Source of the DNA: an uncultured Elusimicrobia bacterium
Lineage (GTDB): Bacteria > Elusimicrobiota > Elusimicrobia > UBA1565 > UBA9628
Length of the DNA stretch: 64,000 nt
NCBI GenBank assembly: GCA_903830945.1
Contig: CAIKVT010000029.1
Coordinates: forward strand, 124,001 to 188,000
Direction: 5' to 3'
The notes under the pieces were generated by a model. That model saw only the letters and a program-made list of their open reading frames with translations. It was not told the DNA's origin and made no database searches. The stretch's first letter is position 1. Each line of letters begins with the position of its first letter. A program made the position numbers and the translations under genes. Of this stretch, positions 1-64,000 are shown piece after piece.

Positions 1-47
1 GGTCTTTACGGCAAGGGCTAAATAGTCTAGAACTGCGCGATCGGCCG

Positions 48-2522
48 TCATTGTCCGGATTCCGGATTCACATTGGTATCCATGACTTCTTCGACCTTCT
101 GCTTCAGACCAGAATTCCCATCTTGCCCGGTCGCCTGCTGTAGAATGGCAGCTAAGGTCCCCTGGGCATTGCCGCTGTTGGTCTTCAAGTCCGCGCGCGC
201 CTGCCCCAACACGGTCTTTTTCGATGCCGCATCAGCGCTGTCTGCCGGGAGATTAGCCGTTATGGTCGTCTCGAGTGCGGCTTTTAGGTCCGGCAGGCTC
301 TCGACCTTCGCCGGCGCTGAAGCGCTGCTGGTCTTGTCCATCTGGAACTGCATGTTCGGAGTGTTTGCCACATTATTACCATTGTCATTGAGTGCCCCAA
401 TGGCGGGCGCCAAGGCTTTCGCTTTTATGATGCTCTTGCCCAGGTTGGCTTCACGCAGCGCCATCATGTCCGCATCGCTCTTCTGCTTCTGGACGATACT
501 CTTCAGGTCGCTGTAGATGCTCGCGGCGTCTTTGAAGCCGCTATCCTTGACGCCTTGTACCTGTGTCTGGATACTCTGGGTCGTAACCGTACCGGCGGCC
601 TCGCCTAGAAGTTTTTGAACTTGGCCCAAGAGCCGCTTCGCGGTCTGGTCATCTGTCTCGGCTTTTACCAAGGGGGCGGCAATAGCCGCTTGGGCATCCC
701 CCGCCGTCTTCGCACTCACCTGAGCGTTACCGTACACTTCACCGTACTTGAGCGCGTTGATGGCAGTGTTCTGTTTGTAGTCCTTGGCATCCTCCGGAAG
801 CGTATCTAAGGCGTCCTTGGTCTTACCCGCCTTATCATCGCCGATAGCCTTGCTCGCCGTCCCAGCCAGCCCCCCAACCGCAGCAACCACATTGTTCATG
901 TTGAAAACCACGCCTTGGTTTAGCTGTGAAGTCTCGACGTCATCAAGTAAGCCTTTGACGCAGCCCACACAGCCACCAACATTATCCTTCTCGTTTATGG
1001 AACTAGCCTTGCAGAGTCCGGAAGGATTGCCGTTCAATGCATCGCGAGCCTGAACCGTCTTCCGTGCCGCCTCCATCAAGGCTTGACCGACATCAGGCGC
1101 CCCTTGCAGGTCCGAGCAGACCTGCTCTAGGGTTCGATTCACGCCGCCGTCTCGCCTTTTCGCTTCATTGACGCCATCCTTCCCCGCGGTTTCCCCGTTC
1201 GAAGGGTTCTCATCCCCGGCCCCTACGTCATAGGTACAACCCGTATATATGGATTTAGCACCAGGTTGCACTTGTCCCGCGATCATACTTAAAATTTCTC
1301 CGGTGGGCTTATTAAAACACAGGCCCTTGCCTTTTTCATCGCAACTATCCGCAATATTAGCAGGCGAGATCCCTTTCTTCTCTTTACAATTATAAACATG
1401 GGAAGATTTATCGCCCCCGAACCCATCCATAGATTTCACGACGCCGGCAGTGATGGCCTTCATTGGCGTCATCACCGCTTCCTCAAGGATCTTCTGCTTA
1501 AGATCAGGCCAGAGCATCGCATCCTTCTCCTTGAGCTTCCAGGCCAAATCTATGGCATGCTGCATGTTCTGCTTGGCGGCCATAAACGCCAAAGACTCGC
1601 CCAAAGACTTGGAATCCTTGTTCCCGTTGGCGCCGTCCCCCTTGTCATCCTTACCCAGCCCACCCTCGCCCACACCGCCGTTGCCGGAGCCTCCCGGCAT
1701 GTTGATCCCGGCCGCCTGCTCGGCATTGGTCGCGGCCGAACCCTGCCGGTTAAGGGCGCTGCCTGCGTTAGCCGCGGCCTTCTTCAATGCATCCATGGAG
1801 CCCGCACTCCCGTTTTCCGGACCCCGAGACCCAACCCCCGCATAGCCCGGCATCTTGCTCACATACCCCAAAGAATTACCCTGGGCGGCTGTATTAGGCG
1901 CGTGGCTGGCGCTGATGGGCGGAGGGGACCATTGGGCGCCCCCCCCTCCTCCTGAGCCCACGCCCAGGCCGCGCAAGCCCGCATTCGTCAAAGAGGGCTT
2001 AGGAACAGGCAGGCTGGCCGCCTTAGTGGCGGCCGACGCGCCCTTGGACGCCGCGTTGGCGATAGCGTCCTTCCAATCCGTGTTCTCCTTGGCCGGCGAA
2101 GGCGGCGTCGTAGAAGTCGCCGCGGGCTGCGCCGAGGCTCCAGGGCCCATGATCAAAGAGGAAGGGTCGCGCACGTTGAGAGGCGTGATCACATCGCCGC
2201 CGCCGCCGGCGAAACTGCCGGGGGCCAGGCCGTTGACGCCCGACTCATAGGGAGAGTTCCCGTCTCCGAAGCGGCCGCCCTTGTTCATAAAGTCCCAGCC
2301 CGGCTTGAAGGAGCCGGAGTCCGCGTTCTCCGGGCTCATCATGAAATGCTCGGCCAAAGGCGCCATGAACAGAACGCCCAGACCCGCCAGGATGAAGGCC
2401 AGATCCTTCTTCTTGAACTGCTTAAGGCGCTCCATGAAGGGAAGCCTCACCGTAAGCCCCTTGATTTTAACCTGGGTTTTCTTGGAATCCTTAAGAGTGG
2501 GGATCTGCGGTTTCTGGTCCAT
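48..2522 (-). CDS. Exported Ala/Gly/Ser-rich protein with one N-terminal membrane segment (824 aa)
   Basis: I do not recognise a family. A basic N-terminus (about residues 1-40) is followed by one membrane segment (about 41-57), so the rest is probably outside the cytoplasm. Residues about 90-310 are low complexity (Gly, Ser, Ala, Asn, Pro). A Cys-rich stretch follows (about 380-530, with a CVGC motif), then a long Ala-rich, probably helical C-terminus. The ATG has a clear AAGGAG ribosome site 8 nt upstream, in a context (GGAGAACCG) nearly identical to that of the gene starting at 8544. It has its own promoter at 2649-2677. It is the last member of the exported Ala/Gly/Ser-rich group in 48-11137 and may be a surface or secreted component of the Tad-associated system (inference). 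Coding is clear from length and composition; function unknown. Confidence 0.8.
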   Translation of the reverse strand: MDQKPQIPTLKDSKKTQVKIKGLTVRLPFMERLKQFKKKDLAFILAGLGVLFMAPLAEHFMMSPENADSGSFKPGWDFMNKGGRFGDGNSPYESGVNGLAPGSFAGGGGDVITPLNVRDPSSLIMGPGASAQPAATSTTPPSPAKENTDWKDAIANAASKGASAATKAASLPVPKPSLTNAGLRGLGVGSGGGGGAQWSPPPISASHAPNTAAQGNSLGYVSKMPGYAGVGSRGPENGSAGSMDALKKAAANAGSALNRQGSAATNAEQAAGINMPGGSGNGGVGEGGLGKDDKGDGANGNKDSKSLGESLAFMAAKQNMQHAIDLAWKLKEKDAMLWPDLKQKILEEAVMTPMKAITAGVVKSMDGFGGDKSSHVYNCKEKKGISPANIADSCDEKGKGLCFNKPTGEILSMIAGQVQPGAKSIYTGCTYDVGAGDENPSNGETAGKDGVNEAKRRDGGVNRTLEQVCSDLQGAPDVGQALMEAARKTVQARDALNGNPSGLCKASSINEKDNVGGCVGCVKGLLDDVETSQLNQGVVFNMNNVVAAVGGLAGTASKAIGDDKAGKTKDALDTLPEDAKDYKQNTAINALKYGEVYGNAQVSAKTAGDAQAAIAAPLVKAETDDQTAKRLLGQVQKLLGEAAGTVTTQSIQTQVQGVKDSGFKDAASIYSDLKSIVQKQKSDADMMALREANLGKSIIKAKALAPAIGALNDNGNNVANTPNMQFQMDKTSSASAPAKVESLPDLKAALETTITANLPADSADAASKKTVLGQARADLKTNSGNAQGTLAAILQQATGQDGNSGLKQKVEEVMDTNVNPESGQ

Positions 2523-2648
2523 AGCGGTTCTCCTTAAGAACGCCGTGCTTACTAAAAACGATGCCTGCGATCATCGCGCGGGAAGGATTCAGACATATTT
2601 CCTTACTTAATTCCGCGCTTTAAAAACCCTGCCGTCAGAACCGAGGAT

Positions 2649-2677
2649 AGTGTAATATGACCCCCAGACATTGTCAA
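2649..2677 (-). promoter_or_regulatory. Sigma70-type promoter for the 824-aa gene
   Basis: Read on the minus strand: TTGACA, a 17-nt spacer, then TACACT. The predicted start of transcription is near 2642, leaving a leader of about 120 nt. The -35 context (TATTGACAnTG..TGGGGG) matches the promoter at 5243-5271, suggesting duplication or a shared regulator. Confidence 0.75.
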
Positions 2678-2748
2678 TAGAGCCAAGCGCTTTTAACCGA
2701 ATTCAAACCATGCGCAATTAAGTCGAGGGGGAACGCATGGCCGCAGGA

Positions 2749-4146
2749 TCACCGCCAGTCCAGGATTTTTTGAACAAAATTCTGCTCCTCCGGGCTTTCA
2801 CATACGAAAGAAGGATTGTCCCTGAAAGCGCAGATGCCCTGCGCTTCGCGCAGCTGGTAAGCTTGGCAGTCGGCCAGATACTCGTCCTGGATCGACTGGA
2901 GCCCGGGCAACGGCAATCTCATCTCGAAGTACGCTTGCAGCGTATAGTAAGCCGCCTGCCCGCAAGACAACGGATGGCCATTATGACAGTCCACGCGACT
3001 GGCGTCAGCCAGGTCTTCGTCGGACTTGAGCTGCCTGCTGCGCATGCTGACTTGTTCCCCCAGAGACGCCATCATGCCCGCGGAGCCCGCTGATTGCGAC
3101 AGCGCGGCTGCCACGTCGTCGCAGCCGTTGATTTTATTTGCCAGGTCCTCACCGCTGGTCATGAGCGAATCGACATAACTGCCATTGTCTATGGGCGTTG
3201 CCTCATCCGACGCGGTGACCACTCCGGATTGAAGCAGGCTATGTCCGTCGAAAGAGATAGACGCCATGTGCGCCCCGGGCTCCTTGGGACAACTGGGGCA
3301 TTGATCCATATATTTCTTCCCGCCCTTGCTGTAGGTGCGCGCCACGACCAGGTCGCAAAGAGCGTCGGCCGCCTGGTCGCACCTCGGCCCTTGCCCGGAG
3401 TTCCACGCGTTGACGACCTGCACCCCCTTCTGCTGCGAGAAAGCGGAAAGACGGCTGAGCTGGCCCCCCGCCCCAATCAAATTCCTGCCCCCGGCAAGAC
3501 TTCTCTCCCTGGTGTCCATCATCCTTTGCACCAGACCGCCGGGACCCGCATCCACGGCCCGCGCCCCGCTGTACCCACCAGCCTCCGCCAGCAGGATCCG
3601 GTTCTCCGGCCCCGCACCGGCAGAGGTGGCGGTCCCCGCGATGAGCGCCGTTGGATCGGCATTCGCAAGGCCGCTCTTCATCTCCTCAGCGGTCAGCGCG
3701 ACCGCCGTCGGCACTCCCCTGGGATTAGCCGGACTGGCCAACCCCTGGATCGTCTTGCCGCCCAGTCTCTCAGCGGTGGGTCTCGGCGCCTTGAGAAGAT
3801 CTGCGGCGCCTGCGACCAGCGCCAGAGAGGATTGCCCCGGATAGGACCCGGCCGCATACCCCAGGAGGAAAATGCGGCTGGAAGCGTCCTGCCTCGCCTT
3901 GGCGGCGAATATCGCCCGCCCCATATCAGGGAAGTCAGGGGAGCCCATATGGACGGCGACGTGCAATGCTCGCGCGATAGGCAACGGCCAGCTCACGTGG
4001 GATTGCACCGACGGCAACAACATCAAGCCGGACGCACCCGCCACCGCGAGAAGCACCAGCGGCACGGCGTCATTCTTCCTGTTGCGGAAAAAAAAGAGCA
4101 AGGCCATCAGGCCCTTTCTTTTATTCCTCTCGAAGAACTGGCTCAT
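2749..4146 (-). CDS. Exported Cys-containing protein with N-terminal membrane anchor (465 aa)
   Basis: Family not recognised. The start was set at the ATG that overlaps the upstream stop as ATGA (4143-4146); a longer reading frame exists but is only the shadow of the neighbour. A basic N-terminus precedes one membrane segment (about 27-46). The exported part is Ala/Gly-rich to about residue 220, then has numerous Cys (for example CPSC near residue 270) and ends in a hydrophilic Cys-containing domain, so disulphides in the periplasm are likely. It is translationally coupled to the gene at 4143-5129 and shares its promoter. A short module of the form LSRLSAFSQQKG in the middle resembles pieces of the neighbouring paralogues. 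Function unknown. Confidence 0.8.
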   Translation of the reverse strand: MSQFFERNKRKGLMALLFFFRNRKNDAVPLVLLAVAGASGLMLLPSVQSHVSWPLPIARALHVAVHMGSPDFPDMGRAIFAAKARQDASSRIFLLGYAAGSYPGQSSLALVAGAADLLKAPRPTAERLGGKTIQGLASPANPRGVPTAVALTAEEMKSGLANADPTALIAGTATSAGAGPENRILLAEAGGYSGARAVDAGPGGLVQRMMDTRERSLAGGRNLIGAGGQLSRLSAFSQQKGVQVVNAWNSGQGPRCDQAADALCDLVVARTYSKGGKKYMDQCPSCPKEPGAHMASISFDGHSLLQSGVVTASDEATPIDNGSYVDSLMTSGEDLANKINGCDDVAAALSQSAGSAGMMASLGEQVSMRSRQLKSDEDLADASRVDCHNGHPLSCGQAAYYTLQAYFEMRLPLPGLQSIQDEYLADCQAYQLREAQGICAFRDNPSFVCESPEEQNFVQKILDWR

Positions 4147-5129
4147 GCGGAAGATCCCCGCGCGCGCCGCCGCCGCTCCCGCACGATAACGACGCCGAGC
4201 GCGGCCAGGAAAGCCGCGATCAAGCCCCACCACCCGAAGTGTTGGTCGGGCCTCCCCAGAAGAGCAGCCAATGCCAGGACAAACTCCGCCCGCTCCCGAT
4301 CGATATCCCCCCCGGCGCGGGCCTGAAGGGCTATCTTGCAATGTTCCTTGTACCTTCGATAGCTTCCGCTCGCCATCAGCCGCGCCGCTGCATCGGCGTC
4401 CAGACCCATGGCCCGAAAGAGTTGCCGAGCGATGCCGTCGAAATACGCGGCGCTCCCACGTGCCGCCGCGTCGGCGTCTATGCCCTTGAAGAAGTCTTGA
4501 ACGGCTGCCTTCTCATCGCCGCCCTTCCATGACTCAACCAGCTTGCGCGCCCAGTCATGAACTTGGCCGGCGTCCGGCCGCTGGTCCTGATTCTCCTGCG
4601 CAGCAGCGAGCTCAGCGGTATCGCCGGAAGAGATCGGCTCGCCCCCCCCATGTCTTGCGAAAGGCTGGTCGCGCACCGCGGCGCCATCCCCAGCATTGCC
4701 TGAAACGAGACGAGCGCTGTCCACCGTTGAGGAGCTATACGCCACGCTCGCAGAATTAATGGCAGGGATGTTGCCAAGGCGCAGAGCCGGCGCCACGCCT
4801 TGCTCAAACCCGCCGGCCGGCGCGCGGCCATCATGAGCCTGCCCCTGGTTTGCCGAGCCGGCCGCCGGGCGGATGTGTCCAGCAGGGAAACCGACCCCGG
4901 TCCCGACGCCCACCGCGCCACCCGGCTGAAGACAAACGGGGAATCCGTGGGTATCGCAGCTGTTCGGATCCATGCACACCGTGCATTTCGGGGTCCCCTG
5001 CACGGTCGCCGGAGGACACACGTCGTCATTGCAGGGATTTTGATCAGCCGACGCGCCGCAAGGCAGCCAGCTGCCGCTCAGAAGAAACAAAAAGGCGGCG
5101 GCACGTGCAATCGCCATCAGCCTATTCAT
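4143..5129 (-). CDS. Exported protein with signal peptide and C-terminal membrane anchor (328 aa)
   Basis: Family not recognised. Residues 1-28 form a typical signal peptide ending near GASA. The mature N-terminus is Cys-rich (CNDDVC, CTVC, within about residues 32-68), followed by a Ser/Ala/Gly-rich linker and an alpha-helical region (about 185-285). A C-terminal membrane segment (about 293-312) is followed by an Arg-rich tail (RERRRRAR), the layout of a type I membrane protein whose tail stays in the cytoplasm. No LPXTG or PEP motif precedes the segment. It is the first gene of a two-gene unit with 2749-4146, driven by the promoter at 5243-5271. No strong ribosome site is visible at the ATG. 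Confidence 0.78.
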   Translation of the reverse strand: MNRLMAIARAAAFLFLLSGSWLPCGASADQNPCNDDVCPPATVQGTPKCTVCMDPNSCDTHGFPVCLQPGGAVGVGTGVGFPAGHIRPAAGSANQGQAHDGRAPAGGFEQGVAPALRLGNIPAINSASVAYSSSTVDSARLVSGNAGDGAAVRDQPFARHGGGEPISSGDTAELAAAQENQDQRPDAGQVHDWARKLVESWKGGDEKAAVQDFFKGIDADAAARGSAAYFDGIARQLFRAMGLDADAAARLMASGSYRRYKEHCKIALQARAGGDIDRERAEFVLALAALLGRPDQHFGWWGLIAAFLAALGVVIVRERRRRARGSSA

Positions 5130-5242
5130 AGCGCATCCCGAAGCATGACATCCATGACGATACGACCCGCAACGCGCGACGTCGCGATACTAGTGTCCTA
5201 TTGAAAATCCAAGACAAATCGTCTTTGGCTCGGCTGTGCCAT

Positions 5243-5271
5243 AGTATATGGCCGCCCCCAATCACTGTCAA
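5243..5271 (-). promoter_or_regulatory. Sigma70-type promoter for the 5129-to-2749 gene pair
   Basis: On the minus strand: TTGACA, 17-nt spacer, TATACT, close to consensus. Transcription would start near 5236, with a leader of about 105 nt. The sequence around and after the -35 box resembles the 2649-2677 promoter (shared TATTGACA and TGGGGG). Confidence 0.78.
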
Positions 5272-5358
5272 TAGGCGCTAAATATTTTTTTAATACATGA
5301 TGCGCTTGGATTCTCCAGGAGCAGCCGGGAGCCCGGAAAATAGCGCAGGTCTACCGGC

Positions 5359-6933
5359 TTATTTCAGGAAACCGGTGACCATGCCGGCGATGGCCAGCAA
5401 GCCGGCGATGATGGCCGCGGTGATGGTGAAATCCGAGAGATCGGCGATGATCAGGGCTACGCCACCCAATAACAGGCCTCCGGAGATCATGAACGAGGTG
5501 CCTTGCGGAGAGCCGCCCTGGCTGTTGATCATGAACCCTTGCGCCATGACCATCAAGGCCATCAGCCCTGCGACGACGGCCAAGCCCACGGCGATGACAT
5601 GGAGATATTTGAGCAACGGATTTCCTCTCTGAATGAGGTCGAGGACGCTCGCGATAAGGAGCAGGACGCCCGCGATCACGACCATGGCGGTGCAGGCATT
5701 CACCATCCCCTGCCAGGGCGTGACGTTCGCGCCGTTCTGGTTCTGGGTCACGCAGGCGCTGCCGTTCCAATAAGCGCCTGCCTCGTAATCGCACTGAGGA
5801 CTGTCGACGGTAGGCGTATAGGCGCCGGAGTTGCCGGCGCTCACCGCCCCTCCGCCTCCGCCCGCGCCGGCGCCGGCCGAAGCCGTCGCAGACGCGGGCG
5901 TGGCGCCGCCGTTGAGTTCGGACGACTCGAACTGGGACGAAGCCGCGGCGGCATTGACCTCGGTGGCCCTGGCTCCGCCGGACCGGATGGCGGGATTGTA
6001 CCTGGTCGACATACCGCGCAGCAAAGCCAGGGTCCTGCTGGTGGAGGAAAGGTGCTTGTGGTTCATACCCATGCCCATCTGAAGATTCTTGGCCTGAAGC
6101 GCTCCGCCCTTGCCGGACTTGGCGCTCTGCTGTCCGAATTGGGCGAGCTGTCCGGCTGAAGCCCCGATCTTCGGAGCTTTCGCGCCGCCCATGGCCCCGC
6201 CGCCCTCCGGGATGTTGCTGCCAAGAGACCGCCCGCCCGTAGCGGCGCTAAGCTTGGAGCCGCTGAGGTCGTGCGCCATCCTGTCGATCGGCATCCCGTT
6301 GCGCAGTTCAGGGCTGCTGGAGGTCTCGGTCAGTTTGTCCGAGTCCGCCCCCTGAGAGCCGGCATTCGCATCACCGCTTTTCTCGTTGGAACCCGGCGCA
6401 AGATCAGCGGATTGCAGCAAGCCGGATTGAGAGGTATAGCGCAAGCCTGAATCACCGGTGGCACGGCTGACCCTCACCGTGGAGGCGATGGCCCCCAGAT
6501 CCGCGAATAAGTTCCCCGAGGAGCCCCGGCCGTGATAGAGCACCCGATAAGCGACCGCGGAGAAGCATCCGGCGACGAGCGCGGCCGCGGCCATGAGCGC
6601 GGCCTTGCCTAACAGGGTCGCGGTCATATCCGAGAAGATAGCCGTGATCTGAGCCAGGAATCCGACTCCGGCTTCAGGAACGGCGGCGGCTGCGGCCCCA
6701 GCCCCGGCGGCCCGCGCGGCGCTGGCGGCGGCCCGCGCGACGCTGGCGGCGGCTCGCGCGCCGAATGCGCCTTCCTCCGCGGTCGCTCCGCCCAAAGGGG
6801 CGCGAACCTGCTTAGCGGTGCCCCAGGCGGCGCCGGACTTCTTACGCTCCTCTTCCTTCTTTTTTAGGTCCGGGATGTCCGCGGCGGGAGCTTGATCAGG
6901 AAGCTCGGCATCATCTTTTTCAGGCATATTCAC
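5359..6933 (-). CDS. Low-complexity membrane protein with four C-terminal transmembrane segments (524 aa)
   Basis: Family not recognised. Layout: charged cytoplasmic N-terminus (1-45, KKKEEERKK), Ala/Arg-rich helix (50-90), membrane segment (about 108-132), a long Gly/Ser/Ala-rich exported region, then a Cys pair bracketing a YWNGSAC motif (about residues 375-392), the motif NVTPWQ, and four membrane segments (about 410-432, 443-468, 480-497, 500-521). Genes at 7024 and 8560 share this layout, so the three are probably paralogues that diverged in the low-complexity part. It is the last gene of a four-gene run starting at 11137. The C-terminal part loosely recalls small multi-span pilin or VirB2-like proteins, but I see no decisive signature. 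Confidence 0.8.
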   Translation of the reverse strand: MNMPEKDDAELPDQAPAADIPDLKKKEEERKKSGAAWGTAKQVRAPLGGATAEEGAFGARAAASVARAAASAARAAGAGAAAAAVPEAGVGFLAQITAIFSDMTATLLGKAALMAAAALVAGCFSAVAYRVLYHGRGSSGNLFADLGAIASTVRVSRATGDSGLRYTSQSGLLQSADLAPGSNEKSGDANAGSQGADSDKLTETSSSPELRNGMPIDRMAHDLSGSKLSAATGGRSLGSNIPEGGGAMGGAKAPKIGASAGQLAQFGQQSAKSGKGGALQAKNLQMGMGMNHKHLSSTSRTLALLRGMSTRYNPAIRSGGARATEVNAAAASSQFESSELNGGATPASATASAGAGAGGGGGAVSAGNSGAYTPTVDSPQCDYEAGAYWNGSACVTQNQNGANVTPWQGMVNACTAMVVIAGVLLLIASVLDLIQRGNPLLKYLHVIAVGLAVVAGLMALMVMAQGFMINSQGGSPQGTSFMISGGLLLGGVALIIADLSDFTITAAIIAGLLAIAGMVTGFLK

Positions 6934-7023
6934 AGCCCTCGGAGGGGTCCTTCTTTTTTGAATATCGACAGAAAATTAAAACACCAGTTATGAACTCATC
7001 CTTTCGTATCGTATATACATTGC

Positions 7024-8544
7024 TTATTCCATTGCACCTGCAACGGTCCCTCCGGCTTCAGCCAATGCTGATAGAGCGAGCACGAGCCCCGTGGTTGTTT
7101 GTATGGCAGCTTCTGCTCCGGCTCCACCCACAAACGGATCCGTCATTGCCAGGTATCCTGCTATCCCTGTCAAAGCACCGATCCCAGTAAATATACCACC
7201 CTCAATAGTACGCCCCATGCCAACCAGCATCAGGCCCAGAATACATTGGAATGCACCAATAGCAATCAATGCCATTGCTAAAGCCTGAACCACTGCATGA
7301 TTAATTCCCTTCCAGGCTCCAACTATGAAAAGGAACGCACTAATTAACATAGCAAGAAGTGATAGAACTTCTAAGATTTTGAAATACATGTTCGTCGGAT
7401 CATTCGCCCCGGTGCCGGCCACATTCGACTGGCTGAGAACGCAGCCTCCGTCCGCCGAATTGACAAAATTCCCCTGCCAGCCATACTTCGACGCCAAATT
7501 GCCGCAGTCGTCAGCTCCCGCCGACGAGCCGCCGCCGATACCCACCGGGGTCCCGCCCCCTCCCGTGGTAGGATTAGCATCGGCTGCCCCGGTGGCCGGG
7601 CTAGCGCCGCCCGTCGATCCCCCAGCGCCGGAGAGCGTCTGCCCTGACCCGGAACCGGTGTCGAAAGGGATCGATGCCGCGGTCGAACGAGCCTCGTTGG
7701 CGCCGGCCCTCGTCTGCCCGACCATCTGAGCAGCACGATTGAGCTGTCTTTGCGCCAAGCTCCGGCCCGGGTTCCTGCTCGCCATGATATGGGAGGCTGA
7801 AGAGCCCACACCGGCCCGGTTGCTGCCCAAAGTGGACAGGACGCCGGAATTCGCATTATTCTTAGCGAGCGGGGCAAAGCCCTGCCCGATTCCACCCGAG
7901 AGCCCAGAACCTCCGGCCAAGCCGCCGCTCCCCTTGGCGAGCTCTCCGAACTTGCGGCTGAACGCCCCCTCCCTCTCCTTCTCTTTAGCAACCGAGGCAG
8001 CTGCGGCCAAAGCCCCCGGGTCCGGAGTCACAGCCCCTGAGACATTCGCCGCCTCCTTCGCCTTGGCCTCCGCGTCAGCCTTGGCCTGCGCTTCAGCCGC
8101 CGCCTTGGCCTCCGCCTCAGCCTTAGCGGCCCTAGCCGCGCGCTCCGCGGGGGTCAACCTGTCCAAACTGCCGGAAACCATACCGACGCTGTTCTGCACC
8201 GGGGCCGACCCGCCCGGGAGGCTGGACGCATCTCCATAGCTGGCCTTCTCGTTCTTGGGAGCGAAGATCGCCGGTTTTCTTTCGTACTTGTTCTCGTCCG
8301 GCCTCAAGCTCTTGCCAACGTTATAGGCGCCGACGCCCAGCGCGCCAACGAGCAGAGTGATCCCGATCTTGAGCGCGGACTGGCTTGCGATGCCGGAGAC
8401 CGTACCGAAGATCCCCCCCCCGCTACGGACAGCAGTGCCGGAGCCGCCGAACCAGGGCAAGGCTCCACCCTTCTTGCGGCGCTTCTCCCCGACCTTAGCC
8501 AATTGCATCGCCGGGATTTGCGGGATCGCCTGTTGAGTGTTCAT
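7024..8544 (-). CDS. Low-complexity membrane protein, paralogue of neighbours (506 aa)
   Basis: Family not recognised. Basic N-terminus (KRRKK), first membrane segment about 56-76, an Ala/Glu/Lys helix (about 132-170) like the TolA stalk, a Gly/Ser-rich region, a Cys pair (CGNLASKYGW ... GGCV, about 345-370) and three or four membrane segments from residue 389 on. The start has TTAGGAG 7 nt upstream, nearly the same context as the gene starting at 2522. The stretch 7024-7400, which encodes the C-terminal membrane part, is visibly richer in A/T and in A/T-ending codons than the rest of the gene, suggesting that this part has a different history. Confidence 0.8.
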   Translation of the reverse strand: MNTQQAIPQIPAMQLAKVGEKRRKKGGALPWFGGSGTAVRSGGGIFGTVSGIASQSALKIGITLLVGALGVGAYNVGKSLRPDENKYERKPAIFAPKNEKASYGDASSLPGGSAPVQNSVGMVSGSLDRLTPAERAARAAKAEAEAKAAAEAQAKADAEAKAKEAANVSGAVTPDPGALAAAASVAKEKEREGAFSRKFGELAKGSGGLAGGSGLSGGIGQGFAPLAKNNANSGVLSTLGSNRAGVGSSASHIMASRNPGRSLAQRQLNRAAQMVGQTRAGANEARSTAASIPFDTGSGSGQTLSGAGGSTGGASPATGAADANPTTGGGGTPVGIGGGSSAGADDCGNLASKYGWQGNFVNSADGGCVLSQSNVAGTGANDPTNMYFKILEVLSLLAMLISAFLFIVGAWKGINHAVVQALAMALIAIGAFQCILGLMLVGMGRTIEGGIFTGIGALTGIAGYLAMTDPFVGGAGAEAAIQTTTGLVLALSALAEAGGTVAGAME

Positions 8545-8559
8545 GACGGTTCTCCTAAC

Positions 8560-10050
8560 TTAGGCCAAATATCGGTCCAATATCACCTGCGAAGGCAGCC
8601 TGCCCACCTGCGACGACTGGTAAGGGTGGTCCCAGTCCGGCGGCCTGCCGTTCTGGAACAAGCCGGCATCGTATGATTTCTTCGGGGCCATGTACGCCCA
8701 TGCCATAGCGGCCAAGGCGGCGCCGCCGCAGACCATCATCAAAATATTCATACTGCCCGACATCGCCAAATGATTCGCCTCGTCACCTGTTCCTGCGCCG
8801 ACACTGAGCGCTCCAGCCATCAAAACACCTGCGCCGGCCACCATAAACCCGCCAGCCAGGCACAACAATTGTCCCTGCAATGGCTGGCCGTATTTTCCGC
8901 CGCCGATCTCCGCGCCCAAAGCAATCACGCCGAGAGCGACTGCCGCGGCTAATCCAGCCAGGATACCGACCCACATATGAATCTGCGCGGCTCCCAAACC
9001 TGCTGCAAACTTCATCTTGGCAACCATACTGGCCGCGAAGAGCAGCCCCGCGGCCAACATCGTCAACAGCATCGCGGTGTTGATAGCCGCCTGCCAGGGT
9101 GTGACGTTGGACCCGGTGACCGAGGGGACCGCTGAAGAGGGGAATTGATTGCCGCTCGATCCGCCGCCGGGATTGACCTTGGGAGTCTGATCTGCCGCCG
9201 AGTTCTGCGCGCCGGCCGATGAATTTTCACTCGCCGACGCCGGGGAAGGAGCCGCGGCGTTTCCGTCATAGGTGCGGCCCGCGCCCTGACTGCTCGTCGC
9301 GCCGGCCTGATCATGACGAACCGCGCCGAGCTGCTTGACGGCTCCCCCTCCCATAGTGCGCGAGCGCAGCGCCTGGAGACCGCCCGTCCCGGCCCGGGAT
9401 GCGGCCATGCCTGAAAGATTTCCGCCAGTTCCGGCCGTAAGCGAAGCCGCGTTTTTCGCCGCCCCGGCGGAGCCCAAAAGGGAGGCGCTGCTGCCCGAGC
9501 CGGACGCGGGGGGCAGCGCTCCGATCTTATGGTCCGTCTTGAGCTTGGCGACCGTGCTCCCCAAAGCATTGTCGTTCTTGAGCGGCGGCGGCGCGGCCGA
9601 AGCCGAAGCGTCGGCCGGGGCGGCTGAAGCCGCCGGCGCGGCCTGGTCCTGCGGCGCAGCCTCGCCCTTGGAGTTGGCGTCCGCCAGATATTGCAAGGAC
9701 TGTGAGACCCCGTTGGCCGAAGTGGGAGCGTCCTTTCCGGCCGCGTCCTTGGGCTTGGGAGCGAAAAGCCGGGAGAAGCTCGCGTCGCTGCGGTCCGAGG
9801 CTGTAGGGCCGAAGAGCTTGTAAGCGACCACGCCCAAAGAGCCCGCGACCGTGGTCCCGACCAGAATGAGCCCGATGATGCCGGCCTTGGTGGCCAGCAG
9901 GCCACCCGCGCCCAGAAGCCCGCCAAACCCTCCGCCGCCGGATGCGGAGCCAAAACGGAACAGGAGTGCGGCCAGACCGCTGCGCTTCTTCTCTTGCTCT
10001 TCCCGGTTGACTTCCAGATTTATCTTAGGAAGATCAGTTTCTTGGCCCAT
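8560..10050 (-). CDS. Low-complexity membrane protein, paralogue of neighbours (496 aa)
   Basis: Family not recognised. Same layout as the two genes after it: charged N-terminus (EEQEKKR), membrane segment about 55-78, Ala/Pro/Ser-rich region (110-310), the motif NVTPWQ at about residue 315 (also in the 5359-6933 product), then about four membrane segments (322-345, 350-380, 393-415, 430-454) and a hydrophilic tail of about 40 residues not found in the others. No Cys pair precedes the membrane block. A GGAGG ribosome site lies just upstream of the ATG. Gaps to its neighbours are 15 and 19 nt, so one transcript is likely. Confidence 0.8.
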   Translation of the reverse strand: MGQETDLPKINLEVNREEQEKKRSGLAALLFRFGSASGGGGFGGLLGAGGLLATKAGIIGLILVGTTVAGSLGVVAYKLFGPTASDRSDASFSRLFAPKPKDAAGKDAPTSANGVSQSLQYLADANSKGEAAPQDQAAPAASAAPADASASAAPPPLKNDNALGSTVAKLKTDHKIGALPPASGSGSSASLLGSAGAAKNAASLTAGTGGNLSGMAASRAGTGGLQALRSRTMGGGAVKQLGAVRHDQAGATSSQGAGRTYDGNAAAPSPASASENSSAGAQNSAADQTPKVNPGGGSSGNQFPSSAVPSVTGSNVTPWQAAINTAMLLTMLAAGLLFAASMVAKMKFAAGLGAAQIHMWVGILAGLAAAVALGVIALGAEIGGGKYGQPLQGQLLCLAGGFMVAGAGVLMAGALSVGAGTGDEANHLAMSGSMNILMMVCGGAALAAMAWAYMAPKKSYDAGLFQNGRPPDWDHPYQSSQVGRLPSQVILDRYLA

Positions 10051-10069
10051 ACTTCCTCCCCATTTATTG

Positions 10070-11137
10070 TCATTGTGCGGATGCTGGTAAATTTGTTATT
10101 GCCTTGTCTGTAGATATCTTTGACGTCGTTTGCAAGATGAAGGGATTGTTGGCAGTCCCAGCCGCAGCCCCGGTGCCGAAGATGCTGCCGCATATCCCCG
10201 TGACCACCCCGCCGACCACGGCGCTGATGACCATCATCATGATGGCCTTGCGCATCTCCTCGCCCTCGTCCTTGGTGGCAGCCGCGAATTTCCCAGGCAC
10301 GGGCTCGATCTTGTAAGCATTGGCATTGGGATCGTTGGGTTTAAGATTCCCGGGAACGCTATCCAAGCCCGCGTAGGAACCGCCCAAAGGCGCGCCCCCG
10401 CCCCCGATGGCCGAGCCGCCGCGGCTGCCGTCGAAACCGACTCCGGACATTGCCCGAGAAGCGTCGGCGCTCTTGGCCATGAGCGCGGTCTGACCCTGGG
10501 AGGACGCCCCTTTTAAGGAATTCATAATAGGCTTGCCGCCCTGGTTGCCGGCGCCGGGATCGCCCGAGCCCAGGCCTCTGGTCGTGATCATACCGGGCTT
10601 GGCAACGCTCGTGCCAAAAGCGCCCATCGCAGGAGAGCCGGAGTTCGCCCCGCTGCCGCCGCCGCTGCCCAGTCCGGTCAGCGAGCTGAAATTTCCCTTG
10701 GGCGGAGTGAAGCCCTTCTGGGGAGTCGCGCCGCCCCAGCTTGCGGATGCGGTCTTGCGGCTGACCTCTTTAAGAGCGTCGACGAAAGACGCGGAGCCGG
10801 TGCCGGTCATCGGCGCGCCCGGAGCCGCGGCCCCCGTTGCCGCCTCGGGCGGAGCCTGATAAAGAGACGACGTGGATTCGCCGTCCGCCTTCTTCTTGCC
10901 ATAGGCGCCATCCATTGACAGATCGTACGCGGAGCCGGGAGCGCCGCTGGGGTTGGCCATGCTGTCCAGGCTCTGATTCTCGGTTCTGAGGCCGTGCGTG
11001 CGCACGGAGCCGGACCCAACGGAAGTATCCATCAAGGGCACGCAGACCCAGGCTCCGACACCCGCGAAGCCAAGGAGAATGACCCACCAGTACTTCTTAA
11101 ACGGGTCGTTGCCCTTCTTGATCTTGATGATGTTCAT
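10070..11137 (-). CDS. Exported Gly/Ser/Ala-rich membrane protein, first of a four-gene unit (355 aa)
   Basis: Family not recognised. Short basic N-terminus (KIKKG), membrane segment about 16-33, low-complexity Gly/Ser/Pro region (60-270), then a hydrophobic segment about 300-325 rich in Met, Val and Gly, and a short tail. It looks like a reduced relative of the three paralogues that follow it. It is the first gene after the 11178-11206 promoter and is followed by 8560, 7024 and 5359 with short gaps. It may be a minor or adaptor component of the same envelope structure (inference). Confidence 0.78.
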   Translation of the reverse strand: MNIIKIKKGNDPFKKYWWVILLGFAGVGAWVCVPLMDTSVGSGSVRTHGLRTENQSLDSMANPSGAPGSAYDLSMDGAYGKKKADGESTSSLYQAPPEAATGAAAPGAPMTGTGSASFVDALKEVSRKTASASWGGATPQKGFTPPKGNFSSLTGLGSGGGSGANSGSPAMGAFGTSVAKPGMITTRGLGSGDPGAGNQGGKPIMNSLKGASSQGQTALMAKSADASRAMSGVGFDGSRGGSAIGGGGAPLGGSYAGLDSVPGNLKPNDPNANAYKIEPVPGKFAAATKDEGEEMRKAIMMMVISAVVGGVVTGICGSIFGTGAAAGTANNPFILQTTSKISTDKAITNLPASAQ

Positions 11138-11177
11138 ACCAGCGGCCCTGAGACTGCGATGGACTCCGACACGCTCA

Positions 11178-11206
11178 GTTTAGCCTCCGGCTATAGCTTT
11201 GTCAAG
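11178..11206 (-). promoter_or_regulatory. Sigma70-type promoter for the 11137-to-5359 operon
   Basis: On the minus strand: TTGACA, 17-nt spacer, TAAACT. Transcription would start near 11171, about 34 nt before the ATG at 11137. It sits in the 125-nt gap after the FtsH-like gene, so the low-complexity proteins can be expressed independently of the protease. Confidence 0.78.
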
Positions 11207-11262
11207 AGAAACCGTTTTCCTTACTGTATTTTTACCAATGGACCCACGTGCCAGCCGAAAGG

Positions 11263-12972
11263 CTAAAGCGCAGGCGCGGACGCGACGCCGTCCTGCATGC
11301 CCTCAGGAGCGGCGTTGGCCGTCATGGGCGGGGATAAGGGGATGGGCCTGGGCGGCTTACCGTACTCCAGGAAAATGCTCACGATTTCATCATAATCGAG
11401 CTCTTCGCGCCGCAGAAGTTCCGCCGCGAAACGATCGAGGATGCGGGATTCAGTCCTGAGGACCTGATCCACTTCAACCATGCAATCATGAAGTATGCGC
11501 TGGGTCTCCATGTTGAGCTTCTCCTTAAGAGCCTCAGAGAGCTGATTCCCCTTCATGGACTGGCCCGCGGGGATGATGGAGAAGTCGCCGATGAGGCCAC
11601 CCTCGCCCATGCCCAGGCTCCAGACCATGTCGTGGGCGACCGTCATGGCGCTGGTGAAGTCGGATGAGACCCCGCTGGTCGTCACGCCGTAGCGGATCTT
11701 CTCTGCCGCATAGCCGCCCAAAGAAGTCTTGATGTGGCCAAGCAGCCGGTTGCGATCGGACAGGTGGAGCTCCTCGCGCGGGATATGGTGAACAACTCCC
11801 AAAGTGCCCGCCCGCTGGACGATCGAGGCTTTGAACACGTCGTCCGTAGGATGCATGAGATAAAGAACGATCAGATGGCCGGCCTCGTGGTAGGCCACCA
11901 TCTCCCGCTCCCGCGGCGACATGGTCAGGCGATGGGCCACGCCGAGCTCGATGCGCTCCAGCGCCGTGGAGAGGTCCCTGTAGTTGATGAGCTCCCGCCG
12001 ATCCCGGACCGCCACCAAAGCGGCCTCCTTAAGTATGTTCTCGATCTCGGCAGGGGTCTTAAAGACCGCCTTGCGCGCCAGGCGCGCCAGATCCACGGCC
12101 GGGTCGAGATGGATCTTGCGGGCATAGTACTCGAAGATCTCCTGACGCTCCTGAAGATTGGGCCGCCCGATGCTGATAGTGCGGTCGAAGCGTCCAGGAC
12201 GCATCAAGGCGGGGTCGAGGACCTCCTCCCGCGCGTTCATGGCACCGATGACCACGATGTGGCTCTCGTCGTCGGTCAGGCCGTCCATCTCCACGAGGAG
12301 CTGGTTCAAGGTGCTGTTGGACTCGGAGGAGCCGCCGAACGCGTCCATGAACGTGCGCTGCTTGCCGACGACCTCGAGCTCGTCGATAAAGATGATACAG
12401 GCGCCGTAGGCGCGGGCGTACTGCCGGGCCTGCTTGAAGAGCTTGCGCACGCGCGAGGCCCCCACGCCCACGAAGACCTCCACGAACTCCGAGCCCGCTG
12501 TTGAAAGGAAAGGAATGCCGGCCTCGGTGGCGATGGCCTTGGCCAGCATGGTTTTGCCGCAGCCCGGAGGCCCGATCATGAGCATGCCGTGCAGGATCTT
12601 GCCGCCCACGCGCTTGAGGGCCGCGCGGTCCTTGATGAGCTGCACCATCTCCCAGGCTTCGCGCTTGGCTTCGGTCAGGCCGATGACGTCCGTAAAGCGC
12701 ACCTTGACCTGGGAAGCGTCGACCTTCGATTTGCGCAGCTGCGCGAATCCCCCTCCGTACTGCAGGAGGTAGAGGAATCCCACGAAGACCAAGGTCTGCA
12801 GGATGCCCCAGGGCAACGAGGCCACGTTGATGCCCACGATGTAGCGCCGGACGCTCTCCTCCATGCCGGACATGTACCAGACCGGGATGAGGATGGCGAC
12901 GATGAAGCCGACCACGATGGCGACCCACAGCCAGTTGCGCTGAAAGAAGAGACGGATTTTAGCCCAGACCAT
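11263..12972 (-). CDS. FtsH-like membrane AAA ATPase-zinc protease (569 aa)
   Basis: A membrane-anchored ATP-dependent protease of the FtsH/M41 family. Two membrane segments (about 14-34 and 53-72) are separated by only some 20 residues, far shorter than the usual periplasmic domain. The AAA module has Walker A GPPGCGKT (134-141), Walker B IIFIDE (193-198) and an arginine-finger region RPGRFDR (258-264). The zinc site HEAGH is at 362-366, and the SSDFTSA stretch later supplies the expected third ligand. All catalytic residues look intact. The position after Walker B reads DELEVVGKQR where classical FtsH has DEIDAVGRQR, and the C-terminus is Pro/Ala-rich. Its place between TadE/TadG-like genes and the low-complexity proteins suggests a dedicated paralogue for quality control of that system (inference). 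Confidence 0.9.
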   Translation of the reverse strand: MVWAKIRLFFQRNWLWVAIVVGFIVAILIPVWYMSGMEESVRRYIVGINVASLPWGILQTLVFVGFLYLLQYGGGFAQLRKSKVDASQVKVRFTDVIGLTEAKREAWEMVQLIKDRAALKRVGGKILHGMLMIGPPGCGKTMLAKAIATEAGIPFLSTAGSEFVEVFVGVGASRVRKLFKQARQYARAYGACIIFIDELEVVGKQRTFMDAFGGSSESNSTLNQLLVEMDGLTDDESHIVVIGAMNAREEVLDPALMRPGRFDRTISIGRPNLQERQEIFEYYARKIHLDPAVDLARLARKAVFKTPAEIENILKEAALVAVRDRRELINYRDLSTALERIELGVAHRLTMSPREREMVAYHEAGHLIVLYLMHPTDDVFKASIVQRAGTLGVVHHIPREELHLSDRNRLLGHIKTSLGGYAAEKIRYGVTTSGVSSDFTSAMTVAHDMVWSLGMGEGGLIGDFSIIPAGQSMKGNQLSEALKEKLNMETQRILHDCMVEVDQVLRTESRILDRFAAELLRREELDYDEIVSIFLEYGKPPRPIPLSPPMTANAAPEGMQDGVASAPAL

Positions 12973-12978
12973 GTTTTT

Positions 12979-12984
12979 AGTTTA
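12979..12984 (-). promoter_or_regulatory. Candidate -10 box for a leaderless FtsH-like transcript
   Basis: TAAACT on the minus strand ends 6 nt before the ATG at 12972, so transcription would start at or near the A of the ATG. No good -35 box is seen 16-18 nt upstream, which lowers confidence. Confidence 0.35.
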
Positions 12985-13030
12985 GCATTTCAACAACGCG
13001 CCTTTGGAAAAAGCGTAAAATCCGTAAAGG

Positions 13031-13047
13031 CCTGACCCCATCAGGCG
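13031..13047 (-). terminator. Possible weak terminator hairpin after the TadE-like gene
   Basis: A 6-bp stem (GCCTGA/TCAGGC, loop of 5) lies directly after the stop of the 13048 gene and is followed on the minus strand by CTTTACGGATTTT. The T-run is interrupted, so termination may be partial. Confidence 0.35.
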
Positions 13048-13533
13048 TCAGGGCGCGATACCAGGCAGGATGAAGGCGATGGGCCGGTCGCGGTTAGGCA
13101 CATATTTGGTCACCTCGAAACCGAAACCTTGATTCTTCATGAAAGGCATGCTGATCGGATTTGTACAAACCGTCAGGGTCACGACCTGCCAGACCTGAGT
13201 GCGATTGATGCCCAATCCGACCGTCTGACCCTGCGGACATCTGTGCCCGAGACCCAGGAAACCCTGCGCGGGCGTGTTATAGCCGACGTATGTCAGGACC
13301 TTATCCTGGATATCGCTTTGGAGCTGGTTGTCCGCGCCCACGAAGTTCGCGTTGCGATGAGATTCAAGCTGCCAGCGACGGGCCGCGTAGAAAGACGCGA
13401 TCTCGACCTTCTGCACGAGGATGAGCAGGGCGTAGATCTTGGCGAAAGCGAAGAGGAAGAACATGAACAGGGGAAAGAGCAAGACCGTCTCGGTCATGGC
13501 CTGCCCGGACCTGCGCCGCCGGAAGAGCCTCAT
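13048..13533 (-). CDS. TadE-like pseudopilin (161 aa)
   Basis: TadE-type minor pilin or pseudopilin of a Tad pilus. The N-terminus has the class III prepilin pattern: basic leader RRRRSG, then QAMTETVLLFPLFMFFLFAF, a hydrophobic segment with Glu near position 5 of the predicted mature chain; cleavage by a TadV-type peptidase would fall after Gly. The remainder (35-161) is a periplasmic domain with a Cys pair (HRCPQG and TVCTN). The ATG overlaps the stop of the TadG-like gene as ATGA, so the two are translationally coupled. This second TadE copy is far from the Tad core and probably serves the downstream low-complexity system (inference). Confidence 0.75.
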   Translation of the reverse strand: MRLFRRRRSGQAMTETVLLFPLFMFFLFAFAKIYALLILVQKVEIASFYAARRWQLESHRNANFVGADNQLQSDIQDKVLTYVGYNTPAQGFLGLGHRCPQGQTVGLGINRTQVWQVVTLTVCTNPISMPFMKNQGFGFEVTKYVPNRDRPIAFILPGIAP

Positions 13534-14768
13534 GGGTAGGTTCTCACCTGGAATTTCGGCGTCGGATTGGGCCAGACCGAGGCCCTGATGCCGCTGCCGT
13601 AGCCGTCTATGGCCACGCTGACATGGACGGTAGGCCCCCCGCCGGGGAAATCGGCCATGAAGTCGTGGTTGAAGTAGTTCTTGGAAACGACGAATTTATC
13701 CCCCTCCCCGCCCCAGAACTGATTGACTGGGACGCCCCGACTCCCATACTGGCTCTCGCTCCGAGCCGCGTTGAGCGTGCCGTCATGGATGGGGTAGCCC
13801 TTGTGCACGCCCGTGATGCCGTCGCTGACCGTCATGAGTTGGAAAAGGCCGTGGCATCCATTGATAGGGCTGGCCATCTGGGGGACATCCACGGGCGAAT
13901 AGACCTGCCAGGGCTGGAACATGCTGCCGGTGGGCTTGTTCCCGTAGAAATTGACGTACTGGTAGCAATGATACTGAAGGCCGCTGCCCAGGCCCCAATT
14001 GCCGATGCCGCTATCGAATGCCTTCGCCGCGTTCGCAGCGCTGTTGATGTCGGATCCGGTATTAAGCCAATAGGATTTCCTCAGGAAGTTGTGCCCGCTG
14101 CCCCCCGAGCCGGCCAGGCGCATGAGCACCGAGTACTGCGCGTCCTCGACTGAGCCGAGCAGCTGGTATATCTGGACATAGAGCTTGTAGATCGCGTTGG
14201 CGTCGTCCCAGTTGAGCCAGAAGGCGTTGGCGTCGTCTCCCTTTTCCAGGCCCGTCAGGATCGTGATGCATGGAGTTTTTCCGCTGGGCGAGCATGTCTG
14301 GGAATCGATGGAAGACGCGTCGTCGTTTTTGGCGCTGCCGAGGCCCCCGTAGCGGATGTCCCAGGAACCGTCGCTGCCGCCGTATTTGTCGTCATGCCTT
14401 GGCTGGCAGTCGCCGTTGCGCTGGGGGAATACGCCGTTCTTGCAGAGGATCGTCCAAAGCCGCTTATCGTCGGGGCCCTTGCCCGCGCAACCGGCTTTCA
14501 TCGAGCAGTCGAGGTTGGTGTCGAAGAACCCCTCGTCGAAGATTCGCATGGGGAAAGCGCCGTTGACATAGGCCGTGCGGTTTAAAAAATCGGAATAGTT
14601 GGTCATCTCGACGAACACGGCCGCGTCGATGGCGAATTGATGGCGGATCTTTTCGCGGGAGAGCTTCGCCGTCTCATAGATGAGATAGACGAAAAGCATG
14701 AGGGTCGGGAACAGGAAGAGGGCGGGGATGATGACCTGCCCCATGCGGCCTCGACGACGGAGTATCAT
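13530..14768 (-). CDS. TadG-like pseudopilin (412 aa)
   Basis: A large pseudopilin-like protein. The first 35 residues have a basic leader (LRRRGRMG) and then QVIIPALFLFPTLMLFVYLI, as in TadG/TadE N-termini. A helix with ETAKLSREKIRHQFAIDAA follows, a pattern common in TadG. The rest is a large exported domain with several Cys and many Asn, Gly and Trp. I see no von Willebrand A motif, which many TadG proteins have. The ATG at 14768 is chosen; an in-frame TTG at 14804 would add 12 residues, and neither has a clear ribosome site. It precedes and overlaps the TadE-like gene, supporting a paired role. Confidence 0.7.
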   Translation of the reverse strand: MILRRRGRMGQVIIPALFLFPTLMLFVYLIYETAKLSREKIRHQFAIDAAVFVEMTNYSDFLNRTAYVNGAFPMRIFDEGFFDTNLDCSMKAGCAGKGPDDKRLWTILCKNGVFPQRNGDCQPRHDDKYGGSDGSWDIRYGGLGSAKNDDASSIDSQTCSPSGKTPCITILTGLEKGDDANAFWLNWDDANAIYKLYVQIYQLLGSVEDAQYSVLMRLAGSGGSGHNFLRKSYWLNTGSDINSAANAAKAFDSGIGNWGLGSGLQYHCYQYVNFYGNKPTGSMFQPWQVYSPVDVPQMASPINGCHGLFQLMTVSDGITGVHKGYPIHDGTLNAARSESQYGSRGVPVNQFWGGEGDKFVVSKNYFNHDFMADFPGGGPTVHVSVAIDGYGSGIRASVWPNPTPKFQVRTYP

Positions 14769-14850
14769 CCCTAGAATGTTAGCCCGGAGCCTGTTAAAAA
14801 TCAAGGCCAGGACTGTTAAATCTTGGTGAGGCAGGAGGGCGGCCCTGCGG

Positions 14851-15894
14851 TCATACGGCCAGGAACTTCGCGGTTTCCTCGATATCGAAGCTGACCTTGG
14901 CGGCCCCGAAGTCCAGGGACGTCGCGATGTGTTTCTGGAAAAGCCCGTCCTTGAAGCGATGGATGCGGAGCTGGAACGTGGTGGAAAAAAGTTCCCCGCG
15001 CACGCTCTCGACCTCGGCCCACAGGGCCCGGTCGCCCCAAGGCTTCATGGTCTCGGCCATGCAGGCCTGAAAAGCGGCGTATTCCTCGTCCGCCATGCGC
15101 ACGGTCGTACCCATGTTATAGACGAGCAGGCCCACGTCTTCCTCGACAGGGATGTTCTTCGCGATAAAGCCGGGGGCCAGCTCCGGCCGGCAAGGCACCA
15201 GCTGCACGAAGCTCGGGTCCCGAGAGACGCGGTCCAGGACCAGATCGGCGGCCTGATCCATCTCCTGGATAGCGCGCAAATTATCCGGGGGCACGGCCGC
15301 CGTGAGCCAGCGCCGCTGGTTGATATCGGAGAGCAGCAGGGGCTCCGGGTCGATCCCGATGCGGGCTGCGACCAGGTCCGAAGAGAAGCCCTTCTGCGGC
15401 TGCACCAAGTCCGCGGCGAGATCGAGACCCGCGCCCGCATTGACTTCGACGAGATAGAACTGCAGCAGGCGCTTGCGCTGGAAGAACAGCACGGCCGGGA
15501 CGATCCAGAGCGGAGCCCGAGCCGCCACGTAAGAGCGGCGATGCCCGGTCTTGAGCCGCTCAAAAAACGAGGCCGGCGCTTCCGCCAGGAACCGGTCCAA
15601 AGCCGGGGCCGGATCAGCCTCGGCCGTTCCTCCGCAGGAAGGGAAGTAGCGCACCAGAGGGTTGACCTCGTCGCTCAACGCCTCGTAGTGGACGGCCGTC
15701 AGGAAGAGGCCCCACGACTCAGTCCAGGCCACGAACTTACGCTTCTCCCAGGCCTTAAGGACCTTGGGCCACCACGCCGGGTCCCCCTGCCGGAGCACGG
15801 CGGCCAAGTGCCGGACCAAGGCGCCGGTCACAGGCTGGGCCTGCGTGACCAGCGCGGCGCGGTCCAACTGGGCCAGGAACAGCTCCTTGGTCAT
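14851..15894 (-). CDS. DUF2332-like protein (347 aa)
   Basis: A soluble protein resembling the DUF2332 family: GIDPEPLLLSD and RRWLTAAVPPDN (about residues 190-220) match the family pattern of a G-x-D-x-x-P stretch followed by R-W-L-x-A and a Pro-rich turn, then an Ala/Arg helix. The C-terminal half is alpha/beta with MGTTVRM and ends IEETAKFLAV. There is no signal peptide or membrane segment. The biochemical role of DUF2332 is not established. The start is the ATG at 15894; a TTG one codon upstream is less likely. It follows a NarL-type regulator by 9 nt and precedes the TadG-like gene, which is an unusual setting for the family. Confidence 0.6.
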   Translation of the reverse strand: MTKELFLAQLDRAALVTQAQPVTGALVRHLAAVLRQGDPAWWPKVLKAWEKRKFVAWTESWGLFLTAVHYEALSDEVNPLVRYFPSCGGTAEADPAPALDRFLAEAPASFFERLKTGHRRSYVAARAPLWIVPAVLFFQRKRLLQFYLVEVNAGAGLDLAADLVQPQKGFSSDLVAARIGIDPEPLLLSDINQRRWLTAAVPPDNLRAIQEMDQAADLVLDRVSRDPSFVQLVPCRPELAPGFIAKNIPVEEDVGLLVYNMGTTVRMADEEYAAFQACMAETMKPWGDRALWAEVESVRGELFSTTFQLRIHRFKDGLFQKHIATSLDFGAAKVSFDIEETAKFLAV

Positions 15895-15903
15895 CAAATT
15901 TCT

Positions 15904-16575
15904 TCAGGTTTCCTGCGGCGAAATGAGCCCCATCTCGATACCCTTGACCACGGCCTCCGTGCGATTGGAGACCTCGAGCTTCTGGAAGACGGCGTTCAAG
16001 TGGTTCTTGATGGTCTTGACCGAACAGTCCATCTTGGCCGCGATCGCCTTGTTGGAGAGGCCCGATCCCAGGAGCACCAGCACCCGGATCTCGGTTTTGG
16101 TCAGCGCCACCGGAGAGCCCTGCCCCTCGCCTGAGGCCATCTGGCGCAGCCCGGCGAGGAGTTTTCCCATGACCTGCTGGGGGATCATCACGCCGTCGTT
16201 GGCGAAGGCCTTCAGGGCGTTGACCAGCTCGGAGGCCGGCAGCATCTTCGAGAGATATCCGTTGGCGCCGGCCTGGATGGCCTCCATCACATGGGCCTCG
16301 TCCTCATAGCTGGATAGGATGAGGACGTTCGTGGCCGGACATTCCTTGCGGATCTGCCGCGTGGCTGAGATGCCGTCGATATACGGCAGCTTGATGTCCA
16401 TGAGGATCACGTCGGGCTTGAGCTTCTTGGCCTGGCGGATGACGTCCTGACCGTCGACGGCCTCACCGACCACCTCTACGATCCTCTCGTTTTCCAGAAG
16501 ATCCTTGATCCCTTCGCGGAACAGCGTCTGGTCGTCGGCGATCAGCACTCTGACTCTTTTCTTCGGCGTCGGCAT
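15904..16575 (-). CDS. NarL/FixJ-type response regulator (223 aa)
   Basis: DNA-binding response regulator. The receiver (8-125) has the acidic pair D14/D15, phosphoacceptor D60 in VILMDIKLP, and K110 in GYLSK. A LuxR-type helix-turn-helix follows (about 155-215: LTKTEIRVLVLLGSGLSNKA, then KTIKNHLNAVFQKL). All key residues are present, so it should be phosphorylated by a kinase, probably one of those just upstream. The ATG has an AAGGGGG ribosome site. It heads a unit with DUF2332, TadG-like and TadE-like genes, so it may control the pilus block. A structured two-hairpin element (16588-16649) lies in its leader. Confidence 0.92.
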   Translation of the reverse strand: MPTPKKRVRVLIADDQTLFREGIKDLLENERIVEVVGEAVDGQDVIRQAKKLKPDVILMDIKLPYIDGISATRQIRKECPATNVLILSSYEDEAHVMEAIQAGANGYLSKMLPASELVNALKAFANDGVMIPQQVMGKLLAGLRQMASGEGQGSPVALTKTEIRVLVLLGSGLSNKAIAAKMDCSVKTIKNHLNAVFQKLEVSNRTEAVVKGIEMGLISPQET

Positions 16576-16587
16576 GTCTGTCCCCCT

Positions 16588-16649
16588 TGAGCGCCTCAGC
16601 GCTCAGGCACTGACGGCCCTATAGAAAGTCACGTTGGCCGTCATGTGCC
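16588..16649 (-). repeat. Two-hairpin intergenic element, copy A
   Basis: In + strand order: a 7-bp hairpin (TGAGCGC-CTCA-GCGCTCA) then a 13-bp hairpin (arms 606-618 and 636-649) with one bulged T on the second arm and a 17-nt loop. Copies B-D have the same shape with different stem bases. It lies just before the response regulator start. Confidence 0.6.
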
Positions 16650-16668
16650 TCGCGACAAAAACCACCTG

Positions 16669-16674
16669 AGTATA
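16669..16674 (-). promoter_or_regulatory. Candidate -10 box for the NarL-type regulator
   Basis: TATACT on the minus strand, preceded by a T-rich tract (ATTATTTTTTTGA). Transcription would start near 16662, placing hairpin element A in the leader. No convincing -35 box. Confidence 0.35.
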
Positions 16675-16699
16675 TCAAAAAAATAATCACCGCCAGCCT

Positions 16700-16756
16700 C
16701 AACGCGACAGCGTTGGGCACTGATGGCCCTATGGGAAATTGTTCTGGCCATCATGC
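16700..16756 (-). repeat. Two-hairpin intergenic element, copy B
   Basis: Short hairpin CAACGC-GACA-GCGTTG then a longer hairpin with arms TGATGGCC/GGCCATCA and an asymmetric internal loop near the base. It overlaps the stop codon of the 16729 gene, so the last codons of that gene are part of the structure. Confidence 0.6.
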
Positions 16757-17868
16757 GACTTCGGCACGGGGATCGTGAAATGAAATGTAGCCCCCTGGCC
16801 TAGGCCCGGGCTCTCGACCCAGATCTGGCCTCTATGGCTGCCGACGATCTCCTTGGCAATAGACAACCCGAGCCCCAGACGGCCACCGCCAGCCTGACTC
16901 TTAGCCTGATTGAAGCTCTCGAAGATCGTGTTGAGGTTCTCCGGCGCGATGCCCTCGCCCGTATCCCGGACGGCGAACTGCACATGATCCCCCGTCCGGC
17001 TCACGGCGATCATGACCTCCCCGCCCTTCGTGGTGTGCCGGATGGCGTTTTCCAAAAGGTTGTTGAGGACTTGCATGACGCGCCTCTTGTCACCGCAGAC
17101 CATGGGAAGTTCGGGCGCGATCTGGGCCTTCAATGAAAGACCGCGCGCCGTCGCCCGGACCTGAGGCCCGAGCAGACCCTCCTCGACCATGGTCCCGGGA
17201 GCAAAAAAGTTCATCTCCAGACGGAACTTGCCCTGCTCGATGCAAGCCCAATCCACCAGATCCTCGATGAGTCTGGCGAGCTGGCCGATGCCGTTGGAAA
17301 TATAAGCCATGCGCTTCTTCTGGTCATCGTCGGGCGTGATGGACTGGGTGAGCATCTCGAAGCTCACCTGCAGGGTCATGAGCGAATTGGAGAGGTCGTG
17401 AGATGACATGGAAAGGAATTTCGACTTCATCGCATTGAGACGGGTCAGTTGGGCGTTGGTCTCCTTGAGGTCGGCCATAAGGCGCCGGTTCTCGACCACA
17501 AGGCGCAGCTTCTCCATGGATTTGGCGATAGAGTACTTAAGCCGATCGAAGTCCACCGGCTTAGACATGAAATCCGTGACCGATTCCTGGATAGCCTTGA
17601 CCGCGGTGTCGAGATTGGCGTGCGCGGTCAGCATCAGAATCTGGCTCTCGGTATTCACCGTCCGAATGCGCTTGATGACATCGATGCCGGTCGCGTCGCC
17701 GAGATTGTAGTCCATGAGAATGACTTCGAAGAAACGCTTCTGCACCGCCGCCAGGGCCTCGGCGCCCGAGGCGGCCTGCGCCACCTCGTAACCCTCGACT
17801 TCGAGGTTGTCACTGAGGCTCTCGCGCATGTTCGCGTCGTCGTCAACGATCAGAATGGAACCTTTCAT
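16729..17868 (-). CDS. Receiver-histidine kinase hybrid, cytoplasmic (379 aa)
   Basis: A soluble two-component protein with the receiver first. The receiver (3-118) has D10/D11, phosphoacceptor D53 in VILMDYNLGD, and K103 in MSKPVD. A short coiled linker leads to HisKA with H157 in SSHDLSNSL. The ATPase domain has an N box (NNLLENAIRH), G1 (DTGEGIAP), F box and G2 (RLGLGLSIAKEI). Such REC-HK proteins usually relay a signal received from another kinase, here probably the membrane kinase just upstream at 17941, to a regulator, probably the one at 15904 (inference). No clear ribosome site is visible at the ATG. Structured elements flank it on both sides. Confidence 0.92.
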   Translation of the reverse strand: MKGSILIVDDDANMRESLSDNLEVEGYEVAQAASGAEALAAVQKRFFEVILMDYNLGDATGIDVIKRIRTVNTESQILMLTAHANLDTAVKAIQESVTDFMSKPVDFDRLKYSIAKSMEKLRLVVENRRLMADLKETNAQLTRLNAMKSKFLSMSSHDLSNSLMTLQVSFEMLTQSITPDDDQKKRMAYISNGIGQLARLIEDLVDWACIEQGKFRLEMNFFAPGTMVEEGLLGPQVRATARGLSLKAQIAPELPMVCGDKRRVMQVLNNLLENAIRHTTKGGEVMIAVSRTGDHVQFAVRDTGEGIAPENLNTIFESFNQAKSQAGGGRLGLGLSIAKEIVGSHRGQIWVESPGLGQGATFHFTIPVPKSHDGQNNFP

Positions 17869-17882
17869 GTCTTTGCCGCCCT

Positions 17883-17940
17883 GCGCGCGGTAGCGCGCTG
17901 GTACTGACCGCCTTCAGGATATGCGCTGACGGTCATATAC
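17883..17940 (-). repeat. Two-hairpin intergenic element, copy C
   Basis: Short hairpin GCGCGC-GGTA-GCGCGC, then a longer one with arms TGACCG/CGGTCA plus GTA/TAC beyond a small internal loop. It begins right after the stop codon of the 17941 kinase and fills nearly the whole gap to the next gene. Confidence 0.6.
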
Positions 17941-19881
17941 TTATGCCATATGTTGAGGGCCGGCCGCGCCCGCGGGAGCCCCGCTGGGAGGCGGCGTGCC
18001 CGGCTGCGCCACCGGGACCGTGAGCTTAAAAACCGTGCCCCGGCCGACTACAGACTCGACCTCCACGCTCCCGTTGTGGCGGTCGAGGACCTTGCGCACC
18101 ACGGCCAGACCCAGGCCGGTGCCGCGCGCCTTGGTGGTGAAGAAGGGGGCGAATATCTTATCCAACACGTCGGCCGGTATGCCGGGGCCCGTGTCGCCGA
18201 TGAGGATCGCAACCGACTTGCGGTCGTCCGCCACGCGCGTGTGCACGCTGACCGTGCCATTCTGGGGCATGACCTCGATGCCGTTGTTCATCAGGTTGCG
18301 GATGGCCTGCTGTATCTCGGTCGTGTCGATGTCAACCAGGGGATTAATTGGGTCGAACTGCTTGTCCAAAACGATATGCGGCGGGAAGGGGTAGACCGAG
18401 AGAAGCTCATCGAGCCAGGCGCTAAGGAAGACCCGCTCGGGCTTGAGCTCGCGCGTGCGGGAGTAGGTCAAAATCTCGTTGATGATGCCGTTGGCCTGCT
18501 TGATCTCCGACTCGATGATCCTGATGTGCTTATCGATCTTAGGGTCGGTCCCCGCCGACGCAGTCCCGAGCTTGGTTTTGATGAAGTAAATGGAATTGTT
18601 GATCACGGCCAAGGGATTGCGGATCTCGTGGCCCACCACCGAAGCCATCTGCCCGATGGCCGCGAGCCGTTCTTTCTTGATGAGCTCGTCTTGGGCGGAC
18701 TTGAGCTCCCGGGTGCGCGCCTCCACGCGCTTCTCCAGGAACTTGGTGAACTTCTCCAGCTCCTGCTTGGCGTGGATGAGCTCGCCCGTCTTCTCCTTCA
18801 GCGACTCGCTCATGGCCAAGAATGTCTGGGCAAGGTCGCCGATCTCGTCGTTGGTGGTCATCATTTCAGGCAGGTCTTCGAACTGCCCGCGGCCCAGCCG
18901 GGCCGCGGCCTCGCGCAGGAGGCGGATGGGTTGGGTGATGTGCCCGGCCACCGCCAGAGAGAGCAGGATAGTGAAGAGGACGACCCAGACCAGCACCCGG
19001 AAGATCTGGTTGCGCATCTCCGCCGCGGTCTGATAGGCATATTCCACCGGCTGCTGCACGTAGACGACCCAGTCCAAATCGCGCACGTCGGCGTAGGCGC
19101 CCAGCAGGCGCCTGCCGTCGGCCAAAGCCATCTCGCCGCCGCCCTTGGGGGCGGTCTGAGTGGTTATAATCTTAAGGACTTCATCGCTGATGCGCGCATC
19201 GGGCTTGAAGACCTCCTTGGGGCTGGAATGCGCGATGAGGAATCCGTCCCGTTTGTCCACCACGGCCGCGGCGGATTTCCCCGTGGCCGGGAACTCCATG
19301 CCCAGCATCGAGGAAAGTCCGTTGAGGCTGACCCGCGCCATCAGCACCCCCATGGCCTTGGCCGGCTGCGCCTTCTGATCGACGACGGCGACCGCGATGG
19401 TCGCGGTGGGATAGAGTCCCTGGAAGCGCTCGAGTTTGCCGATGTATTGCCCACGTCGCATAGTCTCGATGAAGAATTCCTCACCCTCGAAGCTGCGCAT
19501 CTCCGGCGCCGGGCCGAGGAACCGGCCCGTGCGCATCTGTTCCGAACCCTGGACGTTGCTCACCGAAAGCTCCAGGACCGCGAGGTGCACCTGCATGATC
19601 CGATTGAGGTACTGCTGCTGCTTGACTGAGTTCATGGAGGCGAACTCGTCTATGCCCGCGGTCTCGGCCAGGACATTGCGGAAGGTGGTCACATATTTGT
19701 AGACCGTGTCGGCAAATCCCACGGCCAGGGACTCCTGCATGGCCAGGGTTTCCTTGCGCAAAGAAGCCTGGGAGATTCCGACGAGGTGGTAGCCCACCAC
19801 CCCCATGGGCGCCAGGGAGATAAGCAGAAACCAGAACAGGATCTTGTAGGCGAGCTTGCCGCGGCGAGCGGGAGGCGGCAT
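17941..19881 (-). CDS. Membrane histidine kinase with Cache-like sensor and HAMP (646 aa)
   Basis: A sensor kinase. Membrane segment 1 (about 12-34), an extracytoplasmic domain of about 255 residues (35-290) with the look of a double Cache sensor (GKSAAAVVDKRDGFLIAHS, WVVYVQQPVEYAY), membrane segment 2 (294-314), HAMP (about 312-365), a coiled coil, HisKA with H418 in GHEIRNPL, and HATPase with N box NLMNNGIEVMP, G1 DTGPGIP and G2 GTGLGLAVV. All catalytic motifs are intact. GAGGGA is the ribosome site, 6 nt from the ATG. It is the only full transmembrane kinase in the sensory block and is the likely input for 16729, 20025 and 15904. Confidence 0.93.
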   Translation of the reverse strand: MPPPARRGKLAYKILFWFLLISLAPMGVVGYHLVGISQASLRKETLAMQESLAVGFADTVYKYVTTFRNVLAETAGIDEFASMNSVKQQQYLNRIMQVHLAVLELSVSNVQGSEQMRTGRFLGPAPEMRSFEGEEFFIETMRRGQYIGKLERFQGLYPTATIAVAVVDQKAQPAKAMGVLMARVSLNGLSSMLGMEFPATGKSAAAVVDKRDGFLIAHSSPKEVFKPDARISDEVLKIITTQTAPKGGGEMALADGRRLLGAYADVRDLDWVVYVQQPVEYAYQTAAEMRNQIFRVLVWVVLFTILLSLAVAGHITQPIRLLREAAARLGRGQFEDLPEMMTTNDEIGDLAQTFLAMSESLKEKTGELIHAKQELEKFTKFLEKRVEARTRELKSAQDELIKKERLAAIGQMASVVGHEIRNPLAVINNSIYFIKTKLGTASAGTDPKIDKHIRIIESEIKQANGIINEILTYSRTRELKPERVFLSAWLDELLSVYPFPPHIVLDKQFDPINPLVDIDTTEIQQAIRNLMNNGIEVMPQNGTVSVHTRVADDRKSVAILIGDTGPGIPADVLDKIFAPFFTTKARGTGLGLAVVRKVLDRHNGSVEVESVVGRGTVFKLTVPVAQPGTPPPSGAPAGAAGPQHMA

Positions 19882-19959
19882 GTCAGATTCCCTCAGGGCT
19901 CATGAATGTGCATTCGCTCCGGTCGATAACGACAGCCTATCGTCCCCCCGACGGATCAG

Positions 19960-20019
19960 CCGCCCCCCCCGCGGGGAGGCCGGCTGGATTCGCACCGCCC
20001 TACGGGTGGCGCGAATTCC
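19960..20019 (-). repeat. Two-hairpin intergenic element, probable copy D
   Basis: A GC-only short hairpin (around CCCCGCGGGG) followed by a longer hairpin with arms GGATTCGCACCGCC and GGTGGCGCGAATTCC, again with a single bulged T on the second arm. It begins 5 nt after the stop of the receiver gene. It matches copies A-C in shape, not in sequence. Confidence 0.45.
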
Positions 20020-20024
20020 GATCC

Positions 20025-20399
20025 TCAGCCCGGTGTCCGTCGCGACAGCAGCTGCTTGATGCGGATAGACAACTCGGCCAGGTCAAAAGGCTTGGTAATG
20101 TACTCGTCGGCGCCCAGCTCGAAGCCCTGCTTCTTCTCCTCGGAGGAAAGAAAACGTCCGGTCATCATGATAAGGATGGTCTGACGCGAGCGCTTGCGCA
20201 GGGTCTGGCAGATCTGAAAGCCGCTGGAGTCCGGCAGCTGGATATCCATGATGACGACGTCCGGATCGACCTTCTTGGCCGCCTCGATGCCGGAATGGGC
20301 CGCGCCCGCCTGGGAGCACTCGAATCCCTCCAGTTCCAGGACCTCGGCGAGGCTCTCGCGCAGGTGCGCGTCGTCGTCGATGATGAGCAGCTTGACCAT
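20025..20399 (-). CDS. Single-domain response regulator, CheY-like (124 aa)
   Basis: A stand-alone receiver: D8/D9/D10, phosphoacceptor D52 in VVIMDIQLP, conserved T in ILIMMTG and K in YITKPFD. No output domain follows. The start is the ATG at 20399, one nucleotide after the TAA of the preceding regulator gene and preceded by GGAGG, so a longer frame reaching 20555 is only a shadow. Such proteins act as phosphorelay intermediates or by protein contact. Its position next to a degenerate receiver-wHTH regulator suggests that the two work as a pair (inference). Confidence 0.9.
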   Translation of the reverse strand: MVKLLIIDDDAHLRESLAEVLELEGFECSQAGAAHSGIEAAKKVDPDVVIMDIQLPDSSGFQICQTLRKRSRQTILIMMTGRFLSSEEKKQGFELGADEYITKPFDLAELSIRIKQLLSRRTPG

Positions 20400-20400
20400 G

Positions 20401-21201
20401 TTACCTCCGCAATTCCGAGCCCGGCGGAACCAACTTATAGCCGACGCACGGGATGGTAGTGATGAAACGCGCAGCCGTCCCCAACTTCTCGCGCAGCCGG
20501 CGGACATGAACGTCCACCGTGCGCGGCGAACCGAAATAATTATAGCCCCAGACACGCTCGATAAGATAAGGACGCGAGAGCACCCTGTTCGACGAGCTCA
20601 AAAAGACATAAAGCAAGTCGAGCTCCTTGGAAGTAAGGGGCACGCGCTTGCCCGAGACGTGCAGGGTATAGCTCGTCAAGTTGAGTTCGATTGGGCCCAT
20701 CTTGATGATCTCTTCCGAGGCGTTGACTTGAGTGCGCCGCAGCACGGCCTTGATGCGCGCCACGCACTCCGCCGCGTCCCAGTTCTGGGAGAGGCACTCG
20801 TCAGCCCCGGCCTGGAAGAACTCCAGACGCAGGGAGGTCCCCCGGCTGCCCGGCGGGACGATGGCCGGAGAGGGCTGAGACTTGGTGAAATAACTAGCGT
20901 AGGCTGACCGGACCACCGCCGTCGGCGCGGCTGCGGGAGCGTCGGCGTGCTCCACCAAGGCGATGATAGGAAGCTGCTTCGTCGGCCCCCTGGAGCGCAG
21001 GGTCTTGACCATGGCCACGCCGTCCTCATCGACCAGACGCTGGCCAATGAGCAGGAGTTCGCAGCTGCGGTTAGCCAAAAGTCCCAGGAGTTCCTTGGAC
21101 TTCTGGGCGATAGTCACCGACAGGCCGCTGGCGGCGATCGCCTCCAGGATAACCGCGGCCCGGTTGGGCTCACGCGACGCGTAGACGACGTTTACCCTCA
21201 T
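20401..21201 (-). CDS. OmpR-type winged-helix regulator with degenerate receiver (266 aa)
   Basis: A DNA-binding regulator. The C-terminal winged helix (about 165-260) is canonical: LTSKELDLLYVFLSS, VLSRPYLIERVWGYNYFGSP, then RTVDVHVRRLREKLG and GYKLVPP. The N-terminal domain has a receiver outline but not its active site: the acidic pair is replaced by YASREPN, and the phosphoacceptor position reads ELLLIGQRL with no Asp. About 40 residues rich in Ala and Pro (110-150) are inserted before the last strand. It is therefore unlikely to be controlled by phosphorylation and may bind DNA constitutively or respond to a partner or ligand. The CheY-like gene follows it one nucleotide after its stop. 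Confidence 0.88.
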   Translation of the reverse strand: MRVNVVYASREPNRAAVILEAIAASGLSVTIAQKSKELLGLLANRSCELLLIGQRLVDEDGVAMVKTLRSRGPTKQLPIIALVEHADAPAAAPTAVVRSAYASYFTKSQPSPAIVPPGSRGTSLRLEFFQAGADECLSQNWDAAECVARIKAVLRRTQVNASEEIIKMGPIELNLTSYTLHVSGKRVPLTSKELDLLYVFLSSSNRVLSRPYLIERVWGYNYFGSPRTVDVHVRRLREKLGTAARFITTIPCVGYKLVPPGSELRR

Positions 21202-21208
21202 CGCTCTG

Positions 21209-21640
21209 TCATTGCGCGACCGGTTCTTCGGCCGCCTCCAGTTCCAGACGCACGGCGCTCAGTCCGAAAGTGTCCGAGAAGAGGTTGTAGAGCACCGCCA
21301 AGACCAGGATGAGCGCGTCCATGAGGACCATGTAGAATGCCGCGAACATCAGCGTAGCCACGAGCTTAAGAGACACGGACCAGCCGGCCGCGCTGAGGTT
21401 GGGCACGACGACGAAGCTGAGCAGTCCCCCGGCCAAGCCCATAGTCCCCAAGACCGCGGACAAGACCGGCCGGGCCGCGCAGAGTATCGCCAGGGCGACC
21501 ACGACGCCCCCCGCCACGGCCAAGACGGGCGTGGCCCTAAGGTAGCCGATAAGGGCGAGGATAGCTCCGATCGCGACCCCGGTCGGGATCATCGGGTGGG
21601 TGTGCCAATATGGATCGACGCGCTTCACTTGCTGGATCAT
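21209..21640 (-). CDS. Small membrane protein with about four transmembrane segments (143 aa)
   Basis: Family not recognised. After a short polar N-terminus, hydrophobic segments span about 17-36, 39-57, 60-80 and 92-118. The polar C-terminal tail (about 125-143) is acidic. A GGAG ribosome site lies 7 nt before the ATG. It is placed between a kinase-less sensor and the atypical regulator with short gaps, so it may be a membrane accessory of this signalling block, although the sequence does not show it. Confidence 0.75.
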   Translation of the reverse strand: MIQQVKRVDPYWHTHPMIPTGVAIGAILALIGYLRATPVLAVAGGVVVALAILCAARPVLSAVLGTMGLAGGLLSFVVVPNLSAAGWSVSLKLVATLMFAAFYMVLMDALILVLAVLYNLFSDTFGLSAVRLELEAAEEPVAQ

Positions 21641-21732
21641 TTCGATCTCCTAAAATATCTCACGTTAGGAAAGATTAACAATACCAATAGGAAAATACAA
21701 GCGGATTTCATTTGAGTGGATAGGAAACGGCC

Positions 21733-22863
21733 TCAGGAAAACGCCCGCATGCCGGCGCCGCCCTTGGGCTCGAAGAGAATCAGGGTCCGGCGCAGTTCAC
21801 CCTCCTCCTCAAGATGCACGGCCCGGACATGACAGGGCTCGGCGCGGAACATGGTATCCGCCTCGACGAGCTGGTTGGGCCGGTCCAAGGCCACACCAAC
21901 CAGGCGCAGCACGTCCTGCTGCTGGCTGTCGATGACATCGAGAAGATGCATCTTACCGTCCACGGCGGCCGTGGCGGTCACGGGGAAATTCGTGAACAAG
22001 ACCGAGTTGTCCTCGTCGACGACGATAGCCTTATGGTTCTTGGCCACGACGGCGCTGAGGATGGACTGCCACCAGCGAGCCTCGGCCACGCCCCGCTGCT
22101 TCTCCTTGACCATGGTGTTGGCCACCTCGGCCTTGACCTTGGAGAGGAAGATATTGATAACGTTGGCCAGTTCCCCGATCTCGTCGTGCCGCGGCGGATA
22201 CTTGAGCTCCAGATTCTTGAATGAGATGACCTCGATGGCGTCGCGCAGCGACAGTAGAGGATTGAGGACAAAATGGTGGAGGAAGAAATAAAGCGGGATG
22301 CCGAGAAGGAAGAGCACCCCCACCGCGCCGACCGCGTATTTGCTCATCGCCTTGTTAATGACCTTGACTACTCCCTCGCGGCTGATCTGCAGGTCGAGTA
22401 TACCCATGACCTCGCCCCGTAACGCCAGGGGGATGGCGATATCATAGAGCGGCATGCCGGGCACGGCGCGCACCACCGGAGACTTGGCCAGAGAGGCCTG
22501 CTCGATGGCATCGGTGGGCAAGGACACCTCCTTGACGAACTGCTCGAAGGTGTAGGTGATCTTGCTGGGATCCCGGAACCAGCGTACCTCACCGTACTTA
22601 TTGAGGTAGAGAAGCGACGCCACACGGTCGTCCTTGGCGAAACGCACGACCACGTCGTGCTCATCCATGGACAGGGCGCTCTGGCTGCGGGCCAGGCCGG
22701 TGATCATGGTGGGCGCGTAGAGGCGCACCATGTCGATGGCCTCCTGCTTGAGCCTCTCGTCAAAGGTCCACTTGAAGAGATTGTAGTAGAAGATACCGCC
22801 CAGGACCATGACGTAGATCCCGATCATCGTGAACCACATGAACCACTTCGATGATAGTCTCAT
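21733..22863 (-). CDS. Kinase-less membrane sensor with HAMP and PAS-like domain (376 aa)
   Basis: A signalling protein without an enzymatic output. Membrane segment 1 (8-27), an extracytoplasmic domain (28-176) resembling a single Cache/PDC sensor (VASLLYLNKYGEVRWF, PLYDIAIPLALRGEVMGILDL), membrane segment 2 (177-198), HAMP (199-245, with PPRHDEIGELANVINIF), and a PAS-like domain (about 260-365, with AIVVDEDNSVLFTNFP). No His-box, ATPase, GGDEF or methyl-accepting region is present. It could act on a separate kinase or sense turnover of envelope material. The gap before it is only 30 nt, so it is probably co-transcribed with the TPR protein and Tad core. Confidence 0.85.
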   Translation of the reverse strand: MRLSSKWFMWFTMIGIYVMVLGGIFYYNLFKWTFDERLKQEAIDMVRLYAPTMITGLARSQSALSMDEHDVVVRFAKDDRVASLLYLNKYGEVRWFRDPSKITYTFEQFVKEVSLPTDAIEQASLAKSPVVRAVPGMPLYDIAIPLALRGEVMGILDLQISREGVVKVINKAMSKYAVGAVGVLFLLGIPLYFFLHHFVLNPLLSLRDAIEVISFKNLELKYPPRHDEIGELANVINIFLSKVKAEVANTMVKEKQRGVAEARWWQSILSAVVAKNHKAIVVDEDNSVLFTNFPVTATAAVDGKMHLLDVIDSQQQDVLRLVGVALDRPNQLVEADTMFRAEPCHVRAVHLEEEGELRRTLILFEPKGGAGMRAFS

Positions 22864-22893
22864 GAGCGCACAGAGGATATCAAAAAGCCGGCC

Positions 22894-24258
22894 TCACTGG
22901 GGGTTACCGTAGAGGTTATTGATGCGTTCCAAGCCGGCCTTGGCGTCGGGATTAGCCGGGTCGAGCTGAAGGGCATGCGTCCACTCATTGCGCGCCTTTT
23001 CGTAGTCCCCTTTGTCGTAGTAGATGATCCCGGAGAGATAATACTGCTGGGATTGCCGTTTATTGTCCTCGCTGGCGCCGGAATTCGCAGACGTGATGCC
23101 GGCGTCGGTCTTGGCCGTGGAGGTGCTTATCGCGGCGGCGAGCGCCGCCTTCCTGTCGGCCTCCTCCTTAGCATTCTTCTCGGCTGCCGCCTTGGCCAGC
23201 TCGGCGGCCCGGGACTTTTCCTCCTCGGCCTTCTGCTTGGCGATCTCCGAGGCTCGTCTGCGGACGGCATCCTCGCGGCGGACCTGCTCCTTGGCTCGAG
23301 CGATGAGCTGGTCGGCGGCGCGCGTGTCGTAACCGTAGGCGACGGCTTTCTTCCATTCCGACTGAGCCTCGTCGTACTTGCGCGACTCGTAGAGCTTGCG
23401 GCCCGACGCCACGTGCTGACTGGCCATCTCCGAGCGGATCTCGGCCTGCAGCTTCTGCGCTTTGACGTTACCCGGCCCCAGCGCAAGAACCTCGTCGAGC
23501 ATCTTGATGGACTCGTCGATAAGACCCTGGCCGTAAAGATTGAGCGCGGTCTGAAGCTTTTCATTGGCGTCGGCCTCCCGGGCCTCGGCCTCGACCTTGG
23601 CTATCGCCGGGACTAGACGAGGATACCTGGGGTTTAGGACCAGGGCCGCATACCACTGGTCCAGGCACTCACGCAGACGATGCTGCCGATAGGCCTTCTG
23701 CCCACGCCGGAAATGGTCGTCCGCCATCTCGCCGCGGGCTTTCTTGAGCCACCAACGGGCCTTGAGGTTGCTGGGCGAGAGTTTGACCGCCTCCTCCCAG
23801 CGCCCAGTCGCCTCCACCAAGCGCCCCTGGCGGTAGAGCGCCATCCCCTCCTCGAAGCGATCCTCGATGAGCTTAGCTTCCGAAGCGTACGGCTTGAGGG
23901 AACCGTTGAGCTCGATGGTGGCACGCTGCAGGATCCCGGCGTCCTCATAGGCCGGGTCGATGGCTAGGATCTTGGAAGTGAGGTCCCGCGCGCCGCTGAA
24001 GTCGCCCTTCTTGTAAAGGTCGAAGGCATTGTCGTAGACCCCGTTCAGGGTCTTGCGCATCAGGCGCGCCTTCTCCAACTGGATGGTATAGATGTACTTC
24101 TTCTTATCCTCCTCCGAGGTGATGGTCCCCAGATTAAGTTTGGCCATATCCAGGAATAGCCCGTCGGCGTCCTTGGCCTTGGAGAGGTCCTGCCCCCAAG
24201 CGGCACCTGCGCCTGCAGCGCAGGCGAGCCACAGCCCCATCAGGATATGCGCACTCAT
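22894..24258 (-). CDS. Exported TPR protein, TadD-like (454 aa)
   Basis: A periplasmic tetratricopeptide protein. The start is the ATG at 24258, which overlaps the TAA of tadC by one base (TAATG); a longer frame reaching 25179 is only a shadow. Signal peptide about 1-22 (ending AAWG-Q). TPR-like helices cover about 65-290, a charged Ala/Lys/Glu coiled coil like the TolA stalk about 290-370, and a last TPR about 400-450 (QQYYLSGIIYYDKGDYEKAR). The position directly after tadC is where tadD lies in many Tad loci, but TadD is usually shorter and a lipoprotein; here there is no lipobox. Likely role: assembly or outer-membrane support of the pilus (inference). Confidence 0.85.
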   Translation of the reverse strand: MSAHILMGLWLACAAGAGAAWGQDLSKAKDADGLFLDMAKLNLGTITSEEDKKKYIYTIQLEKARLMRKTLNGVYDNAFDLYKKGDFSGARDLTSKILAIDPAYEDAGILQRATIELNGSLKPYASEAKLIEDRFEEGMALYRQGRLVEATGRWEEAVKLSPSNLKARWWLKKARGEMADDHFRRGQKAYRQHRLRECLDQWYAALVLNPRYPRLVPAIAKVEAEAREADANEKLQTALNLYGQGLIDESIKMLDEVLALGPGNVKAQKLQAEIRSEMASQHVASGRKLYESRKYDEAQSEWKKAVAYGYDTRAADQLIARAKEQVRREDAVRRRASEIAKQKAEEEKSRAAELAKAAAEKNAKEEADRKAALAAAISTSTAKTDAGITSANSGASEDNKRQSQQYYLSGIIYYDKGDYEKARNEWTHALQLDPANPDAKAGLERINNLYGNPQ

Positions 24259-25169
24259 TAGAATCCAAGACCCCCCGTGATGAGCGACTTCATCATCGGC
24301 GCCAGCATCATGATGAATACCGTGGGGAAGATGAAGATGAACAGCGGGATGAGCATCTTGGTGGCGGCCTGAGCCGCGAGCTTCTCGGCCTTGCTGAGTC
24401 GACGAAAACGCATGTCCGTGGCGTAGTTGCGCAAAAGCTCCACCAGGCTCGTGCCCAGTTCGTCGGATTGGATGATGAGTCCGACGAAGGAACGGATCTC
24501 CTGGATGCCCGTGCGCGTGGCCAGCCTTTTCAAGGCGTCGCGGCGGGAGTAGCCCAGAGAGATCTCGTTGATCATCTTGCCCAGCTCGACTTCGAGCTCG
24601 GTCTTGGTCTTGGCGTTCTTGAGGATGCGGTCGATGGCGGTCATGTAGTCCAGGCCGGCCTCGATGGTGAGCGCGGTCAGGTCCACGAAAGTCGGGAAAT
24701 TGCGCATGAGTTCGGTCTGCCGGGCCCGTATCCGCCCGTTGAACAGCGAATCGGGGATGAAGAAGCCGATGACCCCGAAGACCCCCAGCACAGGCGAGCC
24801 GGTCATGAAGTAGATGAAGCCGACCAGCCCGGCGGCCAGCATCTCCTTGAGGTGCAGCATGTCCAGGGGGGATGGCTTGTTGGGCCGTCCCATCAGCATG
24901 TGCAGCTCCTCGAGCCTCACGTCGAGGTGGAATATCTTGAGCAGGAAGAGGTCTATGCGGTCGATCAGGCCGCCTTGCGGGTTGAGGCTCGAGAAGGCCG
25001 AGCTCATGCCCAGGTCCTTCTTGGCCAGCCGTGCCAAGTCGGACTGTTCCATCTCGGGCGGAGGAGCCAGCAGGCGATGGATGGACGTGTAGGCGGCCAC
25101 CGACCCCAGGACCCCCACCACCAGAAGCAGGTAATGCACGAACTGGCCGCTGAGCAGCGTGTCGCTCAT
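24258..25169 (-). CDS. tadC: TadC-like inner-membrane platform protein (303 aa)
   Basis: A T2SSF-domain protein of Tad systems that, with TadB, forms the inner-membrane platform for pilus assembly. Membrane segment about 12-30, a cytoplasmic part, two segments about 108-140, then the T2SSF domain (about 155-270: FVDLTALTIEAGLDYMTAID, SDELGTSLVELLRNYA) and C-terminal segments about 272-297. Length is normal for TadC. Its ATG overlaps the stop of tadB as ATGA. No missing element is visible. Confidence 0.9.
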   Translation of the reverse strand: MSDTLLSGQFVHYLLLVVGVLGSVAAYTSIHRLLAPPPEMEQSDLARLAKKDLGMSSAFSSLNPQGGLIDRIDLFLLKIFHLDVRLEELHMLMGRPNKPSPLDMLHLKEMLAAGLVGFIYFMTGSPVLGVFGVIGFFIPDSLFNGRIRARQTELMRNFPTFVDLTALTIEAGLDYMTAIDRILKNAKTKTELEVELGKMINEISLGYSRRDALKRLATRTGIQEIRSFVGLIIQSDELGTSLVELLRNYATDMRFRRLSKAEKLAAQAATKMLIPLFIFIFPTVFIMMLAPMMKSLITGGLGF

Positions 25170-26677
25170 ACCTGCACATCTCCCAGTTTATTGACGATCT
25201 TCATGCCGATGGCGATCCATATCGTGCAGAACATCAGCACGCAGACGCCCAGCGGCGTGAAGTAGAACTCCTTCATGGGGCCCGGCTGAAAAGCGAACAT
25301 GATGAAGAACATGACCCAGGGCATGACCCCCACCACGATAGCCTGGATGCGCTGCTGCGCGGTCATGGCCGCGGTCTTCTCGATGAGCTTGGTCTCCTCG
25401 CGGATATTCTCCACGATGCGATCGAAGATCTTGGTCAAGTTGCCCCCGACTTGGCGCTGGATGACCACGGCCTTGATCATATAGGAGAGGAGCCGGCTCT
25501 GCACGCGCTCCTCGACGCCCTCCAAAGAGCGCTCCAGGCTGGTCCCCAGCTGGTAATTCTTGATGCAGAGCCCGAATTCCTCGGAGATAGGCGGCTGCAG
25601 ATCCCGATGCACCAATTCGAGGCATTGAACGAGGTCGATGCCGGATTTGAGGCCGTTGGACATCAGGATCATGGCGTCCATGAGCTGAGCCTCGCATTTC
25701 ATGCCCCGCCGCCAGCGTATGTTGCGCAGCAGCCAGCCGGGCAGGATCAGCCCCGCGTAGATGCCGAAACCCGTAAAGATCAGGAAACCAAAAGGGTCGA
25801 AGGTCAGCAGGCCGATGAGAACGCCTATGACGGCCGGCCCGCCCACAAGATAATTAACTTTGATGGTGATGAACTGGCGCTCGTAGTCATGCGCCCACTG
25901 CTTGGCCTTGACCTTATAATCCTCGACGTACTTGGCGATACGCGCCTCGTTGAGCGCGCCCACGAACCAGAAGGCCGCAAAGAACATAGCGATGCCGGCC
26001 AACTTGAAGAGCATGGCCAGCGCCATAGCGGTCTTGCGGTCCCCCGGGGGCTCGGGCGGCGCGTAGCCCCGCGGCATGCGGTTCATGACGCGAAATGCAT
26101 TGTCGGTCAAGGCCCCGACGGCCAAGACCGCTTCCCTATAGCGCTCGGCATCCGCCGAAGTCAACGCGTCGATGACGCTGTCCATCTCCTTGAGGATAAG
26201 ATCGAAATCCGCCATCACCGCCCGGCCGCGACCTCCCAAAGAACTGCCCAGATGCGCGCGGTAGAGACGGTCTAAACACATCTGGAACCGGATGCGGTTG
26301 TCGGCGTAGTCTCGCACCAGCGCTCCGGGCTGGACCAGCTGGCCTCCGTCGGAAGGCAGAAAGGTCTTTCTGGTGAGCTCGAAGAACTCGTAGAGCACCG
26401 AGATCGGAGCCTGCCAGAGCTGAGCCTCGTTGATGACCCCTTCCTCCGGGTCCTGCCAAACCGGCCGCTTAAGCATGGCGTCCAAGGTCGAGTCGATCCA
26501 GGAGGGCACCGCCAGCCCCGGGTCCCGATCCTTCTTGAAGTAGTGGTAGATGATCTGGCTCTTGGCCTCGGCCCCCTCGGTCTTGTCCACCAGGAACTTG
26601 ACCTCCGCGGACGAGAAGATTTGCGCGCCCGCGGGCGCGGCTTGCAACCACAGGATGATGCAGAACCAGGCTCTCAT
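25166..26677 (-). CDS. tadB: TadB-like platform protein with extra exported N-terminal domain (503 aa)
   Basis: The C-terminal 300 residues are a TadB: membrane segments about 270-310, a T2SSF domain (about 340-460: LMDAMILMSNGLKSGIDLVQ, QVGGNLTKIFDRI) and closing segments 465-495. The first 200 residues are not part of the usual TadB: a signal-peptide-like start (1-19, AAPAGAQ) leads into a soluble, mainly helical domain (20-205), joined through a membrane segment (about 215-236). TadB proteins are normally near 300 residues, so this is an added periplasmic domain or a gene fusion. The ATG overlaps the stop of the tadZ-tadA gene as ATGA. The fused domain might contact the secretin or TPR protein (inference). 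Confidence 0.88.
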   Translation of the reverse strand: MRAWFCIILWLQAAPAGAQIFSSAEVKFLVDKTEGAEAKSQIIYHYFKKDRDPGLAVPSWIDSTLDAMLKRPVWQDPEEGVINEAQLWQAPISVLYEFFELTRKTFLPSDGGQLVQPGALVRDYADNRIRFQMCLDRLYRAHLGSSLGGRGRAVMADFDLILKEMDSVIDALTSADAERYREAVLAVGALTDNAFRVMNRMPRGYAPPEPPGDRKTAMALAMLFKLAGIAMFFAAFWFVGALNEARIAKYVEDYKVKAKQWAHDYERQFITIKVNYLVGGPAVIGVLIGLLTFDPFGFLIFTGFGIYAGLILPGWLLRNIRWRRGMKCEAQLMDAMILMSNGLKSGIDLVQCLELVHRDLQPPISEEFGLCIKNYQLGTSLERSLEGVEERVQSRLLSYMIKAVVIQRQVGGNLTKIFDRIVENIREETKLIEKTAAMTAQQRIQAIVVGVMPWVMFFIMFAFQPGPMKEFYFTPLGVCVLMFCTIWIAIGMKIVNKLGDVQV

Positions 26678-28947
26678 TTCGGCGCCGCCGCCGGGGGCAT
26701 TGGCGAGCCCCCGGAACCCTTCTTCTTCTTATGCTCCTCGCTCTCATACAACTCGCGCGGGACCACGAGGCCCTTGAGCTTGAACTCATCCTGGAAGCTC
26801 GGGATGTAGTCCTGGGCCGAGTAGAAGCCGACACTGCGGCCTTGTTCGTCGACGGACACCTGGCGGAAACGGAAAATGTCGCGGATCTTGACCTGGACCC
26901 CATCCTTGCCCGTGATCTCCGAGATGTAGGTGACGCGGCGCTTGCCGTCCGCAAAACGCGAGATCTGGACGATCAGGTGGACGGCGCTGGCGATCATGTC
27001 GATCAACACGCTCATGGGCAGTTCCGTGCCCGCGAAGAGGCACATGGCGGAAAGGCGCGAGATGGCGTCGGAGGGAGTGTTGGCATGGATGGTGGCCAAG
27101 GACCCTTCATGGCCGGTGTTCATGGCCTGCAGCATATCCAAGGCCTCGGCGCCGCGGCACTCCCCGACCACGATGCGGTCGGGGCGCATGCGCAGGCAGT
27201 TTTTGACCAGATCACGGATGGTGATCTCGCCCTTGCCCTCGATGTTGGGAGGACGACTCTCCAGCCTCACCCAGTGCTCCTGCATGAGCTTGAGCTCGGC
27301 CGTGTCCTCTACCGTCACGATGCGCTCGTCCTCCGGGATGAAGTTGGAGAGCATGTTGAGAAACGTGGTCTTGCCGGTGCCGGTGCCGCCCGAGATGATG
27401 ATATTCTTGCGCAGCAACACACAGCTCTTGAGGAACTCGATCATGTCCGGAGAGACCGAGCCGAAGCCGATGATCTGCTTATAAGTGAAGGGCTTTGCCG
27501 AAAAGCGCCGGATGGTCAAGCTGGGCCCGGAGACCGCCAGGGGCGCGATGATGGCGTTGACGCGCGAGCCGTCCTTGAGGCGCGCATCCACCAGGGGCAC
27601 CGACTCGTCGATGCGCCGGCCGATAGGGGCCACGATGCGCTTGATGACCTGGATGACCTGCTCGTCGCTGCGGAAACGATTGGGCAGGAGCACCAGTTTG
27701 CCGGCCCGCTCGATGTAGATATGATCGTAGGAATTGACCATGATCTCGTTGACGGTCGGGTCGCGCATGAGGGCCTGCAGAGGCCCCAGGCCCAGGATCT
27801 CATCGACCAGCTCGCCGACGAACTGTTCGCGCTGCGCTCGGGAGAGCGGCAGGTTGGCCTCCCGTTGCAGGAGGTTCTCGATGATCGATGAGACCTTCTT
27901 GCGATTCTCATCGTTCTGCCCCGCGTCGTCGGAGATGCGGATGCGCTCAGTTTCCATGGCGGAGACGACCTGCTTGTGCATCTTGGTCTTAAGTTCGTCC
28001 CAGAACTCCGGGATCGCCGGAGCGGACGTCGCCGCCGCGAACTTGGCCGGCGCCGCCGCAGCCTTCGGGACGGGGCCGCCGCCCTGAGGCTTCCAGAGGA
28101 AGTCGGAGCCCTCGCTGAACTCCTCGGCCGCCATGTAGCTCTCCCAAGATTTTTGGGTGGGCTTGATCTCCATGGTCCGGCCCAAGACAAAGCGCAGCGC
28201 CTTGACCCACTCGCTCTGCATATTCTCGACTATGAGGATCTTCTGGGTGTTGGCATACTCAGGCAGAAGGTCCTCCCAAGGCATGTAGGCCAGGACCTTC
28301 TTCTGCATGGCATTAAAGAATCGGTCGACCTCCTTAGGCGCCAGCGCCCCGGGGAGATTCGCCGCGTTGACAACGACCTCAAACTTTTCCAAGGGGAAGT
28401 GCAGGGCCTTGATCTCCTGGAACATATTATAGGTGGCCTCAAAATGAGCGCGCTGAGGCATGCAGGTCCAGAAAATGAGGTCGGCTAAATCGAAGGTGAA
28501 TATCTGCATCGGAAAAAACGGGTCCACATCAAGGAATAGGTCGTAGGCCTCGGCCAACGAGCCCAATATCTTCACCACCAGCTGCGGAGAAAGGCCCAGG
28601 ATCTCGGAGCGCTTGGCGGCCAGGGGCAGCAGGCCGACCCCCCACTGAGTCATTGGGATGCGGCCCCTGAGCAGCTTGCCAAGGCCGGTGGGGTTGTCTC
28701 CGACGAGCTGCGCCATGCTGGCCAAAGTCGGAGGATTGACCCCGAGCAGGAAGGATATATCATTGCGGCAGAGGGGATCCATGTGGACGATGATGACCTT
28801 CCGGTTCTGGCTGCCGGCCCAAGCCAAGGCCAGGTTGAGGCACAAAGTGCTCTTGCCGACCCCTTCCTTGGGGCCGGTGAACACGAGCACCCGACTCGGC
28901 TCCTTAGCGAGCCTCCCGGTCTCCGTCTCGGGCGTGACTTCTGCCAT
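26674..28947 (-). CDS. tadA: TadZ-TadA (CpaE-CpaF) fusion: localisation ATPase joined to pilus assembly ATPase (757 aa)
   Basis: Two Tad proteins in one chain. Residues 18-260 form a MinD/ParA-like domain with a deviant Walker [12 protein letters not shown] (25-35), like TadZ/CpaE, which places the system in the cell. A Pro/Ala linker (about 285-312) leads to a CpaF/TadA type secretion ATPase (about 315-735): Walker A GGTGTGKT (520-527), Asp box VTVEDTAEL (545-553), Walker [12 protein letters not shown] (591-601) and His box [11 protein letters not shown] (615-625). All are intact. A TadZ receiver domain is absent. The ATG has GGGGAG 8 nt upstream. In most loci tadZ and tadA are separate neighbours, so the fusion fixes a 1:1 ratio. 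Confidence 0.93.
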
Positions 28948-28959
28948 GATGGCGCTCCC

Positions 28960-29739
28960 CTACTTGACGATCTCCATGGTGATAAACAGGAACAGCGAGG
29001 ACTGCGTCTCCACAATGCTCGAACTGGTGAAGAGCAGTCCTAGAATCGGAATCCGGCCTATGTAGGGGACGCGCGTCTTGGTCACGTTCTTGGTGCTCGA
29101 TTTAAGCCCCCCCAAGACCAGCGTCTCGCCGCTCTTGATCTCGACCGAGGTCTGGAGCTGACGAGTGACGAAGGACGGCACGTCGGTTCCGCCCACGTGC
29201 ACGATCTTGGAGTAATCCGGATTGGAGACCTCAAGTTGCATCTCAGCGCGGATGGTGTCCTTCTTATTCGGGTTGATGACCGGCATGACATTAAGGATGA
29301 GTCCGTACTTCTTGAGCTCCACACCCACGCTGCCCGTGGCCCCGGTCACGGGATAAGGCTGCTCGCCTCCCACCACGAAATTGGCCTGCGAATTGGCCTG
29401 CACGATGACCTTAGGATTGGAAAGCATCTGCGCTTTGCCTTCAGTCTCCAGCATCTTCAACGTGGCCTGCAAGGCGGTCTGCCGGGCAAAGTCTCCCAGT
29501 TTGTAGATGCCGGGGATCTCTTTCTCCGCGAAAGTGATGCCCCCTTGGAAAGGCCCCCATGAGAACCCCATGTCGACTTCCTTGGAGCCGGACAGCTCCA
29601 CGATATCCGCCGAGACCGCCACGAGGGAATCCTCGGGCTGAGCCCAAAGCCGCGCGCCGCCGGTGAGCAGAGCCAACACCAGCACATGACCGACGACGCA
29701 CTTCCTGGAGAAGAACCGCACTGCCAGTTGTCTCAGCAT
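28960..29739 (-). CDS. Minimal secretin, RcpA/CpaC-like (259 aa)
   Basis: An outer-membrane secretin reduced to its core. A signal peptide (about 1-33, ending in RLWA-Q) is followed by about 60 residues and then the secretin beta domain (about 95-259), with the family signature near VPYIGRIPILGLLF and a C-terminus in beta strands (FLFITMEIVK). The N0/N1 and BON modules of RcpA/CpaC are absent, and the protein is about half the usual length. Ring formation may therefore depend on another periplasmic protein, such as the TadB N-domain, CpaB or the TPR protein (inference). No frameshift or second piece is seen upstream, where cpaB lies. Confidence 0.85.
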   Translation of the reverse strand: MLRQLAVRFFSRKCVVGHVLVLALLTGGARLWAQPEDSLVAVSADIVELSGSKEVDMGFSWGPFQGGITFAEKEIPGIYKLGDFARQTALQATLKMLETEGKAQMLSNPKVIVQANSQANFVVGGEQPYPVTGATGSVGVELKKYGLILNVMPVINPNKKDTIRAEMQLEVSNPDYSKIVHVGGTDVPSFVTRQLQTSVEIKSGETLVLGGLKSSTKNVTKTRVPYIGRIPILGLLFTSSSIVETQSSLFLFITMEIVK

Positions 29740-29782
29740 GATGTTGTACCGTTGCAGCTCAAGACGCCTCTACGCCTAGTCC

Positions 29783-29814
29783 GGCCCCTGCCCTTATCGA
29801 AGAGGGCAGGGACC
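29783..29814 (-). other. Intergenic hairpin between cpaB and the secretin gene
   Basis: A perfect 9-bp stem CCCTGCCCT/AGGGCAGGG with an 8-nt loop, in a 103-nt gap. It has no T-run on the minus strand, so it looks more like an mRNA stability or attenuation element than a terminator. Confidence 0.45.
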
Positions 29815-29842
29815 GCGCGACAGCTTCATCCTTACGCGCGCC

Positions 29843-30598
29843 TTACTTGAACAGCTTGCGGAAACTCGCCATCTCCATCGGATGCATCTCCACGTCACCC
29901 AACCCCCGCAGAACCACGGTCGTGTCGCCCTGCTTCATGGCCAAAGACAGGTACTGCGCCTCGTTGGGATTGAGCGCGAGCGCGATCATGGCTTTCTCCG
30001 AGAAGGCCGCGGTCTTGTCCTCTTTATCCGTCGAGACCTTGGCCTGCTTTGCGTTCATCCCCTGGCCGAGGTTCGTCCCTACCGCGATGACCAGGACGTT
30101 CTGCAGGATGGTTGCCGTCACCCGCTCCTTACGGCCGTCCGCCATCACGGCCTCGAAGGTCACCAGGACGTCCACGCGGTCGCCCGGCTTGATGAGGGCT
30201 TTGAGCTCGTTCTCGATCCCGAGAATGGCGCCGCGATAGCCCGGCGGGATTTTGACGCTCAGGCCGGCCTCGGGAGACAGCGAGATCAACGCCGACTGGG
30301 TGATCTGGTTCCCCTTGGGAACGCGCACCCTGGTCACCAGGTTGGCGATGAGCTTAATATCAGCCGGAGTCTTGACCTCGAAAGCGTCCTGCTCCATAAA
30401 CTTGCGTGGGATCTGCATCGGCTCGACCATCTCTTCCTTGAGCACGGTGCGCTCAGGGATGTCCACGCGGGCTTGCAGGACCTGGCCGGTCTCATAGGCC
30501 GAGGAGAGCGCCCGCTCCTTACTGGTGAGCACCATCAGGTAGAAGATGGCGGCCCCCATGGCTAGAACCATCGGCACCAATATCCCTTTCTTTTCCAT
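29843..30598 (-). CDS. cpaB: CpaB/RcpC-like pilus assembly protein (251 aa)
   Basis: Tad accessory protein of the periplasm. An N-terminal membrane anchor (about 5-24) is followed by a SAF domain (about 38-105: VLQARVDIPERTVLKEEMVE, VPKGNQITQSAL) and a C-terminal beta domain (110-250: PPGYRGAILGIENELKALIK, PGDRVDVLVTF), as in CpaB/RcpC. Length is normal. The start is the ATG at 30598, two nucleotides after the stop of the TadE-like gene; a longer frame to 30682 is the shadow of that gene. It probably contacts the secretin just downstream. Confidence 0.9.
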   Translation of the reverse strand: MEKKGILVPMVLAMGAAIFYLMVLTSKERALSSAYETGQVLQARVDIPERTVLKEEMVEPMQIPRKFMEQDAFEVKTPADIKLIANLVTRVRVPKGNQITQSALISLSPEAGLSVKIPPGYRGAILGIENELKALIKPGDRVDVLVTFEAVMADGRKERVTATILQNVLVIAVGTNLGQGMNAKQAKVSTDKEDKTAAFSEKAMIALALNPNEAQYLSLAMKQGDTTVVLRGLGDVEMHPMEMASFRKLFK

Positions 30599-30600
30599 AG

Positions 30601-31059
30601 TTAGTAGGCCAGCGGTCGTTCGATGGGCATACGCACCGTCGCCCATATCGTGCACGAGCCCCCGCCCGGCCCCTTCGGGCAAAGAGGCTTCGACGACATC
30701 AAGATGCTGCTCAACGGGAAGACAAACTTGATCGGGTTGCTCCCCGTCACCACGAGGTCCGCGTTGGTGATCTGTGCCTGCGTGTCCTGGAAGGAGTGAT
30801 AGTCCACGCTGCAGGAGACGCTCGCGGACTGCAGAATCCGTTTCATCAGAGGCACCAAGCGGCCGCAGTCAGACATCACCGTGCCCAATGAAGTCACTTG
30901 AGTCATCGCCCCGATACGAGCCACTTCATAGGTGGCGTGATTGAGCAGGATCATCTGAAACGACATATAGCCCATCTCCATGATCGTAAAGACGATGGTC
31001 AGAAAAACGGGCAGGACAAGGAGCATCTCCACGAGCACCTGCGCTGGGTGCCGACGCAT
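30601..31059 (-). CDS. TadE-like minor pilin (152 aa)
   Basis: Pseudopilin of the Tad core. A short leader MRRHPA precedes QVLVEMLLVLPVFLTIVFTI, the TadE pattern with Glu at position 5 of the hydrophobic stretch; note Ala rather than Gly at the predicted cleavage point. The rest is a periplasmic domain with Cys near DCGRL, VSCSV and SKPLCPKG. I prefer the ATG at 31059. An in-frame GTG at 31125 with GGAGGG upstream would add 22 residues but would place a strong hairpin (31078-31099) inside the coding region. Confidence 0.78.
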   Translation of the reverse strand: MRRHPAQVLVEMLLVLPVFLTIVFTIMEMGYMSFQMILLNHATYEVARIGAMTQVTSLGTVMSDCGRLVPLMKRILQSASVSCSVDYHSFQDTQAQITNADLVVTGSNPIKFVFPLSSILMSSKPLCPKGPGGGSCTIWATVRMPIERPLAY

Positions 31060-31077
31060 CTCCTTACGGCACCCAGC

Positions 31078-31150
31078 ACCGTGGGCTACCGCCCACGGTC
31101 CCGCTTCCAATCCCTTCGTCGACACGATCCCTCCCCGCGGCCCTCGCGGG
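31078..31150 (-). other. Pair of hairpins between the Flp-like pilin and the TadE-like gene
   Basis: A 9-bp perfect stem ACCGTGGGC/GCCCACGGT with a 4-nt loop (31078-31099), and a 6-bp stem CCCGCG/CGCGGG (31134-31150). There is no T-run. Such hairpins after a major pilin gene often reduce read-through or stabilise the pilin mRNA; here that is inference. Confidence 0.45.
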
Positions 31151-31195
31151 TCCGCGTCCCTGCGCCCGACGACGACGGATGCAGCCTGGGAGCTC

Positions 31196-31399
31196 TTAAT
31201 TACTGCTCGAACCCAACGAACCGGCGGCGCCGGAGATCATGGTCTGGATCTGACTGAAAAGGCCCGGCATGAACCGCTTGAGCGCCACCCCGGCCACCAG
31301 CACGACGCCGACGACCACGGTGAGCATCAGCAGGTACTCGACGGTGTTCTGCCCCTTGCGGCTCTTAAGCCATACGCGCGTCGCTTTCAGCTTCCTCAT
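31196..31399 (-). CDS. Flp-like pilin (67 aa)
   Basis: A small prepilin, likely the major pilus subunit. Leader of 16 residues ending SRKG, then QNTVEYLLMLTVVVGVVL: class III signal with cleavage between Gly and Gln, Glu and Tyr at positions 5-6 of the mature chain, as in Flp pilins. The mature protein is about 50 residues, ending in a Gly/Ser-rich tail. AAGGAG lies 9 nt before the ATG. It sits between another pilin-like gene and the TadE-like gene. Processing would need a TadV-like peptidase, which is not in this window. Confidence 0.85.
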   Translation of the reverse strand: MRKLKATRVWLKSRKGQNTVEYLLMLTVVVGVVLVAGVALKRFMPGLFSQIQTMISGAAGSLGSSSN

Positions 31400-31420
31400 C
31401 GTTTCGCTCTCCTTGCACGA

Positions 31421-31603
31421 TCAATAATATGTCATCAGGATCTTCTTACCGGCCAGGATGAACAACAGCTTCAACTGCCCCTGGATGAACCCGTACATGG
31501 CCGCAAAACAAGTCACCAAGACCATTGTGGTCAGGATGTATTCGACCGCAGCCTGTCCCGGCCGAGCCATCCGACTCATTGCCTTGAGGGCCATCTTCGT
31601 CAT
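31421..31603 (-). CDS. Small Flp-like prepilin, first gene of the Tad operon (up to 60 aa)
   Basis: A second small prepilin. The motif PG then QAAVEYILTTMVLV shows the class III cleavage site and the Glu-Tyr pair. The mature chain is about 45 residues with a basic C-terminus (GKKILMTYY). The reading frame opens with an ATG at 31603, but the strong promoter at 31606-31634 would start transcription near 31599, so the true start is more likely one of the in-frame ATGs at 31594, 31579 or 31570; the last has AAGG 9 nt upstream. It may be a minor pilin or an alternative major subunit. Confidence 0.78.
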   Translation of the reverse strand: MTKMALKAMSRMARPGQAAVEYILTTMVLVTCFAAMYGFIQGQLKLLFILAGKKILMTYY

Positions 31604-31605
31604 TG

Positions 31606-31634
31606 AGTGTACCAGCCATGCTTTTCCTTGTCAA
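31606..31634 (-). promoter_or_regulatory. Sigma70-type promoter of the pilin-Tad operon
   Basis: On the minus strand: TTGACA, 17-nt spacer, TACACT, in an AT-rich gap (31604-31654). This is the main promoter candidate for the pilin, cpaB, secretin, tadZ-tadA, tadB and tadC genes. It shares the TATTGACA context with the promoters at 2649 and 5243. Confidence 0.8.
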
Positions 31635-31654
31635 TAACCGATTTATTAATAATA

Positions 31655-32629
31655 TTAAAATTTCACCTTGAACGAGAATTGGTCCACGGTGCCGAGAGCG
31701 CCATAAGGAACGTAAGCATAGTCCAAAGCGATGCCGTACCCGAAGGCCCGCGAGGTGAACAACCCGAAACCGAACGAAATGCCGGCGGCCCGATCCAGGC
31801 GCAGGCTCTTAAGCATTCCGTCGAAACTCTGCCCCAGGCTGTCCGCGTTGTAGTATCCCGCCCGGAACGTGACCTGGCCGACGTCGAGATACTGCTCCGG
31901 GAGCAGGAACTCCCCGCCCACTCCGAAATGGGATCCCGAATCGGCCGCCTGGTTGAGTTCGAGCCCGATGTTGAAGAAGTCTCCTAACCGCAACGCCGCG
32001 CCGCCCCGGGTGGTGGACGGCACGTTTTCCTTATTAGTCCCAAAATTCTGCATCGCGAATCCCAAGGTCAACACGCTGTTGGGCTTGAGCAGGACGCCGA
32101 GATCACCGACGACCGTGTCGTGAACGGAACTGGCGATGTCCTCATGGACCACGCGCAGCGTGCCGCCCAGGAACAACTTCTCATACCAGAACGAGCGCGC
32201 CATGCCGATGGAGCCGAAGCCGTCGCGCACATTGACGTTCTCACCGGTCTGGGGTATGCCTTTAGCGTCGCGCACGTCGAATCCCGAGACGCTCAAATAA
32301 GCGATATTGGCGCCCCAGACCGTGCGGCCAAGGGGATGGGCGTAGCCCAAGTAAAGGGGCGAGTCAGTGTCCTGGACGTAGCGCAGATAGGAATAGACCA
32401 CCTCTTTCTGCTGAGTCAGAGCCAAGCCGGCGGGGTTCCAGGTCAAGGCATCGGCACCCTCGGCCAAAGCCACGTAGGCCTGGCCCAGAGCCTGGGCCCG
32501 CGCCGAGCCCTGCTGGAGCTTCATGAACTGGGCGCCGCCGGTGCCGGCTTGGTCGGACACGGCCCAAGCCGCCGCCGGGCCGCTGAGCAGCCAGGCGCAT
32601 GCGAGTAGGGCCATTCTCCCGAGTTTCAT
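31655..32629 (-). CDS. PorV/PorQ-like outer-membrane beta-barrel protein (324 aa)
   Basis: Signal peptide about 1-23 (ending AWA-V). The start of the mature chain, GGAQFMKLQQGSARAQALGQ, followed by AYVALAEGADALTWNPAGLAL, is the hallmark of PorV/PorQ (FadL-like) barrels. Alternating strands fill the rest, and the chain ends in FSFKVKF with a terminal Phe, as expected for an outer-membrane barrel. PorV shuttles type IX secretion cargo in Bacteroidota; in other phyla its role is less clear. Its ATG overlaps the stop of the giant FlgD-Ig gene as ATGA, which makes the two a likely cargo and partner pair (inference). Confidence 0.85.
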   Translation of the reverse strand: MKLGRMALLACAWLLSGPAAAWAVSDQAGTGGAQFMKLQQGSARAQALGQAYVALAEGADALTWNPAGLALTQQKEVVYSYLRYVQDTDSPLYLGYAHPLGRTVWGANIAYLSVSGFDVRDAKGIPQTGENVNVRDGFGSIGMARSFWYEKLFLGGTLRVVHEDIASSVHDTVVGDLGVLLKPNSVLTLGFAMQNFGTNKENVPSTTRGGAALRLGDFFNIGLELNQAADSGSHFGVGGEFLLPEQYLDVGQVTFRAGYYNADSLGQSFDGMLKSLRLDRAAGISFGFGLFTSRAFGYGIALDYAYVPYGALGTVDQFSFKVKF

Positions 32630-35600
32630 CGCACTAGGAATTTCTTCACCGTCTGCATGGTGTTCCGGCTGCCGTCCGTGGCTTCAACCCGGATGACCGC
32701 ATAGTACACCCCGCGCGCGACCCGGCGACCGGCACTATTAGATCGGGTCCAGGTGAAGCAGGGGACGCCCCCCGCCGAAGAGCCCCCATTGACGTAATTA
32801 TTAGCCTGCTGCTCCCCAAAATCCTTATCCAGGACCAGCTCGCCGCTCATGGTGTAAATCCGCATCTTGACGTCGGCCTGAAACGGCGTAAAGATGACGA
32901 AATGCGCGCTGTCACCATCCACGGGATTGGGATAGACATAGGATGAGTGCTCGAAGTCCCCTTTAGGGTTCTCCGACTGGTTACGCACCACGGCGACCTC
33001 ATCAAGGGGGCGGTCCTCGGCCAACTCCGTCGGACTGAGTACATTGCCCGTGATATTGTCGATGGCGCTCATATCCGTGGAAGCCACGATGCTGAACTTA
33101 TAGTTCCCGTCGGGGTTCACGCCCAGGCGCATATCGGTGCCGTCCCAGGTCTCGGTGATCTGCGTGCGCGCCGGCCGCACGCCCACGATGCGCTTGACCA
33201 AGGACACGGCCTCGGGCGGCGACGGGTTTCCGTTGCCGTCGAAGACAGTCCCCGGACGGTATATCTTGACCGCCACTTTCATGGTCTCGGAGACCTGATA
33301 AAGGATGCGCGCCCCCTCCGACCCGTTAATCAACGGTGCGATGGCCACGTCGTAGATGCGCAACGGGTCGTAAGCAATGGTCCACTGCGCCGTGGAGGGC
33401 GAGGAGAGCTGTGAGGCCATATCCTGGGCCACGGCACGCACCAGATAGAAGCCGGACGGCGGGAAATTGCCCTTATCGTCCCGGCCGTCCCAAAGGTCCT
33501 CCAGCAGCACGCCGCCGTCGCGCACGGCCCCCGCGAACAGCGTGCGCACGACCTGATTGGGGACGTTGCTGTTGAGTATCTGGATGGTGACCGAGGACTG
33601 GCGGGTGAGGGCGTAGTTGATGGCGAAGGGGTCCAGCGTGATGGTGGCGCTGGAATTATAAAACGGCGGCATGAACGGCGTAACGGTGAATGTACTGAAT
33701 ATGATCGAACCCCGGGCCACGACCGCGCTCCCGAAGATCTGGTCCGCGGCGTAGTACTGGGGAGTCGTGGAAGACTGCGCGGCCAGAGTGAAAACATAGT
33801 TTCCGTCAGGGACCAGCAGTCCGCTGGCGTCCCGGCCGTCCCAATATTCGGTGATGCGCATGCGGCCGGGCCGCGTCCCGTGGAAACTAATGATAGGCAC
33901 AACCGGCGTGCCTGAGTTGACGATATTGGGGCAGGCGCTCATGAGCAGACCGCAGGGTGGCCAAGTTGAGGTGCTATTGAGGATGACCGTGCCCGGCTGA
34001 TAAATATTCCAGACGATGCTCATGGGCTGGGAGAGTTGGTAATTGAGCGAGACCGTATCCAAGGCCCCGGACATGAGCGGCGAGACCACCACGTCCGTGA
34101 TGCGGAACAAGTTCACCGGGAACGACGCCGTCACTGTCGAGACCTTCATGGGGCACATGGGGTCCGCGGCGGTCAACTGGACGATGTACATGCCCGTACT
34201 GACCCAAAGGCCGTGGTTGTCGACCGCGTCGTTCCACACCTCCGTGTTGGCGAACAAACCGGGCCGCACCACGTTGTTGATCAAGGTCCTGACCAGATTG
34301 GTGCCGGTATTGTCGTAGATTTTCATGCTCGTGATGGCATCTCGGCCGAGCGAATAACGGAATGCAAAAGGATTGAGGCCGCTGATAGCAGGGCTCGACC
34401 CGATCACTGTTGGACTGGGAGCCACCTGGCTGAGGCCCACATCGCCCCGCGCGACCGTGATGAAGCCGGTCTGAGCCCGGGATGTCCAGATGCGGCGGTC
34501 CTGCGGGTTGCCGTTGAAGGGAGACCCGTTCTGCGAGGGCAAAGCGGCATAGATCACGAAGACATAGCTTCCGTCCGTGCAAACGGCGTTATTGTTCATG
34601 TCCAGGCCGTCCCAAACACTCAACGCCGGACTGCGGCCGATCTTGATCTCCTCTATATGGCGCACCAGGGGAGCCGGGGTCAAACTCGGGCCGCTGCAGG
34701 GGCCCACATAAGGCTTGAAATCCTTCGGCCCATACACCGTCATGTAGCCGCCGGCGGCTATGATGGGCGCCGTCACGTCGGCATTGACAGTGTCGGTGAC
34801 CTGATTGATATCGCCGCAGAACTGGGTATTGGGAGGATAGATATCTATATACACCGTCGCGGGCTCGGTGAGGGTGTAGCTCAACGTCGCCAAAGACGTC
34901 GCTCCACCGGCCAGAGACCGGACCCCGAGGTCCGTGATCTGCAAGGGGTCTATGCCGATCTGCCGCGTGGTCGGGAAGGCAAGGTCTCCCCCGTACTGAT
35001 CTTGAGCGAAGGCCTGCAAGGTCGCCAGGAACACGCCGCCAGGAAGAAGGTCCCCGTTGTCCGCGCGCCCGTTCCAGGAATCTCCGTTGAGCAAGGTGCC
35101 GTTGGGCGTGCCCTCGCCCGCGCGCGGCAGGCCCGGCAGAACGGTGCGCAGCACTTGATTGCTGGCCGGGTCGGTGATGGTGATGTACATCGAAGCGTCT
35201 TTGGAGAGCCGATACTGGAGATTGTAGGGCTCGGCGTAGACCCCGGCACTGCCTACCACTGTGGGAGAAGAGCCCACCACATGCACATTGGTGACGTCCA
35301 TGCTGATCGGCTTCTGGTCGACGAAATACCCATTGACATCCCGAGTGGCGCCCGCCGGGAAGGCGCGCTGGGCCGTGATTGTGATGTTGCCGCTGGAACC
35401 GGTCTGGTTGGTCTGAGCAGTGACACGGAACCCATACTGACCGTTGGTCTTGCCCAGCTCGCCCTGGATGGGGTAGGCGCCGTCCCAAAGCACACAGTAG
35501 GGGGGAAGGTCGCCGCCGGTAGAGTTGCTGTTATGGGGAAGGATGCCGGGAGAATCGATGAAGAACGTGCGCAGCGGCGGGGTGGAGCCCGCGTCCAGGG

Positions 35601-36171
35601 GATTGGACCCGTTCTGGAACTTGAAGATCTCGAATTCCACCATATCCAAAGCCACGTCGTCCGAGCCCGGGTTGTTGTAGCCGAGGCCGGCGCAGAGGAA
35701 TATGTCGGCGTTGCAGATATTATTTCCGGCCGGGTCGTCGCCTGCGGGAGACCGGCTCGGTATGCACTCGCTGTTGATCAAACGCGCTTGGTCGAACTCG
35801 ATGTGGGGGTCGTTGGAGATGTTGCCGTTCTGCGGCTCCAACCCCGACCCGGAAAGGTCGTTGATGTCCTGACAGTAGCCGGTTCCGGCCGTCGCGCAGT
35901 TGTTCGACTTGTCCATGCAGTAAAAATGCTTATACGCCGCATTGTAATAGCAATAATTTCCGCTGTCCTTGACCACGAATGACTGGTCGATGAAAAGCTG
36001 GACTTGGCCCTGCGCGCAGAGCCGGGAGGACAGGAGCAGACACAAGAGGGCGGCCCCGGAGAACGCCTGCGCCGCCCTCTTCAGGAGGGGAGAACGTCCG
36101 CCCTCCGAGTAAGGCGCACCCTGGCGCGCCGCCCGAATGCTGAGCCGATGTTGATTCATAGATTGCATCAC
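32626..36171 (-). CDS. Giant exported protein with FlgD-Ig repeats and sorting-like C-terminus (1181 aa)
   Basis: A surface or secreted protein. Signal peptide about 32-53 after a basic stretch. An N-terminal domain with several Cys (55-300) is followed by tandem units of some 100 residues, each containing a variant of the pattern WDGRD-x-x-G-x-x-x-P-x-G-x-Y, typical of FlgD Ig-like domains. The last 95 residues begin SYVYPNPVDGDSAHF and end FLVR, resembling the FlgD-Ig or type IX sorting-type domain that ends many exported proteins of this kind. The GTG at 36171 is directly followed by ATG codons; the ATG at 36162 has AAGGTG 9 nt upstream and is an alternative. Role: adhesin or structural envelope protein (inference). 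Confidence 0.82.
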   Translation of the reverse strand: MMQSMNQHRLSIRAARQGAPYSEGGRSPLLKRAAQAFSGAALLCLLLSSRLCAQGQVQLFIDQSFVVKDSGNYCYYNAAYKHFYCMDKSNNCATAGTGYCQDINDLSGSGLEPQNGNISNDPHIEFDQARLINSECIPSRSPAGDDPAGNNICNADIFLCAGLGYNNPGSDDVALDMVEFEIFKFQNGSNPLDAGSTPPLRTFFIDSPGILPHNSNSTGGDLPPYCVLWDGAYPIQGELGKTNGQYGFRVTAQTNQTGSSGNITITAQRAFPAGATRDVNGYFVDQKPISMDVTNVHVVGSSPTVVGSAGVYAEPYNLQYRLSKDASMYITITDPASNQVLRTVLPGLPRAGEGTPNGTLLNGDSWNGRADNGDLLPGGVFLATLQAFAQDQYGGDLAFPTTRQIGIDPLQITDLGVRSLAGGATSLATLSYTLTEPATVYIDIYPPNTQFCGDINQVTDTVNADVTAPIIAAGGYMTVYGPKDFKPYVGPCSGPSLTPAPLVRHIEEIKIGRSPALSVWDGLDMNNNAVCTDGSYVFVIYAALPSQNGSPFNGNPQDRRIWTSRAQTGFITVARGDVGLSQVAPSPTVIGSSPAISGLNPFAFRYSLGRDAITSMKIYDNTGTNLVRTLINNVVRPGLFANTEVWNDAVDNHGLWVSTGMYIVQLTAADPMCPMKVSTVTASFPVNLFRITDVVVSPLMSGALDTVSLNYQLSQPMSIVWNIYQPGTVILNSTSTWPPCGLLMSACPNIVNSGTPVVPIISFHGTRPGRMRITEYWDGRDASGLLVPDGNYVFTLAAQSSTTPQYYAADQIFGSAVVARGSIIFSTFTVTPFMPPFYNSSATITLDPFAINYALTRQSSVTIQILNSNVPNQVVRTLFAGAVRDGGVLLEDLWDGRDDKGNFPPSGFYLVRAVAQDMASQLSSPSTAQWTIAYDPLRIYDVAIAPLINGSEGARILYQVSETMKVAVKIYRPGTVFDGNGNPSPPEAVSLVKRIVGVRPARTQITETWDGTDMRLGVNPDGNYKFSIVASTDMSAIDNITGNVLSPTELAEDRPLDEVAVVRNQSENPKGDFEHSSYVYPNPVDGDSAHFVIFTPFQADVKMRIYTMSGELVLDKDFGEQQANNYVNGGSSAGGVPCFTWTRSNSAGRRVARGVYYAVIRVEATDGSRNTMQTVKKFLVR

Positions 36172-36211
36172 CTTGGCGCTGTCAAAATAGCCTAAATCTG
36201 TTGCCGGAGTA

Positions 36212-37162
36212 TTACCAGGATGTTAAAAAATTATGAACGCGCGCCAAACCGCGCGATAACGCACCAGCGCCAAACCGGACCGACGGCTTGTGCTCCAGTT
36301 CGGCGATGCGGCCCATCACCACGGCCAGCTTCTCGGAATTGGCCGAAGTGTCGCGCAGGTTGCGCGCGAGCTGCTCCGCGAACTCGACCTGGACCTGGTC
36401 CTTAGCCGAGATGTCTGCGCGCCAGGCTTCGCGCTCCTTGCGCAGGTTCTCCTCCCGGGCGGAGATCTCCAGGCGCTGAATCTCCCAGGCCGAGCGCTCC
36501 CGGTCCCAAAGCTCGCGCCACTGCCTACGCTCCTCTTCCCAGATGCGGGAAAGCTCCTCGCAGTGTCCCTCCACCTCCGAGATCTTTTCAATCGCCTGGA
36601 CGCGCTCGTCTTCGGACTCCTGGCGGCGAGCGGCCAGCGCCTGGAGCTCCTGCAGATCGAGCAGATACTGCTGCTCCTTCTTCTCCCAGCGCCGCTCTTC
36701 AGCGCGCCAGCGCGCGTTAACGGCTTCGGACGATTCGCGTGCGGCGTCGACTAGAGCCTGGAGCTCACGCCTCTCCGCCTCATGAGCGGCGCGCTCGTCG
36801 GTGAGGACCTTCTGCGCGGCATCCAGGCGAGAGCCCATGTCTAAGACTTCGGCGACCACAAGCTCATCGTCGGCGCGCGCCCTCTGGCGCAGGGAGCCCA
36901 GCTCCGTCTCCAGGAGGACTTGGCGCTCCTTCAAGGCGCAGAGCGCCTTCTCCCGGGCCTCCAGGAGCTCGTTGGCGCGAGCTTCCTGTCGGCGGTACCG
37001 GCTGTTGAGCATGGACACCGTCTCCCAAGCCACATCGTTGGCCGTGGCCACGGACAAGGAGAGCGACGGCAGAGGGTCGACCGGGGTGAAGGAGGCCACG
37101 CCGACCTTCTCCCAGAGCCGACTGATCTCCTTATGCAGATCGTCCGCAGAGACATTTTCCAC
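36212..37162 (-). CDS. Coiled-coil protein (316 aa)
   Basis: A soluble protein made almost wholly of long charged helices (about 55-290, rich in Glu, Arg, Ala and Leu in heptad spacing), with no signal peptide or membrane segment and no recognised catalytic motif. A short N-terminal part (1-45) and a basic C-terminus (LSRGLARVHNFLTSW) flank it. The start is a GTG at 37162, close to the candidate -10 box at 37173. It could be a scaffold or polarity factor, which would suit a pilus locus, but the sequence alone does not show this. Confidence 0.75.
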   Translation of the reverse strand: MENVSADDLHKEISRLWEKVGVASFTPVDPLPSLSLSVATANDVAWETVSMLNSRYRRQEARANELLEAREKALCALKERQVLLETELGSLRQRARADDELVVAEVLDMGSRLDAAQKVLTDERAAHEAERRELQALVDAARESSEAVNARWRAEERRWEKKEQQYLLDLQELQALAARRQESEDERVQAIEKISEVEGHCEELSRIWEEERRQWRELWDRERSAWEIQRLEISAREENLRKEREAWRADISAKDQVQVEFAEQLARNLRDTSANSEKLAVVMGRIAELEHKPSVRFGAGALSRGLARVHNFLTSW

Positions 37163-37172
37163 AGCGAGGACC

Positions 37173-37178
37173 AGTTTA
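37173..37178 (-). promoter_or_regulatory. Candidate -10 box in the divergent region 37163-37255
   Basis: TAAACT on the minus strand, ending 10 nt before the GTG start at 37162, which gives a very short leader. No good -35. On the plus strand the same gap ends in TATGAT (37255-37260), a possible -10 for the 37256/37274 gene. Confidence 0.35.
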
Positions 37179-37255
37179 GCAGAGCCGACCGGGAAGTGGT
37201 GTCGGAATTGTTAAACAGCCGGTGAAGCAGCAGCCAGCGGCGCCTGCGAGGCATT

Positions 37256-39265
37256 ATGATATCATGCCCCTTGATGGGCCGCGACGAGAAGACTTCCCCC
37301 GCCGGTGCCGCCTGCCCGCCCGCGTCGCCCTGGACGATTTCTCCCTGGGCCTATCTCATCGCGGCCGCCCTCCTGGCCCAGATGCTGTGGCTGGGGGATT
37401 CCTCGGCCGCCGATCCGGACACCTGGTGGCACCTCAAGACAGGAGAGCTCATCTTCCAGACCCATTCCATCCCGACTCGAGATCCCTTCTCCTACGTCCT
37501 GGCCGGCCGGCCTTGGACCACCTTCGAATGGCTCTTCCAGATCGTCTGCTATCTCACCTACGCCGGGGCCGGTACGGCCGGCTTGGCCGCGCTGCGGGTA
37601 GGCCTGCTGGCCGCAACTTTTCTGCTCCTCCTGCGCTTGGCGGGCGGCGGATTCTGGGCCGCCGTCCTGACCTCCTTGGCCGCGCTGACCATTCGCGATT
37701 TCTTCGTGACCCGTCCACAGATATTCGATTACCTGCTTATGTCTATATTCCTCACGATCCTGGACCGCTGCCGCGGCCGTCCCAACCGCCTGGCTTGGCT
37801 GCTCCCCTGCCTGCAAGTCCTATGGGTCAACCTGCACGGAGGCGCCGCCCTCCTGGGCGCAGGGCTGGTGGGACTCAAGGCCGCGACGGACGTCTTGATC
37901 CGGCGGCGGCACGACCGGCCCATGGACAACGTCGGGGCATGGCTGGCTCTGACGGGGGCTTGCCTGGCGGCCATGCTCATCAGCCCCCACGGCGCAAAAA
38001 TCTTCACCCACGCTTATGCGACGCTCTTCTTCCCCGGCAAGGAGATGATCAACGAATGGCAGCCAGTGACTTCTTTTCTGAGCTGGCAGGGCGCGTGCCT
38101 CGCGGCGGGAGGTGCGGCCGCGATCTGGTCCTGGGAGTCCGAGCCGCATCTCGCTTTGACCGCCGTGGTCCTCAGCGTTCTGGGCTGGCTCCAGGTGCGC
38201 CACATGTCCTTGGCCGTTCTGGCCGCAGCACCCCTGGCCGCCCGCCTGCTCGAGCGCCTGCGGCCGGTCCCCACAGGACGGCGCTCCGCCCTTGGCGCCG
38301 TAGCGCTCATGGCCGCTTTGTCGGCTCTCTTCATCCACCACCGCGTCTCATATTTGGAAAATGTCGGCGTGGGCTTGGAAGACCTGCCCGACCGAGCCAT
38401 CCGATACCTGGACGAGAACGACGTTTCCGGCCGCATGTTCCATTCCTACAACATGGGCGGCTACCTCATCTGGAAGACGTGGCCGCGCCGGCAGGTCTTC
38501 GTGGACGGGCGCAACGTGGAGTACGGCCCCGAATTCATCTCTCAAGCCCTGCACTGGGCGCGTCCCGAGGTCTGGCCGCGGCTCGACGCCCAGTGGCGCT
38601 TCGACTACGCGGTCATCGGCAACTCCCCAGGTTACGTGACCGCGGTCCTAGACGCCTCGCCGCAGTGGGCCCTGGTCTTCTGGGACGACGCGGCTTTGGT
38701 CTACCTCAAGCGCACGCCGGCCAACGCCGCCCTCATCCGGCGCGACGCTTACCACCTGCTCAAGCCCAACCAACTCACCTTCGCCTATCTTGCCGATGAC
38801 CTGCGCGACCGCCGCCAGGCCGCGGCAGTGCTGGCCGAACTCGACCGCTCCGTGCAAGGCTCGGACCGCAACGTCAACGCCTGCCAGATGCGGGCCTACG
38901 TCCTGGCCGAGCTCGGCCGCGCCGCGGACGCGATCCGGGATCTGCAAGACGTCATCCGACGCTTCCCCCGCAAGCCAGGGCCCTACATGTCTCTGGGATG
39001 GTTCCATGAGCGGGCGGGCCGCCTGCTCGCGGCCCGCCAGGTCTATGAGGAAGGGATCCGCATAGCCAAGTGGAACTCGGACAAGACGTCGCTCGCCTAT
39101 CTCGAGAACAATCTGGGGGCCGTGGAATTGCGGCTCGGCGACCGCAAACGCGCCCGGGCACTCTTCAAGGATTGCCTGGAGCTGGAGCCCCTCCATCCCC
39201 AGGCCCTGCGCAACCTGCTGCTGCTGGAAAAAGCCTCCTCGACACCGGCCGCTGCCAAGCCTTAG
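37256..39265 (+). CDS. GT-C-like multi-pass membrane protein with C-terminal TPRs (669 aa)
   Basis: A likely membrane glycosyltransferase. After a polar start there are about ten membrane segments (from residue 31 to about 365). The first loop contains DPDTWWHLKTGE, an acidic motif placed where GT-C enzymes have their catalytic Asp, followed by IPTRDPFSY. A soluble domain (about 385-500) and TPR repeats (about 505-650) follow. This arrangement, GT-C core plus TPR, recalls enzymes that glycosylate exported proteins from lipid-linked sugars. If the TATGAT at 37255 is the -10, the start is the ATG at 37274 rather than 37256. Substrate unknown. Confidence 0.78.
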   Translation: MISCPLMGRDEKTSPAGAACPPASPWTISPWAYLIAAALLAQMLWLGDSSAADPDTWWHLKTGELIFQTHSIPTRDPFSYVLAGRPWTTFEWLFQIVCYLTYAGAGTAGLAALRVGLLAATFLLLLRLAGGGFWAAVLTSLAALTIRDFFVTRPQIFDYLLMSIFLTILDRCRGRPNRLAWLLPCLQVLWVNLHGGAALLGAGLVGLKAATDVLIRRRHDRPMDNVGAWLALTGACLAAMLISPHGAKIFTHAYATLFFPGKEMINEWQPVTSFLSWQGACLAAGGAAAIWSWESEPHLALTAVVLSVLGWLQVRHMSLAVLAAAPLAARLLERLRPVPTGRRSALGAVALMAALSALFIHHRVSYLENVGVGLEDLPDRAIRYLDENDVSGRMFHSYNMGGYLIWKTWPRRQVFVDGRNVEYGPEFISQALHWARPEVWPRLDAQWRFDYAVIGNSPGYVTAVLDASPQWALVFWDDAALVYLKRTPANAALIRRDAYHLLKPNQLTFAYLADDLRDRRQAAAVLAELDRSVQGSDRNVNACQMRAYVLAELGRAADAIRDLQDVIRRFPRKPGPYMSLGWFHERAGRLLAARQVYEEGIRIAKWNSDKTSLAYLENNLGAVELRLGDRKRARALFKDCLELEPLHPQALRNLLLLEKASSTPAAAKP

Positions 39266-39279
39266 GTCCTGTTGCGCCC

Positions 39280-40902
39280 TCACCTATAATCGATCTTATA
39301 ATCCTCAGGGTCCAAGGCGGCGGCCATCACATAATCCCTCTGGCCACCGGGATCGCGCCGGGCTTGCCGCAGAGTGCCGCTGAGGTAATGAGCGAAGGCA
39401 TAGCTGAGGAGGATGTCGCGCGCGTAACTCTCCTCCCGCCGCAGGGCATGGCCCTGCCTGAGGACGGAAAATTCCCATGCGGCGCGCAAGGGCGCGCCGT
39501 CTTCAAAAGACAGGCGTTCTCCGCTCCCGGAGGGGGCCACGGCCTGGACCAGCCCCGCCGGAGAGAGCCTCTCCGGGCCTAGGCCCATCCGCGCCAAGTT
39601 CTGCAGCGAAAGCCCCAAGACGTAGCCCGGCCGCGCGCCTTGGGATGCATCCTGGAAGCCAATGAGCCTGCGGCCCTGCCCGTCCGGATGAGCCAGATCG
39701 AGATAACGCGAAGCGTAGAGAGCGGTGTCGCCTCCGACCACGGTCGTGCTGCCGGGTGGCAGACAACGGCGCAGGTCCCTGGCGTAGTCATAGGCGGAGA
39801 AGTCGTCGCGGTGGGAGGCCATGTCGCCGTTCTGCCAGAGCGAGCCGACGACCGCTCCCACGGCCAGAAGTAACCCGACACGCTCATGGCGCCGATACGC
39901 CCACGCCACACCGAAACCGGCACAAAGACAAAGCATGACCACAGGCGCGACCAAAGCCGACTCCATGACGGTGCGCGCCACCCATCCGCTCAGGTCGAAG
40001 CGCGTCGCCAGGAAGAATACCGGCCCGAAGCCGAGGAATATAAGGAGCAAGCCGACCGCGCATCGGCGGCTGCGGCGCCAGAGTTCTACGACACCCATGA
40101 CGGCCAAGCCGACGACGACAGGGGAAGTGCGCCGCCACAGTTCGGCGAAGAAATATCCCAGGAGTCTCAAGGCCAAGTCCAGGCTCAGGGACCGGCTAAG
40201 ACCCGCGGAGAGCTGCCAGGTCCCGTACTCCCGCCGGGTAAACACGGCCCAGGCGCGGCCAAGGTCGCCGAGCCGTACCCATAGGAAGACGTAGGGCGCC
40301 AGACCAAGCAGGAAGAGGGGAAGACCAACCCGCAACAGAGCGCGCCGGCTTGGCTCGGCGGAGAGTTCCCCCCACCACAGCACGGCCAGCCCCGGTACAG
40401 CCAAGACGAAAACCTGGTGATTGACCAAGGCCAGGCCGAGAAGGAAGGCGCTCATGGCCCAGCGTCGGCCAGGAAAGCCCTTTTTCTGCTCCGGACCTGG
40501 AGCCAACAGGAGCAGCAGCGCCAGGAACAGCCCCTGCAGGGAGTACATCTCGCAAAGCAGGCTAAACTTCCACAGCGGGGCGCTGAAGGCCAATGCCGAA
40601 GCCGCAGCCAAAGCCGGCAAAAACCCGCAGCATCTGGCTAATAGAAGGAATACCGCCGTAGCGCAGCCGGCCCCGGCCGCGGCAGACATGAGATTGAGCC
40701 GGTAAGCGGGGTCGCCCCAGGGGATTAGGTCGAGCCAGACTTTACCGAGCAAAGCGTAGAGAGGATAGCCGGGAGGATGCGCGGGCGAGGCGGTCAGGGC
40801 CGCGGCCGCGAGGTCGGCACTGTCGCGGGGCGCAATGGTCGGATAGACGGTGTAGACATACACCGCGAACACTCCCAAGAAAACCAGGGAACCGGTTTTC
40901 AA
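39280..40902 (-). CDS. DUF2723 membrane protein, GT-C-like (540 aa)
   Basis: A multi-pass protein of the DUF2723 family. The first exported loop has PRDSADLAAAAL followed by AHPPGYPLYALLG, the family hallmark, which resembles the active-site loop of protein O-mannosyltransferases. About ten membrane segments cover residues 8-370, and a soluble C-terminal domain of about 170 residues follows. I choose the TTG at 40902, whose last two bases overlap the tsaD stop as TTGA, matching the tight ATGA coupling in this operon; an upstream TTG at 40938 would overlap tsaD by 40 nt. Likely a sugar transferase of the envelope; substrate unknown. Confidence 0.8.
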   Translation of the reverse strand: MKTGSLVFLGVFAVYVYTVYPTIAPRDSADLAAAALTASPAHPPGYPLYALLGKVWLDLIPWGDPAYRLNLMSAAAGAGCATAVFLLLARCCGFLPALAAASALAFSAPLWKFSLLCEMYSLQGLFLALLLLLAPGPEQKKGFPGRRWAMSAFLLGLALVNHQVFVLAVPGLAVLWWGELSAEPSRRALLRVGLPLFLLGLAPYVFLWVRLGDLGRAWAVFTRREYGTWQLSAGLSRSLSLDLALRLLGYFFAELWRRTSPVVVGLAVMGVVELWRRSRRCAVGLLLIFLGFGPVFFLATRFDLSGWVARTVMESALVAPVVMLCLCAGFGVAWAYRRHERVGLLLAVGAVVGSLWQNGDMASHRDDFSAYDYARDLRRCLPPGSTTVVGGDTALYASRYLDLAHPDGQGRRLIGFQDASQGARPGYVLGLSLQNLARMGLGPERLSPAGLVQAVAPSGSGERLSFEDGAPLRAAWEFSVLRQGHALRREESYARDILLSYAFAHYLSGTLRQARRDPGGQRDYVMAAALDPEDYKIDYR

Positions 40903-41888
40903 GCGCCCCAATTCTCGAACCCCAGGCCTGGGTCGCAACGCAAGGACCGGCCCGCACGGCCAAGGCGCAGTCGGTGGCTGGCGGCCTGGGCGAGCATGGC
41001 GCCGTTATCCGTGCACAGGATCGGCGGCGGGATGCTCACGCGCACGCCGCGCCCCCGGGCCGCTTCCTGGAAAGCCTCGCGCAGGCGGCCGTTGGCCGCG
41101 ACCCCCCCACCCACGACAACATCCTTCACCTTGCAGCGCTCAACCGCGGCCAATGTCTTGCGCACCAAGGTCTCGACCACGGCTTCCTGAAAGGACGCGC
41201 ACAAGTCCGCCACCTCTCGGCGCGTGGGCTTGCGCTTGAGATCCCGCAGGTGGTAAAGCATCGCGGTCTTGATGCCCGCGAAGGAAAAATCCCAGGTCCC
41301 GGGCAAGAGCGGCCGGGCGAAAGCCACGGCTTGCGGGTCGCCTCGGCGCGCCAGCCGGTCGATCGCGGGGCCGCCCGGGTAGCCCAGTCCAAGCATGCGC
41401 GCCACCTTGTCGTAAGCCTCTCCCGCGGCGTCGTCGCGCGTACGGCCCAGGACGCGATAGCGGCCCGGGCCTCGGCACAGCAGGAGGTCCGTGTGCCCTC
41501 CCGAAACGATGAGCGTGACCAGCGGGAAGCGGATCTTCCCGCAAAGCTCGGCCGCGAAGACGTGCCCTTCGAGGTGGTTGACCGCCACGACCGGGCAGCC
41601 CAAGGTCGCGGAAGCGGCCAGAGCCGCCATCTTCCCGACCAGGAGAGGCCCCATAAGCCCCGGACCGCGGGCGAAAGCCACGGCATCCACCTTCCGCCCG
41701 TTTAGAGCGGTCTCGACCACCTCTGCGATGCGCTGCAGGTGCGCGCGCGCGGCCAGCTCAGGCACCACGCCGTGGAAGCGCCGGTGGAGGTGTATCTGGG
41801 ATGAGATGACGTTGGAGAGGATGCGGCCGTCTTCCACCACGCCTGCGGCCGTCTCATCGCAGGAGGTCTCGATTCCCAGGACCCTCAT
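40899..41888 (-). CDS. tsaD: tRNA N6-adenosine threonylcarbamoyltransferase TsaD (329 aa)
   Basis: Transfers the threonylcarbamoyl group to A37 of ANN-reading tRNAs, with TsaB and TsaE. It has the ASKHA fold with N-terminal GIETSCDETA, the metal-binding H105 and H109 in NHLEGH, VSGGHTDL, a GEAYDKVARMLGL stretch, and C-terminal GGGVAANGRLR and CTDNGAMLA, all standard. Length is normal. The ATG overlaps the ctpA stop as ATGA, and the TGA overlaps the next start. No anomaly. Confidence 0.96.
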   Translation of the reverse strand: MRVLGIETSCDETAAGVVEDGRILSNVISSQIHLHRRFHGVVPELAARAHLQRIAEVVETALNGRKVDAVAFARGPGLMGPLLVGKMAALAASATLGCPVVAVNHLEGHVFAAELCGKIRFPLVTLIVSGGHTDLLLCRGPGRYRVLGRTRDDAAGEAYDKVARMLGLGYPGGPAIDRLARRGDPQAVAFARPLLPGTWDFSFAGIKTAMLYHLRDLKRKPTRREVADLCASFQEAVVETLVRKTLAAVERCKVKDVVVGGGVAANGRLREAFQEAARGRGVRVSIPPPILCTDNGAMLAQAASHRLRLGRAGRSLRCDPGLGFENWGA

Positions 41889-43279
41889 TTTGATTGGACC
41901 TTCAGCCGCTCCAGCACGTTCCCCGCCCTGATGAGCGCCGCGGCGCGGTCCAAGACGTCGTCACGCGCGGTCTCATCCTTCTTGACCGCGGAACGGGGCT
42001 TCTTCCCCGGCTCGTAGATCATCTCCCACTGGGCGAAGATCTTATCCTCGACGTCGTGCGGCACCGGGACTACGATGTCGGGCGTGATGCCGCCCGTCTT
42101 CTTCTTCTCGTCGCGATGGATCGAACGGCCGTTGGGCGTGTAGTAGCGCGCGATGGTCAGACGCAAGGCGCAGTGGTTGGGCAAAGGGATGACGGACTGC
42201 ACGCTCGCCTTGCCGTAAGTGCGCTCACCCATGAGCAGGGCGCGGCGATGGTCCTGCAGGGCGCCGGCAATGATCTCGGAACCGGAGGCGGAGGCTTCAT
42301 TGACCAGGACCACCAGGGGCAGGTCCTGGTAAGGCGCCTGGGCTGAAGCGCGATACTCCTGATGGCTCTCAGGCCGCCGGCCCTGAGTGTAGACGATGAG
42401 CTTCTCGCCGCCCAGGAAGCTCGCGGCCACATCCACCGCCGAGGCCAGCAGTCCCCCTGGATTGAAGCGCAAGTCCAGGACCAGACCGGCGAGCCCACCC
42501 TGCGATAGAGCGCGCATCGCGTCGCGGAAATCCCCCGTAGTGCGGGCGCTAAACTCAGCGATGCGCACATAACCGACCTGACCTTCGAGCTTACGGTGCT
42601 GGACGCTCTCGATCTTAATGTTCTCGCGGGTCAGCACGAACTCATCTTCGGCCCCGTCTTCCACGGGAGGCGCCTCCACTGCCGCCCCGGAACTGATCTT
42701 CGTTCCAGCGCCGGAGGCCGCCGCGGACTCCGGCCACCGCATGACGGTGATCTTGACTTTGGAACCCGGCGCGCCGCGCAATTTCTCCATAGCGTCGGCC
42801 ACCTGAAGGTCCTTGGCGCTCTCGCCGTCGATCTCGATGATGCGGTCGTTGGGCAAAAGGCCCGCGCGGTAAGCCGGGGTGCCGGGCAGGGGAGTGAGCA
42901 CGGTGAGCCAGTCTTCCTTCAAGATCATGCGGATGCCGATGCCGCCGAACTCACCTGCGGTCTCCGCCTTGATCTCGCGATGCGCCTCGGGCTCCATGAA
43001 CTGGGAGAAGGGATCGAGCGCGCGGACCATCCCCGCGGCCGCGCCGTAGACAAGCTTCTGGGTGTCGATCGGGTCGACGTAGTTCTCCTGGACGTAATTG
43101 AGCACATCCACGAGGAAGTTGAGTTGCTCGTAGGTCTTGTCGTCGCCCTCCGGGCGGGCTGCGGCAGAGACTCTCTTAAGGTCGACCGTAACGGCGGACC
43201 CGGGAGGGCCGCCCCGAACCGGCACTCCGACTGCCCCCATCAATAGTCCAATGAGAGCGAGATTCAGCGTGATCCTCAT
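41885..43279 (-). CDS. ctpA: Carboxyl-terminal processing protease CtpA, S41 family (464 aa)
   Basis: A periplasmic serine protease that trims exported proteins or cell wall enzymes. Signal peptide about 1-22; N-terminal helical region; PDZ domain (about 105-195: GIGIRMILKEDWLTVLTPLP, AGLLPNDRIIEIDG); protease domain with the catalytic Ser in EASASGSEIIAG and Lys in TYGKASVQ. A Gly/Ala insert (about 205-235) lies between PDZ and protease. The start is the ATG at 43279 with GGAG upstream; a longer frame to 43480 is a shadow. Directly following ftsX and envC-like genes, it probably belongs to cell-wall remodelling at division. Confidence 0.94.
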   Translation of the reverse strand: MRITLNLALIGLLMGAVGVPVRGGPPGSAVTVDLKRVSAAARPEGDDKTYEQLNFLVDVLNYVQENYVDPIDTQKLVYGAAAGMVRALDPFSQFMEPEAHREIKAETAGEFGGIGIRMILKEDWLTVLTPLPGTPAYRAGLLPNDRIIEIDGESAKDLQVADAMEKLRGAPGSKVKITVMRWPESAAASGAGTKISSGAAVEAPPVEDGAEDEFVLTRENIKIESVQHRKLEGQVGYVRIAEFSARTTGDFRDAMRALSQGGLAGLVLDLRFNPGGLLASAVDVAASFLGGEKLIVYTQGRRPESHQEYRASAQAPYQDLPLVVLVNEASASGSEIIAGALQDHRRALLMGERTYGKASVQSVIPLPNHCALRLTIARYYTPNGRSIHRDEKKKTGGITPDIVVPVPHDVEDKIFAQWEMIYEPGKKPRSAVKKDETARDDVLDRAAALIRAGNVLERLKVQSK

Positions 43280-43292
43280 AATAAACGATCTC

Positions 43293-44426
43293 CTATGACT
43301 TTTTTTTGAGCCACGACATCGGGTCCAAAGCCTCGGTCCCGCGGCGCAGTTCCAGATAGACCACGCCCTGGCCTGCTCCCCCGCCGGCCGTGCCCACGGC
43401 CTCGCCGACAGCGACCGACGCGCCCTTGGGTTTCTGGATATCGCCCAGTTCGCCGTAGATGCTGAAGAACCCTCCGCCATGGTCGACGATCACCACCTTG
43501 CCGTAGGACCGGAAGGGACCGGCATAGATCACCAAGCCGGCTCCGACGGCGCCCACGGCGGCCCCGAGGATCGTCTTGAACGTGACTCCCTGGCGGATGA
43601 CCCAGGTATTGAGGTCCGCATTGCGCTGCCGGCCGAAAGGCAGCGCCACGACCCCATCCACCGGCCAGGGCAAAGAATTGCGGGATATCTCCAACCGGGT
43701 CGAACCCTGCCGGTCATAGCGCTTGGCCTCGCCGATGCGGGAAAGCAACTGCGCCAGGGCCAACTTGGTCTCCTCCAACTCCCGAGCGTGCTTCTCAGCC
43801 GCCTCCACCTGACCCCGGGCCTCGGCCACGGCCGCCTGCTTGCGTCCGTACTCCTCCCGGAATTGCGCCGACTCGGCCTCGGCCCGGCGGCTGCGGTCCT
43901 GAAGCTCGACCGCCTTATGCCGCACCGCCTCGACGGCAGCTTCGGTCGTGTGACGGTAGCCCCGGATACTGGAAACGACGCGGGCCTTATCCAGCAGCAC
44001 CGCACGACGGAAAGCCTCAGCCCACAGGCCCGCGCCTCCCCAGGCCTCCTCACGGGCGGCCAAGGCGAAAACGTAATCGCGCAACTCGCGATCCCGCGCC
44101 GTCGTCCAGAATCCCGAAGCGAGGTTCAGCGCGCCGAGATGGGATCTGAGCTCGAAGCGCCGCTGCTCGGCCCGGAGGATATTCCTCTGGATGGCTCCGA
44201 TACGGCGACGGGTGTCGGTATCGTGGCTTTCCAGCTTATGCAGGTCTCGGTTGAGCAACGCCTCCTGACGGCGATATCCCTCCAGGTCGGATTTCGTCTT
44301 CTCGTACTCCTTCTGGATGCGGATGAGGTCGCGATGCTTCTCTTCCAACTGACCGGCGGCGCCGCTCGGAACAATCCAGAGCAACACCGCGGCCAGACCA
44401 AAGCGCGCCAGTCCGATGCGGTCCAT
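43293..44426 (-). CDS. EnvC-like murein hydrolase activator (377 aa)
   Basis: Signal peptide about 1-24, then a long coiled coil (25-245) and a C-terminal LytM/M23 domain (about 260-375: PFGRQRN, GLVIYAGPFRSYGKVVIVDHGGGFFSIYGELG). The zinc ligands of active M23 enzymes are missing: the HxxxD motif is absent, and the HxH position reads YGEL. This is what EnvC shows, so the protein should activate amidases and not cut itself. The start is the ATG at 44426, 8 nt after the ftsX stop; a frame to 44516 is a shadow. The ftsX-envC-ctpA order supports a role in septal wall splitting. Confidence 0.88.
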   Translation of the reverse strand: MDRIGLARFGLAAVLLWIVPSGAAGQLEEKHRDLIRIQKEYEKTKSDLEGYRRQEALLNRDLHKLESHDTDTRRRIGAIQRNILRAEQRRFELRSHLGALNLASGFWTTARDRELRDYVFALAAREEAWGGAGLWAEAFRRAVLLDKARVVSSIRGYRHTTEAAVEAVRHKAVELQDRSRRAEAESAQFREEYGRKQAAVAEARGQVEAAEKHARELEETKLALAQLLSRIGEAKRYDRQGSTRLEISRNSLPWPVDGVVALPFGRQRNADLNTWVIRQGVTFKTILGAAVGAVGAGLVIYAGPFRSYGKVVIVDHGGGFFSIYGELGDIQKPKGASVAVGEAVGTAGGGAGQGVVYLELRRGTEALDPMSWLKKKS

Positions 44427-44434
44427 GACTTCGT

Positions 44435-45226
44435 CTATAGTGAGGAAAAAATCCCGGTGGCAAGAGTGGTCGCAGCCCATACGACGAACTGAGAGCCGAC
44501 TGTCGGCATCCCCCACCAGGGCAGGTACTGTCGCGCGGGCCAGGCCGCGGCTAAGGCCAGGACCAATCCGACCGCCGCCCCGACTCCGGCCGGCACATGA
44601 CCGCCGATGAATTTCCTAAGGGTGGTTAGGACCGTCGCGCCGCCGTGCGTCGGCCCCACGGCCGCCGCCAACCAAAAAATTCCGGGACTGCGCGCCCACC
44701 AGAGGGCCGCGGCCAAGGCCGCGCAGGCCAGGCAGAGCAGAGAACTCAAGATGAGACTCAAAAAATGACCATAGAGCTGGACCTGTAGGATGGCGCGGAC
44801 CTGGCCCGCCCGATAACGAAGATCCGCCCAGTCCGCGACGCTGCGGGCACTCGCCAGCCATTCATCAAAACGGGCCAAGGCGGAAGGAGCGGGACGCACC
44901 TCAAAAGCGGGACGCAGGGGATTGTCCCCCATCCAGGTGACGGATTCGACCAGTTCCGGATCATCCCGCCGCAAAGCCGCCAGAGCGGCGTCGCGGGACA
45001 CGAAGCGCACCTCGCTGACCCCGGGCAGGCCCAGGAGCTTGTCTTCCAGGATTTTCACCTGGCTGTTCGGCAGGTCGTTCTCAAGAAACATCAAGACCCG
45101 AAAGTCCTCTCGCAAGAAGCTCTCGAGCCGAAAGACCTGCGCGCGCACCAGAAGCAGGCTCTCGCCGGCCATACCGGCCATGACCGCGAGGGCGAACATC
45201 AGAGACCGGCGCAGGACAGGGTTCAT
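44435..45226 (-). CDS. ftsX: Cell-division permease FtsX (263 aa)
   Basis: A four-span membrane protein that couples cytoplasmic ATP hydrolysis to amidase activation outside. Segment 1 (about 8-28), extracytoplasmic domain (30-155: FRVLMFLENDLPNSQVKILE, LPGVSEVRFVSRDAALAAL), then three segments (about 152-178, 205-228, 240-260). The N-terminal domain is typical of FtsX. The start is the ATG at 45226; a frame to 45307 is a shadow. The usual partner ftsE is not next to it: the upstream gene is the unknown 45253-46596. It is shorter than average, with a compact last loop. Confidence 0.88.
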   Translation of the reverse strand: MNPVLRRSLMFALAVMAGMAGESLLLVRAQVFRLESFLREDFRVLMFLENDLPNSQVKILEDKLLGLPGVSEVRFVSRDAALAALRRDDPELVESVTWMGDNPLRPAFEVRPAPSALARFDEWLASARSVADWADLRYRAGQVRAILQVQLYGHFLSLILSSLLCLACAALAAALWWARSPGIFWLAAAVGPTHGGATVLTTLRKFIGGHVPAGVGAAVGLVLALAAAWPARQYLPWWGMPTVGSQFVVWAATTLATGIFSSL

Positions 45227-45252
45227 GCAGGAGAAGTATAGTAAAAAATCCG

Positions 45253-46596
45253 TCAGCGGTAAGGCACAAAGACGCGGGCCACGGCAGCCACACGGGAGCC
45301 GACCCAAGGCAGCAGCATGAGCAAAGTCAGCACCAGCAGCATCGGAGAATGGCCCGCGACGAAAGCCAGGAAGCCGCGCAGCTCCTCAGCGGGCCGGCGC
45401 TGAGGCCGTTGCGGCTCCGCCTGCTGCGGGGCCGGCATCATCTTGACCACGTCGTGAAGCGCCATGAGCCGAGGAAGCAGGCTGATCGGGACCGAGACCT
45501 CGACTACGAGCACGGTCTCGGCGGTCCCCGGCGCGGTCTGAGTGCCGATCGTCCGCCGCACACGCAGACCCGAGACCGAAGGGTCGCGCTCCAGGAGGGC
45601 TGCGGCCTCAGCCAAGCTGCGGCCCGGGGGCACGCGCACGCCCACGAGCATGTCCGTGGCCGTTTCCGAAGCGACCCGGCGCGCCGCGGGGTTGACCTCC
45701 AGACGCGCGACGGTCGGGACCTGCAAGGCCGCGCCCACGCGGCTGGAAGGCATCCACCCCCACAACGCGACCTGGTCAGGCCCCGCGCCGACGGCGGCGG
45801 GCTCGAAACGGGGGTCCGGCCGGAATCCAGCTATGCGGCTCAGATCTGCGATCGCATCCTTCAAGGTCGCATCCGGATGCTTCCTGAGGTCCAGATTCAA
45901 GGCGACGAACACCTCGGAAACGGGTGCCGCGGCGGACCCGGCAGCGCCGCCGTACCACGGGCCGGAAACGGCGTTGGCCTGCGGCGCGCCGACAGCATCG
46001 GAAACGAACGCGCGGGAGTTCCCAGAGCCGGCCAAGACAGCGCCTGGCGCGCGCGACTCTGACGGGGTCGCGCCGGCATCTCGCTGGCCGAGGATGTGGG
46101 ACTCATAGTCTTTACGGCCCAGGACGGCCGCTTGGTCTCCGCTGACACCGTCGATCTTCTGCGCGGAAAGTTCCATAGGTGCGGCCAAGCCGTCCCAAAG
46201 CGAATAACGACGCCGGTCCGCATCCGTGGGGACAGACGGCTCGGGGCCGACCGCATCAGTCCGCGGCCGCACCGCGACCGGGCGTGGTCTCCTCAGCGCC
46301 GGATGCAAGGGCAGCGGCGCATAGGGATGGTCCATAGCGCCTGAAGAGCCGCTGCCTGTATTCATGGCGCCATCCTGACGGGCCGCGGTCTCCCACTCGT
46401 CAGCGGCATCAGCAGGCGCATGGGGATTGCTGCCGCCGCCTTCGCCGACGAACTTAAGATGGAACGACGAGTCGGCGGAGGTGTTCTTGGTCTGGGCGCA
46501 GAATCCGGGGACCGGAGCGATACTATGGAAAAAACTCGCCAATATAATAAGAATTCCCATCAGGGTCACGCCTCGGCCGATCGGGTATCCTATCAC
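45253..46596 (-). CDS. Exported protein of unknown function with C-terminal membrane segment (447 aa)
   Basis: Family not recognised. A hydrophobic N-terminus (about 8-33) ending near FCAQ looks like a signal peptide. A disordered, Pro/Ala/Arg-rich region (40-215) precedes a folded alpha/beta part (about 220-385) with two related stretches (LNLDLRKHPDATLKDAIADL and LVGVRVPPGRSLAEAAALL), perhaps two copies of a small ferredoxin-like domain. A membrane segment (about 415-437) and a basic end follow. The GTG start overlaps the previous stop as GTGA. It occupies the place where ftsE is expected upstream of ftsX. Confidence 0.72.
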   Translation of the reverse strand: MIGYPIGRGVTLMGILIILASFFHSIAPVPGFCAQTKNTSADSSFHLKFVGEGGGSNPHAPADAADEWETAARQDGAMNTGSGSSGAMDHPYAPLPLHPALRRPRPVAVRPRTDAVGPEPSVPTDADRRRYSLWDGLAAPMELSAQKIDGVSGDQAAVLGRKDYESHILGQRDAGATPSESRAPGAVLAGSGNSRAFVSDAVGAPQANAVSGPWYGGAAGSAAAPVSEVFVALNLDLRKHPDATLKDAIADLSRIAGFRPDPRFEPAAVGAGPDQVALWGWMPSSRVGAALQVPTVARLEVNPAARRVASETATDMLVGVRVPPGRSLAEAAALLERDPSVSGLRVRRTIGTQTAPGTAETVLVVEVSVPISLLPRLMALHDVVKMMPAPQQAEPQRPQRRPAEELRGFLAFVAGHSPMLLVLTLLMLLPWVGSRVAAVARVFVPYR

Positions 46597-48215
46597 AGTT
46601 CTTGTCCAGGGTCAACAATCCCAACCGCGCTAGGACTTTGGTCCCAGCTCTCCCATGCCGCATGAGCGATCAACGCGGCTCCCCCAATGACCAAACCAGC
46701 GGCCAGAACCGCCGCGGTCTGCCCCAAGGCCAACCAAGGCGCGGCCTCGGGCCGGCCCAGCGCCGCGATGGTTCCAATCGGAAAAAGCAGACTCAGCCAG
46801 AGCCATGGACGAGGGTCATCAAACCGGCAGCGCCCGACTTTCGGCTCCCTGGCGTCGAGCTGACGCCCGACTAAGAAAAGAGCGTACATCAGCGCGGGCA
46901 GGCCGACGAGGAACTCCCGCCAGCGCCAGGGCCACCACCAAAGAAACTCAGAGGCATCCGCGATCGACTGCAGATGCGCCCATAAGGGCGTGCCCGCCAG
47001 CACGAGTCGAGGCCGGAACAGAAGCGCCGCGCCCAGCACCGAAGCCAAGCCCAGCAGAAAGTCAAGATAGGTCGGCGACCGGACCAGCCCCCTGCCCAGC
47101 GCCCGCGCCGAAAGCGGGTACAAGGCCAATCCGCCGATCACCAGGGGCCAAGCCATGGTCGAAAAGGCCAGGCCCTCGGAGAGCGCCGCGGCGTCGCCGC
47201 CGGCGAGGAGGAGTCCCACGACCAGTCCGACGGTCGCGGCCGCAGCCCCGGCGGTCACCACTCCAAGGACGAGCTCGGCGACAGGCGAGGCGATGGGCCG
47301 CAACGCCCGCACTTGGCCGCGAACGTGCTTGAAGCCCTGAACGCCGAAGCGCACTGCCGCGATAGGACCCAGAACGGCAAGGCCCCAAGCCAACAGCCTG
47401 CGCCAGGGCGACGACGGGCTTCGACGCGAAGCCTCCAACCCCGTGGCATCCGCGCCGATGAGCCCGCGCTCTCGCAAGGGCCGCAACGCAGCGCGCACTC
47501 GCGCGAGGTTCACATCAGCACCCGCCGCGAGGTCGAGCTGCAGCAGCAGGACCCGGCCCGGCTGGCTGTAGATGACGCGCAGCAAGGAGGGCAAGCGCGC
47601 AGGCGCCGGCATGCTGCGCGGCGCCCTTAGAGCGATGGTCCCACGGGCCCCGATGACCCAGGCTTGCCCGCTAGGGTCCAGATGGAGCGGCACCAACTTC
47701 AACGCCTCGGCGAGGGCGACGTCCTCGGAGGAAGATCCGACCGTCAATCCCAGGTCAGGGTCTCGCGTCAACTCGACAAGACCATGGCCGCCGGCGGTAC
47801 CGGTGCTCAGGACCAGGTTCTGGGCGCGCAACTCATCGGCCACGCGGGCGAAAATCTTGGGCTCTATGACCCAGATGAGGTTCGCCTTGAGCGGGGCGTT
47901 GGCCGCGATGAGGCCGACGCTCTTCCACTTGGCCACCTCCGGACGGGAGAAGACCAAGGCTTGGCCGGAATCCGACAGTTCGCGCAGCGTCTGCGTCCGA
48001 ATGACCATGGCTCCCACGCCCATGGCCTGCGCCCGGATCCAGAAGTCTGACGGAACAGCTCCGGAGACGGCGCAGACAGCCGCTGCCTCGCCGGCATCGA
48101 GGGCGACCAAGGACCGCGGCGCGGGCTTCTCCACCGTTCCCGCGGCCCAGGCCAGCAGGAGAAAAACGACGGCCGCAAGCCATGGCCGCACGCCGAAAGC
48201 GAAAGGGAACGGCAT
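46593..48215 (-). CDS. DUF5693-like multi-pass membrane protein (540 aa)
   Basis: N-terminal membrane segment (about 9-27), an exported alpha/beta domain (45-255, with VPSDFWIRAQAMGVGAMVIR, LVELTRDPDLGL), then about eight membrane segments (275-520). The combination of an N-terminal domain like a barrel and a C-terminal WRWREFLVGLPALMYALFL resembles DUF5693 proteins, often found near polysaccharide export genes. This assignment rests on pattern memory and is moderate. It follows glgA with a one-base overlap and overlaps the next gene, so it is part of the operon. Confidence 0.68.
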   Translation of the reverse strand: MPFPFAFGVRPWLAAVVFLLLAWAAGTVEKPAPRSLVALDAGEAAAVCAVSGAVPSDFWIRAQAMGVGAMVIRTQTLRELSDSGQALVFSRPEVAKWKSVGLIAANAPLKANLIWVIEPKIFARVADELRAQNLVLSTGTAGGHGLVELTRDPDLGLTVGSSSEDVALAEALKLVPLHLDPSGQAWVIGARGTIALRAPRSMPAPARLPSLLRVIYSQPGRVLLLQLDLAAGADVNLARVRAALRPLRERGLIGADATGLEASRRSPSSPWRRLLAWGLAVLGPIAAVRFGVQGFKHVRGQVRALRPIASPVAELVLGVVTAGAAAATVGLVVGLLLAGGDAAALSEGLAFSTMAWPLVIGGLALYPLSARALGRGLVRSPTYLDFLLGLASVLGAALLFRPRLVLAGTPLWAHLQSIADASEFLWWWPWRWREFLVGLPALMYALFLVGRQLDAREPKVGRCRFDDPRPWLWLSLLFPIGTIAALGRPEAAPWLALGQTAAVLAAGLVIGGAALIAHAAWESWDQSPSAVGIVDPGQEL

Positions 48216-49666
48216 CAGGAATCCAAAGGCGCGCGACGCTGGGCGGCGGCGCGAGCGAAGAGGTCCAGATAGTTGCGCACGGAGCGATCCCAGGAGAAAT
48301 CGCTCCCCATCCCCATGCGCACGGTTTCGGCCCAGGACGGGCCCGCATAGGAGTCCAAAGCGCGGCCCAAGGCCCGGCCGAAGTCCCGAGCATCGCCCGA
48401 CTTAGCCGTGAATCCGTTTTGCCGCGAACCAAGGACGGAGGTCTCGGTGACGGTGTCGCAGAGGCCTCCCGTGCGCGTGACTACCGGCACGCAGCCATAG
48501 CGCATGGCGATCATCTGCCCCAACCCGCAAGGCTCGAAGCGCGACGGCATCAGCAGGATGTCCGCTGCGGCATAGAGGCGGTGGGCCAGCTCCTCATCAT
48601 AGCCGCAATGGAAGCGGGCCGCGCCGCGGTAGCGGCGCGCCCAGCCGGCCACGATCTTGACCAGAGATGGTTCGCCTTCCCCCACGCCCACGAAGCGGCA
48701 CCGCCGCAGACGCGGCGCCAAGGCTTGGAGGGCGACGTCCCAGCCCTTCTGCCGGTCGAGCCGCGCGATCATTGCCACGAGCGGGACACTCGCGGAGTCC
48801 TTAAGGCCGCAATCGGCCAGGAACCGTTTCTTGCAGGTTTGCTTTCCCCCCAAGTCGCCCTGACGATAGCGCTGCGCCAGGAAGCCGTCCCGTTCCGGAT
48901 CCCAGTAGTCGAGGTCGATACCGTTGAGTATGCCGGCCAGCCGGCCCCGGCGACGGCGCAGCACCTCCTGCATGCCTTGGCCTCCGGCCGGAGTCTGCAG
49001 CTCGCGGGCGTAAGTGGGGCTGACCGTAGTCAGCCAGTCCGCCGCAGCAAGACCGGCTTTGAGGAAGCTGTAGCCCCGCCCGGTCTTGGCTTTCCGGATG
49101 TCCGCGCTCGCGAAGCCGGCTTGGAGGAAGCTGCGGGCCGGGAACACGCCTTGGTAGGCGATGTTGTGGATGGTGAGTACCGTGGCGGTGGAGGAGAAGA
49201 ACGGATCCCTGGCGTAGAGGGTTTTGAGGTAAGGAGCGATCAGGGCCGCCTGCCAATCGTGCAGGTGGACGACGTCAGGCTTGAATCCCCTGGCTTTGAC
49301 GCCGTCCAGCGCGGCCCGACAGAACACGGCGTAGCGCACGTCATTATCCGGGTGGTCGCGACCGTCCACGCCGTAGAGGCCGTCGCGGTCGAACAAGGGC
49401 GGACAATCGACGAACTGGACAGAGACCTGCCGCCTCTGCACGCAGCGCAGCGAGACCGGCATGGAGCTTGCGCCCAAGGGGATATCCAAGTGATAAGACC
49501 TGCCGCCCCGCGACGCCGCGGATTCCACGGCCCGGTACTTGGGCAGGCAGAGCACGACATCGTGCCCGGCGGCGCCGAGCTTCTGGCTCAATGTGCCGAC
49601 CACGTCCGCCAGCCCGCCGGTCTTGCAGAAAGGAAAGGCCTCGCTGGCGGCCAGAAGGATCTTCAT
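48215..49666 (-). CDS. glgA: Glycogen (starch) synthase, GT5 family (483 aa)
   Basis: Transfers glucose from ADP- or UDP-glucose to alpha-1,4-glucan. The N-terminal Rossmann domain has the KTGGLADVVGTL motif (15-26), which binds the nucleotide sugar; VHLHDWQAALIAPYLKT and NIAYQG are also typical. The C-terminal domain has GILNGIDLDYWDPERD, RLDRQKGWD, and LLMPSRFEPCGLGQMIAMRYG with the conserved Glu. Length is standard. The start is the ATG at 49666, 7 nt after the scpB stop; a longer frame to 49900 is a shadow. Confidence 0.95.
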   Translation of the reverse strand: MKILLAASEAFPFCKTGGLADVVGTLSQKLGAAGHDVVLCLPKYRAVESAASRGGRSYHLDIPLGASSMPVSLRCVQRRQVSVQFVDCPPLFDRDGLYGVDGRDHPDNDVRYAVFCRAALDGVKARGFKPDVVHLHDWQAALIAPYLKTLYARDPFFSSTATVLTIHNIAYQGVFPARSFLQAGFASADIRKAKTGRGYSFLKAGLAAADWLTTVSPTYARELQTPAGGQGMQEVLRRRRGRLAGILNGIDLDYWDPERDGFLAQRYRQGDLGGKQTCKKRFLADCGLKDSASVPLVAMIARLDRQKGWDVALQALAPRLRRCRFVGVGEGEPSLVKIVAGWARRYRGAARFHCGYDEELAHRLYAAADILLMPSRFEPCGLGQMIAMRYGCVPVVTRTGGLCDTVTETSVLGSRQNGFTAKSGDARDFGRALGRALDSYAGPSWAETVRMGMGSDFSWDRSVRNYLDLFARAAAQRRAPLDS

Positions 49667-49673
49667 CTCGGCA

Positions 49674-50462
49674 TCAAGATTCCGCGGGAGGCTCCGAAGT
49701 CGGCTCCAGGGGCTGGTCCGCCGCAGACTCCGACGTCTCGGCAGCGGCGCCGTCAGCGGGCCAGATTGGAGCGGCGGGTTCCGACGGCGTGGCGGAGTCT
49801 GCGACAGGCCGAGGCGCTTCGGGCTCCGTTTCGGGGACCGCTTCAGCGGGAGTCGACGGCACGGCAGTGCCGTCGACCGGACCGCCCTCAGGCAGTGCAT
49901 TAGCGGTCATGGGCTCCGGGGCGTGAAAATTATCGATAGGAGGCAAGTCCTCAAGACTGCGCAGGCCGAAGTGGCGCATGAAGTCGGCCGTGGTGCCGTA
50001 AAGCAGCGGCCGTCCTACGCTCTCCTTGCGCCCCACGACCTTGATGAGACGCTTCTCAAGAAGCGTCTCCAAGGCCGCGATGACTTCCACGCCACGGATC
50101 TCCTCGATCTCCGCGCGGGTCAAGGGCTGCTTGTAAGCAATGATGGCCAAGGTCTCGTGCGCCGGGGTAGAGAGGCGCATGGTCATCCGCTCCGCGAAGA
50201 GCTTGCGCACCAATTCGCCGTAGATCGGCCGGGTGGCCATTTGGAATCCCTCGGCGACTTCCAGAACCTGGAGGGCGGACTTCTGGTCCTCCAGCTTCTG
50301 CCGGATATCCCCCACCAAGGCGCCCAGGCGGGCGGTGTCCTTGACCTTGGTGAGCTTGCGCAGGTCGTCAAGACTCAGCGGATGGTCCGTAATGAAGAGC
50401 AGGGTCTCAAGCCGACCCCTGAGCTCCTCATCCTCCAGGGGCGATGCTGGCGTCTGGGACAT
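49674..50462 (-). CDS. scpB: Segregation and condensation protein B (262 aa)
   Basis: Partner of ScpA in the SMC condensin complex. Two winged-helix domains: residues about 10-95 (RGRLETLLFITDHPLSLDDL) and 100-170 (STPAHETLAIIAYKQPLTRA, EIEEIRGV, GRPLLYGTT). From about 185 on, a Pro/Ala/Glu-rich tail with no predicted fold is added, making the protein some 70 residues longer than usual. The gene overlaps scpA by 35 nt, as often seen. The tail may be a flexible linker or a repeat-derived extension. Confidence 0.93.
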   Translation of the reverse strand: MSQTPASPLEDEELRGRLETLLFITDHPLSLDDLRKLTKVKDTARLGALVGDIRQKLEDQKSALQVLEVAEGFQMATRPIYGELVRKLFAERMTMRLSTPAHETLAIIAYKQPLTRAEIEEIRGVEVIAALETLLEKRLIKVVGRKESVGRPLLYGTTADFMRHFGLRSLEDLPPIDNFHAPEPMTANALPEGGPVDGTAVPSTPAEAVPETEPEAPRPVADSATPSEPAAPIWPADGAAAETSESAADQPLEPTSEPPAES

Positions 50463-51165
50463 CGACGCGGACCTCCTTTTTATAGACCATGATGGGGCCG
50501 AGATTTCCCTCTTGCCTTACAAAAACCTTCTGGGTCTTGACCAGTTCCAGCATACCGATGAAGCAGGCGAGTATGCCCCGCCGCTTGCGCTCGTCAGCGA
50601 AGATGTCCTCCCAACTGATTGCGGGACGGCCCTCGAGGAGAAACATGATCTTGGCCATCTTCTCCTCGATGGGAAACTCCTCTCCGAGGACCTCGCGTGT
50701 CTCTGGCTTGGCGCGCTCCAGGATATCGCGAAGACTCCCGAGCAGGTCGAAGAGGCTCAGGTCCAAAGTCTTCTGCGACTCGTCGAAAGTGGGCACGCCC
50801 CGATAGAAGACATCCTTGAACTCATCGGCGCGCTTTTCCAGGAACTTGGCCGCCTCCTTGAACTTCTGGTACTCAAGGAGCTTGGCCTTGAGCTCGGCCG
50901 TCGGATCCGGGCCGGTCTCCTCTTCCTCGTCGGGATGCGAGGGCAGCAGCGCCCGCGCCTTGATGCCGATCAAGGTCGCGGCCATGACCAAGAACTCTCC
51001 GGCCAAGTCGAGATTGAGCTCCTTCATGAGGTCGAGATAAGCCAGGTACTCGTGAGTGATATGGGCGATAGGGATGTTGTTGATCTCAAGATCGTCGCGC
51101 TTGACCAAAAAGAGGAGCAGGTCGAGCGGACCTTCGAACATCTCCAGATGGACTTGATGGCTCAT
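50428..51165 (-). CDS. scpA: Segregation and condensation protein A (245 aa)
   Basis: Kleisin subunit of the SMC complex. N-terminal VHLEMFEGPLDLLLFLVKRD with LEINNIPIAHITHEYLAYL is the ScpA signature; the middle is charged and helical; the C-terminal winged helix is about 185-240. Its stop overlaps scpB and its ATG overlaps the trpS stop as ATGA. Together with scpB it should link SMC heads in chromosome segregation. Confidence 0.95.
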   Translation of the reverse strand: MSHQVHLEMFEGPLDLLLFLVKRDDLEINNIPIAHITHEYLAYLDLMKELNLDLAGEFLVMAATLIGIKARALLPSHPDEEEETGPDPTAELKAKLLEYQKFKEAAKFLEKRADEFKDVFYRGVPTFDESQKTLDLSLFDLLGSLRDILERAKPETREVLGEEFPIEEKMAKIMFLLEGRPAISWEDIFADERKRRGILACFIGMLELVKTQKVFVRQEGNLGPIMVYKKEVRVDVPDASIAPGG

Positions 51166-52250
51166 CTCAGCCTCATGGCGCGGCGGACCTGTTCCAAAGT
51201 GGACTGGGCGACGACCGAGGCTTTACGGGCGCCCTCAGCCAGGATCTCTTCGACTTTCTCAGGCTTGGCGGCGTAACCCTCCCGAGCCTTGCGGAACGCG
51301 GCATACGGGCCGTCAAGAGATTCCAGAAGGTGTTTCTTGTCGGCCACGCAGCCCAAGCGGCCGGCGCGGCACTCCTCGCCGATATCCGCCCACCCGGGAG
51401 TGTAGAGCTTGTGCAGAGCGTAGACCACGCAGCCGGAAGGGTTCTCGGGGCAAGGTTCGGGATGGCCCGGATCATCCTTGCGGATCCTCTTGGGATCCGT
51501 GTACATGGACATGACCTTGGCCTTAAGCGCTTCCGCGGTCTCGTAGATGTCCACGGTGTTTCCGTAAGACTTGGACATCTTGCGGCCGTCGCTGCCTGGG
51601 ACCTTGGGCGTCTGGGTCAGCAGGGGCTGTGGCTCAACAAAGACCGGCCCGTAGATGTGGTTGAATTTGCGCGCGATCTCGCGAGAGAGTTCCACATGCG
51701 GCAGTTGGTCCTGGCCGACCGGGACCCGGCTGCCGTTATAGAGCAGGATGTCCGCGGCCTGCAGGACCGGATAACCCAGAAAGCCGAAGGTTCGCAGTTC
51801 CGACTGCGGAGGAGCCTCGTTCTCGACTGCCATGACGGCTTCGGTCGCTCCCTTTGAGCGGGAGAGCTCCTTGCTCAGCTTGGTCTTGGCTAATTCCTGG
51901 AGCTGCTCTTTCCAGGTGGGATTATTCTCCAGCCAGGAGAGCGGGGTCACCATGCCGAGCAAGACGGCCAACTCCGCGTGCTGCGGAACGTCCGACTGCT
52001 TGAAGATGACGCACTTGGCCGGGTCGAGGCCCGCGGCCAGCCAATCCAGGACCATTTCACGAACGTTCTCTTGCAGGGCGGCGGTGTCCGCATAGCCGGT
52101 CGTGAGCATATGCCAGTCCGCCACGAAGAAATAGCAGTCGTAGCGGTCCGTGAGGGACACCCAGTTCTTAAGCGCGCCCCAATAATTGCCGATGTGCAGA
52201 CGCCCGGTGGGACGCATCCCAGAGACCACGACCTCTCGGCGGTCTGGCAT
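51162..52250 (-). CDS. trpS: Tryptophanyl-tRNA synthetase (362 aa)
   Basis: Class I aminoacyl-tRNA synthetase. The HIGH-type motif reads LHIGN (about 17-21, in PTGRLHIGNYWGALKNW), and the KMSKS motif is intact in GRKMSKSYGN (about 220-229). VPVGQDQLPHVELSREIARK is the conserved segment for tryptophan and ATP binding. Length is slightly above the bacterial average because of an insert with Cys residues (GHPEPCPENPSGC, and EECRAGRLGC) that could hold a metal, as in a subset of TrpRS. The ATG is preceded by a short gap to the nucleotidyltransferase gene. Confidence 0.95.
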   Translation of the reverse strand: MPDRREVVVSGMRPTGRLHIGNYWGALKNWVSLTDRYDCYFFVADWHMLTTGYADTAALQENVREMVLDWLAAGLDPAKCVIFKQSDVPQHAELAVLLGMVTPLSWLENNPTWKEQLQELAKTKLSKELSRSKGATEAVMAVENEAPPQSELRTFGFLGYPVLQAADILLYNGSRVPVGQDQLPHVELSREIARKFNHIYGPVFVEPQPLLTQTPKVPGSDGRKMSKSYGNTVDIYETAEALKAKVMSMYTDPKRIRKDDPGHPEPCPENPSGCVVYALHKLYTPGWADIGEECRAGRLGCVADKKHLLESLDGPYAAFRKAREGYAAKPEKVEEILAEGARKASVVAQSTLEQVRRAMRLR

Positions 52251-52267
52251 GCGGCTATCTTATCAGA

Positions 52268-53395
52268 TTAATAGGTCCGGACTCTAATCCCCAACCAGGC
52301 GATGGCGGCTGCGCGCGACCGGATGCGACCCGCCCATTGCGCGCGCGCGGCCTCATCCAGCACGGCGCGGAAATCCGGACCCGACCTCAAGCCCGCGGCC
52401 TGAAGGTCCGCACCGCCCAAGAACAAGGACTGAAGGGCGGTCTTGGGCAGATACGGACAAGCCAGAGCCACGATGCGCGCGGTCTCGGGAGAAAGCGCGG
52501 TCCGGGGAGAAGCCTTCTGCCGGCAGACGCGCAGCGCCTCCTTGATGCGCCGCGCCATGGAGCGCTCCACCGGCAGCGAGCCCAGGAATTCCTCCCCTTT
52601 CTCGCCCAGAGACAGGACCAATGAGCCCAGCCGTTCCTCCACGCTCGCGCCCCGCACCTGCACCGGCATGTCGGGATAGACCAGATCGAGATAGCCCCAG
52701 GACCGCAAGCGCCGCAGAGGAGACTGCGGCTCCGCCTCTGCCAGTATGCGCAGGAGTTCCTGGGTGATGCGGTGGCGCGAGAGCCTACCAGCGATGCAGC
52801 CGTAGAGCGATTGGCGCACCAGCGTCCCGAAGCCGGGCGCGGGCCGCAGACCCAGACGACACAAGAAGCGCGCGGCGCGGAAGACCCGCGTCGGGTCGTC
52901 GCGGAAGCTGGCTGGATGCAGCACGCGCAGTACGCCCGCCTTCAGGTCGCGCAAGCCCCCGTAGGGGTCCACCAGAGCCCCCGCGCCTTCCGGCTCCACG
53001 CGCACGGCCATGGCATTGATGGTGAAGTCCCGGCGGAACAGGTCGCGTTCCAAGGGAGCCGGCCTCACCTTGGGCAGGCAGGCCGGCTCCGGATACTCCT
53101 CCTGCCGCGATGCCGCGAAATCCACGCGCAAGCGATCTCCCTTGACGCGCAAGGTCCCGAACGCGCCGAAGGCCTCGGCCTGGCCGCCCAGCAGCCGAGC
53201 GGCCAGCTTGGCCACGCCGCCGGGGTCTCCTTCGACGACCAAATCAAGATCATGTACATCCTTGCGCCCCAGGAGCCAATCACGGACGCAGCCACCCACG
53301 GCGTAAAGAGGCAACCCTTCACGGCGCGCGAACTCCGCCAAAGGACGCAGGAGCGCAAGCGTCTTGGGAGGGATGCGCGGGCCGGTCATCAGCAT
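52268..53395 (-). CDS. CCA tRNA nucleotidyltransferase / poly(A) polymerase family (375 aa)
   Basis: Class II nucleotidyltransferase acting on tRNA 3' ends or RNA tails. The catalytic head has GGCVRDWLLG (34-43) and the DLD metal pair (about 49-51), RRDFTINAMAV for the template region, and RFRDDPTRVFRAARFL-like segment (SFRDDPTRVFRAARF) with the conserved Arg residues. No HD phosphohydrolase domain is seen. Family members can be CCA-adding, A-adding or poly(A) enzymes; sequence alone does not settle which. It overlaps the CpXC gene by a few bases. Confidence 0.88.
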   Translation of the reverse strand: MLMTGPRIPPKTLALLRPLAEFARREGLPLYAVGGCVRDWLLGRKDVHDLDLVVEGDPGGVAKLAARLLGGQAEAFGAFGTLRVKGDRLRVDFAASRQEEYPEPACLPKVRPAPLERDLFRRDFTINAMAVRVEPEGAGALVDPYGGLRDLKAGVLRVLHPASFRDDPTRVFRAARFLCRLGLRPAPGFGTLVRQSLYGCIAGRLSRHRITQELLRILAEAEPQSPLRRLRSWGYLDLVYPDMPVQVRGASVEERLGSLVLSLGEKGEEFLGSLPVERSMARRIKEALRVCRQKASPRTALSPETARIVALACPYLPKTALQSLFLGGADLQAAGLRSGPDFRAVLDEAARAQWAGRIRSRAAAIAWLGIRVRTY

Positions 53396-54045
53396 CGGGC
53401 CAGAGGCAGTTCGCCCGCAGGCGCGCGGCGCAGACCGTCAAGATAGGACTGGTAGGCCGTCAGGCGATCGTTGGCTGCAAGCAACCGCTCCAAACCGGCG
53501 ATCAGATTAGCGCGGGTGACTCCTTCTCCCTTCTTGGCGGGGGCATAAGGCAAGGACGCGGGGATGCCCATGCGCCGAGCGAAGCCGCGCCGCACGCGAT
53601 AAAGGGGAAGCCCAAGCTCTTGAGCCACGGCCTCCATCACCTCGACCTCCTCGGCACGATAGTCTTCTTCGCTCAGGAGCGTGGCCAGGCGCTCCGGCCC
53701 GAAGCAGATCTCCGGCTCCTGGCCCAGGGGCAGTTTGTCGCCCATGGCCTTCTTGAACTCCAAAAAATCCTCGGCCATCTTCTTGCGCCAGCGGGGCTCC
53801 TCGGCCTGGAAGGATGCCGGGAAGACGAAGAACAGGATGTCGTCCGCCGGCTCGAAGTAGATGTAGGGCGCCTCCGCGAAGAAAGCGGCACCGCAGGCGG
53901 GGCAGAGCAGCAGGTTGCATTCCTGGGCCGCCACGGCCTCGCGCAGCTCCGGGCTGCGGCCGCCGTGGATGAAACTCCAGATCTCGGCCTCGAACGACTC
54001 GCAGCCTTTCGGACAGTGCGCCTCGATGACGCCTTTGATGGACAT
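53389..54045 (-). CDS. CpXC-domain protein (218 aa)
   Basis: A soluble protein with a CpXC-like zinc domain: Cys in AHCPKGCESFE (11-16) and CPACGAAFF (about 48-56) form two pairs, as in the family, with the SPELREAVAAQECNLL stretch between. The remaining 150 residues are mostly helical. CpXC proteins are common in anaerobic bacteria and their function is not established. It heads a long operon of housekeeping genes and has a candidate promoter (54069-54074) inside the end of the previous gene. Confidence 0.75.
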   Translation of the reverse strand: MSIKGVIEAHCPKGCESFEAEIWSFIHGGRSPELREAVAAQECNLLLCPACGAAFFAEAPYIYFEPADDILFFVFPASFQAEEPRWRKKMAEDFLEFKKAMGDKLPLGQEPEICFGPERLATLLSEEDYRAEEVEVMEAVAQELGLPLYRVRRGFARRMGIPASLPYAPAKKGEGVTRANLIAGLERLLAANDRLTAYQSYLDGLRRAPAGELPLARC

Positions 54046-54068
54046 AGGGTGGCCTTTCTCGCGGCTAT

Positions 54069-54074
54069 ATTATA
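54069..54074 (-). promoter_or_regulatory. Candidate -10 box for the CpXC-to-DUF2723 operon
   Basis: A perfect TATAAT on the minus strand, three nucleotides after the stop of the 54078 gene. The -35 would be TTCAAG with an 18-nt spacer, which is weak. Start of transcription near 54062, leader of about 17 nt with AAGG before the ATG. Confidence 0.5.
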
Positions 54075-54077
54075 TCT

Positions 54078-57000
54078 TCATTGCGAGATGCGCTTGAAGT
54101 ATTCTTTGATGACTTCGTCGTAGGAAGCAGGCCGCTTCTCGCGCAAGGAACGCTCCAGCTCCTCACGCAGCTCCTTGGGCGGCAGGTAGTCCTTGACCTT
54201 AGGCAAGGGCACAGACTCGACGCGCGCACCCAAGCTCCCACCGCCGGACGTCGAGCGCACCCCGCCGGTCGGCTGGGAAAACCCCGCGTTGATGCCGATC
54301 CCGATCTGCTTCTGCGCCGCGGTGGAACGCTGCAAGTCCTGCCCGCCCTGCTCCATGAACTCCAAAGCCTTCTCCTGATGCGTCAGCGCGCCGCCCGAGT
54401 CGCCGCGGCTCAAGTCCCCCTCGGCCGAGCCCTGCTCGCCCTGAGCCGCTTCAAGCTTGTCCGCGGCCTCGGGCGACACCGCGCCGAGGTCCTCGGCCAG
54501 CGATTCCAACTCGCGCTGCAGACCCGCGGTCGCGCCCTTCACCTCGGCCTGCCGCTGCGCCGCGGCCGCGGTCTCGGCGTCAGGACCCGACGGCGGCGGG
54601 GAAGCCGGGGATTCAGAGAGCCGGCGGCCGATATCCTCCTGCGCCGCGGCAAACCACTGCATGGCCGCGGAATGCCCGGGCCTGGCGGAGGGGCGCCCTC
54701 CGGCGTCGCGCAATATCGCCACCGCCGTCGCCACGAGGCCCGAAGCCCGACTCACGCGCCCGGAAGCAAACTCGTCGCGCAAGGATCGCATCACGTCACC
54801 GGCTGGCGCTGGAAAATCCGCGCCCCACACTGCGGCCGAAGACAGGAGCACGGACTCCTCGGCCGCGAGTTCGGCCAGCAGGTCCTTCTGCGCGGCCACG
54901 AAGCGCTCGCGCCGGCGCTCCTCGAGGCCTTGGCTTTTCTCGGCCAAACGGGTCTGGCGCTCGACCACTTCGGACCAGAGGGTCTGCAGGCGCTCCATGC
55001 GTGCCGACCCCTGCCGCTGAGCCGCCCCTTGCGCGCCGGCTGCGGCCGCGGCCGTGACGGCGCCTTCGATGGCCGCGAGCTGCGCCGCCATTTCCTTGGC
55101 GATAGCCGCGGCCGCAGAATAGTCTCCCGCGCGCAAGGCCGCCTGCAAGGCGTCAGCCGAAGTCTGAGCCGCCAACAGGGGCATATTGTAGCTGCGCCGG
55201 GACTGGTCCTCGGCCCCGCCGGGCTGGGCCTGGGGCAAAGCCGCGATTGACTTCTGGAGCTGGGCCATGCGCTCTTGCAGGCTCTTGAGAGCCTCCTGGA
55301 CCTGCCTCATAGCCTCCGCCGAAGGGCGTCCCTTACGGTTACCGGACATAGATTCCAAGGCTGAAGCCAGCTGCTCACCGTCCTGGCTCATCCGGCCGGC
55401 CTGCATGTAGAGATCCTGCAGGTTCTGAAGTGGACGGCCGTTCTTGAGGATCTTCTCCGCGCGCCGAGCCGCGGCCGCCAGCCGTTCGTGGTGTGCGCGC
55501 GCCGAAGCCGCGTCATTGTTTCGATCCGCGGCCAAGGCCGCAGGCAGGTCTCGGCCCGCGCTGTCTTTGAGCTGGTCGGCCAAGCCGGAGAGCTCCTGCC
55601 GCAAGCCGGGGTTGGCGTAAGCGTCGCTGTCCATGGCCTGCGCCAGCTCCTTGGCATCGGCCGCGGCCTCCTTCCAATCCTCCGGCAGGCCGGAGAGCCC
55701 CTTGCGGGCCTCCTCCATGTTACCGGCCACATAAAGGTTCCGCAGGGTCTCCTCGCGACCGGCGACGCGGCCGAGGGCATCCTCGGCTTTCCGCCAGCTT
55801 CGCTGAGCCGCCAGGTGCCCGGCCACAAAATCCACGATCTCAACCAAGCCAGGCTCCGAGACCCCGGCCTGTGGAGGAACCGCATCGTCATAGGCCTTGA
55901 TCCGGAAGACTATCTTGGCCCCGACCGGAAAGCCGGAGAGCGGCCAGGGGTAGTCGCCGACATACTCCTTGGGCGCCTCGCCGCCAAAACGCTGCAAGGG
56001 GATTTCCTTGGGCGGTTGACCCGGGACGCTCACCAGCAAAGCCAGGCGAGTCAGGGCCGAGTCATCGCGCGCGCCGTACGCGACCGGCAGAGCGTCCGAA
56101 GGGTCCACCTGAACCGGCTGAATGGGCGAGAGCAACTGCGCCATGGGCGGCTCGTCCGGAACCACCTTGAGAGAATAGACGATCGGCGCCGGGTCCCGGC
56201 GGCCATCGGTCGTTTCCAAGTCGAACTGGAAGTTCCCATCCTCCTGAGCCGCGAAGCCCGTCTCGCAATCAGCTCCAGGGGCGCACTTCATCGGCGCCGG
56301 AGCAGGAAGGAAGGCGGCGCGCAAGATCGCCTTAGCCAGAGGCTGGTTCGGCCGGCCGGATAGGCGGACCCAGGTCCCTCGGCGCGCCGCCAGGGGCTCG
56401 GCCCCGCTCAAGGGCACGACTGCGGCCAGGCCTGTGATCCTGGCCTGCAGCGATTCCAGTTGCGGGACGGACTCAGGCGAAAGACGATAGACGCGGCTCT
56501 CGAGGCCCCGCCAAGTCAGCCGGTATTGAAGGGGCTCGGCCACGGAGACCACGGTGAAAGAAGCTTCTCGCGCAGACTGACGCTCCCAAGGGACCGCACT
56601 CCAGGGGCCCGCGGTCCTCAACCAAAGTCTCGCCTCCGCGGCCCGGCGAGGCCCTCCGGCCTCCCCCAAGAGGCGCGCGGATATCGCGGCCGGCTGGCCG
56701 AGGCCCCAGGCCGAATCTCCAGGCTGGACCGAAAGGAATGTCTCCAAAAGAACATCGCGCCATGGCGCCAGGACGCGCGTCCAGGCCGCAGTTCCCAACC
56801 AGGGCCAAGTGATCACGCCGAGCAGAGCGACCGCGGCGACGCAGCGCAGGCGCACAGACGACCTCCACCGGAAGGCCGGCCGGTCGGGAAGGGCTGCGAG
56901 CAGCCTTTCCGTGGCCTCGACGTGAGCCCTGGCGAGTTGTTGAGAAGTATGGGCTAAGGGCGTCTGCCGCAATTCCCAGGCCGGTATGAGGTACTGCCGC

Positions 57001-57281
57001 AGTCCCGGGAACTCCCGCGCGGCTCCGTCGAGCACCACAGGCCAGAGATTGCGGCGCCAAGGCCGCCAGAGCAGGACGAAGGCTCCAGCAAGCGCGCCCG
57101 CAAAGCCTGCCAACCAGACGGCGACGCGCGCGGCCTGGGGCAGGAAAATGAGCTCATCGAGCCAGAGCGCTCCGCTTAAAGCCGCCAGGCTCCCAGCCAG
57201 GAGCCGGCCGCCGCCTTCGCAGAGCAAGGCACGGCCGCGCTGGCCGCGCCAGACCCGTGCGCGCTCGAGAAGGAGCGACAT
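54078..57281 (-). CDS. DUF4175-like membrane-anchored coiled-coil protein (1067 aa)
   Basis: A very large envelope protein. Membrane segments about 29-45, 50-72 and 145-162; an exported beta-rich part (about 175-480, with SARLLGEAGGPRRAAEARLW); and then a long Gln/Ala/Arg/Lys coiled-coil region (about 490-1000) with many QQ-like and EEARKGLSGLPEDWKEAA-type helices. The architecture and Gln/Glu-rich end match DUF4175 proteins, whose function is unknown. The ATG at 57281 is 6 nt after a perfect TATAAT, so the transcript may be leaderless; a TTG five codons upstream would lie inside the -10 box. Confidence 0.78.
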   Translation of the reverse strand: MSLLLERARVWRGQRGRALLCEGGGRLLAGSLAALSGALWLDELIFLPQAARVAVWLAGFAGALAGAFVLLWRPWRRNLWPVVLDGAAREFPGLRQYLIPAWELRQTPLAHTSQQLARAHVEATERLLAALPDRPAFRWRSSVRLRCVAAVALLGVITWPWLGTAAWTRVLAPWRDVLLETFLSVQPGDSAWGLGQPAAISARLLGEAGGPRRAAEARLWLRTAGPWSAVPWERQSAREASFTVVSVAEPLQYRLTWRGLESRVYRLSPESVPQLESLQARITGLAAVVPLSGAEPLAARRGTWVRLSGRPNQPLAKAILRAAFLPAPAPMKCAPGADCETGFAAQEDGNFQFDLETTDGRRDPAPIVYSLKVVPDEPPMAQLLSPIQPVQVDPSDALPVAYGARDDSALTRLALLVSVPGQPPKEIPLQRFGGEAPKEYVGDYPWPLSGFPVGAKIVFRIKAYDDAVPPQAGVSEPGLVEIVDFVAGHLAAQRSWRKAEDALGRVAGREETLRNLYVAGNMEEARKGLSGLPEDWKEAAADAKELAQAMDSDAYANPGLRQELSGLADQLKDSAGRDLPAALAADRNNDAASARAHHERLAAAARRAEKILKNGRPLQNLQDLYMQAGRMSQDGEQLASALESMSGNRKGRPSAEAMRQVQEALKSLQERMAQLQKSIAALPQAQPGGAEDQSRRSYNMPLLAAQTSADALQAALRAGDYSAAAAIAKEMAAQLAAIEGAVTAAAAAGAQGAAQRQGSARMERLQTLWSEVVERQTRLAEKSQGLEERRRERFVAAQKDLLAELAAEESVLLSSAAVWGADFPAPAGDVMRSLRDEFASGRVSRASGLVATAVAILRDAGGRPSARPGHSAAMQWFAAAQEDIGRRLSESPASPPPSGPDAETAAAAQRQAEVKGATAGLQRELESLAEDLGAVSPEAADKLEAAQGEQGSAEGDLSRGDSGGALTHQEKALEFMEQGGQDLQRSTAAQKQIGIGINAGFSQPTGGVRSTSGGGSLGARVESVPLPKVKDYLPPKELREELERSLREKRPASYDEVIKEYFKRISQ

Positions 57282-57287
57282 GACGGG

Positions 57288-57293
57288 ATTATA
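57288..57293 (-). promoter_or_regulatory. Candidate -10 box of the DUF4175-like gene, leaderless type
   Basis: TATAAT on the minus strand, ending 6 nt before the ATG at 57281. The -35 region falls in the inverted repeat at 57301-57331, with GCGACG 17 nt upstream, a poor match to TTGACA. Confidence 0.5.
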
Positions 57294-57300
57294 CAAGAAT

Positions 57301-57331
57301 GCGATTGCCGCGTCGCAGACGCGGCAATCGC
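57301..57331. repeat. Perfect 14-bp inverted repeat with 3-nt loop
   Basis: GCGATTGCCGCGTC, loop GCA, GACGCGGCAATCGC. It lies in the 144-nt gap between the 57426 gene and the DUF4175-like gene, covering the -35 region of the latter. It could be a terminator (followed on the minus strand by ATTCTTG, a weak T-run) or an operator. The rest of the gap (57332-57425) shows nothing else I can name. Confidence 0.55.
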
Positions 57332-57425
57332 AAGCGAGGCGCCGAAGTCACCTCGCAGCCGCCGCTCCCATATGAGGGGGGCATCGGTTCCGTCGGGGGT
57401 GGCAACAAAAGGCGGGGTTCTTCCT

Positions 57426-57767
57426 CTAGCTGGGCAGGATCTCCAGATCCGTGGTCGGACCGCCCGAGCGGACGTTGGCAAGTCTAGTCTCGATGGCGTC
57501 AAGTTCCTTGATCTGACGCCGGCGGAAGTCAACGATGCGGGTATTGATGCCGAAGGAGTTACGATTTTCGGCGTCGAGCAGGATATCTTCGGCGCGGATA
57601 TGCTCCACGCGCCCACCCTTGCCTGAACAACTCGCCATGATGCGTGCCGAGATATCGTTGAAGGCGTCCCACTCCTCGAAGATGGTCTCCAGAAGCACCT
57701 TCATCACAACACCAAGTCCGATGAGGCCGAAAGCCAAAGTGCTGATGAACCTCACGTAGAGTTCCAT
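57426..57767 (-). CDS. Small membrane-anchored protein (113 aa)
   Basis: Family not recognised. One membrane segment near the N-terminus (about 6-28), then a charged, mainly helical part with repeated Arg and Glu (FRRRQIKELDAIETRLANV). No signal cleavage site is clear. It is followed by the inverted repeat and the DUF4175-like gene, so the two may be linked. Coding is supported by a good -10-like TACAAT about 25 nt upstream and by normal composition; function unknown. Confidence 0.6.
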   Translation of the reverse strand: MELYVRFISTLAFGLIGLGVVMKVLLETIFEEWDAFNDISARIMASCSGKGGRVEHIRAEDILLDAENRNSFGINTRIVDFRRRQIKELDAIETRLANVRSGGPTTDLEILPS

Positions 57768-57884
57768 AATCGCCTTCCACTTCCATTGTAGACCCCGATG
57801 GCCGCGATAGGCAGGGCCCCTTGGGGCTCTATAACTGGCAGAAGGTCCCAGGGTGCGGATAGGCCTTTAGACCCGGAGATTTCC

Positions 57885-57890
57885 TACAAT
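57885..57890 (+). promoter_or_regulatory. Candidate -10 box for the 57899 gene, near-leaderless
   Basis: TACAAT on the plus strand, 8 nt before the ATG at 57899, overlapped by TATAAA. No -35 box of quality. The gap 57768-57898 also holds a GC-rich partial inverted repeat around GGGCCCCTTGGGGCTC. Confidence 0.4.
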
Positions 57891-57898
57891 ATAAACGA

Positions 57899-59461
57899 AT
57901 GCAAAAGCAGCATTGGATCGCCCTGACCGCCGTCATCCTCCTGGGCCTGAGCTTGCGCGCTCCCATCGCCGGGATCTTTTTGGAGCGCGATGAAGGCGGC
58001 TACGCTTACGTCGCTCAACGCTGGCTCAAAGGCGAGGTCCCCTACCAGCAAAGCTTCGACCAAAAGCCCCCTGGGGTCTACGCGGCCTATGCGGTCATCG
58101 AGCGCCTCTCCAGCGGAAGCCCCGCGGCCATCCACTGGGGCGCGCAGTTCTACACGCTCCTGACTCTCTGCGTGGTGTTCCTCATCGGCCGCCGCCTCTT
58201 CGGTTCGGAGGCCGGCTTCGCGGCCGGAGCCTTGGCAGCCTTCATGACCGTCGACCACAGTCTCCTGGGCAACTCGGCCAACTGCGAGACCTTCATGCTC
58301 CTGCCTTTGGCCGGGGCATTTCTAGCCGCGCTCATAGCCAAAGAGCGCGACTCCTGGGGTTGGGCCATGAGCAGCGGAGCCTGCGCTGGACTGAGCCTGC
58401 TCTTCAAACAGGTCGCTCTCACAGACGCAGTCTTCTATCTAGCCTTACTGAGCCTCGCTCGCGACCTCCGCAATAAAGTGATCATCGCCGCCGCGTTCGT
58501 CGCAGGAGCAGTCGCGGTCTGTGCCCCCGTAGCAGCCTACTTCGCAGCCAAGGGCGCCTGGAAGCCCTTTTACGACTGCGTCGTGGGCTATAACCTCTCC
58601 TACGCCGGAGGCATCCCCCTCTCCGATTACCTGAGGAACTTCTGGACCACATTCTCACGCACACTCCCCGGCTTCGGCCCGATCTACGTCCTGGCCCTGG
58701 CTGGCGTCATCTGGCAAGCCGGCCCCGCCGCCCCCTGGGTCATTGGCTGGCTGGTCTTCTCGTTCTTGGGCGCCTGTCCGGGAGGCTTCTTCCGGCCGCA
58801 CTACTACCAGCAGGCCGTCCCCGCCCTGGCGCTGCTGGCCGGCTCCGCGCTCTCGGGCCTGTCGCAGCGCTGGCGCCTGCCCAGGCCGGTTCCTTACGCC
58901 TGCGCGGCCGCCGTGGTGCTCTTCGGCGTGCTGAGCGGGTCCTGGTATTATGGCCGCGCCTCGGACGCGGCCAAATGCCGGCGGCTCTACGCCGACAACC
59001 CCTTCCCCGAAGCCGAAGGCGTGGCGCGGCTCATCGCCGAGCGCACCACGGACCAGGACGACGTCTTCGTCTTCGGCTCCGAGCCTGAGATCCTCTACTA
59101 TGCCGGCCGAAAGAGCGCCACGCGCTACATCTATCTCTATCCCATCTTCCTGCCTTCCCCGGACGCGGCGGCGCGCCAGCAAGAGGTACTCGCCGAGGTG
59201 CGCAGCGCCAAGCCCAAGACCATCGTCACCGTCTTCGTGCGCAAATCGTTCTTGCCCTCGGCGCGCTCGCCGCTCGGGATATTCGGTGAAGTCAAGGGAT
59301 TCCTCAAAGGCTATCACATCCAAGCCGTAGTGCTGTCCAATCCCAGGAACCCGACCGAACTGCTGGTAGATCAGGCGGCGCGGGATCTATGGCAGAAGTT
59401 CCCCATGTGGTACGACCGTCCCTTCTGGGGAAGCTTGGCCGTCTGGGAGCGAAACGGATGA
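57899..59461 (+). CDS. GT-C glycosyltransferase, ArnT/PMT-like (520 aa)
   Basis: A multi-pass sugar transferase. Membrane segment 1 (about 8-24), first exported loop with LERDEGGYAYVAQRWLKGE and QSFDQKPPGVYAAY; the Asp-Glu pair and the KPPG motif are the hallmarks of ArnT/GT39-like enzymes that use polyprenyl-linked sugars. About ten segments up to residue 355, then a soluble C-terminal domain (about 365-520) with VFGSEPEILYYAGRKSATRY. Length is normal. Stop overlaps the next start as ATGA. Acceptor (lipid A, protein or other) cannot be told from the sequence. Confidence 0.88.
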   Translation: MQKQHWIALTAVILLGLSLRAPIAGIFLERDEGGYAYVAQRWLKGEVPYQQSFDQKPPGVYAAYAVIERLSSGSPAAIHWGAQFYTLLTLCVVFLIGRRLFGSEAGFAAGALAAFMTVDHSLLGNSANCETFMLLPLAGAFLAALIAKERDSWGWAMSSGACAGLSLLFKQVALTDAVFYLALLSLARDLRNKVIIAAAFVAGAVAVCAPVAAYFAAKGAWKPFYDCVVGYNLSYAGGIPLSDYLRNFWTTFSRTLPGFGPIYVLALAGVIWQAGPAAPWVIGWLVFSFLGACPGGFFRPHYYQQAVPALALLAGSALSGLSQRWRLPRPVPYACAAAVVLFGVLSGSWYYGRASDAAKCRRLYADNPFPEAEGVARLIAERTTDQDDVFVFGSEPEILYYAGRKSATRYIYLYPIFLPSPDAAARQQEVLAEVRSAKPKTIVTVFVRKSFLPSARSPLGIFGEVKGFLKGYHIQAVVLSNPRNPTELLVDQAARDLWQKFPMWYDRPFWGSLAVWERNG

Positions 59462-61065
59462 AAAAGCAGCCCGGCCGGGCCTGGGCGTTAGCCGTGGCTG
59501 CCGTAGTGTTCATCGCCTTCCTCGGTGTGCTCAAGCACAAGTTCGTGAGCTGGGACGACGACGGGTTCCTCTACGCCAATCCTTCTTTCCGGGGCTTGGA
59601 CTGGACCCATCTGCGCTGGATGTCCACGACCTTCCTCAAAGGCCCCTACCAGCCCATCGTGTGGCTCAGCTACGCCGTGGACTACCTGCTCTGGGGCATG
59701 GACCCCGCGGGGTTCCACCTGACCAACCTGCTCTGGCACTGCGCCAACGCGGCGCTGCTGTTCCTGCTCTGTCAGAAGCTGCTCGCCATCGCAGCACCCC
59801 GAACCGAGACGGCGCCCCGCGCCTGGGCCGCGGCCTTCGCGGCCCTGACCTTCGCCCTGCATCCGCTGCGGGTGGAGGCGGTGGCCTGGGCCACGGCGCG
59901 GCGCGACCTCATGTGCGGCTTCTTCTTCCTGGGCGCCTTGCTCTGCCACCTCAAGGGACACGAGGAGCCGGCTCGGGAGAAATTCTGGGCCCGCTGGAGC
60001 TTCGTCTGCTACTGCCTCTGCCTCCTGGCCAAAGCCATGGGCATCGGCCTGCCCTTGGTCCTGGCCGTGCTGGATTCGGCCGTCCTCAAGCGGCGCGTGC
60101 GCTGGCCGGCCCTGCTCGTCTACGTCGCGCCCGCCGCTGCGGCGGCCGCCCTGGCCAAGCACGGGCAGGCCGTCACCGGCGCCATGAAGCTGGACGCGGC
60201 TTTCGGCTGGCCGCAGCGCCTGGCTCAAGCCTGCTACGGCCATGCCTTTTACCTGGTCAAGACCTTCTGGCCTTCGCGGCTGGCGCCCATGTACGAGTTC
60301 GCCCTGAATTTCAACCCGCTCGCCCCACGGTTCTTGGCGAGCGCGGCCTTGGGCTTGGCCGTGGCCGGTGCGGCCTGGGCTCTACGCCGGCGCTGGCCGG
60401 CCTTATGGGCGGCTTGGCTGTGCTACCTCATCCTCCTGGCCCCGGTCCTGGGCGCAGTCAAGTTCGGTACGCAACTCGTAGCCGACCGCTATTCCTATCT
60501 GCCTTGCCTGGCTTGGAGCGCTCTGGCCGCGGTCGCGCTTCTGGAGCTGGCGCGCCGCCGGCCGGGCTTCGGCCGCCCGCTGGTCCTGGCCGGCACGGGC
60601 CTGATCTCCCTCCTTGTGACCCTCTCCTCGCGCCAACTCTCTTTCTGGCAAGATTCCGAGACCTTGTACCGCCGAGTCCTAGACGTTGATGCCAACCAAT
60701 CCCTGGCCCGCAACAACCTGGGCTTGGTCTTGGAGAGCGAAGGCCGCATGCCGGAGGCTATGGAGCAGTTCCACTTAGTTCTTGAACAGCGGCCGCGCTT
60801 CGCCTCCGCCCACAACAACCTGGGCACAGCCCTGCTGAGGCTAGGGCGCCTGCAAGAAGCCGAAGGCGAGTTCCGCGCGGCCATAGCCGGCGACCCCGGC
60901 CTGCCTGAAAGCTACAACAACCTGGGGCTGCTCCTGGCGCACCGCCGGCGTTATGATGAGGCTCTGTCCATGTTCGAGACCTCCCTGCACGTAGACCCGG
61001 GCTTCAGCCGCGCCGCGCTGAACCGTCGTGAGGTCCTGCGCCGCCAGAAGGCCCCCGCGCGCTGA
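59458..61065 (+). CDS. TMTC-like membrane protein with TPR repeats (535 aa)
   Basis: A GT-C-like protein of the class found next to TPRs. First loop with SWDDDGFLYANPSFRGLDWT, an acidic motif in the position of the GT-C catalytic residues, then YQPIVWLSYAVDYLLWG, and LHPLRVEAVAWATARRD, a pattern typical of bacterial homologues of TMTC O-mannosyltransferases. About nine membrane segments to residue 405, then TPR repeats (about 415-525: ARNNLGLVLESEGRMPEAM). The start is the ATG at 59458, overlapping the previous stop; a frame to 59389 is a shadow. Probable role: O-glycosylation of exported proteins (inference). Confidence 0.85.
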   Translation: MKKQPGRAWALAVAAVVFIAFLGVLKHKFVSWDDDGFLYANPSFRGLDWTHLRWMSTTFLKGPYQPIVWLSYAVDYLLWGMDPAGFHLTNLLWHCANAALLFLLCQKLLAIAAPRTETAPRAWAAAFAALTFALHPLRVEAVAWATARRDLMCGFFFLGALLCHLKGHEEPAREKFWARWSFVCYCLCLLAKAMGIGLPLVLAVLDSAVLKRRVRWPALLVYVAPAAAAAALAKHGQAVTGAMKLDAAFGWPQRLAQACYGHAFYLVKTFWPSRLAPMYEFALNFNPLAPRFLASAALGLAVAGAAWALRRRWPALWAAWLCYLILLAPVLGAVKFGTQLVADRYSYLPCLAWSALAAVALLELARRRPGFGRPLVLAGTGLISLLVTLSSRQLSFWQDSETLYRRVLDVDANQSLARNNLGLVLESEGRMPEAMEQFHLVLEQRPRFASAHNNLGTALLRLGRLQEAEGEFRAAIAGDPGLPESYNNLGLLLAHRRRYDEALSMFETSLHVDPGFSRAALNRREVLRRQKAPAR

Positions 61066-61067
61066 CC

Positions 61068-63098
61068 ATGTCCGACTTCCGCCTGCGCTCTCCCTTCAAG
61101 CCCGCCGGCGACCAGCCCGCGGCCATCGCGGAGCTGGCGCGCCGCCTGCGCGAAGGCGCCGGCCACCAGGTGCTCCTGGGCGTGACCGGTTCGGGCAAGA
61201 CCTTCACCGCCGCGCACGTGGTCGCCCAGCTGAAGCGCCCGACCTTAGTGATCTCGCCCAACAAAGTCCTGGCCGCCCAGCTCTACGCGGAGTTCAAGTC
61301 GCTGTTCCCGGAGAATGCCGTCGAGTTCTTCATCTCCTACTACGACTACTACCAGCCCGAAGCCTATGTCCCGTCCACGGACACCTATATCGAAAAAGAC
61401 TCCGCCATCAACGACCGCATCGACCGCCTGCGCCTGAAATGCACCAGCTCTTTACTCGCGCGCCGGGATGTGATCGTGGTAGCCTCGGTCTCCTGCATCT
61501 ACAACATCGGCGCTCCCGAGAACTACCGCAACGCCTCCATCCCCTTGCAGGTGGGCTACCAGACCACGCGGACCAAGCTCGTGGAAGACCTGGTCAAGAT
61601 TCATTACGAGCGCAACGAGACCGAGTTCCTGCGCGGGCGCTTCCGAGTCAAAGGCGCGCTGGTCGACGTCTTCCCCGCCTATATGGAGACTGCCCTGCGC
61701 GTGGAACTGGGCGATAAAGGCGTGGCGGCCATCACGGAGTTCGACCCCCTGACCGGAGACAAGCTGAAGTCCTTGGAACGGGAGTGGATCTACCCGGCCA
61801 AGCACTTCATCACGCCTGGGGAGCAGTTGGAGACGGCCCTGGCCTCAATACAGGCCGAGCTCAAGGAGCGTCTAGAGGCCTTCAAAAGCCAGGGCAAGCT
61901 GCTGGAGGCCCAACGGCTGGAGCAGCGCACGCGCTACGACATGGAGATGCTCCAGCAGATGGGCTTCTGCCACGGCATCGAGAACTACTCCCGCCATCTC
62001 TCGGGTCGGCCGGCCGGAGAGCGGCCCTTCTGCCTGCTCGATTTCTTCCCCAAGGACCATCTGCTCATCGTGGACGAATCGCACGTGTCCATCCCGCAGA
62101 TCAACGGCATGTACGAAGGCGACCGCTCCCGCAAGCAGACCTTGGTGGACTTCGGCTTCCGCCTGCCTTCGGCTTTGGACAACCGGCCTCTCAAGTTCTC
62201 CGAGTTCGAGGCCCTGGCCGGGCAGAGGATCTACGTCTCGGCCACGCCCGGGCCCTACGAGCTAAAGAAAACCACGGGCCAAGTCGTCGAGCAGGTCATC
62301 CGCCCCACAGGATTGGTGGACCCGGAAGTCTTGGTAGTGCCAAGCGAAGGACAGATCGACGACCTCATCGGGCGCATCCGAGGCCGGGTGGAGCGGAAGG
62401 AACGGACCTTGGTGACGACCTTGACCAAGCGCACCGCCGAGGACCTGGCGCGATTCCTAAGCGAGAAGGGCTTGCGCGTGCGCTACCTGCACAGCGACAT
62501 CGACTCTTTGGAGCGCATCGAAATATTGCGGGACCTGCGCTTAGGAAAGTTCGACGTGCTGGTAGGCATCAACCTGCTGCGCGAAGGCTTGGATCTGCCG
62601 GAAGTGTCCTTGGTGGCGATTTTGGGCGCGGACCATGAGGGGTTCCTGCGCTCGGAAACGACCTTGATCCAGATCGCGGGCCGAGCCGCGCGCAATGTGG
62701 GCAGTTTGGTAGTGCTCTACGCGGATGAGCGCACGGGCTCGATGCGGCGGGCCATCGCCGAGATGGACCGGCGCAGGCGCAAGCAGCTGGAGCATAACGA
62801 GAAGCACCATATCACGCCGCGCACCATCGTCAAGGCCGTCTCGGATCTAGAAGAGTTCCAGTCCACGGCCAAGCGCCAGGGGCTGGAGGTGCTGCGCCGC
62901 ACGGAGCGGCCGCTTTCGGCAAAGGAGATCCCGGGACTGGCGGCCGAGATCGAGTCTCGCATGCGCGAGGCGGCGGAAAACCTGGACTTCGAGCTGGCTA
63001 TGATGCTGCGCGACGAGTGGCTGGAACTAAAAGAGATGGCGGCGATGGGGCCCAAGCCGGTCATCAAGGGCCCGGAACAGAAGCGCCGGTTCCGGTAG
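61068..63098 (+). CDS. uvrB: Excinuclease ABC subunit B (676 aa)
   Basis: Damage-recognition helicase of nucleotide excision repair. Helicase motif I TGSGKTFTA (40-48); the beta-hairpin region YYDYYQPEAYVPSTDTYIEKD is intact; DESHVSIPQI is motif II; GINLLREGLDLPEVSL and QIAGRAARN are motifs V and VI. The C-terminal UVR domain (about 630-665: MREAAENLDFELAMMLRDEW) for UvrC contact is present. Length is standard. It starts 3 nt after the preceding stop. No defect visible. Confidence 0.97.
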   Translation: MSDFRLRSPFKPAGDQPAAIAELARRLREGAGHQVLLGVTGSGKTFTAAHVVAQLKRPTLVISPNKVLAAQLYAEFKSLFPENAVEFFISYYDYYQPEAYVPSTDTYIEKDSAINDRIDRLRLKCTSSLLARRDVIVVASVSCIYNIGAPENYRNASIPLQVGYQTTRTKLVEDLVKIHYERNETEFLRGRFRVKGALVDVFPAYMETALRVELGDKGVAAITEFDPLTGDKLKSLEREWIYPAKHFITPGEQLETALASIQAELKERLEAFKSQGKLLEAQRLEQRTRYDMEMLQQMGFCHGIENYSRHLSGRPAGERPFCLLDFFPKDHLLIVDESHVSIPQINGMYEGDRSRKQTLVDFGFRLPSALDNRPLKFSEFEALAGQRIYVSATPGPYELKKTTGQVVEQVIRPTGLVDPEVLVVPSEGQIDDLIGRIRGRVERKERTLVTTLTKRTAEDLARFLSEKGLRVRYLHSDIDSLERIEILRDLRLGKFDVLVGINLLREGLDLPEVSLVAILGADHEGFLRSETTLIQIAGRAARNVGSLVVLYADERTGSMRRAIAEMDRRRRKQLEHNEKHHITPRTIVKAVSDLEEFQSTAKRQGLEVLRRTERPLSAKEIPGLAAEIESRMREAAENLDFELAMMLRDEWLELKEMAAMGPKPVIKGPEQKRRFR

Positions 63099-63184
63099 GG
63101 TCGGACGCCCATCTCGACCTGATTGTAGAAATAACCCCGCTTTGAGCACCTCGCCGCGGCCTGGGCCCAAAGAGCTTTGGTTGG

Positions 63185-63198
63185 GGGTCTTAAGACCC
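63185..63198. promoter_or_regulatory. Palindrome, possible operator
   Basis: GGGTCTTAAGACCC is a perfect 14-bp palindrome located about 30 nt upstream of the -10 box at 63222. It could bind a dimeric regulator of the Sel1 gene. The gap 63099-63257 also contains the small hairpin CCAAA-GAGC-TTTGG at about 63168-63181. Confidence 0.35.
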
Positions 63199-63221
63199 TC
63201 ACGCGGTCGGTATTAGGCTGA

Positions 63222-63227
63222 TAAACT
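63222..63227 (+). promoter_or_regulatory. Extended -10 promoter for the Sel1-repeat gene
   Basis: TGATAAACT gives a TG-n extension and a TAAACT -10 box; transcription would begin near 63234, so the ATG at 63258 is favoured over the in-frame GTG at 63234. The -35 is poor. Confidence 0.45.
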
Positions 63228-63257
63228 ATCATTGTGAAGATAAGCCACAGAAAAGAG

Positions 63258-64000
63258 ATGTTTCGTTCACTCATCAAGATCCTTCCTGTCATCATCATGT
63301 TCGCGTCCTGCGCCGCTGTTTACGCAGCCGGGACATTGAATGATGGAGAAACGGCATACCAGAACAAGGACTATGCGCAGGCGATAGCCATACTTGCGCC
63401 TTTAGCCGCTCAAGGCGTCCCGGAAGCCCAGAATGCCATGGGGGAGATGTCCTATTTTGGGTTCGGCATGGCTCGGGATTATGCCAAAGCCGCTAAATTC
63501 TTCACAGGTTCAGCAGCCCAGGGCAATGCCTGGGGGGAGTATTGGATCGGCGAGCTTTATTTTTGGGGACGGGGCGTGCCCCGGAACTACCTATTGGCTT
63601 TCTGCTATCTCTCCCAAGCTGATGCCGCGGGGATCTTCAAGGCGCAAGCGCGTCTCGGGCAGATGTATTACGAAGGCAAAGGCGTCCCGCGGAACTACAA
63701 GTCGGCTTTCCGCTATCTGTCCAAGGCTGATGCCACAGGGGTGCTCCAGGCGACATCTCTGCTCGGCCAGATGTATTGTGAAGGTAAAGGCGTCATCCGG
63801 GACTACGATAAGGCTTTCGCGCTTTTATCCGTTTCGGCTTCAGCCGATAACGCTTGGGGAGATTACCTGTTCGGCGACATGTATCTCAACGGCAACGGCA
63901 CAAGGCAGGATTACGCTAAGGCCATGTTCTATTTCCAACGCTCCGCGGCCCAGAAGGTCGCGCAAGCGCAGACGGCCATCGGCACGATGTATCATGACGG
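63258..64000 (+). CDS. Exported Sel1-repeat protein, truncated by the window end
   Basis: Read from the sequence: ATG at 63258, then an open frame to the end of the window with no stop (at least 247 residues). A signal sequence (MFRSLIKILPVIIMFASCAA, ending near VYAAG) is followed by Sel1-type repeats of about 36 residues, each with variants of YxxGxGVxRxYxKAxxYL-like helices, for example GVPRNYKSAFRYLSKADATG and GQMYYEGKGV. At least five units are visible. Sel1 proteins are scaffolds for protein contact in the envelope. An in-frame GTG at 63234 is an alternative start. A poor lipobox (FASC) leaves lipoprotein processing open. Confidence 0.85.
   Translation, partial: MFRSLIKILPVIIMFASCAAVYAAGTLNDGETAYQNKDYAQAIAILAPLAAQGVPEAQNAMGEMSYFGFGMARDYAKAAKFFTGSAAQGNAWGEYWIGELYFWGRGVPRNYLLAFCYLSQADAAGIFKAQARLGQMYYEGKGVPRNYKSAFRYLSKADATGVLQATSLLGQMYCEGKGVIRDYDKAFALLSVSASADNAWGDYLFGDMYLNGNGTRQDYAKAMFYFQRSAAQKVAQAQTAIGTMYHD

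What the first reader, a model, noticed from the sequence alone, without database searches (positions are those of the whole stretch)
48..11137. Seven consecutive exported Ala/Gly/Ser-rich membrane proteins of unknown function beside a Tad locus
Seen in the sequence: genes at 48, 2749, 4143, 5359, 7024, 8560 and 10070 all have an exported low-complexity body and at least one membrane segment, and they are read from three TTGACA-17-TANACT promoters. None resembles a family I know. Known: Tad loci carry TadE/TadG pseudopilins and accessory proteins, but not a block like this. Inference: they may form a distinct cell-envelope structure or secreted matrix served by the Tad machinery, or be its substrates.
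Basis: partly seen in the sequence, partly recalled or inferred. Interest (0 to 1): 0.8.

Follow-up and report, generated by a model that had tools for sequence, protein, structure and literature searches.

The report
Tad-linked membrane protein family, Elusimicrobiota
Beside the genes for a surface pilus in Elusimicrobiota bacteria sits a conserved set of inner-membrane proteins, most of them related to each other and unlike any known family, which probably form a heavily expressed, phylum-specific part of the pilus base.

Summary
The block is real and is not a one-genome oddity. The window is from an Elusimicrobiota genome. Six of the seven proteins (P1, P2, P4-P7; not P3) recur in the same order in related genomes. 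P4, P5 and P6 are paralogues, and profile comparisons that far exceed column-shuffled controls link P7 to P1, P4, P5 and P6, and P2 to P5. P7 is the anchor: gene order is TadG-TadE-FtsH-P7 in the window's order and beyond. P6-P1 follow P7 in the window's order but form a separate locus, with a second P7, in another family of the class. P6-bearing genomes almost always carry this TadG (59 of 61). The three promoters exist, P7's is conserved (24 of 31), and the same type precedes the first Flp pilin. No match was found in Pfam, NCBIfam, the PDB, plasmids or viral contigs. The proteins lack class III signals, so they are not pilins, and their multi-membrane ends argue against exported cargo. Best reading: abundant inner-membrane tethers of a phylum-specific Tad basal or tip-assembly complex, serviced by a dedicated FtsH. 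Family, synteny and promoters are shown; function is inferred. P3 occurs only in this genome.

The parts
48..2522 (-). P1, 824 aa, one N-terminal membrane segment (about residue 41), conserved N-terminal third, variable remainder
   Evidence: profile match to P7 93%, E 2.5e-7, shuffled scores less than half
2649..2677 (-). promoter TTGACA-17-TACACT upstream of P1
2749..4146 (-). P2, 465 aa, one N-terminal membrane segment; central segment resembles P5
   Evidence: P2-P5 score 48 against at most 26 shuffled; promoter of the same type upstream of P2 in 7 of 9 P2 genes
4143..5129 (-). P3, 328 aa, signal-like N terminus, Cys-rich start, C-terminal membrane segment; found only in this genome
5243..5271 (-). 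promoter TTGACA-17-TATACT upstream of P3
5359..6933 (-). P4, 524 aa, paralogue of P5 and P6
7024..8544 (-). P5, 506 aa, paralogue of P6
8560..10050 (-). P6, 496 aa: N-terminal membrane helix (about 55-80), disordered body with a conserved helical segment (236-261), C-terminal four-helix membrane bundle (about 320-454)
10070..11137 (-). P7, 355 aa: membrane helix 17-36, helix 203-234 ending in the invariant FD(G) motif (F235, D236), C-terminal helix 291-312; the anchor gene, next to FtsH and TadE2/TadG
11177..11205 (-). promoter TTGACA-17-TAAACT upstream of P7; conserved in 24 of 31 P7 genes
11263..12972 (-). dedicated second FtsH-type AAA+/M41 protease (HExxH kept), apart from the other M41 gene of the genome at C39
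13048..13533 (-). TadE2 minor pilin (class III signal GQAMTE); invariant C terminus YVPNRDRPI.F.LPG
13530..14804 (-). TadG-like minor pilin with invariant NYSDF.NR.AYVNGAFP; protein start probably 14744
26674..28947 (-). TadZ-TadA fusion ATPase
   Evidence: (CbiA plus T2SSE)
31196..31399 (-). Flp-like pilin 1 (class III site GQNTVEY)
31421..31603 (-). Flp-like pilin 2 (class III site GQAAVEY)
31606..31634 (-). promoter TTGACA-17-TACACT before the first pilin; a like promoter at the same place in all nine other loci of this family that were read

Best explanation
The block encodes a new, phylum-restricted set of inner-membrane proteins that belong to the Tad (type IVc) pilus system of Elusimicrobiota. 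Shown: P4, P5 and P6 are paralogues; P1, P4, P5 and P6 each match P7 by profile comparison, and P2 matches P5; the matches meet in a central segment that in P7 (and more weakly in P6) is predicted as a helix, between a membrane anchor and a C-terminal membrane helix or bundle; P7 is locked to TadG-TadE2-FtsH. Inferred: the anchors sit in the inner membrane, the Gly/Ala/Ser-rich bodies reach into the periplasm as flexible tethers, and the shared helix docks on a common partner, most plausibly the minor-pilin (TadE2/TadG) tip-initiation complex or the RcpC/secretin conduit, which here has an unusually short secretin. The linked FtsH would remove unassembled minor pilins or P proteins. Conserved near-consensus promoters before the pilin and before P7 suggest that P7-P4 are made in large amounts. 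P6-P1 would be an added shell around the P7 core.
For: Gene order P7-(FtsH)-TadE2-TadG in 24 of 24 readable loci and across other families of the class. Co-occurrence of P6 with TadG: 59 of 61 genomes with P6 against 70 of 187 without (Fisher p 3e-18). Profile relationships against column-shuffled controls. Similar predicted order of elements in P6 and P7. No class III signals in P1-P7, while Flp1, Flp2, TadE1 and TadE2 have them. Second FtsH separate from the other M41 gene. Promoter upstream of 24 of 31 P7 genes, against 1 of 167 unassigned genes and 0 of 74 TadG, TadE2 and FtsH genes, and a like promoter at the pilin in ten loci of the window's family, window included. Minor pilins TadE/F/G are proposed to form the Tad pilus tip (PMC12075869) and RcpC a periplasmic conduit (PMC12307814).
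Against: No experiment and no known-function homologue. In family f13 the P7-P6-P5-P2-P1 set lies at a locus away from Tad, and in f2 TadZA is on another contig than TadG. 70 genomes carry this TadG without P6, so P6-P1 are not needed for a Tad pilus. Co-occurrence is confounded by shared ancestry. Topology and docking are inferred from hydropathy and low-confidence models (mean pLDDT 60 and 54).
Confidence: 0.55

Rival explanations
1. Independent envelope structure: the P proteins build a separate membrane-anchored periplasmic scaffold or matrix whose genes merely neighbour the Tad cluster in the window's lineage.
For: In family f13 the same genes form their own locus away from TadG and FtsH; in f2 the TadG-FtsH-P block is on another contig than TadZA; an orphan P4 paralogue stands alone with its own promoter in this genome.
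Against: P7 keeps its place beside TadG-TadE2 even where P6-P1 are absent or elsewhere, and P6 is nearly confined to genomes with this TadG (59 of 61).
Confidence: 0.27
2. Tad-exported substrates or surface matrix: the low-complexity bodies are exported by the Tad machinery.
For: Gly/Ala/Ser-rich, disordered bodies; strong conserved promoters; linkage to Tad.
Against: No class III signal in any of the seven, unlike Flp1, Flp2, TadE1 and TadE2; P4-P6 carry multi-helix C-terminal membrane bundles, which keep a protein in the inner membrane.
Confidence: 0.08
3. Components of a conjugation or other DNA/protein transfer machine, or of a phage.
For: Only sub-threshold hits: a conjugal pilin-like model to P7 (13 bits, cut-off 40) and a virion structural PHROG family (E 0.0076).
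Against: No plasmid match for P6, no relative in IMG/VR viral contigs, stable chromosomal synteny over an order.
Confidence: 0.03

Closest known systems
Tad/Flp (type IVc) pilus locus
   Same: The adjacent cluster has Flp-like pilins, TadE, RcpC, a secretin, TadZ-TadA, TadB, TadC, a TPR protein and a TadG-like minor pilin
   Different: Carries a family of membrane proteins (P7, P6-P4, P2, P1), a dedicated FtsH, a fused TadZ-TadA and a short secretin; tad loci as recalled from memory have no such block
TadE/TadF/TadG minor-pilin tip complex (Kil pilus of Myxococcus, PMC12075869)
   Same: TadE2 and TadG minor pilins, next to P7
   Different: P proteins are not pilins; no P-like partner was found in the passages of that paper that were read
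RcpC/CpaB periplasmic conduit (PMC12307814)
   Same: Both proposed to span inner membrane to secretin; RcpC is present here
   Different: No match of the P proteins to the RcpC family (Pfam scan)
TolA-type inner-membrane tethers
   Same: Membrane anchor followed by a long Ala-rich region; P5 scores weakly to TolA models (22 bits)
   Different: Far below the cut-off of 213 bits; the C-terminal membrane bundle is unlike TolA

Membership tests
Tad/Flp pilus system (the cluster as a whole) | TadA ATPase with TadB/TadC platform | tested here: met
   T2SSE E 4e-63; T2SSF E 1e-17 and 3e-17
Tad/Flp pilus system (the cluster as a whole) | TadZ, RcpC and secretin | tested here: met
   CbiA domain fused to TadA; RcpC E 5e-17; Secretin E 3e-40
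Tad/Flp pilus system (the cluster as a whole) | Flp pilin with class III signal | tested here: inconclusive
   Two small ORFs with G-Q-x-x-V-E-Y sites, conserved in relatives; PF04964 has no match in the genome; Class_IIIsignal and Flp1_like below cut-off
Tad/Flp pilus system (the cluster as a whole) | TadE and TadG minor pilins | tested here: met
   TadE1 above cut-off; TadE2 family 13 of 25 members at E up to 0.01; TadG only weak (PF13400 in 2 of 24)
Tad/Flp pilus system (the cluster as a whole) | A24 prepilin peptidase in the genome | tested here: met
   One over cut-off at C1:73096-73431
Type IV (pseudo)pilin family (P1-P7) | Class III signal peptide, G/A-x4-E before a hydrophobic helix | tested here: not met
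   Pattern absent from all seven, present in Flp1, Flp2, TadE1 and TadE2 (the pattern also misses TadG)
FtsH protease (11263-12972) | AAA domain plus M41 peptidase with HExxH and N-terminal membrane segments | tested here: met
TolA | Score above the curated cut-off | tested here: not met
   22 bits against 213
Four-helix-bundle proteins seen by fold search with P6 | Fold match clearly above unrelated bundles | tested here: inconclusive
   Foldseek best E 0.14; VIA-align Z about 12 shared by many unrelated helical bundles

The most novel reading that the evidence does not exclude
Elusimicrobiota Tad systems use a distinct inner-membrane apparatus, built from a new multi-paralogue protein superfamily with disordered periplasmic tethers and a dedicated FtsH, that couples the minor-pilin tip to the envelope; a new class of type IV filament basal complex.
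Probability: 0.3. Interest if true: 0.75.

Novelty: new variant of a known kind. Interest (0 to 1): 0.5.

Why it matters
Tad systems in Elusimicrobia have been noted (PMC6668835), but four literature searches here found no description of this block, of P7, or of a Tad-linked FtsH. If P7-P1 are part of the pilus base, they are unrecognised components of a widespread filament system, in a phylum with few cultured members. The conserved TadG-TadE2-FtsH-P7 unit also offers a direct test of whether a dedicated FtsH controls pilus-tip assembly.

Tried and rejected
Promoter regulon: the shared TTGACA-17-TANACT box looked like a special regulon, but its 25 genomic copies precede diverse genes, so it is read only as a strong promoter. 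P7 motif searched with hmmsearch in single proteins: 3 of 17 P4 and 2 of 19 P5 reach 15 bits, none of the P6 and P1 do, and one P2 shuffle reached 15.7 bits; profile-profile comparison with column shuffles was used instead. AlphaFold of P6 and P7: mostly low confidence; the P6 bundle matches many unrelated helical bundles; P7 was not fold-searched, and P1-P5 and TadG were not folded. Viral contigs and plasmids: no P6 relatives. PDB sequence search: none for P6, nothing meaningful for P7 and TadG.

Full report
What is in the sequence. Seven minus-strand ORFs at 48-11137 are confirmed, called P1 (48-2522) to P7 (10070-11137) from left to right, followed upstream by FtsH (11263-12972), TadE2 (13048-13533) and TadG (13530-14804). 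The next two genes in the same direction, P0 (880 aa) and a 2609-aa protein 'Big', lie left of the window. The Tad core lies at 24258-31603, with two Flp-like pilins at 31196-31399 and 31421-31603. Low complexity is clear for P4-P7 and mild for P1-P3.

Where it comes from. TadG-based scanning of one genome for each of 84,980 bacterial and archaeal species gave 105 confirmed relatives, of which the best 80 were kept; these are titled Elusimicrobia/Elusimicrobiota, or only 'bacterium'. The window is therefore read as Elusimicrobiota.

Conservation. P6 has homologues in 36 of 57 genomes searched, the window's own included. At the loci read, gene order is P1-P2-P4-P5-P6-P7-FtsH-TadE2-TadG with losses and insertions. 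In the 24 of those loci that hold both P7 and TadG they are neighbours in this order; FtsH was not called in one (L041) and a few have inserts. P3 has no homologue there. P6 forms one orthologous group across two families of the order (support 99/98), and the P5 position is nearly so. In family f13 the set P7-P6-P5-P2-P1 forms a separate locus, while another P7 copy stays near TadG at many Tad loci. In Elusimicrobiales-like genomes a P7-like gene follows TadG-TadE2 or FtsH.

Co-occurrence. Among 248 phylum genomes, TadG (A1) was found in 129, TadZ-TadA at E 1e-60 or better in 196, P6 in 61 and P7 in 61. P6-bearing genomes carry TadG in 59 of 61 and TadZA in 58 of 61; Fisher p 3e-18 and 2e-4 (counts taken from the genome tables). 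Shared ancestry inflates these. 70 genomes carry this TadG without P6.

One family. P4, P5 and P6 are paralogues (hhalign 99.5-99.8%). With column-shuffled controls, P1-P7, P6-P7, P5-P7, P4-P7 and P2-P5 score above every shuffle (64.8, 68.2, 46.9, 44.4 and 48.4 against maxima of 27.1, 24.7, 32.9, 23.5 and 25.6). P1 against P4, P5 and P6 gives nothing clear beyond shuffles, so the links run through P7. The matches meet in a segment that in P7 is helix 203-234 followed by the invariant F235-D236.

Topology and machinery. P4-P6 have five hydropathic segments each, P7 two, P1 and P2 one. AlphaFold gives confidence only to the P6 C-terminal four-helix bundle and the first membrane helix of P7; fold search with P6 shows generic bundles only. 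P1-P7 lack class III signals that Flp1, Flp2, TadE1 and TadE2 have. The FtsH is one of two M41 proteins in the genome.

Promoters. The three promoters are exact, with a fourth at the first pilin and none expected. A strict match precedes 24 of 31 P7 and 7 of 9 P2 genes, against 1 of 167 unassigned genes and 0 of 74 TadG, TadE2 and FtsH genes. A like box precedes the first pilin in nine of nine other loci of the window's family that were read, but in none of the five loci of other families. Because the genome has 25 exact copies before varied genes, and C outnumbers A at the fifth base of the -10 hexamer (25 TANACT, 7 TANAAT of 48 TTGACA-17-TANNNT), this is read as a strong promoter, not a dedicated regulon.

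Literature. Denise et al. (PMC6668835) report Tad systems in Elusimicrobia; Herrou et al. (PMC12075869) propose TadE/F/G as the pilus tip. Only passages found by term search were read in those two papers, and only the listed start of the abstract of PMC12307814. Four searches found no account of this block.

Reading. The best-supported account is a phylum-specific membrane component of the Tad base or tip-assembly machinery (0.55), with an independent envelope structure as the main rival (0.27). What is shown is family, order, co-occurrence and promoters. Topology, abundance, docking partner and the role of FtsH are inferred.

Noticed in passing
L040:6709-7557, L060:6129-6974, L054:7771-9060, L066:14865-16280, L070:6412-7536: Genes next to the P block in related genomes; the L040 one matches the caspase domain Peptidase_C14 (E 3e-13), the others look alike by eye.
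   Followed up: partly
L009:8474-16303 (left of the window): 2609-aa protein with helicase-like motifs (TTGGGKTLL, DEMDGAAL, QAEGRI) and a signal-like start; no significant Pfam or PDB match. A similar gene follows P0 in L046.
   Followed up: partly
window:28960-29739: The secretin is short (259 aa); lengths called in 14 relatives are 240-310 aa except one call of 480 aa with an unchecked start.
   Followed up: partly
genome G000: Of 48 TTGACA-17-TANNNT sites, 25 have TANACT and 7 TANAAT, so the preferred -10 may be unusual.
   Followed up: partly
G000:C40:40814-42418 (L168:8866-10419): Orphan P4 paralogue with its own promoter of the same type, away from Tad.
   Followed up: partly
window:14851-15897: DUF2332 gene between TadG and the two-component regulators, conserved at many loci.
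   Followed up: no

Follow-up and report, generated by a model that had tools for sequence, protein, structure and literature searches.

Does the Tad locus studied here make one protein of TadZ and TadA, and what would TadZ do as a part of the motor? The initial annotation had stated that these are separate proteins in described Tad systems, which holds within the literature that we searched, including the accessible part of a census of CpaF orthologs (PMC12019362). The window, meaning the whole stretch of 64,000 nucleotides analysed, comes from an uncultured Elusimicrobia bacterium (contig CAIKVT010000029.1). The annotation had noticed in it one continuous frame with a MinD/CpaE-like domain and a CpaF-type ATPase. 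We confirmed this frame, which has no internal stops on the minus strand (the same stretch read on the plus strand has stops) and has Pfam and PDB matches for both parts. The gene, here called tadZA, is laid out as follows.

26674..28947, minus strand: tadZA (fused TadZ-TadA), 757 amino acids, ATG at 28947, stop ending at 26674
28162..28893, minus strand: TadZ-type MinD/ParA ATPase domain without REC, residues about 19-262 (Pfam and profile matches)
28846..28875, minus strand: deviant Walker A motif, residues 25-34 (sequence)
27988..28161, minus strand: variable linker, residues about 263-320 (alignment; boundary approximate)
27778..27987, minus strand: three-helix region corresponding to CpaF NTD1, residues about 321-390 (offset from the 9e24 alignment; approximate)
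26743..27777, minus strand: TadA/CpaF NTD2 and C-terminal motor ATPase, residues about 391-735 (Pfam, NCBIfam and PDB matches)
27364..27390, minus strand: TadA Walker motif, residues 520-528 (sequence)

A Pfam T2SSE match covers residues 386-664 of the motor half (E 4e-63), and a PDB search aligned residues 287-735 with Caulobacter CpaF (9e24, E 1.5e-112). The published limits of CpaF NTD1 (80-149; PMC11300603) were the yardstick for the three-helix region. The NCBIfam TadA family TIGR03819 matched residues 354-676 (E 7.6e-97) with 324.5 bits, below its curated cut-off of 373.15 bits; this value guides annotation with the model, labelled hypothetical equivalog, and is not a property of the protein. 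Despite this score, the sequence places the motor half in TadA/CpaF on the other evidence. All nine TadA motif columns that we checked (G520, K526, T527, E547, D548, R588, E596, H613 and H621) are present in the window, in agreement with the earlier claim of a full CpaF-type ATPase with all four boxes; the assignment of box names to these columns is our assumption. AlphaFold runs with 13 sequences each gave a mean pLDDT of 47.4 for the full protein and 45.5 for the N-domain, and these models were too poor to use. The search for an amphipathic anchor helix after the MinD core gave no support, as no 18-mer there ranks higher than 60th of 740; since this helix is not outstandingly amphipathic, no membrane anchor can be assigned in TadZA.

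The neighbouring genes are all on the minus strand, in the order of two small pilins, TadE, RcpC, secretin, TadZA, TadB, TadC and a TPR protein.

31421..31603, minus strand: Flp-like pilin, 60 amino acids (G....EY motif and hydrophobic stretch; no Pfam match)
31196..31399, minus strand: Flp-like pilin, 67 amino acids (weak Class_IIIsignal and Flp1_like matches, both below cut-offs)
30601..31125, minus strand: TadE-like minor pilin (PF07811, E 6e-10)
29843..30601, minus strand: RcpC/CpaB (PF16976, E 5e-17)
28960..29739, minus strand: short secretin, 259 amino acids (PF00263, E 3e-40)
25166..26677, minus strand: TadB platform protein with a long N-terminal extension (T2SSF, E 1e-17)
24258..25169, minus strand: TadC platform protein (T2SSF, E 3e-17)
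22894..24153, minus strand: TPR protein in the TadD position (TPR matches; putative role)

The presence of TadB, TadC, secretin, RcpC, TadE and small pilins (the pilin assignments being weak) beside TadA makes this a Tad pilus locus. Within it, tadZA occupies the usual place of the tadZ-tadA pair, between the secretin gene and tadB, with 12 nt from the secretin stop to the tadZA start and an overlap of 4 nt between the tadZA stop and the TadB start. No prepilin peptidase TadV was found in the Tad locus, and the sole Peptidase_A24 match of the genome lies on another contig (C1).

The N-terminal domain has a CbiA/MinD/ParA Pfam match at residues 22-233 (E 9e-9, exceeding the Pfam cut-off) and carries both lysines of the deviant Walker A motif, the signature K27 and the P-loop K32. 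When a profile of 19 fused N-domains was compared by hhalign with one built from 12 separate Bacillota TadZ proteins, the ATPase half alone aligned (probability 100, E 5e-52). The alignment spans positions 163-407 of the separate-TadZ profile and leaves its receiver half without a counterpart, and only 18 residues precede the domain in TadZA. The two profiles have the same best PDB match, 3ea0. Even the 8 sequences of the most diverged family (f15 with two neighbours) matched the other fused domains with E 1.5e-25 and separate TadZ with E 7.8e-13. By these comparisons the fused N-part is derived from TadZ, and it is not a full TadZ. Thus, the covalent fusion of TadZ to TadA in the initial annotation is genuine, with the correction that the N-part is the ATPase half only and REC is missing.

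To survey the phylum, we searched 294 Elusimicrobiota genomes; with a threshold of E <= 1e-20, 237 had a match and the other 57 had none. Because the lengths of matched frames can run through stop codons, only stop-to-stop frames were used in counting fusions. All 30 loci listed from the window's family and order (L001 and L009-L037) have both domains in one stop-free frame; separate intact genes in close relatives, which the initial annotation had named as the finding that would speak against a fusion, are absent. The single frame was also found at 27 of the 30 loci of a second set (L057-L086), making 57 of 60 in the pooled sets. Two of the exceptions (L064 and L065) reach contig edges, and the third (L061) is divided over two frames. 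The fused loci (the 57 together with L097) belong to 17 family groups, some of them within the window's class and others beyond it. In a further set of 18 Elusimicrobia loci, many from genomes shared with the other sets, 14 are fused in a single frame and the other 4 are truncated by the ends of their contigs. L048 has a single frame with both domains, plus an additional frame shift in the N-part. Such recurrence of the two-domain frame across the phylum is far beyond chance. A search for N-domain matches found no separate TadZ elsewhere in the window's genome. No separate TadZ ATPase was found in 20 Elusimicrobiota regions, where the TadZ-profile matches are receiver domains only, judging by their positions in the profile.

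These results bear on two other explanations of what the frame is. The window comes from a draft genome of 84 contigs, in which a sequencing or assembly frameshift might have joined two genes; the same joined frame, however, recurs at 57 of 60 loci in separate assemblies of relatives, so the fusion is not a sequencing error, and we regard this explanation as refuted for practical purposes. Alternatively, TadA might have captured a regulator of the FlhG/FleN or MinD type instead of the system's own TadZ. Indeed, the PDB search with the N-part as a single sequence returned FleN and MinD, all of these proteins belonging to one superfamily. Against such a capture stand the strong profile match to separate TadZ, the only one of these families compared in this way, the best PDB match in common, and the absence of a separate tadZ exactly where the fusion sits. 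A captured regulator is therefore quite unlikely, and we continue with the N-part as the ATPase half of TadZ.

The same domain pair was found in other genomes, as the initial annotation had suggested checking. With the Eubacteriales genome G294 as the centre, 123 of the 199 genomes of its phylum had a match. The norm on the Bacillota side is a tadZ gene (REC and ATPase) directly upstream of tadA, as seen in all 12 best loci (L109-L120), several of which have the two genes in one frame, separated only by a stop. Several Bacillota rows that resembled fusions were rejected as such adjacent same-frame genes. Stop-free fusions were found in 8 of 32 Bacillota-side loci (L121, L124, L125, L137-L140 and, on later inspection, L126), a non-random sample of the 12 best matches and 20 loci picked mostly for long frames. 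The N-part of L126 is MinD-like (Zall profile, 2e-12) with a degenerate P-loop and no Pfam match. Fusions were also present at 9 of the 30 loci retrieved from the class to which G310 belongs, and in all five genomes from that of G301. After removal of duplicates, the Bacillota side has 19 distinct fused loci, and the idea that the fusion is specific to Elusimicrobiota was rejected. The fusion thus occurs in the window's genome, in relatives across Elusimicrobiota and in some unrelated bacteria.

Five genomes (G496, G521, G518, G527 and G515) have a fused copy in addition to a canonical split pair. The fused Bacillota-side loci L185, L187, L189, L192, L194 and L195 read RcpC-secretin-TadZA-TadB-TadC, and the split copies L197-L199 and L201 keep this order with TadZ-TadA in place of TadZA. 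A secretin is beside 14 of 15 fused regions (none was found in L193) and all five split regions, and a secretin confined to fused motors was rejected. The annotated plasmid records L141, L143 and L144 of Pseudomonadota and Actinomycetota have a gene for an AAA-family ATPase directly upstream of CpaF, and none of the 5000 best plasmid records covers 80% of the TadZA query.

To place the fused motors, we used two unrooted TadA trees. The second contains 68 domains: Elusimicrobiota contribute 22 fused domains and 3 short unfused ones, the Bacillota side 17 fused and 20 that carry an unfused label, and plasmids 6. The long branches L002, L093 and L056 were omitted from it, as were some other Elusimicrobiota and Bacillota rows that the first tree had. 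A branch with support 98/97 has 24 canonical split-type TadA domains of four phyla on one side, and all fused proteins, the three short second copies (placed inside Elusimicrobiota), the FHA-TadA of Moraxella (L142) and L126 on the other. The earlier tree of 74 rows has the same split with support 100/97. One origin of all fused proteins had p 0.132 in the AU test on the first tree minus three long rows, and p 0.039 on the second tree, in which L126 is labelled unfused in spite of its MinD-like N-part; also held out were the FHA protein and the short second copies. At its base the N-domain tree has weak resolution, and long branches are numerous in it. Tentatively, and at somewhat less than even chances, fused TadZA may be a deep and separate class of Tad motor that parted from split TadZ and TadA before its carrier phyla diversified or exchanged it, in which a REC-free, often nucleotide-dead, tethered collar of TadZ replaces the free CpaE ring, beside a canonical machine in some cells.

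The conservation of the N-domain nucleotide site was examined in 42 aligned fused Elusimicrobiota proteins of three phylogenetic groups. The P-loop lysine is kept in 19 of 21 proteins of the window's class, in 1 of the 15 proteins in a group mixed from other families and in none of the 6 proteins of f15; for the signature lysine the corresponding counts are 18, 10 and 0, and both are kept in 17 of the 21. Two proteins of the window's own genus (L011 and L012) have already lost the P-loop lysine. The Walker B column (140) was not used, as the middle group of the alignment is shifted there by one position, and column 57 was omitted because several members of that group have Asp two residues upstream. 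All nine motif columns of the motor are kept in 42 of 42 proteins, and identity between groups falls to 0.16 in the N-domain and is still 0.53 in the TadA part. Among the 19 distinct fused proteins of the Bacillota side, 14 have, by our reading, the P-loop lysine, 10 the signature lysine and 5 both. By its sequence, then, the N-domain nucleotide site is intact in the window and mostly lost in other Elusimicrobiota lineages. In separate TadZ, the P-loop lysine is kept in 22 of 24 Bacillota proteins, in one of one Actinobacterial protein and in none of three Proteobacterial proteins (L141, L144 and L146). Since all three separate Proteobacterial TadZ proteins lack it, its loss is not specific to fusion, which makes P-loop decay through fusion alone less plausible.

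We propose, as the likely reading, that the REC-less ATPase domain of TadZ/CpaE serves the Tad motor TadA/CpaF as its N-terminal module, where it would have a structural docking job with one TadZ per subunit of a hexamer. A single TadZA protein would stand in for the adjacent tadZ-tadA pair. By analogy with CpaF, which is a hexamer (PMC11300603), the TadA half would form the hexameric motor for Flp pilus extension and probably retraction. Each subunit would bring one tethered TadZ module, setting the ratio at 1:1 and the modules beside the motor. The initial annotation had derived from the fusion six TadZ-like domains per TadA hexamer and a physical link between localisation and the motor; six domains would follow if the hexamer of CpaF holds here, and a localisation device is one possible use of them. 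The module would most likely dock the motor where assembly takes place on the inner membrane, and ATP binding would be an optional aid to dimerisation, possible in the window and apparently lost in most other lineages. REC domains have been proposed as links between CpaE dimers in Caulobacter (PMC13170226); with one TadZ module fixed to each motor subunit such links would not be needed, in keeping with the absence of REC. ATP-driven switching by the N-domain is unlikely where the nucleotide site is gone, and a scaffold role fits most members. Judged from the missing REC and the decayed nucleotide site, a role as scaffold or adaptor would fit the TadZA family better than that of an ATP-driven positioning switch.

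The low identity of the N-domain between groups, set against that of the TadA part, and its degenerate nucleotide site outside the window's class would also suit a functionless passenger, frozen next to TadA by the fusion and on its way out, with the motor working as an ordinary TadA. A useless domain of 260 residues would be expected to disappear, but the N-domain is nearly full length in every aligned fused Elusimicrobiota protein. Furthermore, the most decayed family is still recognisably TadZ in both hhalign comparisons, and most of the window's class retains both lysines; a passenger is thus unlikely. It might also be argued that one gene gives two products, with free TadA arising from an internal start or from a cut in the linker, as residues 263-320 are variable and of low complexity and Met331 is common in the window's class. 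Yet neither the window nor the 13 relatives with the motif (of 16 tried) has a good ribosome-binding site before Met331, and the residue itself is not conserved. The internal start is unsupported, and two products from this gene are very unlikely. We hence retain the docking module tethered to every motor subunit.

The cohesion of the Tad motor subcomplex, and the role of TadZ in it, are treated as unanswered in PMC6916266. The natural occurrence of both in one chain is evolutionary evidence, of an independent kind, for TadZ acting in contact with TadA, and it would limit the TadZ:TadA ratio to 1:1. TadZA further shows that REC is dispensable in the fused form and, where the N-site has decayed, that nucleotide binding by TadZ is dispensable as well. 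It should also be easier to obtain a TadZ-TadA structure from one purified protein. We recognised no description of a TadZ-TadA fusion in the largely open-access literature searched, which included the accessible parts of Denise 2019, PMC10191384, PMC8460266, PMC4858521, PMC3244431 and PMC6916266. It seems that the architecture has so far been undescribed, though the sequences are public.

Among known systems, Caulobacter CpaF (PDB 9e24 and 8rjf) aligns fully with TadZA from the three-helix bundle to the C-terminus, with the motor motif columns intact and an equal position in the locus. The census PMC12019362 (2025) sorted 292 CpaF orthologs, by its own account from all major bacterial phyla, into three classes (plain, with a disordered region, and with FHA), none of which, as they are given in its accessible part, has a MinD/TadZ domain; TadZA has the TadZ ATPase domain ahead of the motor and would be an architecture absent from that scheme. 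KilF of Myxococcus and other FHA-CpaF proteins (class III) are likewise TadA with an N-terminal accessory domain, but the domain is FHA and not MinD/TadZ. The Kil secretin is reported to be unusually short (PMC8460266), as is the secretin beside tadZA. TadZ/CpaE shares the homologous ATPase half and the deviant Walker A motif with its signature lysine, and tadZ usually lies directly upstream of tadA, the order that TadZA keeps as one gene. Unlike TadZA, TadZ/CpaE is a separate protein with REC; TadZA is REC-less and has lost the nucleotide site in most other fused Elusimicrobiota lineages. In situ in Caulobacter, CpaE lies around and against CpaF, AlphaFold3 gives CpaE-CpaF contacts, and CpaE moves to the CpaF base in the piliated state (PMC13170226). 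The ring around CpaF was fitted there with six CpaE dimers per CpaF hexamer, a model from which a 1:1 ratio in TadZA would depart. FlaI with FlaH of the archaellum, and archaeal type IV pili with a FleN/MinD ATPase, resemble TadZA in that a second P-loop ATPase serves the motor ATPase, though as separate proteins in the accounts available to us (Denise 2019, PMC4858521), whereas in TadZA the two are joined in one chain.

In the Bacillota-side loci L109-L113, L115 and L118, the open frames of tadZ and tadA share one reading frame and are separated by a single in-frame stop codon, so that the loss of one stop would yield a fusion.

Two other arrangements of these proteins were observed. The Moraxella bovis plasmid record L142 encodes an FHA-TadA fusion (L142:2530-4260) that falls outside the canonical TadA clade in the TadA tree, and its annotation shows no separate tadZ between secretin and tadA. 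In the separate TadZ frames of loci L128, L130 and L131 (516-857 aa in total), long N-terminal open frames precede the REC-ATPase part; they may reflect another fusion that involves TadZ, or a gene that overlaps it.

Five regions of Elusimicrobiota outside the class of the window encode a second TadA-like ATPase that is short (about 350-420 aa):

L088/L089, short TadA-like ATPase
L090:4509-5564, short TadA-like ATPase
L091:8419-9519, short TadA-like ATPase
L092:10489-11559, short TadA-like ATPase
L094:2756-4009, short TadA-like ATPase

These proteins lack the TadZ part and apparently also the three-helix NTD1. A secretin gene directly precedes the short ATPase in four of the five regions, and in genomes G035 and G037 no more than about 10 kb separates the short ATPase from the fused tadZA gene. 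Tad systems are described as single-motor; the short ATPase is possibly a dedicated second motor, perhaps for retraction.

The contig of the window itself has another ATPase of the T2SSE family, and a large protein adjoins its Tad genes:

G000:C29:211440-212459, second T2SSE-family ATPase (L002), 364 aa
window 32626-36171, protein of 1181 aa that has FlgD Ig-like domains and lies a short way upstream of the Tad genes

The L002 ATPase is very divergent in sequence, and its neighbours are FAD-dependent oxidoreductase and kinase genes, not Tad genes. Proteins like the 1181-aa protein, in which C-terminal sorting domains matched weakly, adjoin Tad genes in the relatives L091, L097, L100, L101 and L102.

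TadB of the window (25166-26677, 503 aa) has its T2SSF domain at residues 338-461, preceded by a long N-terminal extension. The secretin (window 28960-29739) has only 259 aa, with the Pfam domain occupying residues 97-259; the secretin of the Myxococcus Kil system is reported to be short too (PMC8460266).
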